A stretch of DNA of 46,618 nt from a virus: the IMG/VR virus record IMGVR_UViG_3300015360_000070, positions 1 through 46,618 of that record. One strand, given 5' to 3'. Positions 1-46,618 of this stretch are shown piece by piece (the stretch's first letter is position 1; each line of letters begins with the position of its first letter). Under the pieces are notes generated by a model. It was not told the origin of the DNA. It saw nothing but the letters and a program-made list of their open reading frames with translations, and did not search any database. The position numbers were made by a program, and so were the translations under genes.

Positions 1-97
1 AATTGACATTACAAAGATATACTAACTAAAATAAGTTAGTAGTTAAGATCATGTTAATAGAGTGTTAATTTTTTAAGTTAGAATAAAATAGTTTGTT

Positions 98-250
98 GTG
101 GCCAAAATTGCAGCCCCTGGACCTGGAGCCCTGGACCATGCACCTGGACCTGGACCTGGAGCCCTGGACCTGGACCATGCAGCCGGTATAAAGCCATTCG
201 CAATAACAAACGAACAACTTACTCGATCGAAAATAATACACATTAGTTAG
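98..250 (+). CDS. Possible small collagen-like peptide (50 aa)
   Basis: A GTG-started frame of 50 codons ends at TAG 248-250. Residues about 7-28 are a Pro-Gly-rich stretch (PGPGAL, then PGPGPGAL) encoded by a GC-rich repeat; the rest (AAGIKPFAITNEQL) is an ordinary mixed sequence. I do not recognise it. GTG starts are common elsewhere in this window, and the frame stays open across the repeat and beyond, which slightly favours coding. However, the repeat period is a multiple of three only in places, and no Bacteroidota promoter is obvious upstream. It could equally be a non-coding repeat. Function unknown. Confidence 0.3.
   Translation: MAKIAAPGPGALDHAPGPGPGALDLDHAAGIKPFAITNEQLTRSKIIHIS
116..181. 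repeat. GC-rich CCTGGA minisatellite
   Basis: Two imperfect copies (116-142 and 149-181) of a unit made of CCTGGA hexamers, then GCCCTGGA, then CCATGCA. The second copy carries an extra CCTGGA. It is markedly richer in GC than the surrounding AT-rich DNA. It underlies the Pro-Gly part of the small ORF at 98-250. Confidence 0.8.
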
Positions 251-409
251 TATAATATAAATAACAAGCCTTATCTAATATAACAGTAAGTTAGTTGTGA
301 TTGAAGTAAGATACATTATATTATATAGTCACAGTTATAGCCATAGCGATCGATTAAGCCATTTTGCAAAGGTTTGGGTAATTCCGCAAAAGTTACGAAA
401 GTCTGAAGA

Positions 410-446
410 CCGGGGGGTAGTTCCGAAAACCGGCCAAGCCCCCCGG
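410..446. other. GC-only hairpin in the 251-653 intergenic region
   Basis: CCGGGGGG (410-417) is perfectly complementary to CCCCCCGG (439-446) across a 21-nt loop. A second possible stem follows (CCCC and GGGG around 463-478, then TTTT). The whole 251-653 stretch has no convincing gene. A 94-codon GTG frame crosses it, but its codons simply read through the hairpins. The element could be a terminator, an RNA leader or part of a replication or packaging site. The sequence does not say which. Confidence 0.6.
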
Positions 447-617
447 TGCTGCGTAACGGATACCCCTACCTCTGGGGGCGTTTTCTATATATGTGTATAC
501 CCTATATCTATACACATACGGTCAGTCCGTTACAGCCTCTGCGCATTGACCGGATGTTTTATTTTATTCTCAGTTTTATAAGATAGTACACCAATTTTTA
601 ATTTAGTACATTTTGGA

Positions 618-649
618 TTTGTATATTAGTGTCTTTTGTTGTAACTTTG
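618..649 (+). promoter_or_regulatory. Bacteroidota-type promoter, near-leaderless
   Basis: TTTG (618-621), a 20-nt spacer, then TAACTTTG (642-649) matches the Bacteroidota primary-sigma consensus TTTG-N19-21-TAnnTTTG. The ATG of the next gene is at 654, only 4 nt after the -7 element. The expected transcript start therefore falls at or beside the start codon, implying a leaderless or almost leaderless mRNA. Confidence 0.7.
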
Positions 650-653
650 GGAT

Positions 654-1064
654 ATGGATAAAAACCTTTTAACTCCCGCGAATTTGGCTGTATCGGACCC
701 CCCTCTCAGAGCCAAGGTCAAGGCCTTGAATATCACGCCCTTTGGCATAGCCCTGCCGGGTGATCGTTATTACTATCCGTCAGTTACAGGACAAGCCCTG
801 AGCTGTACAATAGTGGCTAAGGCCCAGAAGTCACTAATAGCCAAGTTCGGTCCAGATCTAAAGGTCTATTTGGCGGAAGAAGACTTTAATGCCGTGGCAA
901 TACCAATCATTAAAGACCCCCTATTAAGAACCCTGACGGTCTATGACATACAACCCGATCCAGATAATAAGCTGATATTTATACGGTACATCCGTAATAA
1001 AACCACGGTAGATAAGATCTATAACTGGTGGGTGTCTAAGTTCAGTAAAGACGTAGTAAAATAA
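654..1064 (+). CDS. Hypothetical protein (136 aa), unknown
   Basis: I do not recognise this protein. It has no signal peptide or membrane segment. It is mixed alpha/beta in character with a basic C-terminus, and a Trp-Trp pair near the end (YNWWVSKFSK). The ATG at 654 was chosen because it sits directly behind a Bacteroidota promoter (618-649). It lies 51 nt upstream of the ribonucleotide reductase gene on the same strand and is probably co-transcribed with it. The gap between them is a low-complexity AAGTAAATA-type repeat. Confidence 0.75.
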   Translation: MDKNLLTPANLAVSDPPLRAKVKALNITPFGIALPGDRYYYPSVTGQALSCTIVAKAQKSLIAKFGPDLKVYLAEEDFNAVAIPIIKDPLLRTLTVYDIQPDPDNKLIFIRYIRNKTTVDKIYNWWVSKFSKDVVK

Positions 1065-1115
1065 ATAAGTTAGTTAGTAAGCAAGTAAGTAAATAAGTAA
1101 ATAAATAATATATAA

Positions 1116-3122
1116 ATGCTGAGTTTTAATTTAGAAGATGCCTTTGTGGCGACATATAAGGATATCGTACCTGACTTTGGATTTAATGGTCTGGGTATGT
1201 TGACATACATGCGTACGTACTCAAGATTGAAACCCGATGGGACAAAGGAGGAGTGGTATGAGACGGTTCGTCGGGTTGTAGAGGGGTGTTACTCCCTACA
1301 GAAGGATCATATTGATCATAATGAACTTGGTTGGAATCAGAAGAAAGCGCAACGTTCGGCTCAGGAAATGTACGATAGAATCTTTACCATAAAGTTTCTT
1401 CCCCCCGGTCGAATGTTGTGGGCTCTCGGAACAGAGATAGTACATCAGAGGAAGATAGGCCAAGCCCTGTTTAACTGTGCGTTTGTGTCCACAGATAACA
1501 TGGCCAAGTCACTAAAGGAATCGACAAAACCATTTTTGTTTACTATGGATATGTCAATGACGGGAGTCGGCTTAGGTTTCGATTTGAAAGGTGCTGGAGA
1601 GGTGGTCGTGAATAAGCCACTCAAGTCAGATAATATAGAAATCTTTGTTGTACCCGACAGTCGAGAGGGTTGGGTTGAGAGTCTCGATAAGCTACTTAGT
1701 TCTTATTTCTCTAAACACTTTGGAAGTTCTCTGCCGGTAGTTAAGTTTGATTACAGTGAAATACGCCCAGAGGGGGTGTCGATAAAGGGATTTGGAGGTA
1801 CTTCTTCTGGGGCCGGACCTTTAATTAAATTACACCAACAGGCAACCGAGATCTTAAATAAACTCAATGGTAAACCTATTAGCCTTACGGCTATTGCGGA
1901 TATCATGAACATGATCGGTCAGTGTGTAGTGGCAGGAAACGTTAGACGCAGTGCATTGATCTGCATAGGTCCAGATAACAATGAGGAGTATAGAAAGATT
2001 AAAGACTATTCCTGGAACTCCGAGACCCAACAGTACGAGGGCTCTATGGCGTATAGATCCTCATGGGGGTGGACATCTAACAATTCAGTGTTTGTCGATA
2101 ACAACTCTGATTTTATAGAACTTGGTAAGCAAACAGCTATAAATGGAGAGCCGGGTTACGTGTTCTTAGATAACATGAGAGCCTACTCCCGTATGTGTGA
2201 TCCTGCAGATTACAAAGATCGAAAAGTTCAAGGAACAAACCCCTGCGGGGAAATTTCAATTTCCTCACAGGAGCTTTGTAATTTGCAAGAGTGTTTTATA
2301 TCACGAGCTGACTCTAAAGAAGACTTCCTTCGGACACTTAAGTTTGCTTATTTGCTTGGTAAGAGTGTGACGTTGGTTAACACCTCATGGCCAGAAACCA
2401 ATAGAGTTCAGAAGAAGAATCGACGAATAGGAACCTCCGTATCTGGAGTGACTAACTTCTTAGACAAGCACTCACTTGAAACCCTTCGGGTGTGGTTGGA
2501 TACTGGCTATAAAGAAATAGCCAAATGGGACGATAAATATTCAGCTTGGTTGGGAATACCAAAGAGCATTAAAACAACAGCCTTAAAACCCAGTGGAAGT
2601 GTGTCTCTTCTCGCTGGTGTAAATCCCGGTTGCCATTTTGCTGAGTTCGAATATTATATTCGTAGAATAAGAATTGCAAAAAACAGCGAGCTTCTGCCGG
2701 CTATTAAGAAAGCAGGACTGCATGTAGAGCTCGATGTAGTTGACGACTCCTCGATGGTCGTAGAATTCCCGATACACAATACTGGTAAGAATATAAGTCA
2801 GGTGTCTATATGGGAGCAAACGTCTTTAGCCGTTTTCCTGCAAAAGTGGTGGACGGACAATCAAGTATCATTTACGGGCGTGTTTAAGCCAGAGGAAGCT
2901 TCCCAGATTCCAATTATCCTGGACTATTTTAAATACGACTTGAAGTCTATTTCATTTTTGCCAAAGATCGAACTTGGAGCTTATGCTCAGATGCCGTATG
3001 AGGCGATTACTAAAGAACGATATGAGAAGCTACAGAAGGGTATTAAACCAATTGTTTTTAAAGGCCTTGGTGAGGATAGTTCTGCTCCTCTTTATTGTGA
3101 TGGTGATAGATGTGTGATATAG
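1116..3122 (+). CDS. nrdJ: Adenosylcobalamin-dependent ribonucleoside-triphosphate reductase (class II)
   Basis: Monomeric class II ribonucleotide reductase, which reduces ribonucleotides to deoxyribonucleotides using a B12-derived thiyl radical. At 668 aa it is slightly shorter than the Lactobacillus leichmannii enzyme (739 aa). The key residues are visible. C121 (FNCAFVST) and C388 (QELCNLQE) form the expected active-site redox pair. C377 in NPCGEI is the thiyl-radical cysteine, with N375 and E379 beside it. The C-terminal pair C661/C666 (CDGDRC) is the expected thioredoxin-exchange site. No NrdR site or riboswitch was recognised upstream. It supplies dNTPs during phage replication and depends on host cobalamin. 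Convergent with the minus-strand operon, from which it is separated by a terminator. Confidence 0.93.
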   Translation: MLSFNLEDAFVATYKDIVPDFGFNGLGMLTYMRTYSRLKPDGTKEEWYETVRRVVEGCYSLQKDHIDHNELGWNQKKAQRSAQEMYDRIFTIKFLPPGRMLWALGTEIVHQRKIGQALFNCAFVSTDNMAKSLKESTKPFLFTMDMSMTGVGLGFDLKGAGEVVVNKPLKSDNIEIFVVPDSREGWVESLDKLLSSYFSKHFGSSLPVVKFDYSEIRPEGVSIKGFGGTSSGAGPLIKLHQQATEILNKLNGKPISLTAIADIMNMIGQCVVAGNVRRSALICIGPDNNEEYRKIKDYSWNSETQQYEGSMAYRSSWGWTSNNSVFVDNNSDFIELGKQTAINGEPGYVFLDNMRAYSRMCDPADYKDRKVQGTNPCGEISISSQELCNLQECFISRADSKEDFLRTLKFAYLLGKSVTLVNTSWPETNRVQKKNRRIGTSVSGVTNFLDKHSLETLRVWLDTGYKEIAKWDDKYSAWLGIPKSIKTTALKPSGSVSLLAGVNPGCHFAEFEYYIRRIRIAKNSELLPAIKKAGLHVELDVVDDSSMVVEFPIHNTGKNISQVSIWEQTSLAVFLQKWWTDNQVSFTGVFKPEEASQIPIILDYFKYDLKSISFLPKIELGAYAQMPYEAITKERYEKLQKGIKPIVFKGLGEDSSAPLYCDGDRCVI

Positions 3123-3278
3123 TTTAGGGCGCAGGGTCTTTCTATCCGCCAAATAACGCGAGATATATAGCTGACACACGAAGATCTCATGATGTCGGCT
3201 ATAGCGCACATTATCCGCTAAAAAGGACGTTACTGTCGGATTTAACCGCCACCAGGTATACAATACCGGTATAAATTA

Positions 3279-3306
3279 AAAAGGCAGCCATTTCGGACTG
3301 CCTTTT
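3279..3306. terminator. Bidirectional rho-independent terminator
   Basis: AAAAGGCAG (3279-3287) pairs perfectly with CTGCCTTTT (3298-3306) around a 10-nt loop. The A/T ends give a U-run in both directions. It lies between the convergent reductase gene and the minus-strand operon, so it should stop transcription from both sides. The rest of 3123-3365 shows no gene, only a short direct repeat (ACCAACTATAA twice near 3330-3352). Confidence 0.85.
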
Positions 3307-3365
3307 ATCTACTTTAAAACCTAACTAAAACCAACTATAAACCAACTATAAACTTGTAAAGATCC

Positions 3366-3890
3366 TTACAGGTTGTCTTTTACTTTCCTATATACACGAG
3401 GCTCAATCGGGTTTTCTTTCCCCCACAATCCCAGCTTTTCTTTCCTCGCCTGAGCTTCTAATTTCTTGCCAAACGCATATTTCTTACCCGGCGTATATTC
3501 ATACGTTGACCAACCTATGCCGTTCCTCAACATGATGTCGTCCAAACGTACCCCGTTGATTCTGATGAAAGCCAGTACTCGGTCGAAGTTATCCCGACCA
3601 TAAAGTGTTACACCAACCTCCTTGTTTAGAATCAACGCACTTACAAAGTCAGTAGCTTCCTGAGAGAACTCCTGAGCCTTTCTACGATTAGGTATAGACT
3701 TCATCTCAGGAGCATCGACGTTTACGACCCTAACCCTTATTGTAGAGTCTGGGTTGCCCCCGTAGAGGGTTTTTATAATGTAGGTGTCGGCATCGACCAT
3801 CCGTGTGACGAATCCCTGTCTGATTGTGTTCTGGGCGGTTAACATCCCCCCGAAACCCAGTGATAATAATAATAATAAAATGTATTTCAT
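3366..3890 (-). CDS. Secreted thermonuclease-like (SNase) protein
   Basis: A 174-aa protein with an N-terminal signal peptide (hydrophobic residues 4-18, likely cleavage after TAQ) and a staphylococcal-nuclease fold. The VDADT motif (33-36), RVRVVNVDAPE (R54, D59, E62) and the GRDNFDRVLA stretch correspond to the catalytic Asp/Arg/Glu and second Arg of SNase. The C-terminal KEKLGLWG is also typical of the family. It is predicted to cut DNA or RNA in the periplasm or outside the cell. It is the last gene of the minus-strand operon, overlapping the upstream gene by 4 nt. A periplasmic nuclease in a phage could act on host or competing DNA; this role is inferred. Confidence 0.85.
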   Translation of the reverse strand: MKYILLLLLSLGFGGMLTAQNTIRQGFVTRMVDADTYIIKTLYGGNPDSTIRVRVVNVDAPEMKSIPNRRKAQEFSQEATDFVSALILNKEVGVTLYGRDNFDRVLAFIRINGVRLDDIMLRNGIGWSTYEYTPGKKYAFGKKLEAQARKEKLGLWGKENPIEPRVYRKVKDNL

Positions 3891-4261
3891 GTTTTTTTAT
3901 ATTTTAACTTTTGTGCATAGGAAAGTTCTGGAGTATAGCCAAACTCCCCGCCACTCATGTAAAAACAAGAGCCATCAACACCCGGCAGATCATTGGGGTC
4001 AACGGCTATAGATCCTGTGATCTTTCCATTCAAAGAACTATCCGGAAAATGATCATCGATGAAAGCATCTAACTTTGACTCAGCGTAATCCTCTGCAAAG
4101 GCTCTAACAAGAGATTCGATATTATCAGATGCAGAAGTAAAGCTATGTTCACTTTTGCCGATTCGGTCATGGAGGATCTCGTTTATTTCCCGCCAAAGTG
4201 AGAGGTTAAAAACACTCCCATGTGAGTTCAACCACCTATCCCTAAACATGAAATCTACCAC
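3887..4261 (-). CDS. Hypothetical protein (124 aa)
   Basis: I do not recognise it. The protein is soluble and acidic, with a central helix-prone segment (ESLVRAFAEDYAESKLDAFIDD) and no signal peptide. It overlaps both neighbours by a few bases (3887-3890 with the nuclease gene, 4255-4261 with the upstream gene), so it is almost certainly translated as part of the same operon. Its C-terminus contains an SCFYMSGGEFGYTPE segment that resembles nothing I know. Confidence 0.7.
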   Translation of the reverse strand: MVDFMFRDRWLNSHGSVFNLSLWREINEILHDRIGKSEHSFTSASDNIESLVRAFAEDYAESKLDAFIDDHFPDSSLNGKITGSIAVDPNDLPGVDGSCFYMSGGEFGYTPELSYAQKLKYKKT

Positions 4262-4533
4262 TTGTTTTCTATTTTTAGCTCTTTTATTACCTGCATTGTT
4301 CTCTTTATCTCGCCAATGATCTGATCGGCCATGTAAACACCGTGCGCCGGCGAAAGACCCCCTATTGCTCGGTCAATGTAAGACTCCAAGCATAGCTTAA
4401 TCGTTGGGTAATACCACTGATCTGCGCTGTGGACCGCCTTGCCGTCTACGTCCGTATAGGTTCTTGAATACTTCAAGGTGAAGCTGTTTTTATCACCGCA
4501 TACTGTGAAATATTGATCTAATATCAAGTCCAT
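4255..4533 (-). CDS. Hypothetical protein (92 aa)
   Basis: Unrecognised small soluble protein. The N-terminal half is beta-prone (FTVCGDKNSFTLKYSRTYTD) and the C-terminal half is helical (ADQIIGEIKRTMQVIKELKIE). It overlaps the next gene by 7 nt and is part of the RNase H-to-nuclease operon. The 62-nt gap before it is the widest one inside the operon. Confidence 0.7.
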   Translation of the reverse strand: MDLILDQYFTVCGDKNSFTLKYSRTYTDVDGKAVHSADQWYYPTIKLCLESYIDRAIGGLSPAHGVYMADQIIGEIKRTMQVIKELKIENKW

Positions 4534-4595
4534 GTTTTGTATAACGTTTATTATCCGGCGAAAGTTCCACGTGAAACAACTTTTAACATTCTATT

Positions 4596-4946
4596 TCAAT
4601 CTACAATTTCTGCATTAATATACACATGACGTTCTTTCTTGAGAGGCGTTTCACCAGTGTCTATGAAAAAAGAACCAGAAGGGGGAGTGCCTTCGTTCTC
4701 CCCCACCCCATTGACGTTTACTCGATGAGTAGAAGGGCTCATTTCAGAGGCTTCGGATACTGGTTCACTATTTATATCTTCATTTTCCTGTGTAATAACA
4801 TTTAATTCAGTTTGCTCCAATGTCTTTGTTTTATTAGATTGTGACTTGAAAGTAGAGTTAAAAAAAGAGTTTCTAAAGGACTCATTACGAACCCTACGTG
4901 AGTTTATTTTCTGTTTATGATTTGGTCTATTCCGCGATTTAGGCAT
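4596..4946 (-). CDS. Hypothetical protein with basic N-terminus (116 aa)
   Basis: The first 35 residues are strongly basic and Asn/Arg-rich (MPKSRNRPNHKQK, then RRVRNES), as in nucleic-acid-binding or disordered tails. The remainder is Ser/Glu/Pro-rich and probably disordered, ending in a short hydrophobic strand (RHVYINAEIVD). No domain is recognisable. It overlaps the upstream gene by 8 nt, which supports translation within the operon. Confidence 0.65.
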   Translation of the reverse strand: MPKSRNRPNHKQKINSRRVRNESFRNSFFNSTFKSQSNKTKTLEQTELNVITQENEDINSEPVSEASEMSPSTHRVNVNGVGENEGTPPSGSFFIDTGETPLKKERHVYINAEIVD

Positions 4947-5343
4947 TGGTTTCTTCTTTTACTACTTTTACTTCTTCTACTACTTCTACTACTTCTTCTA
5001 CTCTGGCCAGGAAGAGCAACCTATCACCGCTCTCAAACTGAGGAACGCCATATAGGCTTGTACTAAAACCTCTAACGGTTATAATACTCTGAGATTCGCC
5101 GGGAGAAACACAGTTATCCACAATTAAATACCTGTCGATGTTTTGGCCAATTAAATCCTTCTCAAGTATAAGAACATCATCAACCTGCAGAATTTCAAAC
5201 TTATGTGAAGCACTATTAGAATCAAATTCAATGAGCAAATCACGGTAAGCATCTGATTTAGAACTGAGTGTTCGTAGTATAGTAAAATAAGTTCCCTTTA
5301 GGGGGTTCTTGGCGAATTGGTATCTCATTTTCTTAGTTCCCAT
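4939..5343 (-). CDS. Hypothetical protein with Glu/Val-rich tail (134 aa)
   Basis: Unrecognised. The first 105 residues look like a compact beta-rich domain (FTILRTLSSK, DDVLILEKDLIG, QSIITVRGFS). The last 25 residues are a low-complexity Val-Glu tail (EEVVEVVEEVKVVKEE) encoded by a GAA/GTA-type microsatellite that may vary in length. It overlaps the upstream gene by 11 nt and the downstream gene by 8 nt. Confidence 0.7.
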   Translation of the reverse strand: MGTKKMRYQFAKNPLKGTYFTILRTLSSKSDAYRDLLIEFDSNSASHKFEILQVDDVLILEKDLIGQNIDRYLIVDNCVSPGESQSIITVRGFSTSLYGVPQFESGDRLLFLARVEEVVEVVEEVKVVKEETNA

Positions 5344-5761
5344 TATTATTCGTAGTTTTTATCTCTTTATAGATCTTAGTGAAGAAATCTGATGATACAA
5401 GTTCTGAAAATGCCTTAAATTCCCGGCGAAACATTGCAGCAGAGTTATGAAAAGATATAATAAAATCAATACCGTCCTCTGCATGATATTCAGGTCTAAT
5501 CGCTGGGAAAATAGAACCTGATGCAAGAATAACCGCATCATCCGAATACTCAACCTGATGACCGTCCCCATCTACAAACATGTACTTATTGTCATCAGGT
5601 ACATGATTGCCTTGACTATCAAACCCCAATAGAGGGGTGGCAGTCAGTATATTAAAGGCCAAGGTCCCTTGTGAGATTGGACCGTGTTGATATTTCAATA
5701 TGAACTCAAACCCAAGACACAGGTCAGGCAATGATATAAACCTAATAATGCTGTTGCTCAT
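5333..5761 (-). CDS. Hypothetical protein (142 aa)
   Basis: I do not recognise this protein. It is soluble, with no signal peptide and no obvious catalytic motif. The mid-section NKYMFVDGDGHQVEYSDDA could form a turn-rich beta hairpin. It sits 8 nt downstream of the subtilisin-like protease gene and overlaps the next gene, so it belongs to the same operon. It could be a substrate, inhibitor or partner of the protease, but only position suggests this. Confidence 0.7.
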   Translation of the reverse strand: MSNSIIRFISLPDLCLGFEFILKYQHGPISQGTLAFNILTATPLLGFDSQGNHVPDDNKYMFVDGDGHQVEYSDDAVILASGSIFPAIRPEYHAEDGIDFIISFHNSAAMFRREFKAFSELVSSDFFTKIYKEIKTTNNNGN

Positions 5762-5769
5762 TGTTTGTT

Positions 5770-7218
5770 TTATACGTCGTGGTTCGCAATAAGAAACTCA
5801 TTTATGAGGTCAACAGCCTGTGACAAACTACCCAGGCTTACAATCGCAGCCGGTGGACACTCTGGACAAGGAGATTTAGTAGTAAACTGAGCCCCCAAGT
5901 AAGGACTAATGCCGTTTGAGCAATTAGAACGAACCCTGACAAAATATGGGGTGCTGGGTTTAAGACCAATAATTGTAAAATTTGGCTGCCTTGCAATCTC
6001 AGATATCCACTCACCTGTACTGTCTTCTTGCTTGTATTCAAGTGTATAATTAAAAGCCGTATCCGAGGACTGCCAAGAGATCGTAACTTCCTTTTCTCCA
6101 ATAGAAATTGGGGAAATAAACGCAGGAGGTGCTGCGCAGGGTATATGAGTCATGGGCGGAGCTATTGGCGGTGTAGGCTCTTGAGATGGTTGTTCAACAC
6201 CGGGTTGCTCTACGTTAGGTCGCTCCACATCGGGCTGTTCATCTTCTGGAGAATGGGCAGTTGTCTTTTTCTTGTATTTTTTAATAATAGCATACGGATC
6301 TATAAAGCCATATCCAGACTTTGCATCATGTCCGGGATCATCGATGTCTACTGACAGATCTTTTAAAATCTCAAGCGTCGGTTTTATACCGGCTTGAACA
6401 AATAATGCATAACATCCCGACAGATAAGGAGTTGCGAAAGACGTACCACTTACTGTAGCGTAACTATTGTTTTTCCAACAAGTCAGGATTCTTTCCCCCG
6501 GACCCGCGATATCTACCTCAAGACCCCGTGAAGAGAAGGCACTGGTCTTTCGCTGTTTATTCATAGCTCCCACAGCAAGAGCTTTTGGATATTTCGCAGG
6601 ATATCCTACTGAATTGTCTGTTCCTGAGTTTCCGGCGGCGCAGATAACATATATACCACGAGAGGCAGCAAGGTTGACAGCTTGCTCTAAGCTCGGAATT
6701 GTAGAAGACCCACCAAGACTCAGATTAATGACATGAGCCCCTCGATTAATCGCCAAGTTTATAGCCTCTACAATGTCAACCATAGAACCGCTTCCTGATT
6801 CATGTAAGGCCTTTATGGCGATAATCTGACAATCTGGGGCTACTGATAAAATACCCCTATTGTTCTTACGGGCAGCAATTATACCACAGGTCCCACTACC
6901 GTGTCCGTTGGTAGCAGAATATCCTTCGGATGTTGTATTATGTGTTTCAATTACTGCGCCCTTTATGTCCGGGTGGTCTTTATTTACCCCCGTGTCAATT
7001 ACAGCAACTTTAACACCCTTTCCAGTTAATTTAAACTCCGAATGTATTTGAGGGATCCTCAACATCGCAGTTCCCCAGTCAATTGTCTCACTTTCGAAAG
7101 CTAATACAGGATTTAAGTCGTTAACTACGAACGGCGGCAATGATACGAACTCGTTATCGCCGATGATCTCAACCTCTCCAGAGGCTGAATTTACTATTGT
7201 ATTTTTTATATTTCTCAT
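5770..7218 (-). CDS. Subtilisin-like serine protease (S8) with fibronectin III domain
   Basis: A 482-aa S8-family peptidase. The catalytic triad is D75 (AVIDTGV), H106 (NGHGSGT) and S260 (SGTSFATP), with the oxyanion Asn at N197 (AAGNSG). After the protease domain (about 55-315) comes a Pro/Glu/Gln linker with repeated VEQP-type units (about 325-350). A fibronectin type III domain follows (about 360-450), then a short C-terminus with CPECPP. No signal peptide is seen, so it may act inside the cell or in the virion rather than by Sec export. There is little room for a long propeptide. It lies between RNase H and small unknown genes in one operon. It could mature virion proteins or attack host proteins; the role is open. 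Confidence 0.9.
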   Translation of the reverse strand: MRNIKNTIVNSASGEVEIIGDNEFVSLPPFVVNDLNPVLAFESETIDWGTAMLRIPQIHSEFKLTGKGVKVAVIDTGVNKDHPDIKGAVIETHNTTSEGYSATNGHGSGTCGIIAARKNNRGILSVAPDCQIIAIKALHESGSGSMVDIVEAINLAINRGAHVINLSLGGSSTIPSLEQAVNLAASRGIYVICAAGNSGTDNSVGYPAKYPKALAVGAMNKQRKTSAFSSRGLEVDIAGPGERILTCWKNNSYATVSGTSFATPYLSGCYALFVQAGIKPTLEILKDLSVDIDDPGHDAKSGYGFIDPYAIIKKYKKKTTAHSPEDEQPDVERPNVEQPGVEQPSQEPTPPIAPPMTHIPCAAPPAFISPISIGEKEVTISWQSSDTAFNYTLEYKQEDSTGEWISEIARQPNFTIIGLKPSTPYFVRVRSNCSNGISPYLGAQFTTKSPCPECPPAAIVSLGSLSQAVDLINEFLIANHDV

Positions 7219-7236
7219 TTTTATTTTATAACGTAA

Positions 7237-7728
7237 TTAAAGTGTAGTTGCTGGAAAGTAACAGGCTTTGTCCGCCAATTTATCCACGTAGTTGTTCCAA
7301 TGATCATCAGCATGCCCTTTAGTCCATTTAAACTCCAAATCGAGTATAGAGCTATATTCAGAAAGCTGCAACCAAAGATCCTTATTCTTAACCCCATTTC
7401 CGGATGAAGTAACCCAACCATTTGTATTCCATTTGTTTAGATACAAATTAAAACCATTTACAAGATATTTTGAGTCTGAATGTATTGTGACCTTTATAGG
7501 GTTGGAGTCAAATATGTCACACAGATGGTCAAGGGCCTTAATCGCCGAAGTTAGTTCCATTCTTTGCGAGGTTGTATCACAAGATCCACCAAGAGATTCA
7601 CCCCACTCAGCCTCTTCGCCGGTAGAAATGACCTTAAGCAACTTATATGCCCATCCACCACGCTTGGTAGAATGGACCTTACAAGCTCCGTCTGTATATA
7701 CTTTAAATTCTAAATCTATCTTGGACAT
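7237..7728 (-). CDS. rnhA: Ribonuclease HI
   Basis: A 163-aa type 1 RNase H, which cuts the RNA strand of RNA-DNA hybrids, for example to remove replication primers. The four carboxylates are in place: D13 (VYTDGAC), E58 (QRMEL), D85 (HSDSKY) and D149 (NNYVDKLAD), with H139 in the KGHADD loop. Length and motif spacing are those of the bacterial enzyme, with no extra N-terminal hybrid-binding domain. It is the first gene of the minus-strand operon, 18 nt upstream of the protease gene, and its promoter should lie in the structured gap beyond 7728. Confidence 0.93.
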   Translation of the reverse strand: MSKIDLEFKVYTDGACKVHSTKRGGWAYKLLKVISTGEEAEWGESLGGSCDTTSQRMELTSAIKALDHLCDIFDSNPIKVTIHSDSKYLVNGFNLYLNKWNTNGWVTSSGNGVKNKDLWLQLSEYSSILDLEFKWTKGHADDHWNNYVDKLADKACYFPATTL

Positions 7729-7802
7729 TCAATAGCTATAACATAGTTTTAATGAAATAAGTTCCAATTTTAATGGAAATGTTTTAATGGTGAACTTTTT
7801 AA

Positions 7803-7826
7803 GGTTTTAAGGTTTTAAGGTTTTAA
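7803..7826. repeat. GGTTTTAA octamer repeat
   Basis: Three tandem copies of GGTTTTAA in the intergenic region upstream of the RNase H gene. Related TTTTAATGG words lie on either side (7769-7790 and 7820-7830). It is a low-complexity or possible protein-binding repeat. Confidence 0.75.
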
Positions 7827-7863
7827 TGGATTATTTTTGAAAATGATAGACTTAGGGTCTTAC

Positions 7864-8106
7864 ACAAATCAGCAGCAGTTCTTTCTTTATAAATACGAAC
7901 GTTTAGTGAGTATTTATTTCTTTCTTTAAACTATCTGATATCCGGCGAAAAGCCGGACTGCTGCTGTTTATATAGCTTAATTATAGATTTCCCACAGAAA
8001 TCTATCTGCTGAGAACTATTTATATAGTTAAATGAATTTTCCTGTGGGGAAAAATTCATAAATACAACTAAACTATAATACAAATCAGCAGACTCAGCAG
8101 TCTGCT
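7864..8106. other. Cluster of hairpins in the 7729-8332 gap
   Basis: The 600-nt gap holds no clear gene but is full of inverted repeats. CAGCAGCAGT (7870-7879) pairs with ACTGCTGCTG (7957-7966). TCCGGC-GAAAA-GCCGGA lies at 7941-7957. ATAGATTTC pairs with GAAATCTAT (7983-8005). AACTAT-TTAT-ATAGTT lies at 8014-8029. TGAATTTTCC pairs with a bulged GGAAAAATTCA (8033-8058). AGCAGAC pairs with GTCTGCT (8087-8106). A 12-nt direct repeat, ACAAATCAGCAG, flanks the set (7864-7875 and 8080-8091). Candidates are a replication origin, a structured leader or an ncRNA. A weak plus-strand frame (8140-8247, TTG start) follows. Confidence 0.7.
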
Positions 8107-8332
8107 CTGCTGCAGACAGATTACGAACGGAGTGAGATATTGAAGGAACTGTCTTTTGAATTCGAAGGTACTGAGAATTTCAACAGCAGTGAGTGGTATC
8201 GAACGCAGAAAGTACGAAGTTACAAAGAATTTCTGATAAGTAGGTAATATTTTAACATATTTTCGACCAACGTATGCTTTTAATCGACGAAATTGCATTT
8301 TGATGTACAAATAGCCCACCTTTGGGTGGTGA

Positions 8333-9217
8333 TTACGACAATGCGGACTCTGCTAAAATGGCTTCAACTTCGGCGAAAAGAGGTTTTATTTTAATATGCT
8401 CCTTCTTAGCCTCGTCATAGTTCTTGTAGAACGTATATCCAATATCTTGAACTACAAATCCAGCTTTTTGCAAAATATAGCCATACGTAGACAACTGCAT
8501 TGAATACCTGCTATGCTTTGAGGCGTTTAAATGCTTAAGTGGACCCCATGCCCAATCTGGGGATGATGTAGACGGCTTTTCCTCATTACTTTTATGGTCA
8601 TTTATCCAAACCTTTCTGGTTTTACCGCGACTTTTAATAAAACACTCGTCAATTTGCCCGGCAATATTCAGATCTAAGTCAAATACAAGTAACTCCGCGT
8701 AGGCTCCATCTTCCAAATCATACAGATCCTCACAAACTGACTCATTATCAAACCATTTTTCATCATGAATGAGCTTAAATTTCTCACTTGTCCAAGGATT
8801 GATCACAAATCCACTCGCAATTGCTTGATTCTCAAGCTTTTTGTGAAACTTCGAGCCTAAAAAACATGAGTTTTTACCTTTAAAATTCCAATGTGACTGC
8901 AGTTCTACCCTTTTTTTGAAGAATTCTTCTGGAGATACCAGTGGTAGTAATGGACCAAACACCGCTTCTGCCGGCGGCTTAAACCCGCCTATTGATTTTC
9001 TTTGCTCTTTAAGTTTATCCTCCATTAAAACCTTCAATGTTCCGTTTGTAAGCCAGTACTGAGTATCAAATTCTGGGAAATACTTACCATAGACAGATCC
9101 AACGCTCGGAATTTCAACAATCTGACCAGGTTTTTGCGGTATAGGATTTTTAGATAGAGAATCCTCTGCATCCAGCCAGTAGGTGTGTCCGTCAGCAATA
9201 AAAATGACTTTTTTCAT
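8333..9217 (-). CDS. PD-(D/E)XK superfamily exonuclease (RecB/Cas4-like)
   Basis: A 294-aa protein with the ordered motifs of the PD-(D/E)XK nuclease fold. GSKFHKKLE supplies the H125/E129 helix, GQIDECFI supplies the first metal-binding Asp (D190), WINDHKS supplies D207-x-K209, and YSMQLSTYGYIL is the QxxxY helix (from Q241). This arrangement is typical of RecB-type and Cas4-type exonucleases and their phage relatives, which process DNA ends in recombination or replication. No Cys cluster for an iron-sulfur centre is seen, which argues against a true Cas4. The N-terminal 110 residues are family-specific and unassigned. It is transcribed divergently from the gene at 9275. Confidence 0.85.
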   Translation of the reverse strand: MKKVIFIADGHTYWLDAEDSLSKNPIPQKPGQIVEIPSVGSVYGKYFPEFDTQYWLTNGTLKVLMEDKLKEQRKSIGGFKPPAEAVFGPLLPLVSPEEFFKKRVELQSHWNFKGKNSCFLGSKFHKKLENQAIASGFVINPWTSEKFKLIHDEKWFDNESVCEDLYDLEDGAYAELLVFDLDLNIAGQIDECFIKSRGKTRKVWINDHKSNEEKPSTSSPDWAWGPLKHLNASKHSRYSMQLSTYGYILQKAGFVVQDIGYTFYKNYDEAKKEHIKIKPLFAEVEAILAESALS

Positions 9218-9258
9218 AAATTTTATGGGAAATTTTAGACTATCTGGAAATTGTTTAC

Positions 9259-9266
9259 TATATTTG
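9259..9266 (+). promoter_or_regulatory. -7 element TATATTTG ahead of the packaging block
   Basis: TATATTTG (9259-9266) fits the Bacteroidota -7 consensus TAnnTTTG. A weak -33 counterpart (TTTAG, near 9234-9238) is at about the right distance. The ATG of the downstream gene is at 9275, so the mRNA leader would be at most a few bases. It lies in the divergent gap between the nuclease gene and the rightward genes. Confidence 0.5.
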
Positions 9267-9274
9267 TATTAGAA

Positions 9275-9718
9275 ATGGAGTTTAGTAGAAAGGGAGACAA
9301 AGCTTATTGTGAAAGTTCCCATGAGTATGTGGATGAAACTGTATACATTAGGAAGATCATAGACATATACTCTGCGTCTGACATCAAGAAGAAGTTCTGG
9401 TTGACAGATAGGGAAAAGGATTTCTTTGTTTCTACTATTGTTCATATTAACCTTGGAATTGATAATCCAATATCTGAAGCTGCGGTACAAATATACAAAA
9501 AGTATTTCAATTTTAAGATATCCAAGAAGGTAATTAACCAATATATAACGTTGATTGCTAACAAGAAGTGGCTTAAATACGACAAAGAAGGTCGGCAGGT
9601 AAAGATGCCTGGAATATTCTACGATATAAAAACAGAACATGACTCATTTGAGTTTAAATTAGTAGTTTCAAATAACAATGCGCTTCATAGACCAGATAAT
9701 GACGGAGATACAGGGTGA
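9275..9718 (+). CDS. Hypothetical protein (147 aa), first gene of the rightward block
   Basis: Unrecognised soluble protein, basic and rich in Lys, Ile and Tyr, mostly helix-prone. I chose ATG 9275 over an in-frame TTG at 9251 because the -7 promoter element (9259-9266) lies between them. The C-terminus overlaps the next gene by 41 nt in another frame. By position it starts the operon that runs through the IHF-like gene. The alternation of helices and basic residues is compatible with DNA binding, but no motif proves it. Confidence 0.7.
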   Translation: MEFSRKGDKAYCESSHEYVDETVYIRKIIDIYSASDIKKKFWLTDREKDFFVSTIVHINLGIDNPISEAAVQIYKKYFNFKISKKVINQYITLIANKKWLKYDKEGRQVKMPGIFYDIKTEHDSFEFKLVVSNNNALHRPDNDGDTG

Positions 9719-9932
9719 AAACCTGCTCGGTGAAATTAAGTACATATGTCTCAACTCAGATAGCAAGAAAGAGCTTATAGAAGATTTTGACTATGAATTT
9801 AAGGCCGAGTATGACGAACTTGGCCGAAAACCTAACCAGCGAGACCTTGAGGAGTACTTTGGAATGAAGATAACCATTGATGAATCGATTGACGAAGATC
9901 AGAAGTATGTTTTGTTAAAGAGAGTTAGATAG
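9678..9932 (+). CDS. Hypothetical acidic protein (84 aa)
   Basis: A small acidic, helix-prone protein with a charged middle (SKKELIEDFDYEFKAEYDELGRKPNQRDLEEYFG). The segment around GRKPNQRDLEEYFG resembles the turn and recognition part of a helix-turn-helix, but too little is there for a call. It overlaps the previous gene by 41 nt and the next gene by 1 nt, so the three are translationally coupled. Confidence 0.7.
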   Translation: MRFIDQIMTEIQGENLLGEIKYICLNSDSKKELIEDFDYEFKAEYDELGRKPNQRDLEEYFGMKITIDESIDEDQKYVLLKRVR

Positions 9933-10426
9933 TGAGTGCTGAGAAATCTGATGGTGAGGTTGTTGTTAAACCTGTGCAAACGTCTGAACAAAAGGCAGTT
10001 GCAAGGTTAAAGCCAAGACCTACTACTTTTCTAAAGAAGTTAGAACCAGAATTAAAGCAAATTGCTAAGGAGCATAAGCTGACAGATTTAGAATTAGAAG
10101 AAATAATCGACTACTTCTTTATTACCCTGAAGGCCATGATCGAGGACGAGAGGCTTCCGAAGATACAGATAACCAACTTTGGAACTTTTAGACCTACAAT
10201 TGGAAAGTTGAACTTTGATCTTAATAAGTCATTTTTCTACATGCATCGAGGTTCTTACGATCGAGACAAGTTAATTGCCAAGGTAAAGAAGCTTTGGCCG
10301 GTGAGACAAAGATTAGCAAAAGAAGGTCGAGGCGAAGAAACCTGGAAACTCTGGAGTAAGAAGAAGAAAAGTATTGATTACATTAAAAAACCACAGTACA
10401 TTGCCAAACCAGAAAGTAAGAAGTAG
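9932..10426 (+). CDS. IHF/HU-like DNA-binding protein
   Basis: A 164-aa protein whose centre matches the bacterial histone-like (HU/IHF) domain. A helical pair (EIIDYFFITLKAMIEDERLPKI) is followed by the signature strand and turn ITNFGTFRPTIGK (about 85-99). The beta-arm region is replaced by a longer, aromatic and basic extension, and both ends are Lys-rich. The GTG start at 9932 overlaps the stop of the previous gene. IHF-like genes near the capsid module are a known feature of crAss-like phages, where the protein is thought to bend DNA for packaging or to travel in the virion. That role is carried over here by analogy. Confidence 0.75.
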   Translation: MSAEKSDGEVVVKPVQTSEQKAVARLKPRPTTFLKKLEPELKQIAKEHKLTDLELEEIIDYFFITLKAMIEDERLPKIQITNFGTFRPTIGKLNFDLNKSFFYMHRGSYDRDKLIAKVKKLWPVRQRLAKEGRGEETWKLWSKKKKSIDYIKKPQYIAKPESKK

Positions 10427-10463
10427 TAACAGAAACCCAAGCCATTACAATCAAAATTCCGGC

Positions 10464-10967
10464 GTGATCGTTGGGCGAAAGACCAGACAAGCGAGATTTG
10501 GAAAGGGTATAACCTTGAGAAAGGAAACAGATGGCGTTACAGGAAAAAGACTTTCGCCGTACATGGGAAGCTTGATAACCCCTCAGACAAGAAGAGCCTA
10601 TGAGGCTCGTCAAATTGAATACTTTGAAGCTCGCTTTATCGCCGACACTTTGGCTAAAAGAGAAGCCATTCAAAATTCAACTGATAAGACTGATGAGCAA
10701 ATAAAGGACGCAATCTATGAGTTCAATCTTGAGCAGCCAAACGAGGAGCAATTAAGAGAGATGGCGAAGAGGTTCGCCACCCATCAAAGAAATAAGGAAG
10801 CAGCCCATTATAAAGCATGGCAAAGAGGTCAGGATAATTTCAGATACATGGGAAATAATTTCCCTGTCATGACAAGGGCGTTCTTGGATAAAACAAGTGG
10901 CATAAAGGAGATAGAAGATCTCCAAGAAAAGATAGACCAATCATTAGAAGAAGCAGTAGTAAATTAA
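10464..10967 (+). CDS. Hypothetical protein (about 167 aa), start uncertain
   Basis: Unrecognised. The frame is open from 10374 (TTG), where it would overlap the IHF-like gene, but the first start after that gene's stop is GTG 10464, used here. No ATG is available near the beginning. The N-terminus is basic (VGRKTRQARFGKG). The rest is strongly helical and charged (RRAYEARQIEYFEARFIADTL; EEQLREMAKRFATHQRNKEAAH), as in head-associated or DNA-packaging phage proteins. The stop lies 7 nt before the next ATG. Confidence 0.65.
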   Translation: MIVGRKTRQARFGKGITLRKETDGVTGKRLSPYMGSLITPQTRRAYEARQIEYFEARFIADTLAKREAIQNSTDKTDEQIKDAIYEFNLEQPNEEQLREMAKRFATHQRNKEAAHYKAWQRGQDNFRYMGNNFPVMTRAFLDKTSGIKEIEDLQEKIDQSLEEAVVN

Positions 10968-10974
10968 AGAGCGA

Positions 10975-11289
10975 ATGGCAATAAGAACAGAAGTAGAGTA
11001 CGCGGAGGTGGCGTTGTTAATCCAGTTTTTGGATGTATGTTCAAAAGGCTTAGTAAGACCTTGGGATCCTGGACCTATCTTAGATAAGTTAGACAAACTT
11101 AGTAAGAAGGGCCACGACATTTCTCATTTACAAATGTGCTGTCCCACTTCAACGGAGGTTAGGGACGTAATAGATTTAAAACCGTACATTCTCGGAGCTG
11201 CAGAAAGGATATCAGAGATGTTGGATGTTCCATACATCGAATTTGGCGGAGAGGATAGACAGTCTGGAAGTAGACATAGCAGGAGATAA
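10975..11289 (+). CDS. Hypothetical protein (104 aa)
   Basis: Unrecognised small, mostly helical protein. It has three Cys (SKG-flanked VCSKG, then MCCPTS) without a metal-binding pattern, and a C-terminal Arg/Ser tail. It follows the previous gene by 7 nt and precedes the next by 18 nt, in the same operon. Confidence 0.65.
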   Translation: MAIRTEVEYAEVALLIQFLDVCSKGLVRPWDPGPILDKLDKLSKKGHDISHLQMCCPTSTEVRDVIDLKPYILGAAERISEMLDVPYIEFGGEDRQSGSRHSRR

Positions 11290-11307
11290 GATAAAAGAAG
11301 TAATAAC

Positions 11308-12027
11308 ATGAGCAAGGAACTGATAGTAGATGAATTTGGCAACAAGAATAAGGAAACTCCTATAATTAACATTTACGAGGAGGGTATGGAGAAGCGGCGT
11401 GAGGAAGACGCTATTGCAGCCAAGAAGGCCACAGAAGACAAGGCACAGGCACTTGAAGAACTCAAAGAAGAGTTTAATGTCTGTATAAATGCTTTTGCCA
11501 AAGACCGTTCTTATTTTAAGAACTATGATCGGTACGAACCGTTGGGGCAGGAAGTTCTTGTTAGACTCTTTACATTTAAACCCCGTGAGGATGTTATAAA
11601 AAGAAATCCTTTATTTGGCGAACACGACATTTGGATTACAAGTCCTTTAAATCAGCAGCCGATTAAACAATCACAGGCTATATTGGATAAAATGTATCCT
11701 ATAGTAATGATTATAAAACTTGGTAAAACCTGTGATCCGGCAAAGGCCTTAGTCGAAGGAGATCTCTATACCATTCCATACGACGATGTGGTTGGTAATT
11801 CGTTTAATCCTGAGTTCTTAGATGCCATGAACACGTACGCAAGGCAGGGCGGTAAGTCTTCTTTAGCTCATTTACCAAGTGATATTCCTCAAAAGATATC
11901 AAATATTCATAAGCACTGGGAGAGATATCAGTTTTCAATGCCCGATAGATTCGACAATCCTACGGAAGATGACAAGTTAACTTATTTGATCCCGGATTTA
12001 AAGATTAAAGCAAAGTTCAGACCATGA
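11308..12027 (+). CDS. Unknown protein with a possible GroES-like fold (239 aa)
   Basis: The N-terminal 65 residues form a charged coiled-coil-like helix (EKRREEDAIAAKKATEDKAQ). The middle (about 73-165) has features of a co-chaperonin (cpn10) beta-barrel: a strand LGQEVLVRLFTFKP, a long loop, the strand YPIVMIIKLGKT, and VEGDLYTIPYDDV, which resembles the family's 'GD.V..P' turn. This is a weak, pattern-level likeness. An alternative is a phage head-associated protein with an unrelated barrel. Its stop overlaps the start of the next gene by 4 nt (ATGA), showing coupling. Confidence 0.55.
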   Translation: MSKELIVDEFGNKNKETPIINIYEEGMEKRREEDAIAAKKATEDKAQALEELKEEFNVCINAFAKDRSYFKNYDRYEPLGQEVLVRLFTFKPREDVIKRNPLFGEHDIWITSPLNQQPIKQSQAILDKMYPIVMIIKLGKTCDPAKALVEGDLYTIPYDDVVGNSFNPEFLDAMNTYARQGGKSSLAHLPSDIPQKISNIHKHWERYQFSMPDRFDNPTEDDKLTYLIPDLKIKAKFRP

Positions 12028-12362
12028 GTATCTGGACAAATTTAAAACTTCGCGGGTTAAAGGATGTCTTTAACGTCGGTAAATGGGGCATGTTCTTGAG
12101 ATCTCAAACTCAGGATACAATTAAAATTCCGAAGGCAGACTTTCAGTCCTACATTGAGCAAATAATCTGGAGAGAAAGTTTCGCCGATTGTAAACGGTGT
12201 TTAAAAGAAGGACAGTGCTCTCATTGCGGCTGCAAAACTCCTGACTTATTTGCAGAGAGGGACATGGTTTGTTCCGGCGGAAATTGGACGGAAATGCTTC
12301 CAACTGCAGAGTGGAATAAAGTTAAAGAAGAATTAGGAATAGAAATAGGAGTAAAATATTAG
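12024..12362 (+). CDS. Putative zinc-binding protein (112 aa)
   Basis: Residues 56-71 contain the cysteine cluster C-K-R-C, then C-S-H-C-G-C, enough to bind one zinc ion or an iron-sulfur centre; a further Cys lies at about 86 (VCSGG). The N-terminus is basic and the C-terminus a Lys/Glu-rich helix. The start codon sits inside the stop of the preceding gene (ATGA overlap). I do not know the family. Position suggests a partner of the preceding protein in head or tail completion. Confidence 0.7.
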   Translation: MSIWTNLKLRGLKDVFNVGKWGMFLRSQTQDTIKIPKADFQSYIEQIIWRESFADCKRCLKEGQCSHCGCKTPDLFAERDMVCSGGNWTEMLPTAEWNKVKEELGIEIGVKY

Positions 12363-12445
12363 TAGTAAAATATATGGGATGATATCATGATGTAATTAAA
12401 AGTAATAAACAATACGAACCCATAATTATTTAATTAAATAATAAT

Positions 12446-12763
12446 ATGGGCAAGTATATCAAACCTGTTGTATCGCTTAATAAACAAAACAAGCAAGCAC
12501 CTCTTGCACCAAAAACGACTGAGCAGGAGGATATAGTTACGTTCAGGCAGAGTAGAATTAATCTGCTATGGGAATTTACGCAATCACTGATTGCGATTTC
12601 AATAACTGGGTTTTTCTTATTCGGCCAAATAAGAGGTATAGAAAGCACTGGTCTCGATATGGCGTTTTCATTTGTGGTGGCAACCTATTTAAATCGGGTA
12701 AATCATGTGAAAATTGGCGGCATTGGTTATAAACCACCAGGTCAAACAAGAGACGGAAGTTAG
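12446..12763 (+). CDS. Small membrane protein (105 aa)
   Basis: The hydrophilic N-terminus (about 40 residues) is followed by a membrane segment LIAISITGFFLFGQI. A second, weaker one follows (LDMAFSFVVATYL), then a basic tail. No signal peptide. The two-helix hairpin with soluble ends would suit a holin or another small inner-membrane phage protein. Two further small membrane proteins follow nearby (12814 and 14346). Function unproven. Confidence 0.65.
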   Translation: MGKYIKPVVSLNKQNKQAPLAPKTTEQEDIVTFRQSRINLLWEFTQSLIAISITGFFLFGQIRGIESTGLDMAFSFVVATYLNRVNHVKIGGIGYKPPGQTRDGS

Positions 12764-12813
12764 TTGACAATGATTAAAAAGAAAGAAAGAAATTAAAAAC
12801 AAATAAATAAACA

Positions 12814-12999
12814 ATGTCAATACTTAACATTTTAATCGTACTAATTATTGTAGGTGTTTTACTGTGGTTGGTAAATACTTATATACCGATGGACGGTAAA
12901 ATCAAAAACATTCTTAATATAGCTGTGGTCATCTTTGTAGTTATCTGGCTTCTAAAAGCCTTTGGGTTGTTAACCTCTTTAGGTAACATTCACATCTAA
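12814..12999 (+). CDS. Two-helix membrane protein (61 aa), holin candidate
   Basis: Almost the whole protein is membrane-embedded: helix 1 at about 3-24 (ILIVLIIVGVLLWLVNTYI), a short loop with PMDGKIK, and helix 2 at about 32-52. This is like the small Thivi_2564-type membrane proteins common in Bacteroidota genomes and their phages. Size and topology suit a class II holin. It has an A-rich leader and its own ATG. Confidence 0.65.
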   Translation: MSILNILIVLIIVGVLLWLVNTYIPMDGKIKNILNIAVVIFVVIWLLKAFGLLTSLGNIHI

Positions 13000-13056
13000 A
13001 AGTGAGCGAGAAATAGTTAAGTAAAGTTATAAAATTAATTTAAAAGTTAGTAAGAA

Positions 13057-13455
13057 GTGGCGGAAATAACAAAAGCAACAGGTCTCTATCTGTATGTAGA
13101 TGAGACAACAGGAAAGTTCAAAAACGTAGCAAAGGATGCGGAGCTCCAATTTGAATTTGCGTATAAGCAAGAAGGAAGTACTATTGACTACATCGAAGGT
13201 GGCTGTGGCTGCACAAAAGCCTGGTATGATGAAGAGGCCAAGAATATAAAGGCCACTTTGAGTATAGCCAAATCCGGAACATTTCAAGCCGGTGAAAATG
13301 GAGTAAACAAGTACGTGACGGTGATGTTGAACCCCGGTGTTCCCTATCTAATTGGCGGACCAAAGAAAGAGCGGATAGTAAACGAAGAAAAGCCGTTTTT
13401 TAGATTAACTTTGGCTGGAACAGTGTATGTAGATGCCCCAAGTGTGGATGTATAA
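13057..13455 (+). CDS. DUF1573-like protein (132 aa)
   Basis: The segment EFAYKQEGSTIDYIEGGCGCT, followed by a Trp and a beta-strand run (NIKATLSIAKSG), recalls DUF1573, an Ig-like domain of Bacteroidota proteins marked by a CGCT motif. There is no signal peptide, unlike most host members, so it may be a virion or cytoplasmic version. GTG start at 13057; no alternative ATG upstream. It is the last protein-coding gene before the RNA island. Fold call moderate, function unknown. Confidence 0.65.
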   Translation: MAEITKATGLYLYVDETTGKFKNVAKDAELQFEFAYKQEGSTIDYIEGGCGCTKAWYDEEAKNIKATLSIAKSGTFQAGENGVNKYVTVMLNPGVPYLIGGPKKERIVNEEKPFFRLTLAGTVYVDAPSVDV

Positions 13456-13473
13456 AGATATTGAGCAAGCTCT

Positions 13474-13588
13474 GGTGAGCAGTATAATTGCTGTGGTGGT
13501 CAAAGGCCCATCACAGATTCTCCTTTTGATCTGCTATCACCTCGGTCTGTGCGGGTCATCATCCCCAGATGGCCCCCAGATCTTTTTT
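13474..13588 (+). ncRNA. Structured RNA with switch-like terminator
   Basis: An outer helix joins GGTGAGCAG (13474-13482) to CTGC-TA-TCACC (13531-13541, 2-nt bulge). Inside it CTGTGGTGG (13491-13499) pairs with CCATCACAG (13508-13516) over nine pairs with one G-U. GATCTG (13528-13533), which overlaps the outer helix, can instead pair with CAGATC (13577-13582), directly before a six-T run (13583-13588). The two folds are mutually exclusive, as in an attenuator. It could be a riboswitch-like 3' element of the upstream operon or a stand-alone ncRNA. It is followed by a separate promoter for the tRNA cluster. Confidence 0.55.
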
Positions 13589-13616
13589 AAATAATTAAAT
13601 AATAGTTCTCCATAAA

Positions 13617-13648
13617 TTTGGAGATTTGAAATAAAAGTAGTACATTTG
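13617..13648 (+). promoter_or_regulatory. Bacteroidota promoter for the tRNA/tmRNA island
   Basis: TTTG (13617-13620), exactly 20 nt of spacer, then TACATTTG (13641-13648): a perfect match to TTTG-N19-21-TAnnTTTG. Transcription should begin near 13655, about 14 nt before the first tRNA. This is the strongest host-range evidence in the window. Confidence 0.8.
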
Positions 13649-13668
13649 TACCAATATAAGAAGCAAAT

Positions 13669-13745
13669 TGCAGGATAGAGCAGCAGTAGCTCGCTGGGCT
13701 CATAACCCATGAGGTCGTGCGGTGCAAATCCCACTCCTGCTACCA
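13669..13745 (+). tRNA. tRNA-Met(CAT), initiator type
   Basis: The cloverleaf ends in an encoded CCA. The acceptor GCAGGA/TCCTGC has an unpaired first position (T-T), a hallmark of bacterial initiators. The D stem is GAGC/GCTC (A11-T24, also initiator-like). The anticodon loop CTCATAA is flanked by GGG/CCC, the three G-C pairs that mark initiators. The overall sequence closely follows bacterial tRNA-fMet (for example AGCTCG-TGGGCTCATAACCC). The T stem GTG(c)GG/CCCAC needs one bulged C, and the T loop has TGCAAAT, so it is slightly degenerate. Confidence 0.85.
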
Positions 13746-13787
13746 GTAAACCAACCTAAAAGTAGGTGTTTTTAATTTTGACATAAT

Positions 13788-14147
13788 GGGGCATAAAGGT
13801 ATCGATTGGCGGAATAAGTTGTAACATCCTTGACGGCTGAATGGGAAGACATTCAAAAACAATTAGACGACAATTTAGGAACGAAAGCGGATATCTACGG
13901 AAAGTCTGCTATATGGGATCTCATCGCGCTGTCCCAAAATTATCAAGTCATCGAAGATGGCGTAGCGCACACTGAATTAGTTTTTGCAACGAACTAAGTA
14001 TTAGATTTCGAGATCTATAAACTCGATGGTGGATTCTGGCGGAGTAAAAACTGTCGGCCCTCAAGTCCTTGAAAGAGGCTATGTAAGGTAAATACGTTAT
14101 AATTGAATACGAACAAGACTTGGGTTCGAATCCCAAATGCTCCACCA
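13788..14147 (+). ncRNA. ssrA: Probable transfer-messenger RNA (tmRNA)
   Basis: A 360-nt element with tmRNA architecture. The 5' GGGGCAT (13788-13794) pairs with 3' ATGCTCC (14137-14143), seven pairs with one G-U, followed by A and an encoded CCA. A perfect T arm (TTGGG, TTCGAAT, CCCAA) lies at 14120-14136. The 5' end has GG-TATCGAT-TGG, close to the tmRNA consensus GG-TTCGAC-GG. A P2-like helix joins GTTGTAAC (13818-13825) to GTTATAAT (14096-14103). Further hairpins such as TCGAG/CTCGA fit pseudoknot stems. No canonical tag ending in ALAA was found. Instead a 55-codon frame (13830-13997, TTG start, ending FATN) crosses the body. tmRNA rescues stalled ribosomes. Alternative: a small gene next to a decayed tRNA. 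Confidence 0.65.
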
Positions 14148-14202
14148 AATTGACGATAATCAGAAGCCTCCACGCGGAGTGAATTGCTTAACACCGTTAA
14201 AA

Positions 14203-14273
14203 GAGCGTGTGTCTGAGTGGTTAAGTGTAGGTCTGCAAAACCTTTTATGCTGGTTCGATTCCAGTCGCGCTCT
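14203..14273 (+). tRNA. tRNA-Cys(GCA)
   Basis: The acceptor GAGCGTG pairs with CGCGCTC (one G-U). The anticodon loop CTGCAAA (anticodon GCA) sits on AGGT/ACCT. The T arm is GCTGG-TTCGATT-CCAGT. The unpaired base at position 73 is T, the identity base of bacterial tRNA-Cys. CCA is not encoded. It lies just before genes for Cys-containing proteins and in a window with extremely Cys-rich giant proteins. Confidence 0.85.
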
Positions 14274-14345
14274 CTAAAGTAAAAATAAAAGATGATGAAT
14301 TGCAATTCGCGAATTTTAAAATAAATAATAAAACAAACAAAAAAC

Positions 14346-14612
14346 ATGAATAGTACTTTAGCACGGATTCAGGCCCTCTGGGTAAGTCTGGGATCGCTCC
14401 TTGTTATAATTGGAGCCACCAGTAAATTTCCTTGGTTGGTTGATCTGTTTTCTCAAACCTTCGTTGATGCTGCACTTGTAGCCGGTGGGGCCGTTGTTGC
14501 CTTCTACCAATTTGTAAGAGCAATCTTTGCCGCAAAATTTGCGGACATCAAGGCCCTTTCTTCTGGAGATATTGCAAGTTACTTATTTAACCCCTTCAAA
14601 ATAGCTGCTTAA
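14346..14612 (+). CDS. Two-helix membrane protein (88 aa), holin candidate
   Basis: The helix at about 10-25 (ALWVSLGSLLVIIGAT) and the helix at about 40-62 (DAALVAGGAVVAFYQFVRAIF) are separated by a short loop. The N-terminus is short and the C-terminus soluble. Size and layout suit a class II holin, although no lysis partner such as an endolysin is visible nearby. The 70-nt leader contains two overlapping palindromes (14297-14315). Confidence 0.65.
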   Translation: MNSTLARIQALWVSLGSLLVIIGATSKFPWLVDLFSQTFVDAALVAGGAVVAFYQFVRAIFAAKFADIKALSSGDIASYLFNPFKIAA

Positions 14613-14628
14613 CAAAAAGCAAGCTATA

Positions 14629-14865
14629 ATGTCAAGGAGTATTAAAAGAATAAATAAGACTAAAGTGCGGGGGCGGCTAAAGGGCGTTTATTGGGCTCTG
14701 ATCCGTTCCCGTCAGAAGGAGGATTTAAGGGAAGGTAAGGACATTACAAGCCCTATGACAATTGTCAACGATTGTGATTATACTGATTATGTTTCTAATT
14801 GCGAAAGAACGAACGATTGTCCGTGTATGCGGATGTTTGGACGTAAAAGGTGTTTAAACAAGTAA
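14629..14865 (+). CDS. Hypothetical basic protein with Cys cluster (78 aa)
   Basis: The N-terminal half is very basic (SRSIKRINKTKVRGRLKG). The C-terminal half has C-D-Y, N-C-E, D-C-P-C-M and R-C-L, five cysteines in about 30 residues that could bind zinc. I do not recognise the family. It lies 16 nt after the membrane protein gene and 18 nt before the CDGSH gene, so the three are probably co-transcribed. Confidence 0.65.
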   Translation: MSRSIKRINKTKVRGRLKGVYWALIRSRQKEDLREGKDITSPMTIVNDCDYTDYVSNCERTNDCPCMRMFGRKRCLNK

Positions 14866-14883
14866 GTAAATAAATAAAAACAA

Positions 14884-15090
14884 GTGAGCAAGGTAACAGT
14901 ATACACGGGAGGACCTGCTGTAATAGAGGACACTCCTTGCTGGGATGGGCAGGATAGTGGCCCAAGAATTCACTTGTACAGGGAGGACGGAAGCTATGAG
15001 CTGCATTCAGTTCTTGCAATTTGCATATGCGGTAAATCAAAATCAAAGCCATTTTGCGACGGCAGCCATAAGCCGAAACCACTGATTTAA
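14884..15090 (+). CDS. CDGSH-type iron-sulfur protein
   Basis: A 68-aa protein with a single, complete CDGSH motif at residues 47-62: C47-x-C49-x2-S-x3-P-x-C58-D-G-S-H62. Three Cys and one His bind a [2Fe-2S] cluster in this family (mitoNEET and bacterial relatives). Members act in redox sensing or in cluster and electron transfer. There is no membrane anchor, so the protein is probably cytoplasmic. GTG start. It sits between a Cys-rich basic protein and a small membrane protein. CDGSH proteins are unusual cargo for a phage. A link to redox chemistry, such as disulfides of the Cys-rich tail proteins or ribonucleotide reduction, is speculation. Confidence 0.9.
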   Translation: MSKVTVYTGGPAVIEDTPCWDGQDSGPRIHLYREDGSYELHSVLAICICGKSKSKPFCDGSHKPKPLI

Positions 15091-15097
15091 ACATAAA

Positions 15098-15220
15098 ATG
15101 GCCTGTGTAATTTGTAGAAAGATAAGAATTAGATCGGTGTTAGATATATTTTTAGTGTTTCTAACCCTGATGTTGGTAGTCAAAGTAATAGTGTATTTAA
15201 TCCACTTGATAAACAGATAG
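15098..15220 (+). CDS. Very small membrane protein (40 aa)
   Basis: ATG 15098 to TAG 15218-15220. The N-terminus has a C-V-I-C pair and five basic residues. A single membrane helix of about 22 residues follows (DIFLVFLTLMLVVKVIVYLIHL). It ends 8 nt before the metalloprotease gene and 7 nt after the CDGSH gene, a spacing that supports a real gene. Cytoplasmic CxxC and basic residues suggest an N-in topology. Function unknown. Confidence 0.55.
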   Translation: MACVICRKIRIRSVLDIFLVFLTLMLVVKVIVYLIHLINR

Positions 15221-15228
15221 ACATATAA

Positions 15229-17100
15229 ATGAAAGAAGTAAGAAATATAGTAGTAGGAGTCAGTTTGTTGTTATTTTTAATATCTACATTCTTTTCCTGC
15301 GGACCCAAAGTAGAAAATTCAGTAAAGTTGTTTTCACTGAGCACCGAGGATGTTATATCTAAAGATGTAGACACCAGTCTGAATACGTTCACCGCCTTAC
15401 AGATAGATTTGGCGGTATTAAAGCAATTGTCAGTAGAAGAAGGTCGTCAGAGTTTAGAATTTGATATACCTTACGATGGCGAAGTGCTAACGTTGGAACT
15501 GAAAGCTCTGGAGTTATTTGCAGACGGATTCAAAGTTAACACCGACAAGGATAGCGAGGTTGCTTACACTCCAGGAACTTACTACAGTGGTAAGGTAAAA
15601 GGAGACAATAGTTCGTTGGTTAGTGTATCAATCTTTGACGGCGAGGTAAATGGTATTATATCCAGCGAAACTCTCGGAACTCTCAATTTGGGGGAAACCG
15701 CAGAGAATTCATACGTTATTTATTCTTCTGCTGAAGTGAAGTCCACAGAGACCGTGGCCTTCGAATGTGGCTCTTCGGATGATGGGCTGGCACCTCCAGA
15801 ATTAGATAAACTGCGAGATGAGGTTGCCAAGCAAGTTGGAACACAAGCCGCCGGCTGTGTTACTGTAGATTTCGAACTAACAAACGGAGTATATACAAAC
15901 TTTGGTTCAAACGCGACATCAGCGTCCAACTGGTTCACCTCCCTTTTCGCCGGGGTTAAAAGCATTTATCTTGCGGAAGGTATAGATATTAAAATAAAGA
16001 GTATATACATCTGGACAACTCCCGATGGTTACTCATCTAACGCATCATCGGCCTTAAACGAGTTAGTAAATAAAAGAAAAAACGACCCGGCGTTTACAGG
16101 TAACTTTGTACACTTAGTCCGCGGACAATCCAACAATCTAAGTGGAATTGCCTATGTCGGTGTTTTATGTATACCTCAGTATCGTTTTGGTTTTTCTGCT
16201 GTGCTTTACAACTATGCAGCATATCCGGCGTTTAGTTGGTCTACAATGGTTATAACCCACGAGCTGGGACATAACATGGGATCTCCTCATACGCACTCGT
16301 GCACCTGGCCTGGAGGGGCTATTGATAATTGCTACACTCAGGAGGGTAGCTGTGCCCCAGGACCTCAACTTGCACAGGGTAAGGGTACGATCATGAGTTA
16401 CTGTCACATGACATCTGTTGGTATTAATTTCGCAAATGGATTTGGACCACTTCCTGGGGATAAAATCAGACAGTACTACAATTCAGCTACGTGTCTAACA
16501 TCTTGCGTAACTACACCTCCCCCAACAGCAACGTGCTCTGACGGAATAAAGAATCAAAATGAGACTGGCATTGATTGTGGCGGTGTTTGTCCTCCGTGTC
16601 CAATTGTACCCCCAACTGCAGTTCCGGTGAGCCAAGGAAAGCCTTCATCACAGTCAAGTAGTTATTCTGGAAATCAATATCCATCCTCAAATGCGTTTGA
16701 CGGGGTAGTATCGCCAAACAATTTCAGTCACACCAATAGCGAATTAAAACCCTGGATAGAGGTAGACCTTGGAGGTGTATACAATATATCTACAATAGAG
16801 GTCACAAATAGATCATGCTCTGCATGTGGCATAAGGATTAAGAAGTTTCAAGTGTTGGTTGACAATGTTGCTGTGTATGAATACAATACGGCGGGTTTAA
16901 AAGACGCAGAGGTCTTAATATTAAAACTCGTAAACCCAGTCGCCAAGGGTCGTGTCGTAAGAATCCTTGTTGACAATGGCACGTCTCCCAATTATTTAAA
17001 TCTGGCGGAGATAAAAGTATTTGGCACTCCATCGACCGTAGTATGTAAGGACACAATCTACCGAGTATTGAGAGACAGTACAGGGAAGATCTGTAGATAA
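15229..17100 (+). CDS. Zinc metalloprotease lipoprotein with discoidin-like domain
   Basis: A 623-aa exported metzincin. The signal peptide ends in a lipobox (TFFSC, Cys24), so it should be anchored as a lipoprotein. The catalytic zinc motif HELGHNMGSPH (H344, E345, H348, H354) and a Met-turn (IMSYC, about M389) place it with reprolysin/M12-like metzincins. A linker with CSDGIKNQNETGIDCGG...C..C (about 431-452) is a module seen in secreted Bacteroidota proteins. The last 150 residues match an F5/8 type C (discoidin, carbohydrate-binding) domain (SNAFDG, WIEVDLGG, NRSCSACGIRI). It looks like a surface protease of host origin carried by the phage. Its stop overlaps the next start. Confidence 0.88.
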   Translation: MKEVRNIVVGVSLLLFLISTFFSCGPKVENSVKLFSLSTEDVISKDVDTSLNTFTALQIDLAVLKQLSVEEGRQSLEFDIPYDGEVLTLELKALELFADGFKVNTDKDSEVAYTPGTYYSGKVKGDNSSLVSVSIFDGEVNGIISSETLGTLNLGETAENSYVIYSSAEVKSTETVAFECGSSDDGLAPPELDKLRDEVAKQVGTQAAGCVTVDFELTNGVYTNFGSNATSASNWFTSLFAGVKSIYLAEGIDIKIKSIYIWTTPDGYSSNASSALNELVNKRKNDPAFTGNFVHLVRGQSNNLSGIAYVGVLCIPQYRFGFSAVLYNYAAYPAFSWSTMVITHELGHNMGSPHTHSCTWPGGAIDNCYTQEGSCAPGPQLAQGKGTIMSYCHMTSVGINFANGFGPLPGDKIRQYYNSATCLTSCVTTPPPTATCSDGIKNQNETGIDCGGVCPPCPIVPPTAVPVSQGKPSSQSSSYSGNQYPSSNAFDGVVSPNNFSHTNSELKPWIEVDLGGVYNISTIEVTNRSCSACGIRIKKFQVLVDNVAVYEYNTAGLKDAEVLILKLVNPVAKGRVVRILVDNGTSPNYLNLAEIKVFGTPSTVVCKDTIYRVLRDSTGKICR

Positions 17101-17420
17101 TGAACGCAGATATTGTCAAACAGACCTCGGAGTTACTTGTCAAACTCGAATCATCCGGATATATAGATCTCAAGGCTGCGTTTGTAACTAAAGATTGCTG
17201 CGGTGAAATGGGTATTATAGATTATAGTTGTTTTGAAAATACAATTGATGGAATTTCGCAGGAGCAGAACTTTCGAATCCAAGTAAAACCAGAACATATA
17301 GAGATCGCTAAGCTGGAATTCAAACACTCACTCTTAACCCACGCTAAGTTTAAAACAGCAGACAACGTAATAGAGACCTTAAATCATTTCGAAAAAATAG
17401 ATGCAGATTTCCACATTTAA
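17100..17420 (+). CDS. Hypothetical protein (106 aa)
   Basis: Unrecognised soluble alpha/beta protein. The ATG shares its first base with the TAA of the metalloprotease gene (TAATG), implying coupled translation. It contains a C-C pair (TKDCCGEMG) and a third Cys. With no export signal it is not obviously an extracellular partner of the protease; an immunity or regulatory protein is one option by position only. Confidence 0.65.
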   Translation: MNADIVKQTSELLVKLESSGYIDLKAAFVTKDCCGEMGIIDYSCFENTIDGISQEQNFRIQVKPEHIEIAKLEFKHSLLTHAKFKTADNVIETLNHFEKIDADFHI

Positions 17421-17437
17421 AACTTAATAATAATACA

Positions 17438-17752
17438 ATGACAAAGGGAGAGTTGGTAAGTTTATTGTCAGAATACGACAACGGTGTTCTAATTGTTGGA
17501 ACTGACGGATTGTCGTTTATTGATGATGATGGCGTAGAGTCATTTCTTGATCCAGGTTTGTGTATTGTTGATGAGAATGAAGAATTAACGTACCTCGGTG
17601 GTATTGACATCATTGAGGAGATAGATGAAAATGGAGAATTTGAATCATATTCCGAGTCTGGCTTGGACGATCTTGATTTCATGGACGACGATGAGTTAGA
17701 TGGCGACGATCTTCAGGATTGGCCGGCAGATGGGGACATTGATCACAATTAA
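17438..17752 (+). CDS. Very acidic hypothetical protein (104 aa)
   Basis: Dominated by Asp and Glu with few basic residues. The last third (LDDLDFMDDDELDGDDLQDWPADGDIDHN) is almost pure acidic. No domain is recognisable. Proteins of this kind in phages may mimic DNA or bind basic proteins, but nothing here shows that. It is the last gene before the tRNA-Asp. Confidence 0.6.
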   Translation: MTKGELVSLLSEYDNGVLIVGTDGLSFIDDDGVESFLDPGLCIVDENEELTYLGGIDIIEEIDENGEFESYSESGLDDLDFMDDDELDGDDLQDWPADGDIDHN

Positions 17753-17800
17753 TTAAACAACTCAATCTATATTAAAAATATAAAAACAACATTAGTATAC

Positions 17801-17951
17801 TCCGGTGTTGGAGAATTGGAAAATCCACCCACTTGTCTCGTGGGCGGTGAACAAGAAACAAACCAAGGATAGTCGGTTGACCAGCAAAGCTCTAAAACGT
17901 ATTTGTCCTGAAGCTAATCTCACCTTGCAGGTTCGATCCCTGCTGCCGGAG
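17801..17951 (+). tRNA. tRNA-Asp(GTC) with an ~82-nt variable region
   Basis: All arms of a tRNA-Asp are present. The acceptor TCCGGTG/TGCCGGA has two G-U pairs. The D arm is GGA...TCC, the anticodon arm CCCAC-TTGTCTC-GTGGG (anticodon GTC), and the T arm GCAGG-TTCGATC-CCTGC. G73 is the Asp identity base. The region between anticodon and T arms (17845-17926) is 82 nt instead of 4-5. It is closed by a perfect GGTGA (17846-17850)/TCACC (17920-17924) helix, with further internal pairings such as AGGAT/GTCCT. It could be an intron, a giant variable arm or an inactivated tRNA. CCA is not encoded. Confidence 0.7.
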
Positions 17952-18000
17952 CGATGGTTTGATGTTAGCAGCCTCATGTTTGTAAAAGTAAAGTAAGTTT

Positions 18001-18030
18001 AACCCAAGCCTTAAGCGACTTGGGTTTTTT
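18001..18030 (+). terminator. Rho-independent terminator before the capsid block
   Basis: AACCCAAG (18001-18008) pairs perfectly with CTTGGGTT (18019-18026) over a 10-nt loop and runs into TTTT. It isolates the tRNA-Asp and upstream accessory genes from the terminase-to-capsid operon, which starts at 18065. Confidence 0.88.
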
Positions 18031-18064
18031 GCTTTGACTAAACAAGATAGAAAGAAATAGATAG

Positions 18065-18610
18065 ATGCCAATAGTAGAATTAAAGAAACCAAATATAAAC
18101 CTCTGGGAAGAATACCCAGACTTGGACATTATTGAGGAATTTAAGAAGATTCGTTTGGCGGAAGGAGACGAGAAATCAAATAACATTCTAAAGGCCATAT
18201 ATTACATCTGGGATCCAAAAAGTGACAAGCGCGATTCTGGTTTCACCGAACAAGAACTCATAAAGGACATCAATAAAAATCTAATTGGCGAGAAGGCATT
18301 CAATTGGAAAACTAAAGACCGAGAAGCTTTAAAACAAGCTTGGTTTAAATACTGCATGACTAAGACCGACATGCTATTAAGAGATTATCAAGAACAAGTT
18401 GAGGGAATGAACGCCATGCACAGAGAATGGCCTTGGTCGCCTGAAAACGCAAAGGAAAAAGCGGCATCAATGTCTGCATATAAAACAGTATTTGCGGACT
18501 ATAAAGACATATTAAAAGATTTCAATAACGAGAAGTTAGAAAGAGAAGAAATGGAGGGAGGTTATCAACCCTCAATGAACGAATTAGAAGCAGATGTCGA
18601 AGGAGCCTAA
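18065..18610 (+). CDS. Putative small terminase subunit (181 aa)
   Basis: Charged, mainly helical protein directly upstream of the large terminase, whose start codon lies inside its last codons (17-nt overlap). Small terminase subunits recognise phage DNA and usually sit here, and size and charge fit. No helix-turn-helix is clear by eye. Alternating helices around KAAFNWKTKDREALKQAWFKY and MSAYKTVFADYKDILKDF could form the oligomerisation core. The assignment is mainly by position. Confidence 0.5.
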   Translation: MPIVELKKPNINLWEEYPDLDIIEEFKKIRLAEGDEKSNNILKAIYYIWDPKSDKRDSGFTEQELIKDINKNLIGEKAFNWKTKDREALKQAWFKYCMTKTDMLLRDYQEQVEGMNAMHREWPWSPENAKEKAASMSAYKTVFADYKDILKDFNNEKLEREEMEGGYQPSMNELEADVEGA

Positions 18611-20951
18611 ATTAGTATCACTATTTCCTTATCAAATCAAGGATGTAAACAATTTCTATTTTAGAAACCATCCAAAGAATTTACATCCCGATTCTCCCCA
18701 ATTCGTAAAATATTGGACTAATTTTAGAAAGCACTGCATCGAGGGTAGGTGGGTAAATGATAATGGTACTTGGGTTTACATGATGCCCAAAATGTTCACG
18801 TACATAAACTACGACAGAATTTCAATGGACGATAGTAGGAGGTTTGACCACCCAAGGCTTAGAGATAACGAGTGGATATTCTTTTCTTACTTTCTCGGAA
18901 TTGATGGTTTTAGCGGATTTGAGTTAGACGAGGAGTGTACGTGTCATGACTATATTCGCCGGATAGAGATGTCTTCCAATTCAAAGCTCACAGAGTTAGA
19001 TAGAGAAGATCTCGATGAGATAGAACTTGAGAATTTACCTAAATCTTGTATTAAAAAAGATGGTAACTATAAAAAATATGTTGATCCTTGGCACTATTTA
19101 ACTCACCACTATTTAATAGAACATCCAGCTAAAGGTCCATTAGGAAACGCACTATATGAGAACAGTAGACTTAACGGTGCGATCTTTACCTTTCGCGGTG
19201 CGGCGAAGAGTTACATTACATTTGTTGGTGATTTTCTCCACGAGTGGATGTTTAACGGAATAAAGTCAGAAAAGGACGTAAAGAGAATAAATGATAAACT
19301 CCTTTTTGGCATGGGAGCCTCCGATGGTAGATATATTACAAAATCCATTAAAAACGTTTCTACTTTTTATGATAGAATGCCGGGCCAGTATAGGTATAGC
19401 GACCCCAAGAAGCGTAAGTACATGGGTCCATTTTATAAAAGGGTTCAGGGTACATGGAAAACAGGAGAGGAGACATCGCACGTTGTAAAGTTTAAAAACG
19501 GTAGAAGTTTTATTGATTCCTCTACGCTGTATATAACGGTTTTAACAAAGGATAAAACTAAAATTGGTGCTGGAGATAGATTTAGAAGAATATACATAGA
19601 AGAGGGCGGTTTTCTTGCTGAAGCTTTAGAGGTTTGGGCGGCAAATAAAGATTCTATGATATCTGAAGGTAGAAAGGTTGGAAGTTCTATAATGACGGCC
19701 ACCGGTGGCGATCTAATAGCAGTTAAGCAGCCAGCAAAGATATTTAATAACCCAAAAGCTTACGATATATTTGGAATGCCAAACTATTGGAAAAACGCAA
19801 ATAAGAAGATTGGGCTATTTATTCCAGTCCATTATAAGGAGGCAAAATATAAGGATGCTAACGGCAATACAAAACTTGAGTTAGTCCATAAAATGCTTCT
19901 CGAAAAGAGGAGAAAGGATATATTAGAAATGGACAGTATTTCGTATGATGTCGATATCTCTTATAATCCAATGGAGCCTGATGAGATCTTGAGATCGAAT
20001 AGTGGAAGTTCATTACCAAAAAGAGAAGCACAAGATCAACTAAATAGATTAGATACTTTTGACATATTCAAGAAGAAAGCCCAAATCGGTAGCTTTAAAT
20101 ATAACCCCTTAGCACCAAGATCGGTAGAATGGCAGAAGGACATAGATGGGAGGCTTAGACCCATTCTTGACTATGGAGCAGAAGGAACTCCGGGTTTTAC
20201 TAAAGATGGAGCTTGGATAATATATGAACAACCTCCAGATTACATACCAGATGGACTTTACTGGGTTATATATGATCCGGCCAAGAAATCGGGAGACGGT
20301 GAGTCTTATCACTCTATATTGGTTTATAAATCCTTTTTCATCGGCGCAGAAAGAACCCTGTACGATACTATTATTGCCGAAATGATTTGTCGAAAAGAGA
20401 CACTTGATGATAACTACAACGAAGTTATAAAGGGAGCAAGGTATTTTAATGCCAAGATATTCCCTGAAATAAATGTTGCCGGCTTTGTAGAGTGGTGTAA
20501 GACCAATAAATTTTGGTATTTGCTGGAGGCCGATGCTTATCAAATCGAGCAGGAGATTTCGCCGAATGCAAAAAGAAGTTATTACCGAGTTGGCTGTGAC
20601 ATGAACAGTGAACGTAAAAAGCAATGGGCATTTAGAAGACTTAGAGACTGGCTTTTAGAGATAAAGGAGAATGATCCAATTACTGGAGTTCCAATGATTA
20701 AAACAATGGACTGGATGTTCAGTAAAAGAATTCTAAATGAAATAACTGCATATGAAGGAGGGGTGAATGTGGATCACATATCCAGTTTATTAGTTCTAAT
20801 GGTTCTATTAGGAAAGATACAAGGCTGGGATAAACCCGAAATAAAAGACGAACATGATGTTGGAGATGAGATTATAAAACAAGCACATCAACAATTAAAA
20901 AACGCAGAGAATGTAAAAACACCCCAAAGGTGCGCTTTTAACCAGTACTAA
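18594..20951 (+). CDS. terL: Terminase large subunit
   Basis: A 785-aa packaging ATPase/nuclease. Walker A-like FRGAAKS at 200-206 (K205), Walker B-like RIYIEEGGF with acidic residues at about 336-337, and an RNase H-fold nuclease start VIYDPAKKSGDG with D561. The N-terminal region (W-V-Y-M-M-P-K-M-F-T-Y-I-N) is typical of the long terminases of crAss-like and related phages. It translocates DNA into the prohead through the portal encoded 8 nt downstream and cuts the concatemer. The start at 18594 overlaps the small-terminase candidate; its C-terminus beyond about 750 is a Gln/Lys tail. Confidence 0.9.
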   Translation: MSKEPKLVSLFPYQIKDVNNFYFRNHPKNLHPDSPQFVKYWTNFRKHCIEGRWVNDNGTWVYMMPKMFTYINYDRISMDDSRRFDHPRLRDNEWIFFSYFLGIDGFSGFELDEECTCHDYIRRIEMSSNSKLTELDREDLDEIELENLPKSCIKKDGNYKKYVDPWHYLTHHYLIEHPAKGPLGNALYENSRLNGAIFTFRGAAKSYITFVGDFLHEWMFNGIKSEKDVKRINDKLLFGMGASDGRYITKSIKNVSTFYDRMPGQYRYSDPKKRKYMGPFYKRVQGTWKTGEETSHVVKFKNGRSFIDSSTLYITVLTKDKTKIGAGDRFRRIYIEEGGFLAEALEVWAANKDSMISEGRKVGSSIMTATGGDLIAVKQPAKIFNNPKAYDIFGMPNYWKNANKKIGLFIPVHYKEAKYKDANGNTKLELVHKMLLEKRRKDILEMDSISYDVDISYNPMEPDEILRSNSGSSLPKREAQDQLNRLDTFDIFKKKAQIGSFKYNPLAPRSVEWQKDIDGRLRPILDYGAEGTPGFTKDGAWIIYEQPPDYIPDGLYWVIYDPAKKSGDGESYHSILVYKSFFIGAERTLYDTIIAEMICRKETLDDNYNEVIKGARYFNAKIFPEINVAGFVEWCKTNKFWYLLEADAYQIEQEISPNAKRSYYRVGCDMNSERKKQWAFRRLRDWLLEIKENDPITGVPMIKTMDWMFSKRILNEITAYEGGVNVDHISSLLVLMVLLGKIQGWDKPEIKDEHDVGDEIIKQAHQQLKNAENVKTPQRCAFNQY

Positions 20952-20959
20952 TTTAAAAC

Positions 20960-23527
20960 ATGAAATCGACCAATAATATTAATCCAATTATAGATAACCG
21001 GCAGGATATAAAGAGAAGGGTCTCCTATAAGAAAAAGATTGCAAGCGATTTCCGCCGCCAGAAGGACATTTTGGATCTCTACTCAGACTACTGGTTAGAC
21101 TCAAGTCATGGCGAAGAAATAGAGAAGTATAAAATAAACTACGATCTCTTCAACGGTCGATTAGATGTTAAGTTATATGATGAACCCCTGTGCATCGTCA
21201 TTGACAAAGAAAAAGTAAGGTTGGATGATTTAACAATAACCCATTACCCCCTACTATCTTCATATTCCCACGTAATTCTCGGAGAGCAAATCCAAAGACC
21301 GTTTAAGCCGGTTGCTAAGGATACAGGGGAATTTTCGCAAACATTAAGGAATAAGAAGTTTAATGAACTCCTAAGAGAGTTAATAAATAACGACATAATA
21401 AACCCAATTGTTGATGAGGTAAATAACGCGTTTATAAACCTTCAAGGCTCTCAAATGTCACAAGAGCAGGTAGCTCAAATTCAAAAGGAGATCGACAATC
21501 GCATTAAGTCCAAGACTCCGGAGGAAGTAATTGATTTCATGGCCAATGATTTTAGGACTCCTACGCAACGCCAAGCCCAGCAACTTCTTAATCATTTTGT
21601 AGAACACGCCCACTTAAAGGCCGTAGATAACGATGGATTTAAACACGCACTGCCCACTGGGGTAGAGTGTTACTTTGTTGGAGATCGACATGAGGAGCCT
21701 ATAATGGAGCTATGCAATCCAATGGGTTTGAGATTTGGCGGTTCAAAGAACAGCGAGTGGATACAAGACGGGGCGTGGGTGGCATATGAGCAGTGGATTA
21801 CTGTAGAAGAAGCACTTCAAAAACATGCAGAGGCTCTGGCGGGTTTGTCAGATAAGCAACTTGCCGGACTGATAGATCCAATCGGAGTTAAATCTAATGG
21901 TGGAGCCAGCAACCCTCATAACGACCATGTGCAGCGTACAATGATGATTGATTTATCAGAAGAAGGCTCGGCATTGGCAGAAAAGTACAAAGATGTTAAT
22001 TACAAGACCAAAAGAGGACAAAATCAAATATCCCAGCTATACTCGGATGTAATAAAGAAATACGGACTGACATACGGTCATAACTGGGCTGACTATGGGG
22101 TTCGAGAAGTTCACGTGTGTTGGAGAGATCAGAGGTTGATGAAGCGAGTAACTCGTTTAGTTGACGGTGAAGAAAAGCGTTTTTGGTTTGACGAACACTA
22201 CGAAGAAAAGCCAGAGGATATAAAAGTTATAGAAATCTGGGTAGATGAAATCTGGGAAGGTACAAAGATCGGCACTTCTATTGCAGATGCGCTGTATTTA
22301 AATATCCGACCTGTTCCGGGACAATTCTCATCAAAATACAACCCCTTCGGAACAAAACTTCCATACTACGGTAAGAAATACAATACTCACATGGGAAACT
22401 CCAAGAACATTGCTTGGATGGACCCCGGCAAACCTTGGCAGAAAGAATATGATGTAACAATGGCTCAGATAAAACATGAGCTGAAGACCGACATGGGCAA
22501 GATGTTTCTCATGTATTTAGAAATGAAACCCGAAGGATGGGACTATAAGCAGTGGCTGAATACTGGAAAGAACACTAAATTATTATTCTCTACTTTAAAA
22601 CGTCATGGCGGCATAATCGACCCCAACATGCTACGTCCTGTGGATTTGAGTAAAGCTTCAGACATCGCCAGCAAGCTCCAGTTCTTAGAATATTGCCGAG
22701 CAAATATGGTCCAGTCCCTAAACCTAAATGATGCCAGAATTGGCGCAATAGGAGAATATTCTACAAATCAAAACGTACAGCAGTCTCAAATAGCATCATA
22801 TAATCAAACAGAGTCTTACTTTGAGACACACCGCCAGATCGTAGAGAGAGCATTAAATGCCTTTATGAATCGAGCGAAAATGCTGTATAAGACCAATAAC
22901 AAGCGGTTCTTCATATTGGACGATGTTACTCGAACTGAGTTAGAGATCTCTCCAGACTTCTGGTACGAGGAGTCAGCCATAGAGTTCTCGACATCTTCTG
23001 ATGAGGTAAATAAGGTGAGGGAGCTTAAGATGCAGACCCAACCACTCATACAAAACGGAATGTCTTTTGAGGGTGTCTTGGCCTTGGCTTTGGCAGATAC
23101 AACTTCAGATATAATAGATATTATGAAGAAAGAGTCTAAGCGAATGGAGAATATTCGTCAGGAGCAAATGCAAATTCAACAACAACAGTTCCAGGCCCAA
23201 ATGCAAAGCCAACAACAACAAGCTGATGCCGATAGGCAGATGAACGCTCAACTGAAATCTGCTGAGTTACAGCAAAAGGATTTGGCGAGTCAAAGAGGAT
23301 CCTTGATGTTCCAAAAACAGGCCGATGCGGACGCAGACGGACAATCGGACATGTTGGAAAAAGCTGAAATGGAGTTGACTATAAAGAAACTCATCGAGGA
23401 CCGTAAGGCCGACCTCAAGCTGCTTGAAATCCAAACAAACGCAGGACTCAAGAACAAGGACATTGACACTAAAAAGCAAATTGCCAAAGAAAAGCCGGTA
23501 AAACCCGCAACAACCTCAAAAAAGTAA
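20960..23527 (+). CDS. Portal protein
   Basis: An 855-aa protein immediately after the terminase. Its length and Gln-rich helical C-terminus (about 715-855: QMQIQQQQFQAQMQSQQQQA, followed by charged helices) are typical of crAss-like portals. The portal forms the dodecameric ring through which DNA enters and leaves and to which the tail attaches. The central region holds mixed alpha/beta stem and wing elements (FLEYCRANMVQSLNLNDARIG resembles the stem helix). The assignment is based on position, size and composition; sequence motifs for portals are weak. Confidence 0.8.
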   Translation: MKSTNNINPIIDNRQDIKRRVSYKKKIASDFRRQKDILDLYSDYWLDSSHGEEIEKYKINYDLFNGRLDVKLYDEPLCIVIDKEKVRLDDLTITHYPLLSSYSHVILGEQIQRPFKPVAKDTGEFSQTLRNKKFNELLRELINNDIINPIVDEVNNAFINLQGSQMSQEQVAQIQKEIDNRIKSKTPEEVIDFMANDFRTPTQRQAQQLLNHFVEHAHLKAVDNDGFKHALPTGVECYFVGDRHEEPIMELCNPMGLRFGGSKNSEWIQDGAWVAYEQWITVEEALQKHAEALAGLSDKQLAGLIDPIGVKSNGGASNPHNDHVQRTMMIDLSEEGSALAEKYKDVNYKTKRGQNQISQLYSDVIKKYGLTYGHNWADYGVREVHVCWRDQRLMKRVTRLVDGEEKRFWFDEHYEEKPEDIKVIEIWVDEIWEGTKIGTSIADALYLNIRPVPGQFSSKYNPFGTKLPYYGKKYNTHMGNSKNIAWMDPGKPWQKEYDVTMAQIKHELKTDMGKMFLMYLEMKPEGWDYKQWLNTGKNTKLLFSTLKRHGGIIDPNMLRPVDLSKASDIASKLQFLEYCRANMVQSLNLNDARIGAIGEYSTNQNVQQSQIASYNQTESYFETHRQIVERALNAFMNRAKMLYKTNNKRFFILDDVTRTELEISPDFWYEESAIEFSTSSDEVNKVRELKMQTQPLIQNGMSFEGVLALALADTTSDIIDIMKKESKRMENIRQEQMQIQQQQFQAQMQSQQQQADADRQMNAQLKSAELQQKDLASQRGSLMFQKQADADADGQSDMLEKAEMELTIKKLIEDRKADLKLLEIQTNAGLKNKDIDTKKQIAKEKPVKPATTSKK

Positions 23528-23621
23528 TAATATAATTTTAAGATAGTTGACCACTATTCAAATATAGTTCCATTTATATTTTTAATTTCGTTAATAAATA
23601 ATTAAATTTACACCTGTAATA

Positions 23622-24968
23622 ATGAGCGAGTCAGAAGTAGTAAGAAAAAAGCCAAGGGAAAGTACTCAACCAAGAACATCTCAATCCGACGGCGGTGGAA
23701 ATCCTATGGAGTCAGTTAAGCCCCCAAAGTTGGCGGGCTTGGGCTCACAACCGCCTTTAGATGAGGGGTTTATAAAATATGGTACACCACAAAGATCTAA
23801 TCCTAACGATCCTATCCCAAAACCTGTAGAGGATAAAAATCAGAAGCAGAAGTCAAGTCCCAGCCCATTAGATCCTCTGACACAACCGAAAGCTCCGAAT
23901 TTAGCTACCGTTGATGAGCATGATTCTAATGATGAGGCTCCCAACGAGGATCAGGATATTGACGATGATCCAAATTCTCCGGATGCAGAGGGACAGGACT
24001 CGGATACAGAGACAACTGAGGAAGAAGATGCTGATGAGGATGTAAATCCCTATGAATATCTCGGACAACAATTACGTTCGGATGGATTCATAGATTCTGA
24101 TTTTCAGATAGATAAAACAATCAAAGGACACGATTTATATAAAGCTTACACCGATAAGCTTAAAAAAGAGATCGAGCCCCGTATAAAAGATCAGGTTTTT
24201 GCCGAACTACAGGAACAAGGAATAAATGAGCAGGATTTGATAATGGCTCGTTTAATTCGCCAAGGAGAGGACGTTGCGTTGCTTCAAAACCAGTTGGCAC
24301 GTTACGAACGATTCGCCGCCTATGATAAAGATGCGGATGAAGACACAAAGGCCAACAACATCAAACAGATGTATGCCGTAAGGGGTTATAGTGAGGACGA
24401 AGCTGAAACACTCGTAAAAAGCGCAATTGATAACGATCGAATAGATGAAGTATATGGTCAATCATCCAACTTCTTCGCCGATAAATACAAGGAGTTCGTA
24501 ATAACTCGTAATAACCAAAACGAGACAGCCAGAAGAGCGGCTGTAGAGCAAGCAGAGAGTCATGACAATCTAATTCAAAGTAAGCTCGCGTCTGGGGAAA
24601 TCTATGGCGAAAAGATAGATAAGACGGTAGCTAAAGAACTATACAGTGCTATCTATACTCCAGAGGTTATTGAAATAGAAGGTCAGAAACAAAACATGAC
24701 CAAGTTTCAAAAGTTCACGTACGATTTTTATAACGATCCTGAGCTGCGAGTATTTCTATATAAGAAATTAGCATACCGACAGAACGATTTGGCGGGAATT
24801 AAAAAAGAAGTTAAAAAAGAAGTCGAAGACGATTTCATTAGTGCATATAAGAAGTCAGTGACCAAGAACACTAAACCCAACAAGGCAAGAGTGGTAAGAG
24901 ACAAACTGACAGCAACGGCAGCCGTACCTAATAAAAACGGCGGAACATCCTACTTTATAGAGGTATAG
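23622..24968 (+). CDS. Putative scaffolding protein
   Basis: A 448-aa protein between portal and capsid genes. The first 145 residues are Pro/Ser/Asp/Glu-rich and disordered (DEAPNEDQDIDDDPNSP; TETTEEEDADED). The rest is a charged, mostly helical region with coiled-coil potential. This is what a capsid assembly scaffold looks like, and the position agrees. A prohead protease is not evident next to it. The 94-nt gap before it is AT-rich and may hold an internal promoter, but no clear box was seen. Confidence 0.6.
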   Translation: MSESEVVRKKPRESTQPRTSQSDGGGNPMESVKPPKLAGLGSQPPLDEGFIKYGTPQRSNPNDPIPKPVEDKNQKQKSSPSPLDPLTQPKAPNLATVDEHDSNDEAPNEDQDIDDDPNSPDAEGQDSDTETTEEEDADEDVNPYEYLGQQLRSDGFIDSDFQIDKTIKGHDLYKAYTDKLKKEIEPRIKDQVFAELQEQGINEQDLIMARLIRQGEDVALLQNQLARYERFAAYDKDADEDTKANNIKQMYAVRGYSEDEAETLVKSAIDNDRIDEVYGQSSNFFADKYKEFVITRNNQNETARRAAVEQAESHDNLIQSKLASGEIYGEKIDKTVAKELYSAIYTPEVIEIEGQKQNMTKFQKFTYDFYNDPELRVFLYKKLAYRQNDLAGIKKEVKKEVEDDFISAYKKSVTKNTKPNKARVVRDKLTATAAVPNKNGGTSYFIEV

Positions 24969-25030
24969 GACGTACCTACAAATTAGTAATAATTACACCT
25001 TAAATTAATAATTAAAAATAACACCATAAG

Positions 25031-26599
25031 ATGGGAACAGGCATTAATATTTCACCTCCTTTCGGCTCACGCTACAAAATTTCGGATGAATTCGCCGGAC
25101 AAGATAAATATTGGTCACAAAGGACTACGTATGATGACCTGTTGATGGCCCACGGCCAGCACGTTCGTGATTATGTGGACATAAGTCACTTAGCTAAAGG
25201 GCTCATGTACTCAAAATTGGGTATGACTGAATCAACGTCCCTAACTCCTTTAATGGAGTACGTCACAGGCGAAGGTGGTACTGAGGTTATTGATAAAAAC
25301 TTCGTCCGATGGAGAATCTACGGAACTCCAGAAAGACGAGCAATGTCTTTTGGCAACTTAAACCAAAATGCATATCCTGGTGCAAATGGCATTCCATTTA
25401 TCTGGTTTTCGGACGTAGACTGGTATAAAGACGCAGATGTATTAGCTCCCGTATCAAATAAACGCTGTCAAATTAGAATCGTTTCTGAAGAAGCTGTTCC
25501 TTTTGATGGTGGTTTTAAATACGACGCTGTATTAACTGATTCTGATGCCGCTGCTTATATTCCGGCTGAATATTTGGCTCAAGGAGAGTACTGGATTAAA
25601 ATGGGTACATCAACTTCTTGGGAGAAATTTGGAACTCCAGGTTCCATTCAATTTGGAGATGCGTTCTCGTATATTGAATTTGAAGTTCCGTTACATACAT
25701 CTGCGTGGGAGTTCACCATTGATGGAGAAGCTCATAGGCAGTGGGGTAACTTAAAAATAGAACGTTGCGACGAAGAATACCGCCCTATTCCCGGTGAAGG
25801 AAAGATCACTAACTATCATGAGATGCGAGCCAAGGCTCAAATCGACTATGAAAAAGAACTTTGGTTAACTTACGGTTCATCGAGCCAACATATGTTAGAC
25901 GGAAATTCAGGTAAACAAATTACGACCTCGCCGTCTCTATTTGAATATTTGGCGGAAGGAAATAACATTCCATATGACCCAGAAGTCCAAGGTATAGACT
26001 TCCTAATAGAGCAAATTGAAGCTCTATGGTTCGATCGTGTACCTACTGCAAATAGGGAACTATTGTTATTCACCGGAGAAGCAGGATTAAAACTCTTCTC
26101 AAGATGGGTATACGAGAAATTCCAAGGCACTTCAGCTACGTTCATGTACGACTTCGTACTTCAAAAACGTACACCTTTTGACTCAAAGAGTGGAAGGGGT
26201 GGATATGCATTTGGCAATCCTCAATTCACAGAATATTTACTTGACGGTTTTGGTTCTATCAAAATCGCGCATTGGAAAACTCTTGACAATACAAGGATCA
26301 ACGGTGTTAAATACCCAGGAAGTTTCTACCCAATAAGCTCTTACGAGTTTATTGCGTTCAACATCGGATTTGGCGAGTCAAATGTCAAATTCTTATCACG
26401 ATTAGACAACAAAATATCTACCTACATTCCAAGTCTCTGGTCTCCACTGGGAGCAACAGGGGCTGACAACCCAGTCTGGAAAACTCCAGGTGGTGGAACA
26501 ATGGAAGATTCATACAAGTGGTTACACCGTGAATCTTATGGTGTGATTTTAATGGATGCAACACAGGCCCTGCACTTTTTTCCCAATATTTCGCTATAA
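25031..26599 (+). CDS. Putative major capsid protein
   Basis: A 522-aa protein with the size, position (after portal and scaffold) and mixed composition expected for the major head protein of a crAss-like phage. It has a long N-terminal arm (SRYKISDEFAGQDKYWSQRT), a P-loop-free alpha/beta body and conserved-looking aromatic segments (WRIYGTPERRAMSFG; IKIAHWKTL). HK97-type folds cannot be proven from sequence by eye. It is followed by an inverted repeat that could end or attenuate the transcript, as expected for a highly expressed gene. Confidence 0.7.
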   Translation: MGTGINISPPFGSRYKISDEFAGQDKYWSQRTTYDDLLMAHGQHVRDYVDISHLAKGLMYSKLGMTESTSLTPLMEYVTGEGGTEVIDKNFVRWRIYGTPERRAMSFGNLNQNAYPGANGIPFIWFSDVDWYKDADVLAPVSNKRCQIRIVSEEAVPFDGGFKYDAVLTDSDAAAYIPAEYLAQGEYWIKMGTSTSWEKFGTPGSIQFGDAFSYIEFEVPLHTSAWEFTIDGEAHRQWGNLKIERCDEEYRPIPGEGKITNYHEMRAKAQIDYEKELWLTYGSSSQHMLDGNSGKQITTSPSLFEYLAEGNNIPYDPEVQGIDFLIEQIEALWFDRVPTANRELLLFTGEAGLKLFSRWVYEKFQGTSATFMYDFVLQKRTPFDSKSGRGGYAFGNPQFTEYLLDGFGSIKIAHWKTLDNTRINGVKYPGSFYPISSYEFIAFNIGFGESNVKFLSRLDNKISTYIPSLWSPLGATGADNPVWKTPGGGTMEDSYKWLHRESYGVILMDATQALHFFPNISL

Positions 26600-26607
26600 T
26601 CAATAAA

Positions 26608-26647
26608 TTGGAAGTATTATTTCGACGAAAGTAGAAAGACCTTCCAA
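26608..26647 (+). promoter_or_regulatory. Inverted repeat after the capsid gene
   Basis: TTGGAAG (26608-26614) pairs with CTTCCAA (26641-26647) across a 26-nt loop, 9 nt after the stop of the capsid gene. It has no T-run, so it is more likely an mRNA-stabilising or processing hairpin than a full terminator. The rest of the gap is purine-rich (AGAAGAAGAAG). Confidence 0.45.
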
Positions 26648-26701
26648 ATTAAGATTAGATAGATAAGAATAGAAGAAGAAGATAAGACAAGAAGAAAATC
26701 A

Positions 26702-27727
26702 ATGGAAAAAAACACGATAGTTCAAATAAGGAAAAAAGGTGGGTTGGAGTCACTAAAATTCACCGGCGGTACAGTCCAAGCCAAGTTATACAGCCAAACT
26801 GCAGAGGAGAAAATGGCAGGTCGAGACGGCACGCTTGAGGGCGACTACAAAGACCGCATGTTTCCTGGTGCTAAGCACTTCTTAGCCCCATTCTGGAGCA
26901 AACCTAAGTCACGTTGGAATTGGGGTGGAACACCTGAAAGACTTGTTGAGTTAATCAGGGACATGAAACTCCGATTTCCAAAGGGACATGATAAGGAGGG
27001 TACTTTTATATCCGACGAGGAAAAACCAGCAGAGGCGAGGCTTACTTATTTTCACGACGATGTTTTTAGACATCCATCATTCTATGGGAGAGATTTCATG
27101 GAATATGGCAGGATTAATCTTGGAACATCCGACCCCGTACAGGCGTTCTTAGCCCTGTGTTACAAAGGTAACATTGAGGTAGAGGACAAGTCTTCTGGCC
27201 AAAAAGTAAATAAATACATTGCCGGAAGTCAAAAATATGAGATGATCAGCCCTAAAGCTGAATCAAAGACTAAAAAAGAAAGTATAGATAAAGAATACCA
27301 AGCTACAACCTTATTAAGAGCTATGGACGGCAATGAAGATCGCTTAAGGGCCACTGCCGAGGTCATGGATTTGCCGGGGTATGACGAAAATAGTGATACA
27401 AATGGAACGTTCATATTACTTGATAGTTATGGCGTTAAAAACACAGATGTAGTATCAAAGTACGGAAAATCTGGACAGGACCGATTCATTGAAGTTGCTT
27501 CTATGACCAATGAAGATCTTGAAACCTGCAGTAAGATCATGAGAGGTAAAAATCTCGGAGTTTTACGTAAACGCCAAGGTCATTATTTAATGGCCGATGA
27601 AAGGTTAGATCATATCGATACTGACATCCAACTCATATCATTCTTTAGAAATCCAGCAAATCAAAAGAAATATCTTACATTATTAGACTTAATAGAGGTC
27701 GAACTAATGGCAAAAAACAATAGATAA
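26702..27727 (+). CDS. Hypothetical structural protein (341 aa)
   Basis: Unrecognised. It lies between the capsid and connector candidates, so it is probably a head or head-tail protein. The N-terminus is short and beta-like (IVQIRKKGGLESLKF). The middle contains a folded region (FHDDVFRHPSFYGRDFMEYGRINLG), and the C-terminal 120 residues are helical and charged. Only 3 nt separate its stop from the next ATG. Confidence 0.65.
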   Translation: MEKNTIVQIRKKGGLESLKFTGGTVQAKLYSQTAEEKMAGRDGTLEGDYKDRMFPGAKHFLAPFWSKPKSRWNWGGTPERLVELIRDMKLRFPKGHDKEGTFISDEEKPAEARLTYFHDDVFRHPSFYGRDFMEYGRINLGTSDPVQAFLALCYKGNIEVEDKSSGQKVNKYIAGSQKYEMISPKAESKTKKESIDKEYQATTLLRAMDGNEDRLRATAEVMDLPGYDENSDTNGTFILLDSYGVKNTDVVSKYGKSGQDRFIEVASMTNEDLETCSKIMRGKNLGVLRKRQGHYLMADERLDHIDTDIQLISFFRNPANQKKYLTLLDLIEVELMAKNNR

Positions 27728-27730
27728 TAA

Positions 27731-28477
27731 ATGGGTGGTGTATCTACCAGGAAATTAGTATATGATGTTCGCCGGAAAGCCAATTTATTAATAACAGGCC
27801 AATCCAACGACGTTCCAAATGTAGATATAATAGCTTATTTAAATCAATTTCAAGAGCTTTGGTTTAATAACGCAGTAAAGGAGGCAGAAAGAAATCAGGA
27901 GGCTTCAAATGAGCTGAGGACGTTCTTAGTTCCAGCTTACAAGCTAACTCTCCAGAAAATAGATGGCAAAACGAGTTATGCTAAATATCCTGAAAATCTA
28001 CATACGAGATTGAATCAAATAGCGGTCGCGTCGGAACCGGAATGTTGTGAAGATCTGCAGAAGGAGATTATAATTCAAGTTCTTCAGTCAGATGATATTC
28101 ATCCGGCGAGAAAGAACACATTTCAGAGATCGAGCTTTCCATTCGAAAGATTGATAGCTACAGTCGGAGAGGATGGTTTAATAATTTACCACGACGGTTA
28201 TTTAAATGTAGACGAGGTTAAAATCGACTATTATCGCCGACCAGGAGCCCTACACGCCCCATCTTTAGAAATCTGTGATGGTCCCTACTATTATCTATAC
28301 AATGGGGATATCATAACTGCAGACACCGATTTTGAGGCAAACAACGTGTATTCCGACAATTTCATTTCAGACGGAGCCGTGTTGTTAATAAAGGCAGATA
28401 AGGGTGATGTCCAAGGATATCAAACGCAAGTAACTAAATTCTTGCAAACAAGAGGGTTATACTCTGTAAAGGACTAG
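27731..28477 (+). CDS. Putative head-tail connector (ring) protein (248 aa)
   Basis: A 248-aa protein following the capsid block. The N-terminal helix-rich part (DVRRKANLLITGQSND...IIAYLNQFQELWFNNAVKEAE) and a beta-rich C-terminal half (EVKIDYYRRPGAL) fit the size and style of ring or adaptor proteins stacked under the portal in podoviruses. The assignment is by position and general character only. Confidence 0.55.
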   Translation: MGGVSTRKLVYDVRRKANLLITGQSNDVPNVDIIAYLNQFQELWFNNAVKEAERNQEASNELRTFLVPAYKLTLQKIDGKTSYAKYPENLHTRLNQIAVASEPECCEDLQKEIIIQVLQSDDIHPARKNTFQRSSFPFERLIATVGEDGLIIYHDGYLNVDEVKIDYYRRPGALHAPSLEICDGPYYYLYNGDIITADTDFEANNVYSDNFISDGAVLLIKADKGDVQGYQTQVTKFLQTRGLYSVKD

Positions 28478-28563
28478 AGTTAATGGTTAAATGTTAAAAA
28501 CTAGGACCTGAGCAGTTAAAATAGCAAATATATATAAATTAATTTAATTATTAAAAATACAAA

Positions 28564-30570
28564 ATGACGAGTACACTTAAACACCATGTTCAAAAGCATG
28601 TGGTAACTTCTGGTAACTATGGTTTTGCCAGTGCTGTTGGTAATCCTCCGTTGTTTACCCTTTCAGGTAAACGAGTTATCTATAACGTAGCACCAGGACA
28701 ACCTGTAGCCTACGTGGTTGAAAACGGAGTAACACGAATTGTTTCTGCTGGTGGGTTGGATGCTTCTGAAATATATCAGTTATTTGTCGGCGTAGGTGTT
28801 GATGAAACTGGATCTGGCATAACAACGGCTATTCGACACATTGGTATTGAACACATCTCCGGTTGTTTGCCGCGAGAACTAAGTGCGTCATCTCCACGAT
28901 GCGGTGCACCGCAGATCTTAGATTTCTATTTTGATTGCACTGCTTGCGACGAAACATATTCAGTAGAAGTCACCGTTGACGACAACATGACTCGAAGTTT
29001 CGCACCTTGGAATAAATCGTATCAGCAATTCATTGGGACGATCGTCACCAAATGCAGCTCCTGCGACGACTGTCCAGTTGAGCACAATTGTAGCGAAGTT
29101 GCTTGTAAATTAGCTGACGCTCTAAATGAAAACTTGGATTTTAAAGTAGGCAATAAACTTTATCCAGATTGGAAAGGTTCTGGCGTTCCACGACCTTATT
29201 TTGCAACGCGCTTGCACCCCACTTCTTTAACTTATTGTTTTGCTCCCCAGTCAGAAGCTGAGGGTTGCACTTCATGTACTTATGTCGCCGGAGTAAAAGG
29301 AATTACCATCCGAGACACCCAATATAATTTTACTGGAAATCTTCAACCAGGTAGCACTACTCAAACGTTAACTGCTCAGTTAGCAAGTATTTCCGATCAA
29401 ATAAATGAGTTCTTCAAAACCGAATATGGCGATAAAGCCCATGCGGGATCAAGCTATACAAGTGGTTCTTATAGTGACTGCTGTGCAATTCAATTACACA
29501 TCAACACCGTAGATGCTAACTTCACTTTACGTGACGTACGAGACGGTGAAATAGTTCCAGTTACCTCAAACAACCCGTTCACTGTATATGGTACAGTAAC
29601 TAACGATCCTTCTTGCATCGACTCAACTGACACCGGTTCTGCGGCCAGACAAACCCTGACCCTAACCGACAATCCTGGAAATACCGAAACTGTGACCATT
29701 AATGGAAAGGTTTACACCTTCCAAACTACGCTGACTAACGTCAACGGCAACGTTCTAATTGGAGTTGATGCTTCTGAGAGCCTTACCAATTTGGTGGCTG
29801 CCATCAATTTAGGAACTGGCGCTGGAACCCTATACGCCACTGCAATGACTCTTCATGCTACAGTAAGCGCGACAAACGGTGCTGGAGATACGTTGGTTGC
29901 CACTGCAAAGACCCTTGGAACTGCTGCAAACTCATACGGAACAACTGAAACCTTGGCCACCGGATCTTGGGGTGCTGCAACAATGTTAGGTGGAACTGCG
30001 GCTTCAGAGGCTACTACCACTGACTATACCTGCGGCATTCGTATAATTGCCGAGAGAATAAAAGGAAACTGCGGATGTTATATCAGTGCACCTTTGAACT
30101 TCTATGGTAGAAAGATTACATTAGGTCCAGTCGGAGACGGATGGAAACGTAAACCTTGGTTGGTTGTAGAGGTACAGGCAATGGAGTTACCTGCCGGTTT
30201 TGGATCTTACATCCAGTGGTTAGAATATCAAAACATACCTGGCGGAAAAGGTCGTCAATACAGTCGATCAAACCACCACAGAGGAACATTTAGCTTACCT
30301 GATCCTACTTCAAGAGTAAATGCAGTTACTGCTAGATGCGATACAAACTATTGCTCTTACTATCTGAAATCAGATGTAGATAAACGTAAGGTAGATGGTG
30401 AATTAGGTTTATTGACCATTCATTCAAATGTCCACATTCCTGCTGCTGACGCAACGACCGTTGCTGCATGGGAGGAATTTCAAGCTGCTCTAATTGCTCT
30501 TAACCCAGCATGTAAGATCATAGTTACTGCAACCTGCGATACTGATTTAGGTGTTTGTGAAACCGGATAA
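28564..30570 (+). CDS. Structural protein with inserted phage beta-domain (668 aa)
   Basis: A cysteine-containing, mostly beta protein of unknown family, probably in the virion. Residues about 358-480 form a distinct Thr/Gly/Ala-rich module (TVTINGKVYTF, LTNLVAAINLGTGAG, TAKTLGTAANSYGTTET, then a W-G-x3-LGG end). This repeats a widespread phage tail/head 'ING.xYTF...NLVAAIN' domain. The flanking regions are rich in Cys (for example CSSCDDCP) and more AT-rich, so the module looks like a later insertion. The C-terminal part has FGSYIQWLEYQ and CKIIVTATCDTD. It could be a decoration, collar or tail tube-like protein. Confidence 0.65.
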   Translation: MTSTLKHHVQKHVVTSGNYGFASAVGNPPLFTLSGKRVIYNVAPGQPVAYVVENGVTRIVSAGGLDASEIYQLFVGVGVDETGSGITTAIRHIGIEHISGCLPRELSASSPRCGAPQILDFYFDCTACDETYSVEVTVDDNMTRSFAPWNKSYQQFIGTIVTKCSSCDDCPVEHNCSEVACKLADALNENLDFKVGNKLYPDWKGSGVPRPYFATRLHPTSLTYCFAPQSEAEGCTSCTYVAGVKGITIRDTQYNFTGNLQPGSTTQTLTAQLASISDQINEFFKTEYGDKAHAGSSYTSGSYSDCCAIQLHINTVDANFTLRDVRDGEIVPVTSNNPFTVYGTVTNDPSCIDSTDTGSAARQTLTLTDNPGNTETVTINGKVYTFQTTLTNVNGNVLIGVDASESLTNLVAAINLGTGAGTLYATAMTLHATVSATNGAGDTLVATAKTLGTAANSYGTTETLATGSWGAATMLGGTAASEATTTDYTCGIRIIAERIKGNCGCYISAPLNFYGRKITLGPVGDGWKRKPWLVVEVQAMELPAGFGSYIQWLEYQNIPGGKGRQYSRSNHHRGTFSLPDPTSRVNAVTARCDTNYCSYYLKSDVDKRKVDGELGLLTIHSNVHIPAADATTVAAWEEFQAALIALNPACKIIVTATCDTDLGVCETG

Positions 30571-30621
30571 TCGACGTTCATATTTAACTTTTAATTATTT
30601 TAATTACTCTTAAAAAGACAA

Positions 30622-31071
30622 ATGGCAAAAGTAAAATTTGGACATGGGTATGTATGGACGATTAAAAACGGCAAACGTAAGAACGTCGATTCGTTAAACG
30701 ATGGATTGGAAGATATAGCCAATTGCAGCCCGTGCGGGTGTTCGACCTGTTTCGGTTATACAACTCACTTAAATGCGGAGACTGGCGAAATCGTCATGAA
30801 ATGGATAACCGGAACAGGAACTGAAGAGGATCCTTATGTGGAAAATATTGATGATTATGATGCAGGTTTAATTGCTGTAAAGGCTCTGAAGGTCACAAGA
30901 GACGAACCACCAAGTACGTCTCCAAGTGCCTCAGCAAGCTCTTCAGTAAGCTCGTCTGTGAGTCCAAGTTCTTCTATTAGTGCTTCTATAAGTTCATCGC
31001 CGAGCACCTCTGAGAGTTCATCGGTGAGTTCCTCTATAAGCTCCTCTATAAGCTCCTCGCCGAGCGCATAA
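30622..31071 (+). CDS. Small Cys-containing protein with Ser-repeat tail (149 aa)
   Basis: The N-terminal 95 residues form a small domain with a Cys cluster (CSPCGCSTC). Then from about residue 95 to the end come Ser-rich repeats (SPSASASSSVSSSVSPSSS and similar) ending SPSA. The same SSSx-type arm and SPSA end occur in the protein at 33797, and SPSA also occurs inside the giant protein at 42585. It is a small virion or appendage protein with an extended arm. Confidence 0.7.
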   Translation: MAKVKFGHGYVWTIKNGKRKNVDSLNDGLEDIANCSPCGCSTCFGYTTHLNAETGEIVMKWITGTGTEEDPYVENIDDYDAGLIAVKALKVTRDEPPSTSPSASASSSVSSSVSPSSSISASISSSPSTSESSSVSSSISSSISSSPSA

Positions 31072-31144
31072 TAGAGCTAAAGATCGGATAAGCAGATCAG
31101 ATAAATAACAGTTTGCCGGCTTAAAGGCACATTTGAATACATAA

Positions 31145-31624
31145 ATGGATTGTACGTGCATTAGAGGTATTTATAACTTTTACGTAAGGGCCGTAGATAC
31201 CAAGACTTTAATATACAAGGATGCATCTGACTGGATGGATGAGGACAATTACATACATCCATCAAAGTACACAGTCAAAATGACTGAGCCTGGTAAAGGT
31301 ACGGCTGAAAGTATAGAATTGCTTGTTGGATCCCAAAATGCGATAAGGAAAGAATCTTTAAAAGACGGCATATATTGCTTCGAAACTGATTCTTGTGGCA
31401 AGCACTATAAAAAAAGTGTTGCGATATTCCCTCATTTGGCTTGCTGCGTCAAACAAGCTTGGGCTACTATGGGAATAGATTTTAAATCTCGAATAGAGGA
31501 GGTAGAATCTTATCTAAAAATGGCTCAAATTAACGCCGAGTATAATAACGTAAAGACAGCAACGCAGAATCTAAAAATGGCGGAAAAGCTGTTAAACAAC
31601 ATAAAGTGCGACTGCGATTGCTAA
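31145..31624 (+). CDS. Hypothetical protein (159 aa)
   Basis: Unrecognised. The N-terminal half is beta-like with scattered Cys (DCTCIRGIYNFYVRAVDTKTL). The C-terminal half is a helical region (RIEEVESYLKMAQINAEYN...NLKMAEKLLNNI) ending CDCDC. Located in the Cys-rich tail block. Confidence 0.65.
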   Translation: MDCTCIRGIYNFYVRAVDTKTLIYKDASDWMDEDNYIHPSKYTVKMTEPGKGTAESIELLVGSQNAIRKESLKDGIYCFETDSCGKHYKKSVAIFPHLACCVKQAWATMGIDFKSRIEEVESYLKMAQINAEYNNVKTATQNLKMAEKLLNNIKCDCDC

Positions 31625-31658
31625 AATCATAACATAACACTTAAAAAACACAAAACCA

Positions 31659-32195
31659 TTGTACGTTTATCAAAGTACTAATTTTTGTCACTGTAGAACA
31701 TCAACACCGCCAACGGTTGATCCAGAATGTCCAGATGACTGTAACTGTTTGAAGGTCTGTGATATACGTATAAACGCCAGTGATAGTCGCGCAGTTGGTC
31801 CGTGTGCTAAAAACGGAACATTAAACGTAATGGCCTCAGAATTCGGTCACGACTTCTGTGCTTGCGGTGAAATGACCCCATCTTGGACAGTTCAAAGTAT
31901 TGATACCGAGATCTTCATTACCGCCGCCATAACCAGAGCAGGAATCCTGACCTGGAAAACCCAAGGACCTGAAGCCTTAGACAAGGCCTATGGTGAAATC
32001 ATTTTAAAAGTTTGTTGTGGAGCCTTATCCTACTATGTGCGAGTGCTCATAGGGGTTAAAGATCTATGTAACTGTCCAGACTGTAATGATTGCGAAAACT
32101 GCGATCCATGTACCGGCAATTGCGAAGATGTTGAAATAGATCTGTTTTTCCAAACAGTACCGGTGTCGGGAAATACCTCTCTAAACGCCTCTTAA
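31659..32195 (+). CDS. Cys-rich hypothetical protein (178 aa), TTG start
   Basis: The reading frame starts at TTG 31659; no ATG precedes the Cys-rich N-terminus (NFCHCRTS, then CPDDCNCLKVC). A beta-rich body of the 'IG..L.A' type (TRAGILTWKTQG; YGEIILKVCCGALSYYVRV) and a Cys-rich C-terminus (CNCPDCNDCENCDPCTGNCE) suggest one or two disulfide-rich modules, as in the giant proteins downstream. Unknown family, probable appendage protein. Confidence 0.65.
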   Translation: MYVYQSTNFCHCRTSTPPTVDPECPDDCNCLKVCDIRINASDSRAVGPCAKNGTLNVMASEFGHDFCACGEMTPSWTVQSIDTEIFITAAITRAGILTWKTQGPEALDKAYGEIILKVCCGALSYYVRVLIGVKDLCNCPDCNDCENCDPCTGNCEDVEIDLFFQTVPVSGNTSLNAS

Positions 32196-32215
32196 TTTAC
32201 AATCAAAATCAATAA

Positions 32216-32680
32216 ATGTCAGTACAAGTAGTAAAAAGTGCTTCTGTAAATGGAGATGCCGTTGATTGGATAATAAAACCATGTAATGACTCTACTATTG
32301 AGTGTAAAAACGGTAGGGTAGAATTTACTATTCCATCTGGAATGTCGATGACAGGACCTTCTGACGAGGACAGTACTATTATAAACGTACCTGTTGGTTT
32401 TTATGACCGAGATACTACAACTTGGTATTTTGGAGATTTGGCGGCAAAAACATGCACCCCAACAGCTACCTTCACTTTGACTGTGGACAACACCACTTTG
32501 GCGGATCCAGAAGACCTAAGATTTATTATCATAGCCACGTTCATTACAACCTGCGATGAGACAACAAGCTCAGACAATACAAACACGTTGATTATAAATA
32601 TCGTAGATGATTGTACAAATGTTCAATTGTCAGTTTCAACCACACCAAATCAAAACTCATCAGATATTACTGTGAGTTAA
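32216..32680 (+). CDS. Ig-like/DUF11-like protein (154 aa)
   Basis: The single domain looks like an Ig-like beta sandwich of the DUF11/CARDB type (VEFTIPSGMSMTGP; TFTLTVDNTTLADPEDLRF; NTLIINIVDDCTN). Such domains separate or present other domains in surface proteins. Its sequence pattern (an asymptotic T-G-x-W-x-F-G-D-L step) recurs in the next genes at 32689 and 33797, so it is probably a paralogue. Tail or adhesin component. Confidence 0.65.
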   Translation: MSVQVVKSASVNGDAVDWIIKPCNDSTIECKNGRVEFTIPSGMSMTGPSDEDSTIINVPVGFYDRDTTTWYFGDLAAKTCTPTATFTLTVDNTTLADPEDLRFIIIATFITTCDETTSSDNTNTLIINIVDDCTNVQLSVSTTPNQNSSDITVS

Positions 32681-32688
32681 CAAACTGA

Positions 32689-33447
32689 ATGGCGTTTTCA
32701 AGTATAAAGAACATAGGATTTTTCACCTCAATGGATGTATTTAACATCTATCTTGACGGTATATTGTATCCATCTTTGAGAAACTTGGGCCCTGGTATAG
32801 CTACTGGGGTTGAATTGACGGTAACCATGTCTACTGGGTTGATGTTCAATCCGGGAGCATCCACAGTGCCAAGAGGTACATTTAATGAGGGTACGGGGGT
32901 ATGGTCATTAGGTTCAGTTCTCGCGGGAGAGTCATTAACTCCAGAGTTTTCTTTTAAAATACAGGACGATTGTCCCGGCGAGGAGTTTGTAGTAACATTT
33001 ACAGTTTCATCCAACGCCTGTGATTGTAATTTTGAAAATAACGAATTTGAGATAACAATAGAGGGAACCTCCTGCTGCGAGATTAATAGCTGCATAGACA
33101 ACAACTCGACTTTCACCACATATCTCGCCCAAGGAGCTAATTTAGGCTACACACTATGCTCTGAGCGAAATAAAATTATATTTATAGAGGCAACGGCGGA
33201 CATAACTGTAACCCTCACAGGTCCAACACCAGAGTGTGTAACGGATTCTGTGGTTATAAAACACATAGGTACAGGAGCAAACCGTGTAAATAAGATAAGA
33301 GTTGTTGGAGCTTCCGGAAACGTGGATGGTGATACGTATTTTGAATTTGATAACGTCGGCTCGGCTTTAAACAATTCTCGCGGATATAACCTTTCAAGTT
33401 TTAGATTTAGATACGATGGCACAAATTTCTGGGTTTTCTCTGAATAG
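32689..33447 (+). CDS. DUF11-like protein with a duplicated C-terminal domain (252 aa)
   Basis: Residues 1-130 are a DUF11/CARDB-like Ig domain (GPGIATGVELTVTMSTGL; WSLGSVLAGESLTPEFSF). A Cys-pair hinge (CCEINSC) follows. The C-terminal 85 residues, with VVIKHIGTGANR...IRVVG...YFEFDN...NSRGYNLSSFRFRYDG, recur in the gene at 33797. It probably is a trimeric-fibre or cap-like module. The gene overlaps the next by 32 nt. Confidence 0.7.
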   Translation: MAFSSIKNIGFFTSMDVFNIYLDGILYPSLRNLGPGIATGVELTVTMSTGLMFNPGASTVPRGTFNEGTGVWSLGSVLAGESLTPEFSFKIQDDCPGEEFVVTFTVSSNACDCNFENNEFEITIEGTSCCEINSCIDNNSTFTTYLAQGANLGYTLCSERNKIIFIEATADITVTLTGPTPECVTDSVVIKHIGTGANRVNKIRVVGASGNVDGDTYFEFDNVGSALNNSRGYNLSSFRFRYDGTNFWVFSE

Positions 33448-33784
33448 TAAAAACATACTGATTTCAGTATTCTTTTCAATTACTATATTTTTCTCTGGGT
33501 TAGCGGTGTTAGAAACCATAGCAGATAAATACAGAAATGATCATGGTAATGATTTAAAGTCAACAGCAGGATCAATATCCAGCAAAGAAGTCTCGGAAAA
33601 TAAGATTGCAGTAATCGAAATATTTGAAAAACCAGACGGTGTGTACTTTAAAACCCAATACAATACTAAATACTTTGCAGATAAATGCGAGGTCGAAGCT
33701 TTTATAATTGTAGACTATTATCAACATTGTATGCCCCCAACCACAACAGAGCCCCCAAAGGACTATAAGATAAAGAAATTATAA
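33416..33784 (+). CDS. Membrane-anchored hypothetical protein (122 aa)
   Basis: The start lies inside the end of the previous gene (32-nt overlap). One membrane segment at about 14-32 (ILISVFFSITIFFSGLAVL) is followed by an extra-cytoplasmic-looking soluble domain with two Cys, ending in a Thr/Pro-rich stretch (PPTTTEPPKDYK). This may be a tail-appendage chaperone or an unrelated membrane protein. Unlike its neighbours it is not beta-repeat rich. The overlap makes it the least certain gene of this block. Confidence 0.55.
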   Translation: MAQISGFSLNSKNILISVFFSITIFFSGLAVLETIADKYRNDHGNDLKSTAGSISSKEVSENKIAVIEIFEKPDGVYFKTQYNTKYFADKCEVEAFIIVDYYQHCMPPTTTEPPKDYKIKKL

Positions 33785-33796
33785 CAGAACAACTAA

Positions 33797-35182
33797 ATGG
33801 CAACAGTAACACTTAATTTAGATTTAGGGCTTATAGCCATCGGAGATATTATAGAAATACCGACAGGTACTGTCACCAACGATGGCGTTAGTACGGTTAC
33901 TGGCGTTAAGGTTGTTGTTGAATATCCAGTGGAACTTCAATACGATAGTTCTATCTTAACCACCGGTAATTACAATACAGGTACAGACGAGATAGAGAAC
34001 ATCACACTTTTGCCGGGAGGAACCTTCAGTGGCATAGTGAAATTTGTGGTAGTTGATGACACAGACGCTATTTTCAGGATTACTTTCACAGCTACAACTG
34101 ACGACGCTTGTGAGACCTGCTTGGGAGATAACGTATATTGTGTAGTTACTTCGGGATTAACCTGCACTCAAATAAATTCATGTATTTCTACTCCTCAAAT
34201 CGTCACATACTATTTTTGCGAAAACACTGAGGATAATGTAATTGAAATAGGAGAGGAATACACATGTCCAGGAGATACAGTAAGAACCTTTTCATGGACT
34301 GACACTACGAACTCCTATGGCACACTAACAGGTACTCCAGATGCCGGAACATACACCCCAGATGCTAACTTTGTTGGAGCGGCGTTAGCCTCATACGAAA
34401 TGCTTTGCGACGGTATTCAAGTAGGAACAGGTCAGGTGTTTATAAATGTAAAGGCCGATGGAGCAACTCCCGTAACAACTTATGCTGATCAGGCAACTAA
34501 CTTGGTTATAACTTTAGATGGCACTCACAGGATTCTACATATAGACCCCACCACAGACATAACCGTTACTATAAACGTTGGAGACGACACCTGTGAAACT
34601 GTAACCGAAATAGAGATTAAACACATCGGAACGGGAGATAACAGGTATCCAAATATACGGGTATATAATGGATCTGGAGATGAAGAGGTCGATTTAGATG
34701 ACTATTTTGAGTTTGATAACTCTGGATGGTCTCAAAACAATCCAAGAGGATATAACTTATCTCATTATATATTCTACTATGATGGTGATGATGCGTTATT
34801 TGTAAAATCGGTGTCAACAAATACGCCAATTGATGGGTCGCCCAGCTCATCGGTTAGCCCAAGTTCATCAATTAGCTCATCGTCAAGTTCGTCTGCAAGC
34901 TCTTCTGCAAGCTCTTCAATTAGCTCTTCACCAAGTTCTTCTGCCAGCTCGTCTATTAGCTCTTCGCCAAGTTCATCTGTAAGCCCAAGCTCGTCTATTA
35001 GCTCTTCGCCAAGTTCATCTGTAAGCCCAAGCTCGTCTATTAGCTCTTCACCAAGTTCATCTGTAAGCCCAAGCTCGTCTATTAGCTCTTCACCAAGTTC
35101 ATCTGTAAGCCCAAGCTCGTCTATTAGTTCATCTGCCAGCTCTTCAATTAGCTCTTCAATTAGCTCATCGCCAAGCGCGTAA
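33797..35182 (+). CDS. DUF11-like protein with Ser-repeat arm (461 aa)
   Basis: Domains in order: a DUF11/Ig-like domain (about 1-115), a Cys hinge (CTQINSC), a further beta domain (about 130-230), then the IKHIGTG...YFEFDN...NPRGYNLSHYIFYYDG module shared with the gene at 32689 (about 235-345). Last comes a 110-residue Ser-rich arm ending in SPSA. Part of the arm is four exact-period copies of a 14-residue unit (SSSISSSPSSSVSP), encoded by a 42-bp direct repeat from 34946. It is likely an elongated tail fibre or whisker, with the arm acting as a linker or spacer. Confidence 0.72.
   Translation: MATVTLNLDLGLIAIGDIIEIPTGTVTNDGVSTVTGVKVVVEYPVELQYDSSILTTGNYNTGTDEIENITLLPGGTFSGIVKFVVVDDTDAIFRITFTATTDDACETCLGDNVYCVVTSGLTCTQINSCISTPQIVTYYFCENTEDNVIEIGEEYTCPGDTVRTFSWTDTTNSYGTLTGTPDAGTYTPDANFVGAALASYEMLCDGIQVGTGQVFINVKADGATPVTTYADQATNLVITLDGTHRILHIDPTTDITVTINVGDDTCETVTEIEIKHIGTGDNRYPNIRVYNGSGDEEVDLDDYFEFDNSGWSQNNPRGYNLSHYIFYYDGDDALFVKSVSTNTPIDGSPSSSVSPSSSISSSSSSSASSSASSSISSSPSSSASSSISSSPSSSVSPSSSISSSPSSSVSPSSSISSSPSSSVSPSSSISSSPSSSVSPSSSISSSASSSISSSISSSPSA
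34946..35113. repeat. 42-bp tandem repeat, four units
   Basis: Units begin at AGCTCGTCT 34946, 34988, 35030 and 35072, spaced exactly 42 bp, with a partial fifth from 35114. Units differ by only a few bases, for example TCG versus TCA. The repeat encodes Ser-x arms. It can lengthen or shorten by recombination without breaking the frame. Confidence 0.9.
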
Positions 35183-35220
35183 GGTAATGCCATATAACTT
35201 CTTCAGTCTGTTAAATATTA

Positions 35221-36120
35221 ATGCAAGATCAGTTAGATCATAATAATTGTTGTATTTGTTTTTCAGTTGATCTTGACAGTTTAATATACCAGTCTAAATC
35301 AACGCTGGATGTCCTATCCCAAAAACGAATATACAATAAGACATTGGGGTATTCTTTTTCGTCTGATGGAAATTCAAATCTTGAAACACTTAGATCATAT
35401 CTAAACGTTATCGAGGATGAAAACCTGAATATTGTTCTTGGCGGAAAACCGTGTTTAGACTGTAACAAACTTCAAAGGCTCACTGAAAAAATAAGGTTAT
35501 TATCTGCAAGTTGTGACACATCAAGGCGCAAAGATTTCACTACCGATGATACCAATGTCGAGATATGGATATCTAAAAACCCATACTGCGTATCAAGAGA
35601 ACGATGGGAGGAACTTGCGTACAGAGTATGTCGGAGCCTTAAACTGGAGCTAATCTCCATAGAACAAAAATGCGATATATCTTTCGAGATAATCCGGAAA
35701 TTGATACCCTGTGACATCATGGTATCTATTGCTGTTTTAAAGCAGCAATGTGATTTAGATTTCAAGATAACTCGAACCGAAGAGGAATGTGAAATAGACT
35801 TTGAGATTTTGGCGGAAGAAACAACCTGTGATATAGATCTCAAAACCTACAAGACTCTGATTGATAATAACTGGTCTTACGATATAATAAGAACTGTTTA
35901 CGAAAATGGTTGCACTATAGAACTAAATGACTCGGAAGATTCAGAAGTTGAAATAAACATAGTAACTCCAATAAACAAGTATCCAATTAAAGACTTCAAC
36001 TTTTCGGGTATTCCAGATATGAAGATCTTAAAAGAACTGGATGTTGATTTATCCGATAGCAAATATATAAAAGATCCTACCAACTTTATACAAAAATTAA
36101 AACAGGACTACAGTGGCTGA
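35221..36120 (+). CDS. Hypothetical protein (299 aa) before the giant gene
   Basis: Unrecognised, mostly helical, with many Cys. A repeating pattern of C-D-I/L-D/S-F-x-I elements (KCDISFEII, CDIMVSIAVLKQQCDLDFKITR, ECEIDFEILA, TCDIDLKTY; about 155-225) looks like four short tandem repeats. The last 8 bases overlap the GTG start of the 2117-aa gene. It could be a baseplate, tail-hub or chaperone protein for the giant fibre, by position. Confidence 0.65.
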   Translation: MQDQLDHNNCCICFSVDLDSLIYQSKSTLDVLSQKRIYNKTLGYSFSSDGNSNLETLRSYLNVIEDENLNIVLGGKPCLDCNKLQRLTEKIRLLSASCDTSRRKDFTTDDTNVEIWISKNPYCVSRERWEELAYRVCRSLKLELISIEQKCDISFEIIRKLIPCDIMVSIAVLKQQCDLDFKITRTEEECEIDFEILAEETTCDIDLKTYKTLIDNNWSYDIIRTVYENGCTIELNDSEDSEVEINIVTPINKYPIKDFNFSGIPDMKILKELDVDLSDSKYIKDPTNFIQKLKQDYSG

Positions 36121-39100
36121 CAGCATACGAACATTTACAATAACAATAGGCAAGGTTTACAACGGCGAAGAACTGTGTAAAACCCCAAAAGTAGAATTAG
36201 CCGGCAAGCAGCACATTGCTGTTAACTGTATTGATTTTGAAGGATGTAAATACCAGGTTCAGTTAGGACCTAAAGACATTGAGCCTTGTTTAAAGTTCTT
36301 GGTCACCTGTGAAGAGTGCGGACCCTGCGGGACTGTAATAATTGACAAATGCTTCTGCGACGGTCCAGATGACTGCGACGAGTGCGAAATTTGCGATGCA
36401 GAAGGATTCTGCGAACATCAGTGTCCAGACGGAATCTGTGACAATGGTGTATGTAAAGATTGTGATTTAACCCACCCATGTCCATGCAATCAAATCTGCG
36501 TAAATGGAGAATGTAAATGTCCGGCGGGTAGTATTCTAAATGCTCAAGGATGTTGTGACGACTGTACTAATAATACTGATTGTCCAATATGTTATATTTG
36601 TGATAAACACAACCCTCTATATACAGTTTGTACTTCCATCGAATCTGAAGCTTGTCATTGCGACACTAACGGACGATGTGGTACACCTGGAGCATGTCAA
36701 GAGTGTATAAACAGCGGACATTGTCCGCCAAATGAGATCTGTAATTCTAATTGCGAATGTGACTGTGCACCGGGATTTATCCGTAAAAACGGAATATGCG
36801 TTCCAGCGGAGTGTGAGGAAGATTCAGATTGTGGCATTTGCGAAATTTGCGGACCAAACAATATATGTACACCAAATCAATGTCCAGCTGGCAAGGTTCC
36901 CGCTGTCATAGATGGTGTTTGTTCATGTGTACCTGAGTGTGATTGTGATAACCCAGATTGTAACCGCACATCGTCCTGCGGCGAAACATTTGATAAATGC
37001 GGATGTCTGCCTTGTGGTGGGAACTGTACTGAAGGTTGTGAGGATCCTTGCGTATGTATAGGTAATACCTGTATCGACAACCCCTGCTCAGGGGACTGCA
37101 CTAACGCATTAGGCTGTGCTGGTGATGGTTGTGGATGCTCACCCGACGGTTGCATTTTGTGCGAGGCCCTATCTTGTGATGATTGTGCAACGGCCTTGGG
37201 CTGTAAATGTACAACCGGTAAGTGTCGAAAGGACACTACCTGTGACCTTTCACCATGTTCAGTGTCCTCCGACTGTGGACTCGATTGCACCTGCAACGCC
37301 GGTGAGTGTGTACCCTGCTCTTATTTTTCATGCACAACCAACGATTGCTCAAGTCAAGAGGGTTGTAGTTGTAACGGTGGAAGTTGTGAGGGTGATCATG
37401 ACGAGTGTGCCGATGAAGTCACGTTCGAGAAAGACGATGACAATTGTGAATTAACTGGAAAACTTGTTAAAGACAACTGTTGCCAATGTCCAGCTTTAAC
37501 CTTGGACATTAAAACTACATCAGTCACAGATGTTGACGGAAAAAAGCGTGTTAAATTTACAGCAGAAGTTAGAAAAGGAGCGTACGATGGAGTAAACGTA
37601 GAGGCTTCGCCTTTAGTTGATAATTATGATCATCCTGCTATTGCAGAAAATGAACCTCCAAGTACCGGAACTATACTATTAAGCTATGTAATAAACAATG
37701 ATGTTTATACTATAATCAATGGCGGTGATTATTACAACAACACGTCGTCAACTAACGGACCATCAAGCAGTCAGACATATTCGTCTTCTTCCCCGACTTC
37801 TCAGAAACAGTTTCAAATAGACTTTCCAAAAATAGGAACCCGAACAGTATCGGGTCAACAGGCGTTCGTAGTAAAATCGATTGATGTTACTTTCACCTTG
37901 AGTACTAAGATGACGTTTTCTAACGAATGCGAATATCCGGCGGGTACTCAAATCGGTGTTTTCAAAATAACCAAAAACGAGGAGTTTTTACAAGTACCAA
38001 TAGGCAATACAATAACTTCACCAAATTGTAGAAAACCTCTTTTCAAATATACAAAGTCTACTGATAATTCTTTTGACGAAACACCGTTCAGGAAGCTATA
38101 TATAGATCCGACATCCCCTGGAATTTACGAAGATACTTTCGGCGGATCAGAAGGAGCAGAGTCTTGCCTTAACTATCTATTTGAAACAGATTGTACTTGT
38201 GATGATCCTATATCCAAATATATAGTATTCTGTAACCCGGACGAGATTAAATTCCCAAAACCGGTACTAACAAACTGTGGCAAGGTGGCTGCTATTGAAA
38301 TACAGGCAACCTGTGCAGCAAACGCAGACAAAGACTATGGAATTTATGTAAACGGAAGTTCAGTAGCTACAAGAACTTTCAAATTAAAGGACCCTTTAAC
38401 TGGTTATTCTTTAGCAAGCTTAGTACCAATCACCTCCATATTACTTCACATGAAGTGTGATGTTGTTGGTGAATGTGATATCTTATACACATATCCAGAA
38501 AACGCAGTTGATCCTACTCCTGATGTGACCTGCAATGCGGATGGAACTGTAAGTTTTGTTTTCAAAAGTGCATCTTACAACAGTAATATAAGCTCGGTTA
38601 CATTCGATGGAGTTCTCTCATTGGGAACAGCCGGAGTATTTACATTTATCAAACAACCCAACACTCCTTACGACTACAAGGTTGTTTTTGCAAACGGCTG
38701 CACCTCTGATATAAAAACTATATCTAAGAATGATTGCTGTAACCCACCAACGTTAACCTGTGCCCCAGATGGCAAGTACTTAGTGAGTCCAATCGCCAAT
38801 GTTACATACTATGGAGTGCCTGTTCATTCAAGTGGTATAATAACGCCACCGGCTTTTGCATCATCGCCCTTGACCTATGTTTGTGCCGGAGAAACAATTA
38901 CTATCCAAGTATATCCATACAGGGAGTACGCACCTTGCTGCAACATCGTACTGTCTACATTTGAGATAGACGCGGATGCTAAAACAATTACTGTAGCAAT
39001 AGGAGCAGCCTCAAAATCTGGGAACTATTCAGTTACAGTTGAGAAAACTACGGGTGCTATTTTAGCTTTAGCGACGATGACTAACAATGGGATTTCTCAT

Positions 39101-42100
39101 GTGTTTACAGTAACATCAGATGTTGATGAAGATCTTATAGTGGTGGTTAGGAACACCGCAGACACTGCGTGTTTTACAACGCGGCCTGTATCTTTTGACG
39201 CTAACGGTTGTGATTTGGGTTTGATTCTTGAAATGAACGACGATGCTTGTATTTTAACAGCATCTACAGATGAAAAAACATGTTACTGTCCAATCGGTAA
39301 ATTATCAGGATCGGTATCAGCAGTAACGTCTATATCAAGTACTCAGATCTCAGCGACTTTTGCGGTACTACCAACAATTGAAAATAGTGTGGGATTAGAC
39401 ATAGTGTCTTCAACTTTACAAATCTATGTAAACAACGTACTATCAAGTCCTGATACATCATTATATAGCCTTACGCCAAGTCCAATAACAAAAACAATAA
39501 ATGCTTACTGTGCAAGCCAAACTGCGACAGAAACGTTTACTGTTCAAAAGTTTTTATGCGATGGTGAATGTGGTAACCAAGAGTATCAGATAGATATTAA
39601 TATCGATAACCCATATGTAGTAAGTGGTATAACTATAGGAGGTGCTACATTCACTCCATTAAATCATTTAGAGGGAGAAACTTGGTCTGTTTATTATACA
39701 CCTGGAAGTGGTGCTTCTATGATGAGAATTTCGTTTAGAAACACTGATACTAATTTATCATATTTCAGTGACATTCCTACTCAGACTGCTGGGCCGAGTA
39801 ATTACACGTTTGATATACCTTCATCTAACTGCTATTTGTGTGGCGGAACAATAAAAGGAGCCAATATTAAATTGGTTTACGGTGTTACCTTGGAGGACGG
39901 TTGTATCTACACTGGAGAATTGTCTAAACAAATATGTGTAGGAACAGCCTATACCCTGAGTGAAGTAGCGTTAGTAAATACCAACCCTTCTGGAAAGAAG
40001 ATGCGTTTTGACTTACACCAAGGAAGTACGTTGCTTGAAACCGATTTCAAAAAGAGTCCATCGTCAATAAATTACGGGGCAAGTGATGTCGATTTCAAAG
40101 CGGGTCAACCGTACACGGTTACAGCCTCTTGCGATTGTGAAGAAGAAGCTACAACATCCGAGTGCTTTGATACGGAAATTATCAAATATCAACCATCGGG
40201 ATCTCTATGGGGTTCTAACTGCAATAAAACATACGGAATAACTATCAATTCCTGCTATTACGGAGAAAAGGTTAATGTAAGTTTGGGAGGAGCCAACAAG
40301 GTTGTAACATTAAATTCAAGCGGAGTCGGTAGTACTATATTTACCTTACCAACGTCCTTAACTTCCGCAAACGTAAACATAGCATATTCATATCAGGTTA
40401 ATAATACAGGAACTTGGTGTAGCAATACTATATCGATACCAAACGATTATGCTCCAGGAATTGCCGTGGGGTATAACTGTACAGACGGAGTTAATCAAAT
40501 ATACGATGCAACTATTTCAGTTACGGGTGGAGGTACTGTAGTAATAACAAGCATCCCAGGAGGTGCAGAATATGGAACAATAAACGGAGCAGTATTAGAG
40601 GGTATAACTACCACTAATAACTTTGGGATTACAGTATCAATAAATGGATCTTGTAGTTATCTTGTTAATATATACGCGGCCGATTGTTCATGTAATGTGA
40701 CAGCCGCAACTGTGGCGAATCCTACAATTAACATTTGTGCATTTACAACAAACAATGTAACGACTACCTCCGATCAATCATTGGCGATTACTAATGTAAC
40801 GAGAGCAGACACTGGAAACGATTGGTGGACGGCTTTAGGCACAAATACAATCGGAGGTGGACATTCGGGTTCAACTCTGACCCTCCCAATAACGGGTGCT
40901 CAATTACTAATAGCAGCTCCAAATTCGGTGGTGGCAAACATTGTAAGTTTGAAGATAAGTGATACAAATGGTGGAAATGCTTGCAAAACCATTCCAATTA
41001 CAATTAACAGAACTAACGTACAGTATAGTACAAGTGCAAGCTGTGGTAGTGGGAACTGGAGTATTGCCGTGACTTCTTCAACATCTCCAGGAGTAACTTT
41101 AAGTAACGTTTCATCAGGAACCGTCAGCGGACTGAATATAAACAATATTTCGCGAAGTACGACCTCTGTGACGTTTAGAGTAAAGAAAGGATCTTGTACG
41201 AGTTCACTTATCACAGTAGATATACCAGAGGGTTGTGCGCCATCTTGTGACAACTCAGAAATATCTTTTACAGCTACAGTAATCACCCAACCATGTACTC
41301 TGGCAGGCACACAAGGACTTGTTGAGGTGCAAGCGACTACAACAAACGGTCTCTGTCCACTAACGAGTGCTACCGGAATTGACCAACTCTCAAGTTCTTA
41401 CAATTCGACCACTGGTATTGGATACATTAGATATGCATCAAACACTGCCGGCCTTAAGGAAGTTGCGGTGGCCGCAACAGCGTGCGGGTGTTATCAATCC
41501 ACAAGGGTGGCATTCGCTCAAAATTGCTGTGGTAGCAATTCACAGAGTGTAAGTATAAGTGCATCGCCAGAGGCCTTCTGCACCTCTGAGGGTGGAAATA
41601 TTAATGTGATTGTATTACAAAACTACGATGGATATACCCTGGAAGGCTGGTCACTGAGCACAGGCACATGGCAATCACCTCCAACAGCTGCTGGAGGAAC
41701 TGTTGTCATACCACCAGGAACTTCATCTCCACTAGTGGTATCGGTTGCTGTGAAGGATGCACCAGGAGGAAATATCTGCAATCCAATTTCGGCGGTTGTA
41801 AATCCAACTACTTGCGCTGTAAATCTATGTACCGAAGGTACCGGAGTTGTATGTCCTAACTGTACGGACTGTGACCCCGCTACTGGGAGATGCGGTGTGT
41901 ATACTGATCAAGGACAGCAGGGACCTTGTGATCCCGGATTTGAATGTTGCCTCGGTGCATGCGTAGCTGACTGTGTTGTTCCTGCGGACTCTTATATAGG
42001 GGCTTGTACCTACAGAAACTATTTTTGTACCGCCACAGACTGCGGAACACCTGACTTTCGATCACTGCCTTGTATAACCAGCATTAGCAATTTAATATTC

Positions 42101-42466
42101 AACAACGTCACATGTTATAATATAGGGCCGGGGTATTGTTCGGTATCGGGTTCTGTGACTATAACAAAGAATGCAATCTGTGGACCCTTTGATACGGTAA
42201 ATATTACACCAGGTAGATTTCCCACTAGTAGCACCGCCATCGGGAACGGTCCGAGCGCTGATATAGAAGTAACGGGCGGTAGCATTTCGACTACCACAAT
42301 GACAGTAGACCTTATACTTCATTCCTGTATTGAGGGTGAAGATTTTGGATGTTATGGTTGTGGTCAAACACTAACAGCTTTCTATCATGTGCTTTTACCA
42401 GATTGGGATTGTCCACAACCAATCTCAGTAACCTTTCCTGACTGCGGCGCATGTTCTGATTGCTAA
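36113..42466 (+). CDS. Giant Cys-rich tail adhesin candidate (2117 aa)
   Basis: GTG start overlapping the previous stop. Residues 1-90 are an N-terminal domain shared with the gene at 42585 (IRTFTITIGKVYNG, CLKFLVTCEEC). Residues about 80-460 are EGF/granulin-like cysteine repeats, with about 89 Cys in the first 470 residues, in CxC, CxxC and C(x4-6)C patterns. From about 460 to 1900 there are several beta-rich Ig-like domains, each with a few Cys. The C-terminus returns to Cys-rich repeats (CPNCTDCDPATGRCG) and ends GACSDC. No signal peptide, so it is probably assembled in the virion and not Sec-exported. It is likely a receptor-binding fibre; disulfides would form outside the reducing cytoplasm. 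Confidence 0.7.
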   Translation: MADSIRTFTITIGKVYNGEELCKTPKVELAGKQHIAVNCIDFEGCKYQVQLGPKDIEPCLKFLVTCEECGPCGTVIIDKCFCDGPDDCDECEICDAEGFCEHQCPDGICDNGVCKDCDLTHPCPCNQICVNGECKCPAGSILNAQGCCDDCTNNTDCPICYICDKHNPLYTVCTSIESEACHCDTNGRCGTPGACQECINSGHCPPNEICNSNCECDCAPGFIRKNGICVPAECEEDSDCGICEICGPNNICTPNQCPAGKVPAVIDGVCSCVPECDCDNPDCNRTSSCGETFDKCGCLPCGGNCTEGCEDPCVCIGNTCIDNPCSGDCTNALGCAGDGCGCSPDGCILCEALSCDDCATALGCKCTTGKCRKDTTCDLSPCSVSSDCGLDCTCNAGECVPCSYFSCTTNDCSSQEGCSCNGGSCEGDHDECADEVTFEKDDDNCELTGKLVKDNCCQCPALTLDIKTTSVTDVDGKKRVKFTAEVRKGAYDGVNVEASPLVDNYDHPAIAENEPPSTGTILLSYVINNDVYTIINGGDYYNNTSSTNGPSSSQTYSSSSPTSQKQFQIDFPKIGTRTVSGQQAFVVKSIDVTFTLSTKMTFSNECEYPAGTQIGVFKITKNEEFLQVPIGNTITSPNCRKPLFKYTKSTDNSFDETPFRKLYIDPTSPGIYEDTFGGSEGAESCLNYLFETDCTCDDPISKYIVFCNPDEIKFPKPVLTNCGKVAAIEIQATCAANADKDYGIYVNGSSVATRTFKLKDPLTGYSLASLVPITSILLHMKCDVVGECDILYTYPENAVDPTPDVTCNADGTVSFVFKSASYNSNISSVTFDGVLSLGTAGVFTFIKQPNTPYDYKVVFANGCTSDIKTISKNDCCNPPTLTCAPDGKYLVSPIANVTYYGVPVHSSGIITPPAFASSPLTYVCAGETITIQVYPYREYAPCCNIVLSTFEIDADAKTITVAIGAASKSGNYSVTVEKTTGAILALATMTNNGISHVFTVTSDVDEDLIVVVRNTADTACFTTRPVSFDANGCDLGLILEMNDDACILTASTDEKTCYCPIGKLSGSVSAVTSISSTQISATFAVLPTIENSVGLDIVSSTLQIYVNNVLSSPDTSLYSLTPSPITKTINAYCASQTATETFTVQKFLCDGECGNQEYQIDINIDNPYVVSGITIGGATFTPLNHLEGETWSVYYTPGSGASMMRISFRNTDTNLSYFSDIPTQTAGPSNYTFDIPSSNCYLCGGTIKGANIKLVYGVTLEDGCIYTGELSKQICVGTAYTLSEVALVNTNPSGKKMRFDLHQGSTLLETDFKKSPSSINYGASDVDFKAGQPYTVTASCDCEEEATTSECFDTEIIKYQPSGSLWGSNCNKTYGITINSCYYGEKVNVSLGGANKVVTLNSSGVGSTIFTLPTSLTSANVNIAYSYQVNNTGTWCSNTISIPNDYAPGIAVGYNCTDGVNQIYDATISVTGGGTVVITSIPGGAEYGTINGAVLEGITTTNNFGITVSINGSCSYLVNIYAADCSCNVTAATVANPTINICAFTTNNVTTTSDQSLAITNVTRADTGNDWWTALGTNTIGGGHSGSTLTLPITGAQLLIAAPNSVVANIVSLKISDTNGGNACKTIPITINRTNVQYSTSASCGSGNWSIAVTSSTSPGVTLSNVSSGTVSGLNINNISRSTTSVTFRVKKGSCTSSLITVDIPEGCAPSCDNSEISFTATVITQPCTLAGTQGLVEVQATTTNGLCPLTSATGIDQLSSSYNSTTGIGYIRYASNTAGLKEVAVAATACGCYQSTRVAFAQNCCGSNSQSVSISASPEAFCTSEGGNINVIVLQNYDGYTLEGWSLSTGTWQSPPTAAGGTVVIPPGTSSPLVVSVAVKDAPGGNICNPISAVVNPTTCAVNLCTEGTGVVCPNCTDCDPATGRCGVYTDQGQQGPCDPGFECCLGACVADCVVPADSYIGACTYRNYFCTATDCGTPDFRSLPCITSISNLIFNNVTCYNIGPGYCSVSGSVTITKNAICGPFDTVNITPGRFPTSSTAIGNGPSADIEVTGGSISTTTMTVDLILHSCIEGEDFGCYGCGQTLTAFYHVLLPDWDCPQPISVTFPDCGACSDC
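37249..37326. repeat. 78-bp perfect repeat, copy 1
   Basis: Seventy-eight bases within the Cys-rich region are identical to 43436-43513 in the paralogue downstream. The surrounding sequence of the two genes is clearly diverged. This indicates recent exchange or a conserved recombination segment. Confidence 0.93.
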
Positions 42467-42476
42467 AATTAAATGA

Positions 42477-42572
42477 TATTCTTTTGAATATAATAATTGC
42501 TTTTCCTCATCAGGGGCAACCAACGTGGTACAAAATTGCATAGACAACAACTGTGATCCATGTGGAGCTTAA
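42477..42572 (+). pseudogene. Orphan C-terminal coding remnant
   Basis: After the stop of the giant gene, a frame with no start codon of its own, open from 42477 to TAA 42570-42572, reads like the end of a Cys-rich tail protein (YNNCFSSSGATN, then NCIDNNCDPCGA). The NCIDNN motif resembles the INSCIDNN hinge of the protein at 32689. A GTG-started 15-codon version is possible. It probably is a leftover C-terminus from a deleted or exchanged gene. Confidence 0.5.
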
Positions 42573-42584
42573 TAACAAAAATGC

Positions 42585-45500
42585 GTGTCGGAGTTAATCA
42601 GAACATTTATAGTAAAGGTTGGAAAGGTTTACAATGGGAAGCTTGAATGTAGACATCCTTTTGTAAACCTGCTTGACCACACTGGAGTTGTAAATTGTAT
42701 TGATAGAAAAAACGGAGTATATAAGGTTCAGATATTAGACGACGTAGATGAAATTACTACTTGTTTAAAGTTTTTAGTAAAGTGTGAAGATTCTGGATGT
42801 GATAACTGTTCTCAAGTAATAGAAAAGTGTTTTTGTGATCCAATAAATGGTTGTCCTTCGGGCGAATATTGTGATTCCAATGGATTTTGTTCTTCAATAT
42901 TTGAGTCTATAAGTTCTAATACCAATGACTCAGTAACTCCTTGTGATGATGCTCATTTATGTCCCGGAAATAAAGAGTGTATTGGTAATAAATGTACATG
43001 CCCTAAAGGAACATTCGAGCACGGAGACTTCTGTTCTGAATGTTTAAAACCAGAAGACTGTGGTATCTGTGAGGATTGTATTTCTGCCGGCAAGTACTCT
43101 GTATGTAAACAGAAAGATTGCAATTGTAATAATAAAAACGGAGAGTGCGTAGACTGTACAAACTCTGGACATTGTCTACCAACTGAGGTCTGTAATTCTT
43201 ATTATGAATGCGAATGTGCTCCTGGATATATTCTAATAAACGGAATATGTACTGATATAGAGTGCGAGAATGACCACGAGTGCAAGGACTGCGAGATCTG
43301 TGGAATAAATAACAAATGTATTCCCATCCAATGTCCATCTGGTAAAGTTGCGACTATAATAGACGGGGTGTGCGCGTGTGCATCCGAACCTGACTCTTCT
43401 CCATCTCCTGAAGACCCAGACAACCCATGTGAATCTTCACCATGTTCAGTGTCCTCCGACTGTGGACTCGATTGCACCTGCAACGCCGGTGAGTGTGTAC
43501 CCTGCTCTTATTTCGCGGAGGATGAGGAGGACTGCAACACTCGTGTCGGATGTGCGTACTCAAATGGAAACTGTGATCCTGTAGAAAAGGAGTGTAGTTC
43601 TGAACTTATAATATCTACCGAGGGCTGTAACATAATAGGTGAACTAACAACCGAAGATTGCTGCCAATGTCCAATTCTATCTATAGAAGCTAAGGTACTT
43701 AAGACCAAGAACATAGGTCAAAACAAAGAACTGACCTTTGCCGTAGAACTTAGAAAGGGCAAGGGCGGTCCCTTATTAGACAACACCGCCCACCCAGACA
43801 TTGCTTTAAACGATACCCCAATTTCTGGCTATATTAAAATGTCATATCAGATCGTGTATGATGTTTTTGACGGAACACAATATATAGGTACATCAAAGTC
43901 CGCCGAGGTAGTAAAGACATCAAGTTTCCCAGGAGACATAGCAACTTTAAACTTTACATCAGTTTTCCCATCAATTGGGTACGTATCTGAGAACAAGGTC
44001 GTAAATTCAATATTAGTAAATTTTAGCTTAAGTACAGACCTTACTTTTGAAAATCAGTGCGTTTATCACCCTTCAGAAGTACCAACCATAGTTATAACAG
44101 ACTATAGCAAAATAGATACAAAGAGCACTGAAATTTCCTCAACCTCCTGCCGGATTCCACTTTTTAAATGGACTAAGAATAATAAGCTATTTAGGAAGAT
44201 ATATAACAATCCAGATAGCTTTTATAAACTTACAGACGGAGCAGAGTCGTGCTATGAGTACACCTTAGATTCAGACTGCAACTGTGGAGATAATCCTGTA
44301 ACGCAGTATATCGTATTTTGTAATCCTTCAGATTTTGATTATGAGATAACTGATTGCGCCAGAAAAGTAAGCATTTCAGTTCCAGAAGGATGTGACGCAA
44401 ACAAAGATAAAAACTATCAGTTTTTAATAAATGGATCGGTAGTAAGTACATTCAAGCTACCATACACTCACAGTTTTACAAGTGAGGCCCAAATCAGTAC
44501 CATAACCTTAAGACTGGTTTGTGATCCCGTATGTGATATTACATACATCATAGAGCATGTTCAGGAAAACGGTGATCCAACTTTAGTATGTACAAACGTA
44601 TTAACTGCCACGTGGGACAGTTCTGATTTCAGTTCGGCCATAGAAACCGCAGAGTACGGAACAAACGGAGTTTATAGCACTGTAATTACGCCAACCAACG
44701 GACTTATAACTCTGATTTTAGAACCTGGTGTGGTATATAACTATAGGCTTACCCTTGAAAATACGTGTGTAATTACAGGCACTTTTTCTGAAATTTGCCA
44801 TTATGGGGCTGAACCTGATGTCGAGTGCAACGAATACGGGATGTTCGTTATTTCCAATCTGAAGGATTACGGAACATATCTTCTCGGCGGAGAAGAGATC
44901 TTCGGACCTACCTATGTTTTTCAAAACAATGTATTAAAGGCACTCACCTATCAAGTTGGTTCATTTTCTGGTGTATTGAGTATACCCGCTTATTCAGAAT
45001 CTGAGTGTTGTAATATAGTTTACTCCTATGAGATAAATGAACTTATATTAACAATTACGGTTCATTCAGCTTCTTTATATCCAGTTACAGTCAGTGTGCA
45101 AAATCAGCCCATTCAACTCATACAAGAATCTGGCGGAGAGGCTGTCTTTGAATTAGAAGGTTCGTATTCTGTAGAGCTAATATCAAAAGAATTCTGTAGT
45201 AAGGAGTTCAGTGTCGATACAAGTCTCTGCGATTTAGACTTAGAACTAATAGCCAGTGAGACTAATTGCAGATATATAGTTAACAGCAATGCCAAGGACT
45301 GTACCTGTAAATCTGCTTACATAAATATAGATGTAACTTCTATTGTAGTAGGGGCTATCAGTATAGTAGCTCAGTTAGATATAATAGTAAACATATCAGA
45401 TTATAATCCGGAGAATACATTTTCGGGTACTATAGTGTTCAATTCACCATACGGCGCATCTACCGTAATTCCAGTGAGTGCAATCAATGAGGTCTTTACG

Positions 45501-46618
45501 TCGGGGCTTACTATACCTCTAAACTGCTTTGCCGGTCTTTGTAATGACTGCAGTAGTGGTATATTTGAGTTAACCGTAAATCTGATAGATGGCTGTATGT
45601 ACATGGAAGAACTTCCATTTACTTTCTGCAAGGACGGATCGCATACGGATTTCGCCGGAATACGCCTCATGGGCAGTGGTCCCCGTAAAATCGAGTTTCA
45701 ATGGTATGTAAATAATGAGCTGCTTAAAACCGAGTACTCATCTGGAATAGGGCCCACATCGTATTTCGACGACCCTTTAATTCCCGGAGCAACATATAAG
45801 ACAATAGTCAATTGCGATTGTAGTGAGGAGATAGAAACAGGAGAATGTCTAACTTCTTATATTACAAATATATTTGTAGATGAAGACGGACTGGCTGTGA
45901 GCTTTGACTTTGAGACCTGCTATGTTGAAGAAGAAGTTACATTTACATTAAAGGACTGCAACGGAGACACTGTTGATATCTTTGTAGGGACCAATGTAAC
46001 GGAACACACTTTTGTGTTGAGTGATCCTATTTGTGAACATGCCGGCGAGTTATTATATGGAATCGGAGCTTGCGTGGGGTCTACGCTGTTTGAAACTCCC
46101 GGTTTTGGTTATTCAGAGAGCTCTTCAATTAGCTCTTCGATTAGCTCCTCTGTAAGTTCGTCTGTGAGTCCAAGCTCATCACCGAGCTCATCACCGAGCT
46201 CTTCGCCGAGTTCTTCGTATAGTCCGAGCTCATCACCGAGCTCTTCGCCGAGTTCTTCGTATAGTCCGAGCTCATCACCGAGCTCTTCGCCGAGTGCTGG
46301 TTATTCAGAGAGCTCGTCAGTGAGCTCTTCATTGAGTTCATCACCGAGTTCTTCAGTGAGTCCAAGTTCTTCAAGGAGCTCATCACCGAGTTCTTCGTAT
46401 AGTCCGAGCTCATCAAGGAGCTCATCACCGAGTTCTTCGTATAGTCCGAGCTCATCAAGGAGCTCATCACCGAGTTCTTCACGGAGCTCATCTGTGAGTC
46501 CAAGCTCATCACCGAGCTCTTCACGGAGCTCATCTGTGAGTCCAAGCTCATCACCGAGCTCTTCACGGAGCTCATCTGTGAGTCCAAGCTCATCACCGAG
46601 CTCTTCACGGAGCTCATC
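42585..46618 (+). CDS. Second giant Cys-rich paralogue with Ser-repeat arm, truncated by the window end
   Basis: Frame open from GTG 42585 (SELIRTFIVKVGKVYNG) to the window edge, at least 1344 codons with no stop seen. It parallels the gene at 36113: the same N-terminal domain (CLKFLVKCEDSGC), EGF/granulin-like Cys repeats (about 85-330), then beta domains (for example FCNP, CQCPILSIEAKV and FKWTKNN segments aligned with FCNP, CQCPALTLDIKT and FKYTKST in copy one). From about residue 1175 it continues into a Ser-rich arm with SSSPSSSYSP and SSSRSSSVSP units. It lacks most of the middle Ig domains of its neighbour. Likely a second tail fibre or an allele-like variant. Confidence 0.72.
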   Translation, partial: MSELIRTFIVKVGKVYNGKLECRHPFVNLLDHTGVVNCIDRKNGVYKVQILDDVDEITTCLKFLVKCEDSGCDNCSQVIEKCFCDPINGCPSGEYCDSNGFCSSIFESISSNTNDSVTPCDDAHLCPGNKECIGNKCTCPKGTFEHGDFCSECLKPEDCGICEDCISAGKYSVCKQKDCNCNNKNGECVDCTNSGHCLPTEVCNSYYECECAPGYILINGICTDIECENDHECKDCEICGINNKCIPIQCPSGKVATIIDGVCACASEPDSSPSPEDPDNPCESSPCSVSSDCGLDCTCNAGECVPCSYFAEDEEDCNTRVGCAYSNGNCDPVEKECSSELIISTEGCNIIGELTTEDCCQCPILSIEAKVLKTKNIGQNKELTFAVELRKGKGGPLLDNTAHPDIALNDTPISGYIKMSYQIVYDVFDGTQYIGTSKSAEVVKTSSFPGDIATLNFTSVFPSIGYVSENKVVNSILVNFSLSTDLTFENQCVYHPSEVPTIVITDYSKIDTKSTEISSTSCRIPLFKWTKNNKLFRKIYNNPDSFYKLTDGAESCYEYTLDSDCNCGDNPVTQYIVFCNPSDFDYEITDCARKVSISVPEGCDANKDKNYQFLINGSVVSTFKLPYTHSFTSEAQISTITLRLVCDPVCDITYIIEHVQENGDPTLVCTNVLTATWDSSDFSSAIETAEYGTNGVYSTVITPTNGLITLILEPGVVYNYRLTLENTCVITGTFSEICHYGAEPDVECNEYGMFVISNLKDYGTYLLGGEEIFGPTYVFQNNVLKALTYQVGSFSGVLSIPAYSESECCNIVYSYEINELILTITVHSASLYPVTVSVQNQPIQLIQESGGEAVFELEGSYSVELISKEFCSKEFSVDTSLCDLDLELIASETNCRYIVNSNAKDCTCKSAYINIDVTSIVVGAISIVAQLDIIVNISDYNPENTFSGTIVFNSPYGASTVIPVSAINEVFTSGLTIPLNCFAGLCNDCSSGIFELTVNLIDGCMYMEELPFTFCKDGSHTDFAGIRLMGSGPRKIEFQWYVNNELLKTEYSSGIGPTSYFDDPLIPGATYKTIVNCDCSEEIETGECLTSYITNIFVDEDGLAVSFDFETCYVEEEVTFTLKDCNGDTVDIFVGTNVTEHTFVLSDPICEHAGELLYGIGACVGSTLFETPGFGYSESSSISSSISSSVSSSVSPSSSPSSSPSSSPSSSYSPSSSPSSSPSSSYSPSSSPSSSPSAGYSESSSVSSSLSSSPSSSVSPSSSRSSSPSSSYSPSSSRSSSPSSSYSPSSSRSSSPSSSRSSSVSPSSSPSSSRSSSVSPSSSPSSSRSSSVSPSSSPSSSRSS
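43436..43513. repeat. 78-bp perfect repeat, copy 2
   Basis: Identical over all 78 bases to 37249-37326. It encodes the same Cys-rich segment (SPCSVSSDCGLDCTC and onward) in the same frame of both giant genes. Confidence 0.93.
46119..46618. repeat. Ser-rich coding repeat, 12- and 42-bp periodicity
   Basis: The DNA follows a 12-bp rhythm of AGY-TCN-TCN plus one variable codon (Ile, Val, Pro, Arg or Leu, or the pair Tyr-Ser). It is organised in 42-bp units, for example AGCTCATCACCGAGCTCTTC-type units near 46230 and 46500-46618. It continues past the window end. The reverse strand is also open because of this codon pattern, but that is not evidence for a gene. Confidence 0.9.

Follow-up and report, generated by a model that had tools for sequence, protein, structure and literature searches.

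Two giant cysteine-rich proteins, here called A and B, are encoded side by side at the end of a crAss-like phage sequence and are probably long appendages of its virion (tail fibres most likely, head fibres next), with a docking N-terminus, a disulfide stalk and variable tips. The sequence analysed, referred to as the window, spans 46,618 bases and is a linear record in IMG/VR. A preliminary description of this DNA had reported a 2117-aa protein followed by an open-ended second gene, and this gene structure was confirmed. The reading frame of B is still open at the contig end, and the protein is truncated because the contig terminates inside a perfect 42-nt tandem repeat encoding Ser/Pro-rich sequence; a scan of other viral contigs for the missing 3′ end of B found none. 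The two genes, their parts and the block to which they belong are as follows.

28564..35182, plus strand: rest of the surface-protein block, with a 668-aa protein (23 Cys), DUF11 proteins and a Ser-repeat protein
31659-32195, plus strand: protein of 178 aa, 18 Cys (10%); among the small genes of the block, the one with the highest Cys density
35221..36120, plus strand: 299-aa protein with 14 Cys; its stop overlaps the GTG start of A
36113..42466, plus strand: protein A, 2117 aa, 168 Cys, GTG start
36113..36367, plus strand: N-terminal domain of A, residues 1-85, six predicted strands
36350..37492, plus strand: Cys-dense region of A, residues 80-460, with diverged C..D.DC-type repeats
37249..37326, plus strand: 78-nt identical segment, A copy, an exact match to the B copy
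42585..46618, plus strand: protein B, at least 1344 aa, 87 Cys, GTG start, 3′ end missing
42585..42839, plus strand: N-terminal domain of B, residues 1-85
42822..43670, plus strand: Cys-dense region of B, residues 80-362
43436..43513, plus strand: 78-nt identical segment, B copy, an exact match to the A copy
46104..46618, plus strand: Ser/Pro-rich tandem repeats of B with 12-, 30- and 42-nt periods, within which the assembly stops

The phage lineage and the gene neighbourhood

Upstream of A and B, crassviral PHROG matches together with tblastn identified TerL (phrog_6681), the portal (phrog_6547) and the MCP (phrog_11589) in the canonical order of the Crassvirales. A tblastn search with TerL found Crassvirales, the best match being phi14:2 (27%). 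In the portal tree the window, its 133.8-kb relative IMGVR_UViG_3300045684_000009 (hereafter G001) and the records L013 and L014 form one clade with full support; in this quick tree, in which branches are long, the clade sits on a long branch away from phi14:2, and the portal clustering with phi14:2 expected of a member of the Steigviridae was not found. A 4.2-kb contig from another sample (IMGVR_UViG_3300020057_000397) has a portal identical to that of the window over the common part and is for this reason regarded as the same virus assembled twice. A close-relative scan with full-length A found nothing, nor did tblastn searches of INPHARED with A and B, and scans of genome contigs with the Cys profile and TerL revealed no bacterial source or host.

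The genome of G001 encodes a single homologue of A and B (1686 aa, L008:5530-10590, profile E 8e-24), which occupies the equivalent genomic place. Ahead of it lies a homologue of the 299-aa gene (34% identity), and after it come a gene for another protein containing Cys, an M43-type protease gene, an amidase gene and the tail genes. The 299-aa protein is possibly an adaptor or chaperone and would be a conserved partner. Neither the profile of the N-terminal/Cys part nor that of the upstream 299-aa gene matched any of 50 other crAss-like records, many of which are fragments, and the non-Cys parts of A and B had no homologue outside G001; the function proposed for A and B therefore rests on position and analogy.

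Cysteine content in the window is 0-1.2% in the head genes (18065-28477) and 1.6-10% in the genes from 28564 on, and the switch coincides with the head-to-appendage boundary (28477/28564). The Cys trait is thus one of the surface block of this lineage and extends beyond the two giant genes. The 178-aa protein of this block has a 75-residue stretch of similarity to a protein of the L013 record. Another large Cys-rich protein, of 959 aa with 87 Cys, is encoded by G001 (L005:15916-18795); its Cys pattern is different, and the repeat motifs counted in A are all absent from it.

Other features of the window were recorded during the analysis.

1116-3122, plus strand: B12-dependent (class II) ribonucleotide reductase, with a G001 counterpart (25% identity)
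5770-7218, minus strand: subtilase (S8) that also has a fibronectin type III domain, a combination unusual in a phage gene
13669-13742, plus strand: second tRNA match (Rfam, 46.7 bits), not called by ARAGORN
14203-14274, plus strand: tRNA-Cys (gca), found by ARAGORN and Rfam
15229-17100, plus strand: reprolysin-like (M12) metallopeptidase with an F5/8-type C domain and a hydrophobic N-terminus

The occurrence of a tRNA-Cys alongside the 255 Cys codons of A and B is suggestive; the Cys-rich G001 instead has tRNA-Met and tRNA-Gln.

Paralogy and local sequence exchange between A and B

On sequence comparison A and B are paralogues, in agreement with the earlier description of two giant adjacent proteins with a common N-terminal domain. 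They aligned by blastp over 1115 columns with 30% identity (E 6e-117), with a second match at A residues 1258-1395. In 100-residue blocks, identity starts at 49% at the N-terminus, lies at 31-80% across the Cys region and at 34-42% for residues 400-800, and is then 20-46% to about residue 1350 (~30-35% overall). The description had also held that the middle and end modules differ, which is correct for the ends; the homology reaches through the middle to about residue 1350 of A, and divergence is confined to the distal parts. Protein A consists, in order, of the N-terminal beta domain, the Cys-dense region, a beta-rich middle and extra distal beta-type domains, with a small Cys-rich segment in the distal part at about residues 1905-1955. 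The distal modules of the two proteins are unrelated, with the extra beta-type domains found in A and Ser/Pro repeats in B. With A-B identity high over the first 800 residues, the layout is that of fibre-type proteins, a conserved N-terminal part and a variable distal part. A DUF11 protein (33797-35182, plus strand) ends, as the assembled part of B does, in Ser/Pro repeats; these are similar and have the same 12-, 30- and 42-nt periods, and the two proteins are otherwise unrelated.

The identity of the 78-nt segment indicates recent recombination or gene conversion between the A and B copies; the third codon base is common to 25 of the 26 identical residues inside the stretch as against 186 of 403 elsewhere. 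Tandem duplication probably gave rise to A and B, with short segments still being swapped between them. A diversity-generating retroelement was considered and rejected, as the 78-nt repeat is exact, lies within both genes and is not a template/variable pair; no reverse transcriptase was found in the subset of window ORFs scanned. In one frame the gap between the two genes (42467-42584) can be translated as SSSGATNVVQNCIDNNCDPCGA followed by two stops; it weakly resembles pieces of the N-terminal domain (E 0.24) and is possibly a decayed copy.

Cysteine-rich repeats and similar ones elsewhere

There are 89 Cys in residues 1-460 of A and 54 in residues 1-362 of B. Of the 50 ungapped Cys columns of the Cys region, 38 are invariant across A, B and the G001 protein, and among the 179 remaining columns this holds for 27 (odds ratio 17.8, p 8e-16); Cys is therefore conserved above other residues in all three proteins, as is characteristic of disulfide-rich repeats. 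Averaged over ORFs no shorter than 200 aa, Cys content is 3.4% for the window, 2.0% for G001 and 1.5% for the L013 record; for nine further crAss-like phages or fragments the value is 0.4-0.9%.

The repeats had been described as EGF/granulin-like, a designation that is not supported as no EGF-clan or granulin Pfam profile matched A or B. The nearest Pfam-type profiles (EB module, DUF7107 and Dickkopf_N) were all below cut-off, and no profile gives A or B a name. The nearest repeat is TIGR04201, which passes its curated cut-off in the G001 homologue (25.4-32.8 bits, varying with the stretch and tool used) and has no match above the 25-bit cut-off in A (13.8 bits) or B (no hit). The motif C..D.DC.....C occurs three times in the Cys region of A (shuffled mean 0.21) and five times in that of G001 (0.13). 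Based on these comparisons, the repeats of A and B are diverged versions of the TIGR04201 type. The TIGR04201 model derives from the repeats of TraA, a myxobacterial receptor, and the authors propose that these repeats form a rigid stalk (PMC3325183); the term 'eukaryote-like' used previously was therefore imprecise. The likeness to Myxococcus TraA lies in the repeat type, as found in the G001 homologue, and in the arrangement of tandem Cys repeats as a proposed stalk presenting a binding domain, whereas the signal peptide, PA14 domain and MYXO-CTERM anchor of TraA were not found in A or B. A search of all viral contigs with a strict repeat pattern gave no match, and as the pattern is very strict this says little. 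PDB sequence matches to 4hp1 and 1oig were rejected as matches of Cys composition.

Searches by tblastn with the G001 protein, and then with the repeat matched, revealed similar repeats in the phages S-SCSM2R and P-SS2 and in the archaeal virus ANMV-1. The P-SS2 protein, gp084 (2612 aa, 282 Cys), was detected in purified virions by mass spectrometry with 43 peptides (Table 2 of PMC2784084). Like A and B it is giant, is encoded in the structural block and contains many C..D.DC and C....C..C..C repeats, in a cyanophage that is otherwise unrelated; unlike them it ends in coiled-coil-like sequence, and no common N-terminal or distal domains were found. The similarity is weak and does not extend beyond the Cys repeats (E 0.003 for A and 0.002 for B), and was matched by three of 100 Cys-fixed shuffles for B and by none for A or G001, so that the resemblance is best read as one of working alike and not necessarily of common descent. 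The ANMV-1 protein (L157:4696-8196, 1166 aa, 166 Cys) has the Cys repeat over nearly its full length and is without known role in an unrelated virus; it also weakly matches TraA (E 2.6e-6), far below cut-off. In the likewise unrelated Synechococcus phage S-SCSM2R there are three repeats only, inserted in a gp5-like baseplate hub protein. Against TIGR04201, with its cut-off of 25 bits, ANMV-1 scored 24.2 and S-SCSM2R 24.1. The preliminary claim that this Cys density is rare in a phage is correct when the window is compared with the nine crAss-like phages, but it is not unique, given P-SS2 gp084 and the ANMV-1 protein. Giant Cys-repeat viral proteins are thus rare in phages and not unprecedented, and gp084 is a virion-proven precedent of similar design.

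AlphaFold2 gave a poor model of residues 1-799 of A from a three-sequence alignment (pLDDT 46), while the N-terminal 100 residues alone were modelled as an all-beta domain (pLDDT 70, pTM 0.55). A fold search with this domain found no PDB match at E<=1e-3, the best being Ig-like but unreliable. No trimerisation or coiled-coil segment was identified in A or B, and by a simple hydrophobicity check the N-termini of A, B and the G001 homologue do not resemble signal peptides.

Proposed role of A and B and the alternatives

A tail or appendage role had been suggested previously and is well supported by the location of the genes in the structural block, the synteny with G001, the MS-detected block of phi14:2 and the presence of P-SS2 gp084 in virions. 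The g080-g088 block of phi14:2, a Cellulophaga phage, is in the same position after the MCP and encodes structural proteins detected by MS, including the pectate lyase g086; the phage differs in being almost Cys-free (0.4% mean) and in having no homologue of A or B. In crAss001 virions disulfides are present and the fibres are docked by short N-termini (PMC10172136). The tail and head fibres of this phage (gp22, gp21 and gp29) are likewise crassviral appendages with N-terminal docking segments, but no sequence similarity to A or B was detected, and the disulfides described link barrel, hub and auxiliary proteins and are not in Cys-repeat stalks (PMC10172136). Together with the Cys conservation, these known disulfides make the label 'disulfide-style', applied earlier to A and B, plausible.

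The N-terminal beta domain common to A and B is a candidate virion-docking domain, which would attach the proteins to the particle. The Cys-dense region would form a compact stalk, built of small repeats that disulfides hold together, and the beta-type middle and distal domains would reach the host surface and bind a receptor there. As the tips of A and B differ, they could read different surfaces; the suggestion that they are alternative receptor-binding fibres fits the conserved N-terminal part and divergent distal ends seen in the sequences. Since no signal peptide was seen, A and B would be made in the cytoplasm and oxidised late, with disulfides forming once the particle leaves the reducing cytoplasm. 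No gene of the Erv1/ALR or DsbA families was found in the window or G001, and hence no phage-encoded route to disulfides. The reducing thioredoxin encoded by G001 was rejected as evidence for disulfide formation.

It is unlikely, although worth considering, that A and B are instead head fibres or capsid decoration that bind surfaces, mucus or cells for residence and not for infection. Their genes come just after the head block, the nearby DUF11 and SprB-like domains are of adhesion type, and the head fibres of crAss001 are of two kinds, one of which bears an Ig-like C-terminal domain (PMC10172136); however, the crAss001 head fibres are small (PMC10172136) and the pectate lyase in the phi14:2 block is typical of a tail spike. 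A role for the Cys clusters in binding metal (Zn or Fe-S) in the cytoplasm, which would make A and B metal-stabilised structural proteins or intracellular factors, is quite improbable. Synthesis in a reducing cytoplasm without a signal peptide, the 16 CxxC pairs in A 1-460, the weak PDB match to the CXXC-type protein 4hp1 (E 0.005) and the lack of a phage Erv1 or DsbA are all compatible with metal binding, but the repeat type (TIGR04201, EB, DUF7107, Dickkopf_N) belongs to extracellular disulfide-rich proteins, His is scarce in the Cys region, and gp084 of P-SS2, which bears such repeats, is a virion protein. There is little to recommend the view that A and B are non-virion adhesins, either released or carried on the surface of the infected host: many bacterial surface proteins have SprB-like and DUF11 domains and the G001 neighbour genes include a metalloprotease, but A, B and the G001 homologue all lack a signal peptide, and A and B lie within the structural block, where the start of A overlaps the preceding gene. 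An assembly or binning artefact, with A and B derived from another organism or from wrongly joined strain variants, is barely credible even though the contig ends in a tandem repeat and two sequences could conceivably have been joined at the 78-nt stretch, as the independent contig of G001 has a syntenic homologue, A and B are too diverged for strain variants and no bacterial genome match was found.

With virion appendages as the preferred reading, a broader proposal can be made tentatively, as Cys enrichment covers most of the block from 28564 on and not the head core. It is that this crAss-like lineage has a wholly disulfide-armoured virion surface, with stalk repeats as in myxobacterial receptors and ocean phages, paralogous fibres between which gene conversion swaps parts of the stalk, and disulfide proteins made in the cytoplasm that mature after lysis. 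If A and B are such appendages, the question is how and when more than 80 stalk cysteines are correctly oxidised after synthesis in a reducing cytoplasm.

The usual folds of phage adhesins are beta-helices, coiled coils or Ig-like domains. A dense Cys-repeat stalk, in a crAss-like phage and in the virion protein of an unrelated cyanophage, would represent a separate route to long, protease-resistant fibres. It also suggests a likely role for proteins like P-SS2 gp084, listed as an 'unknown structural protein' since 2009.
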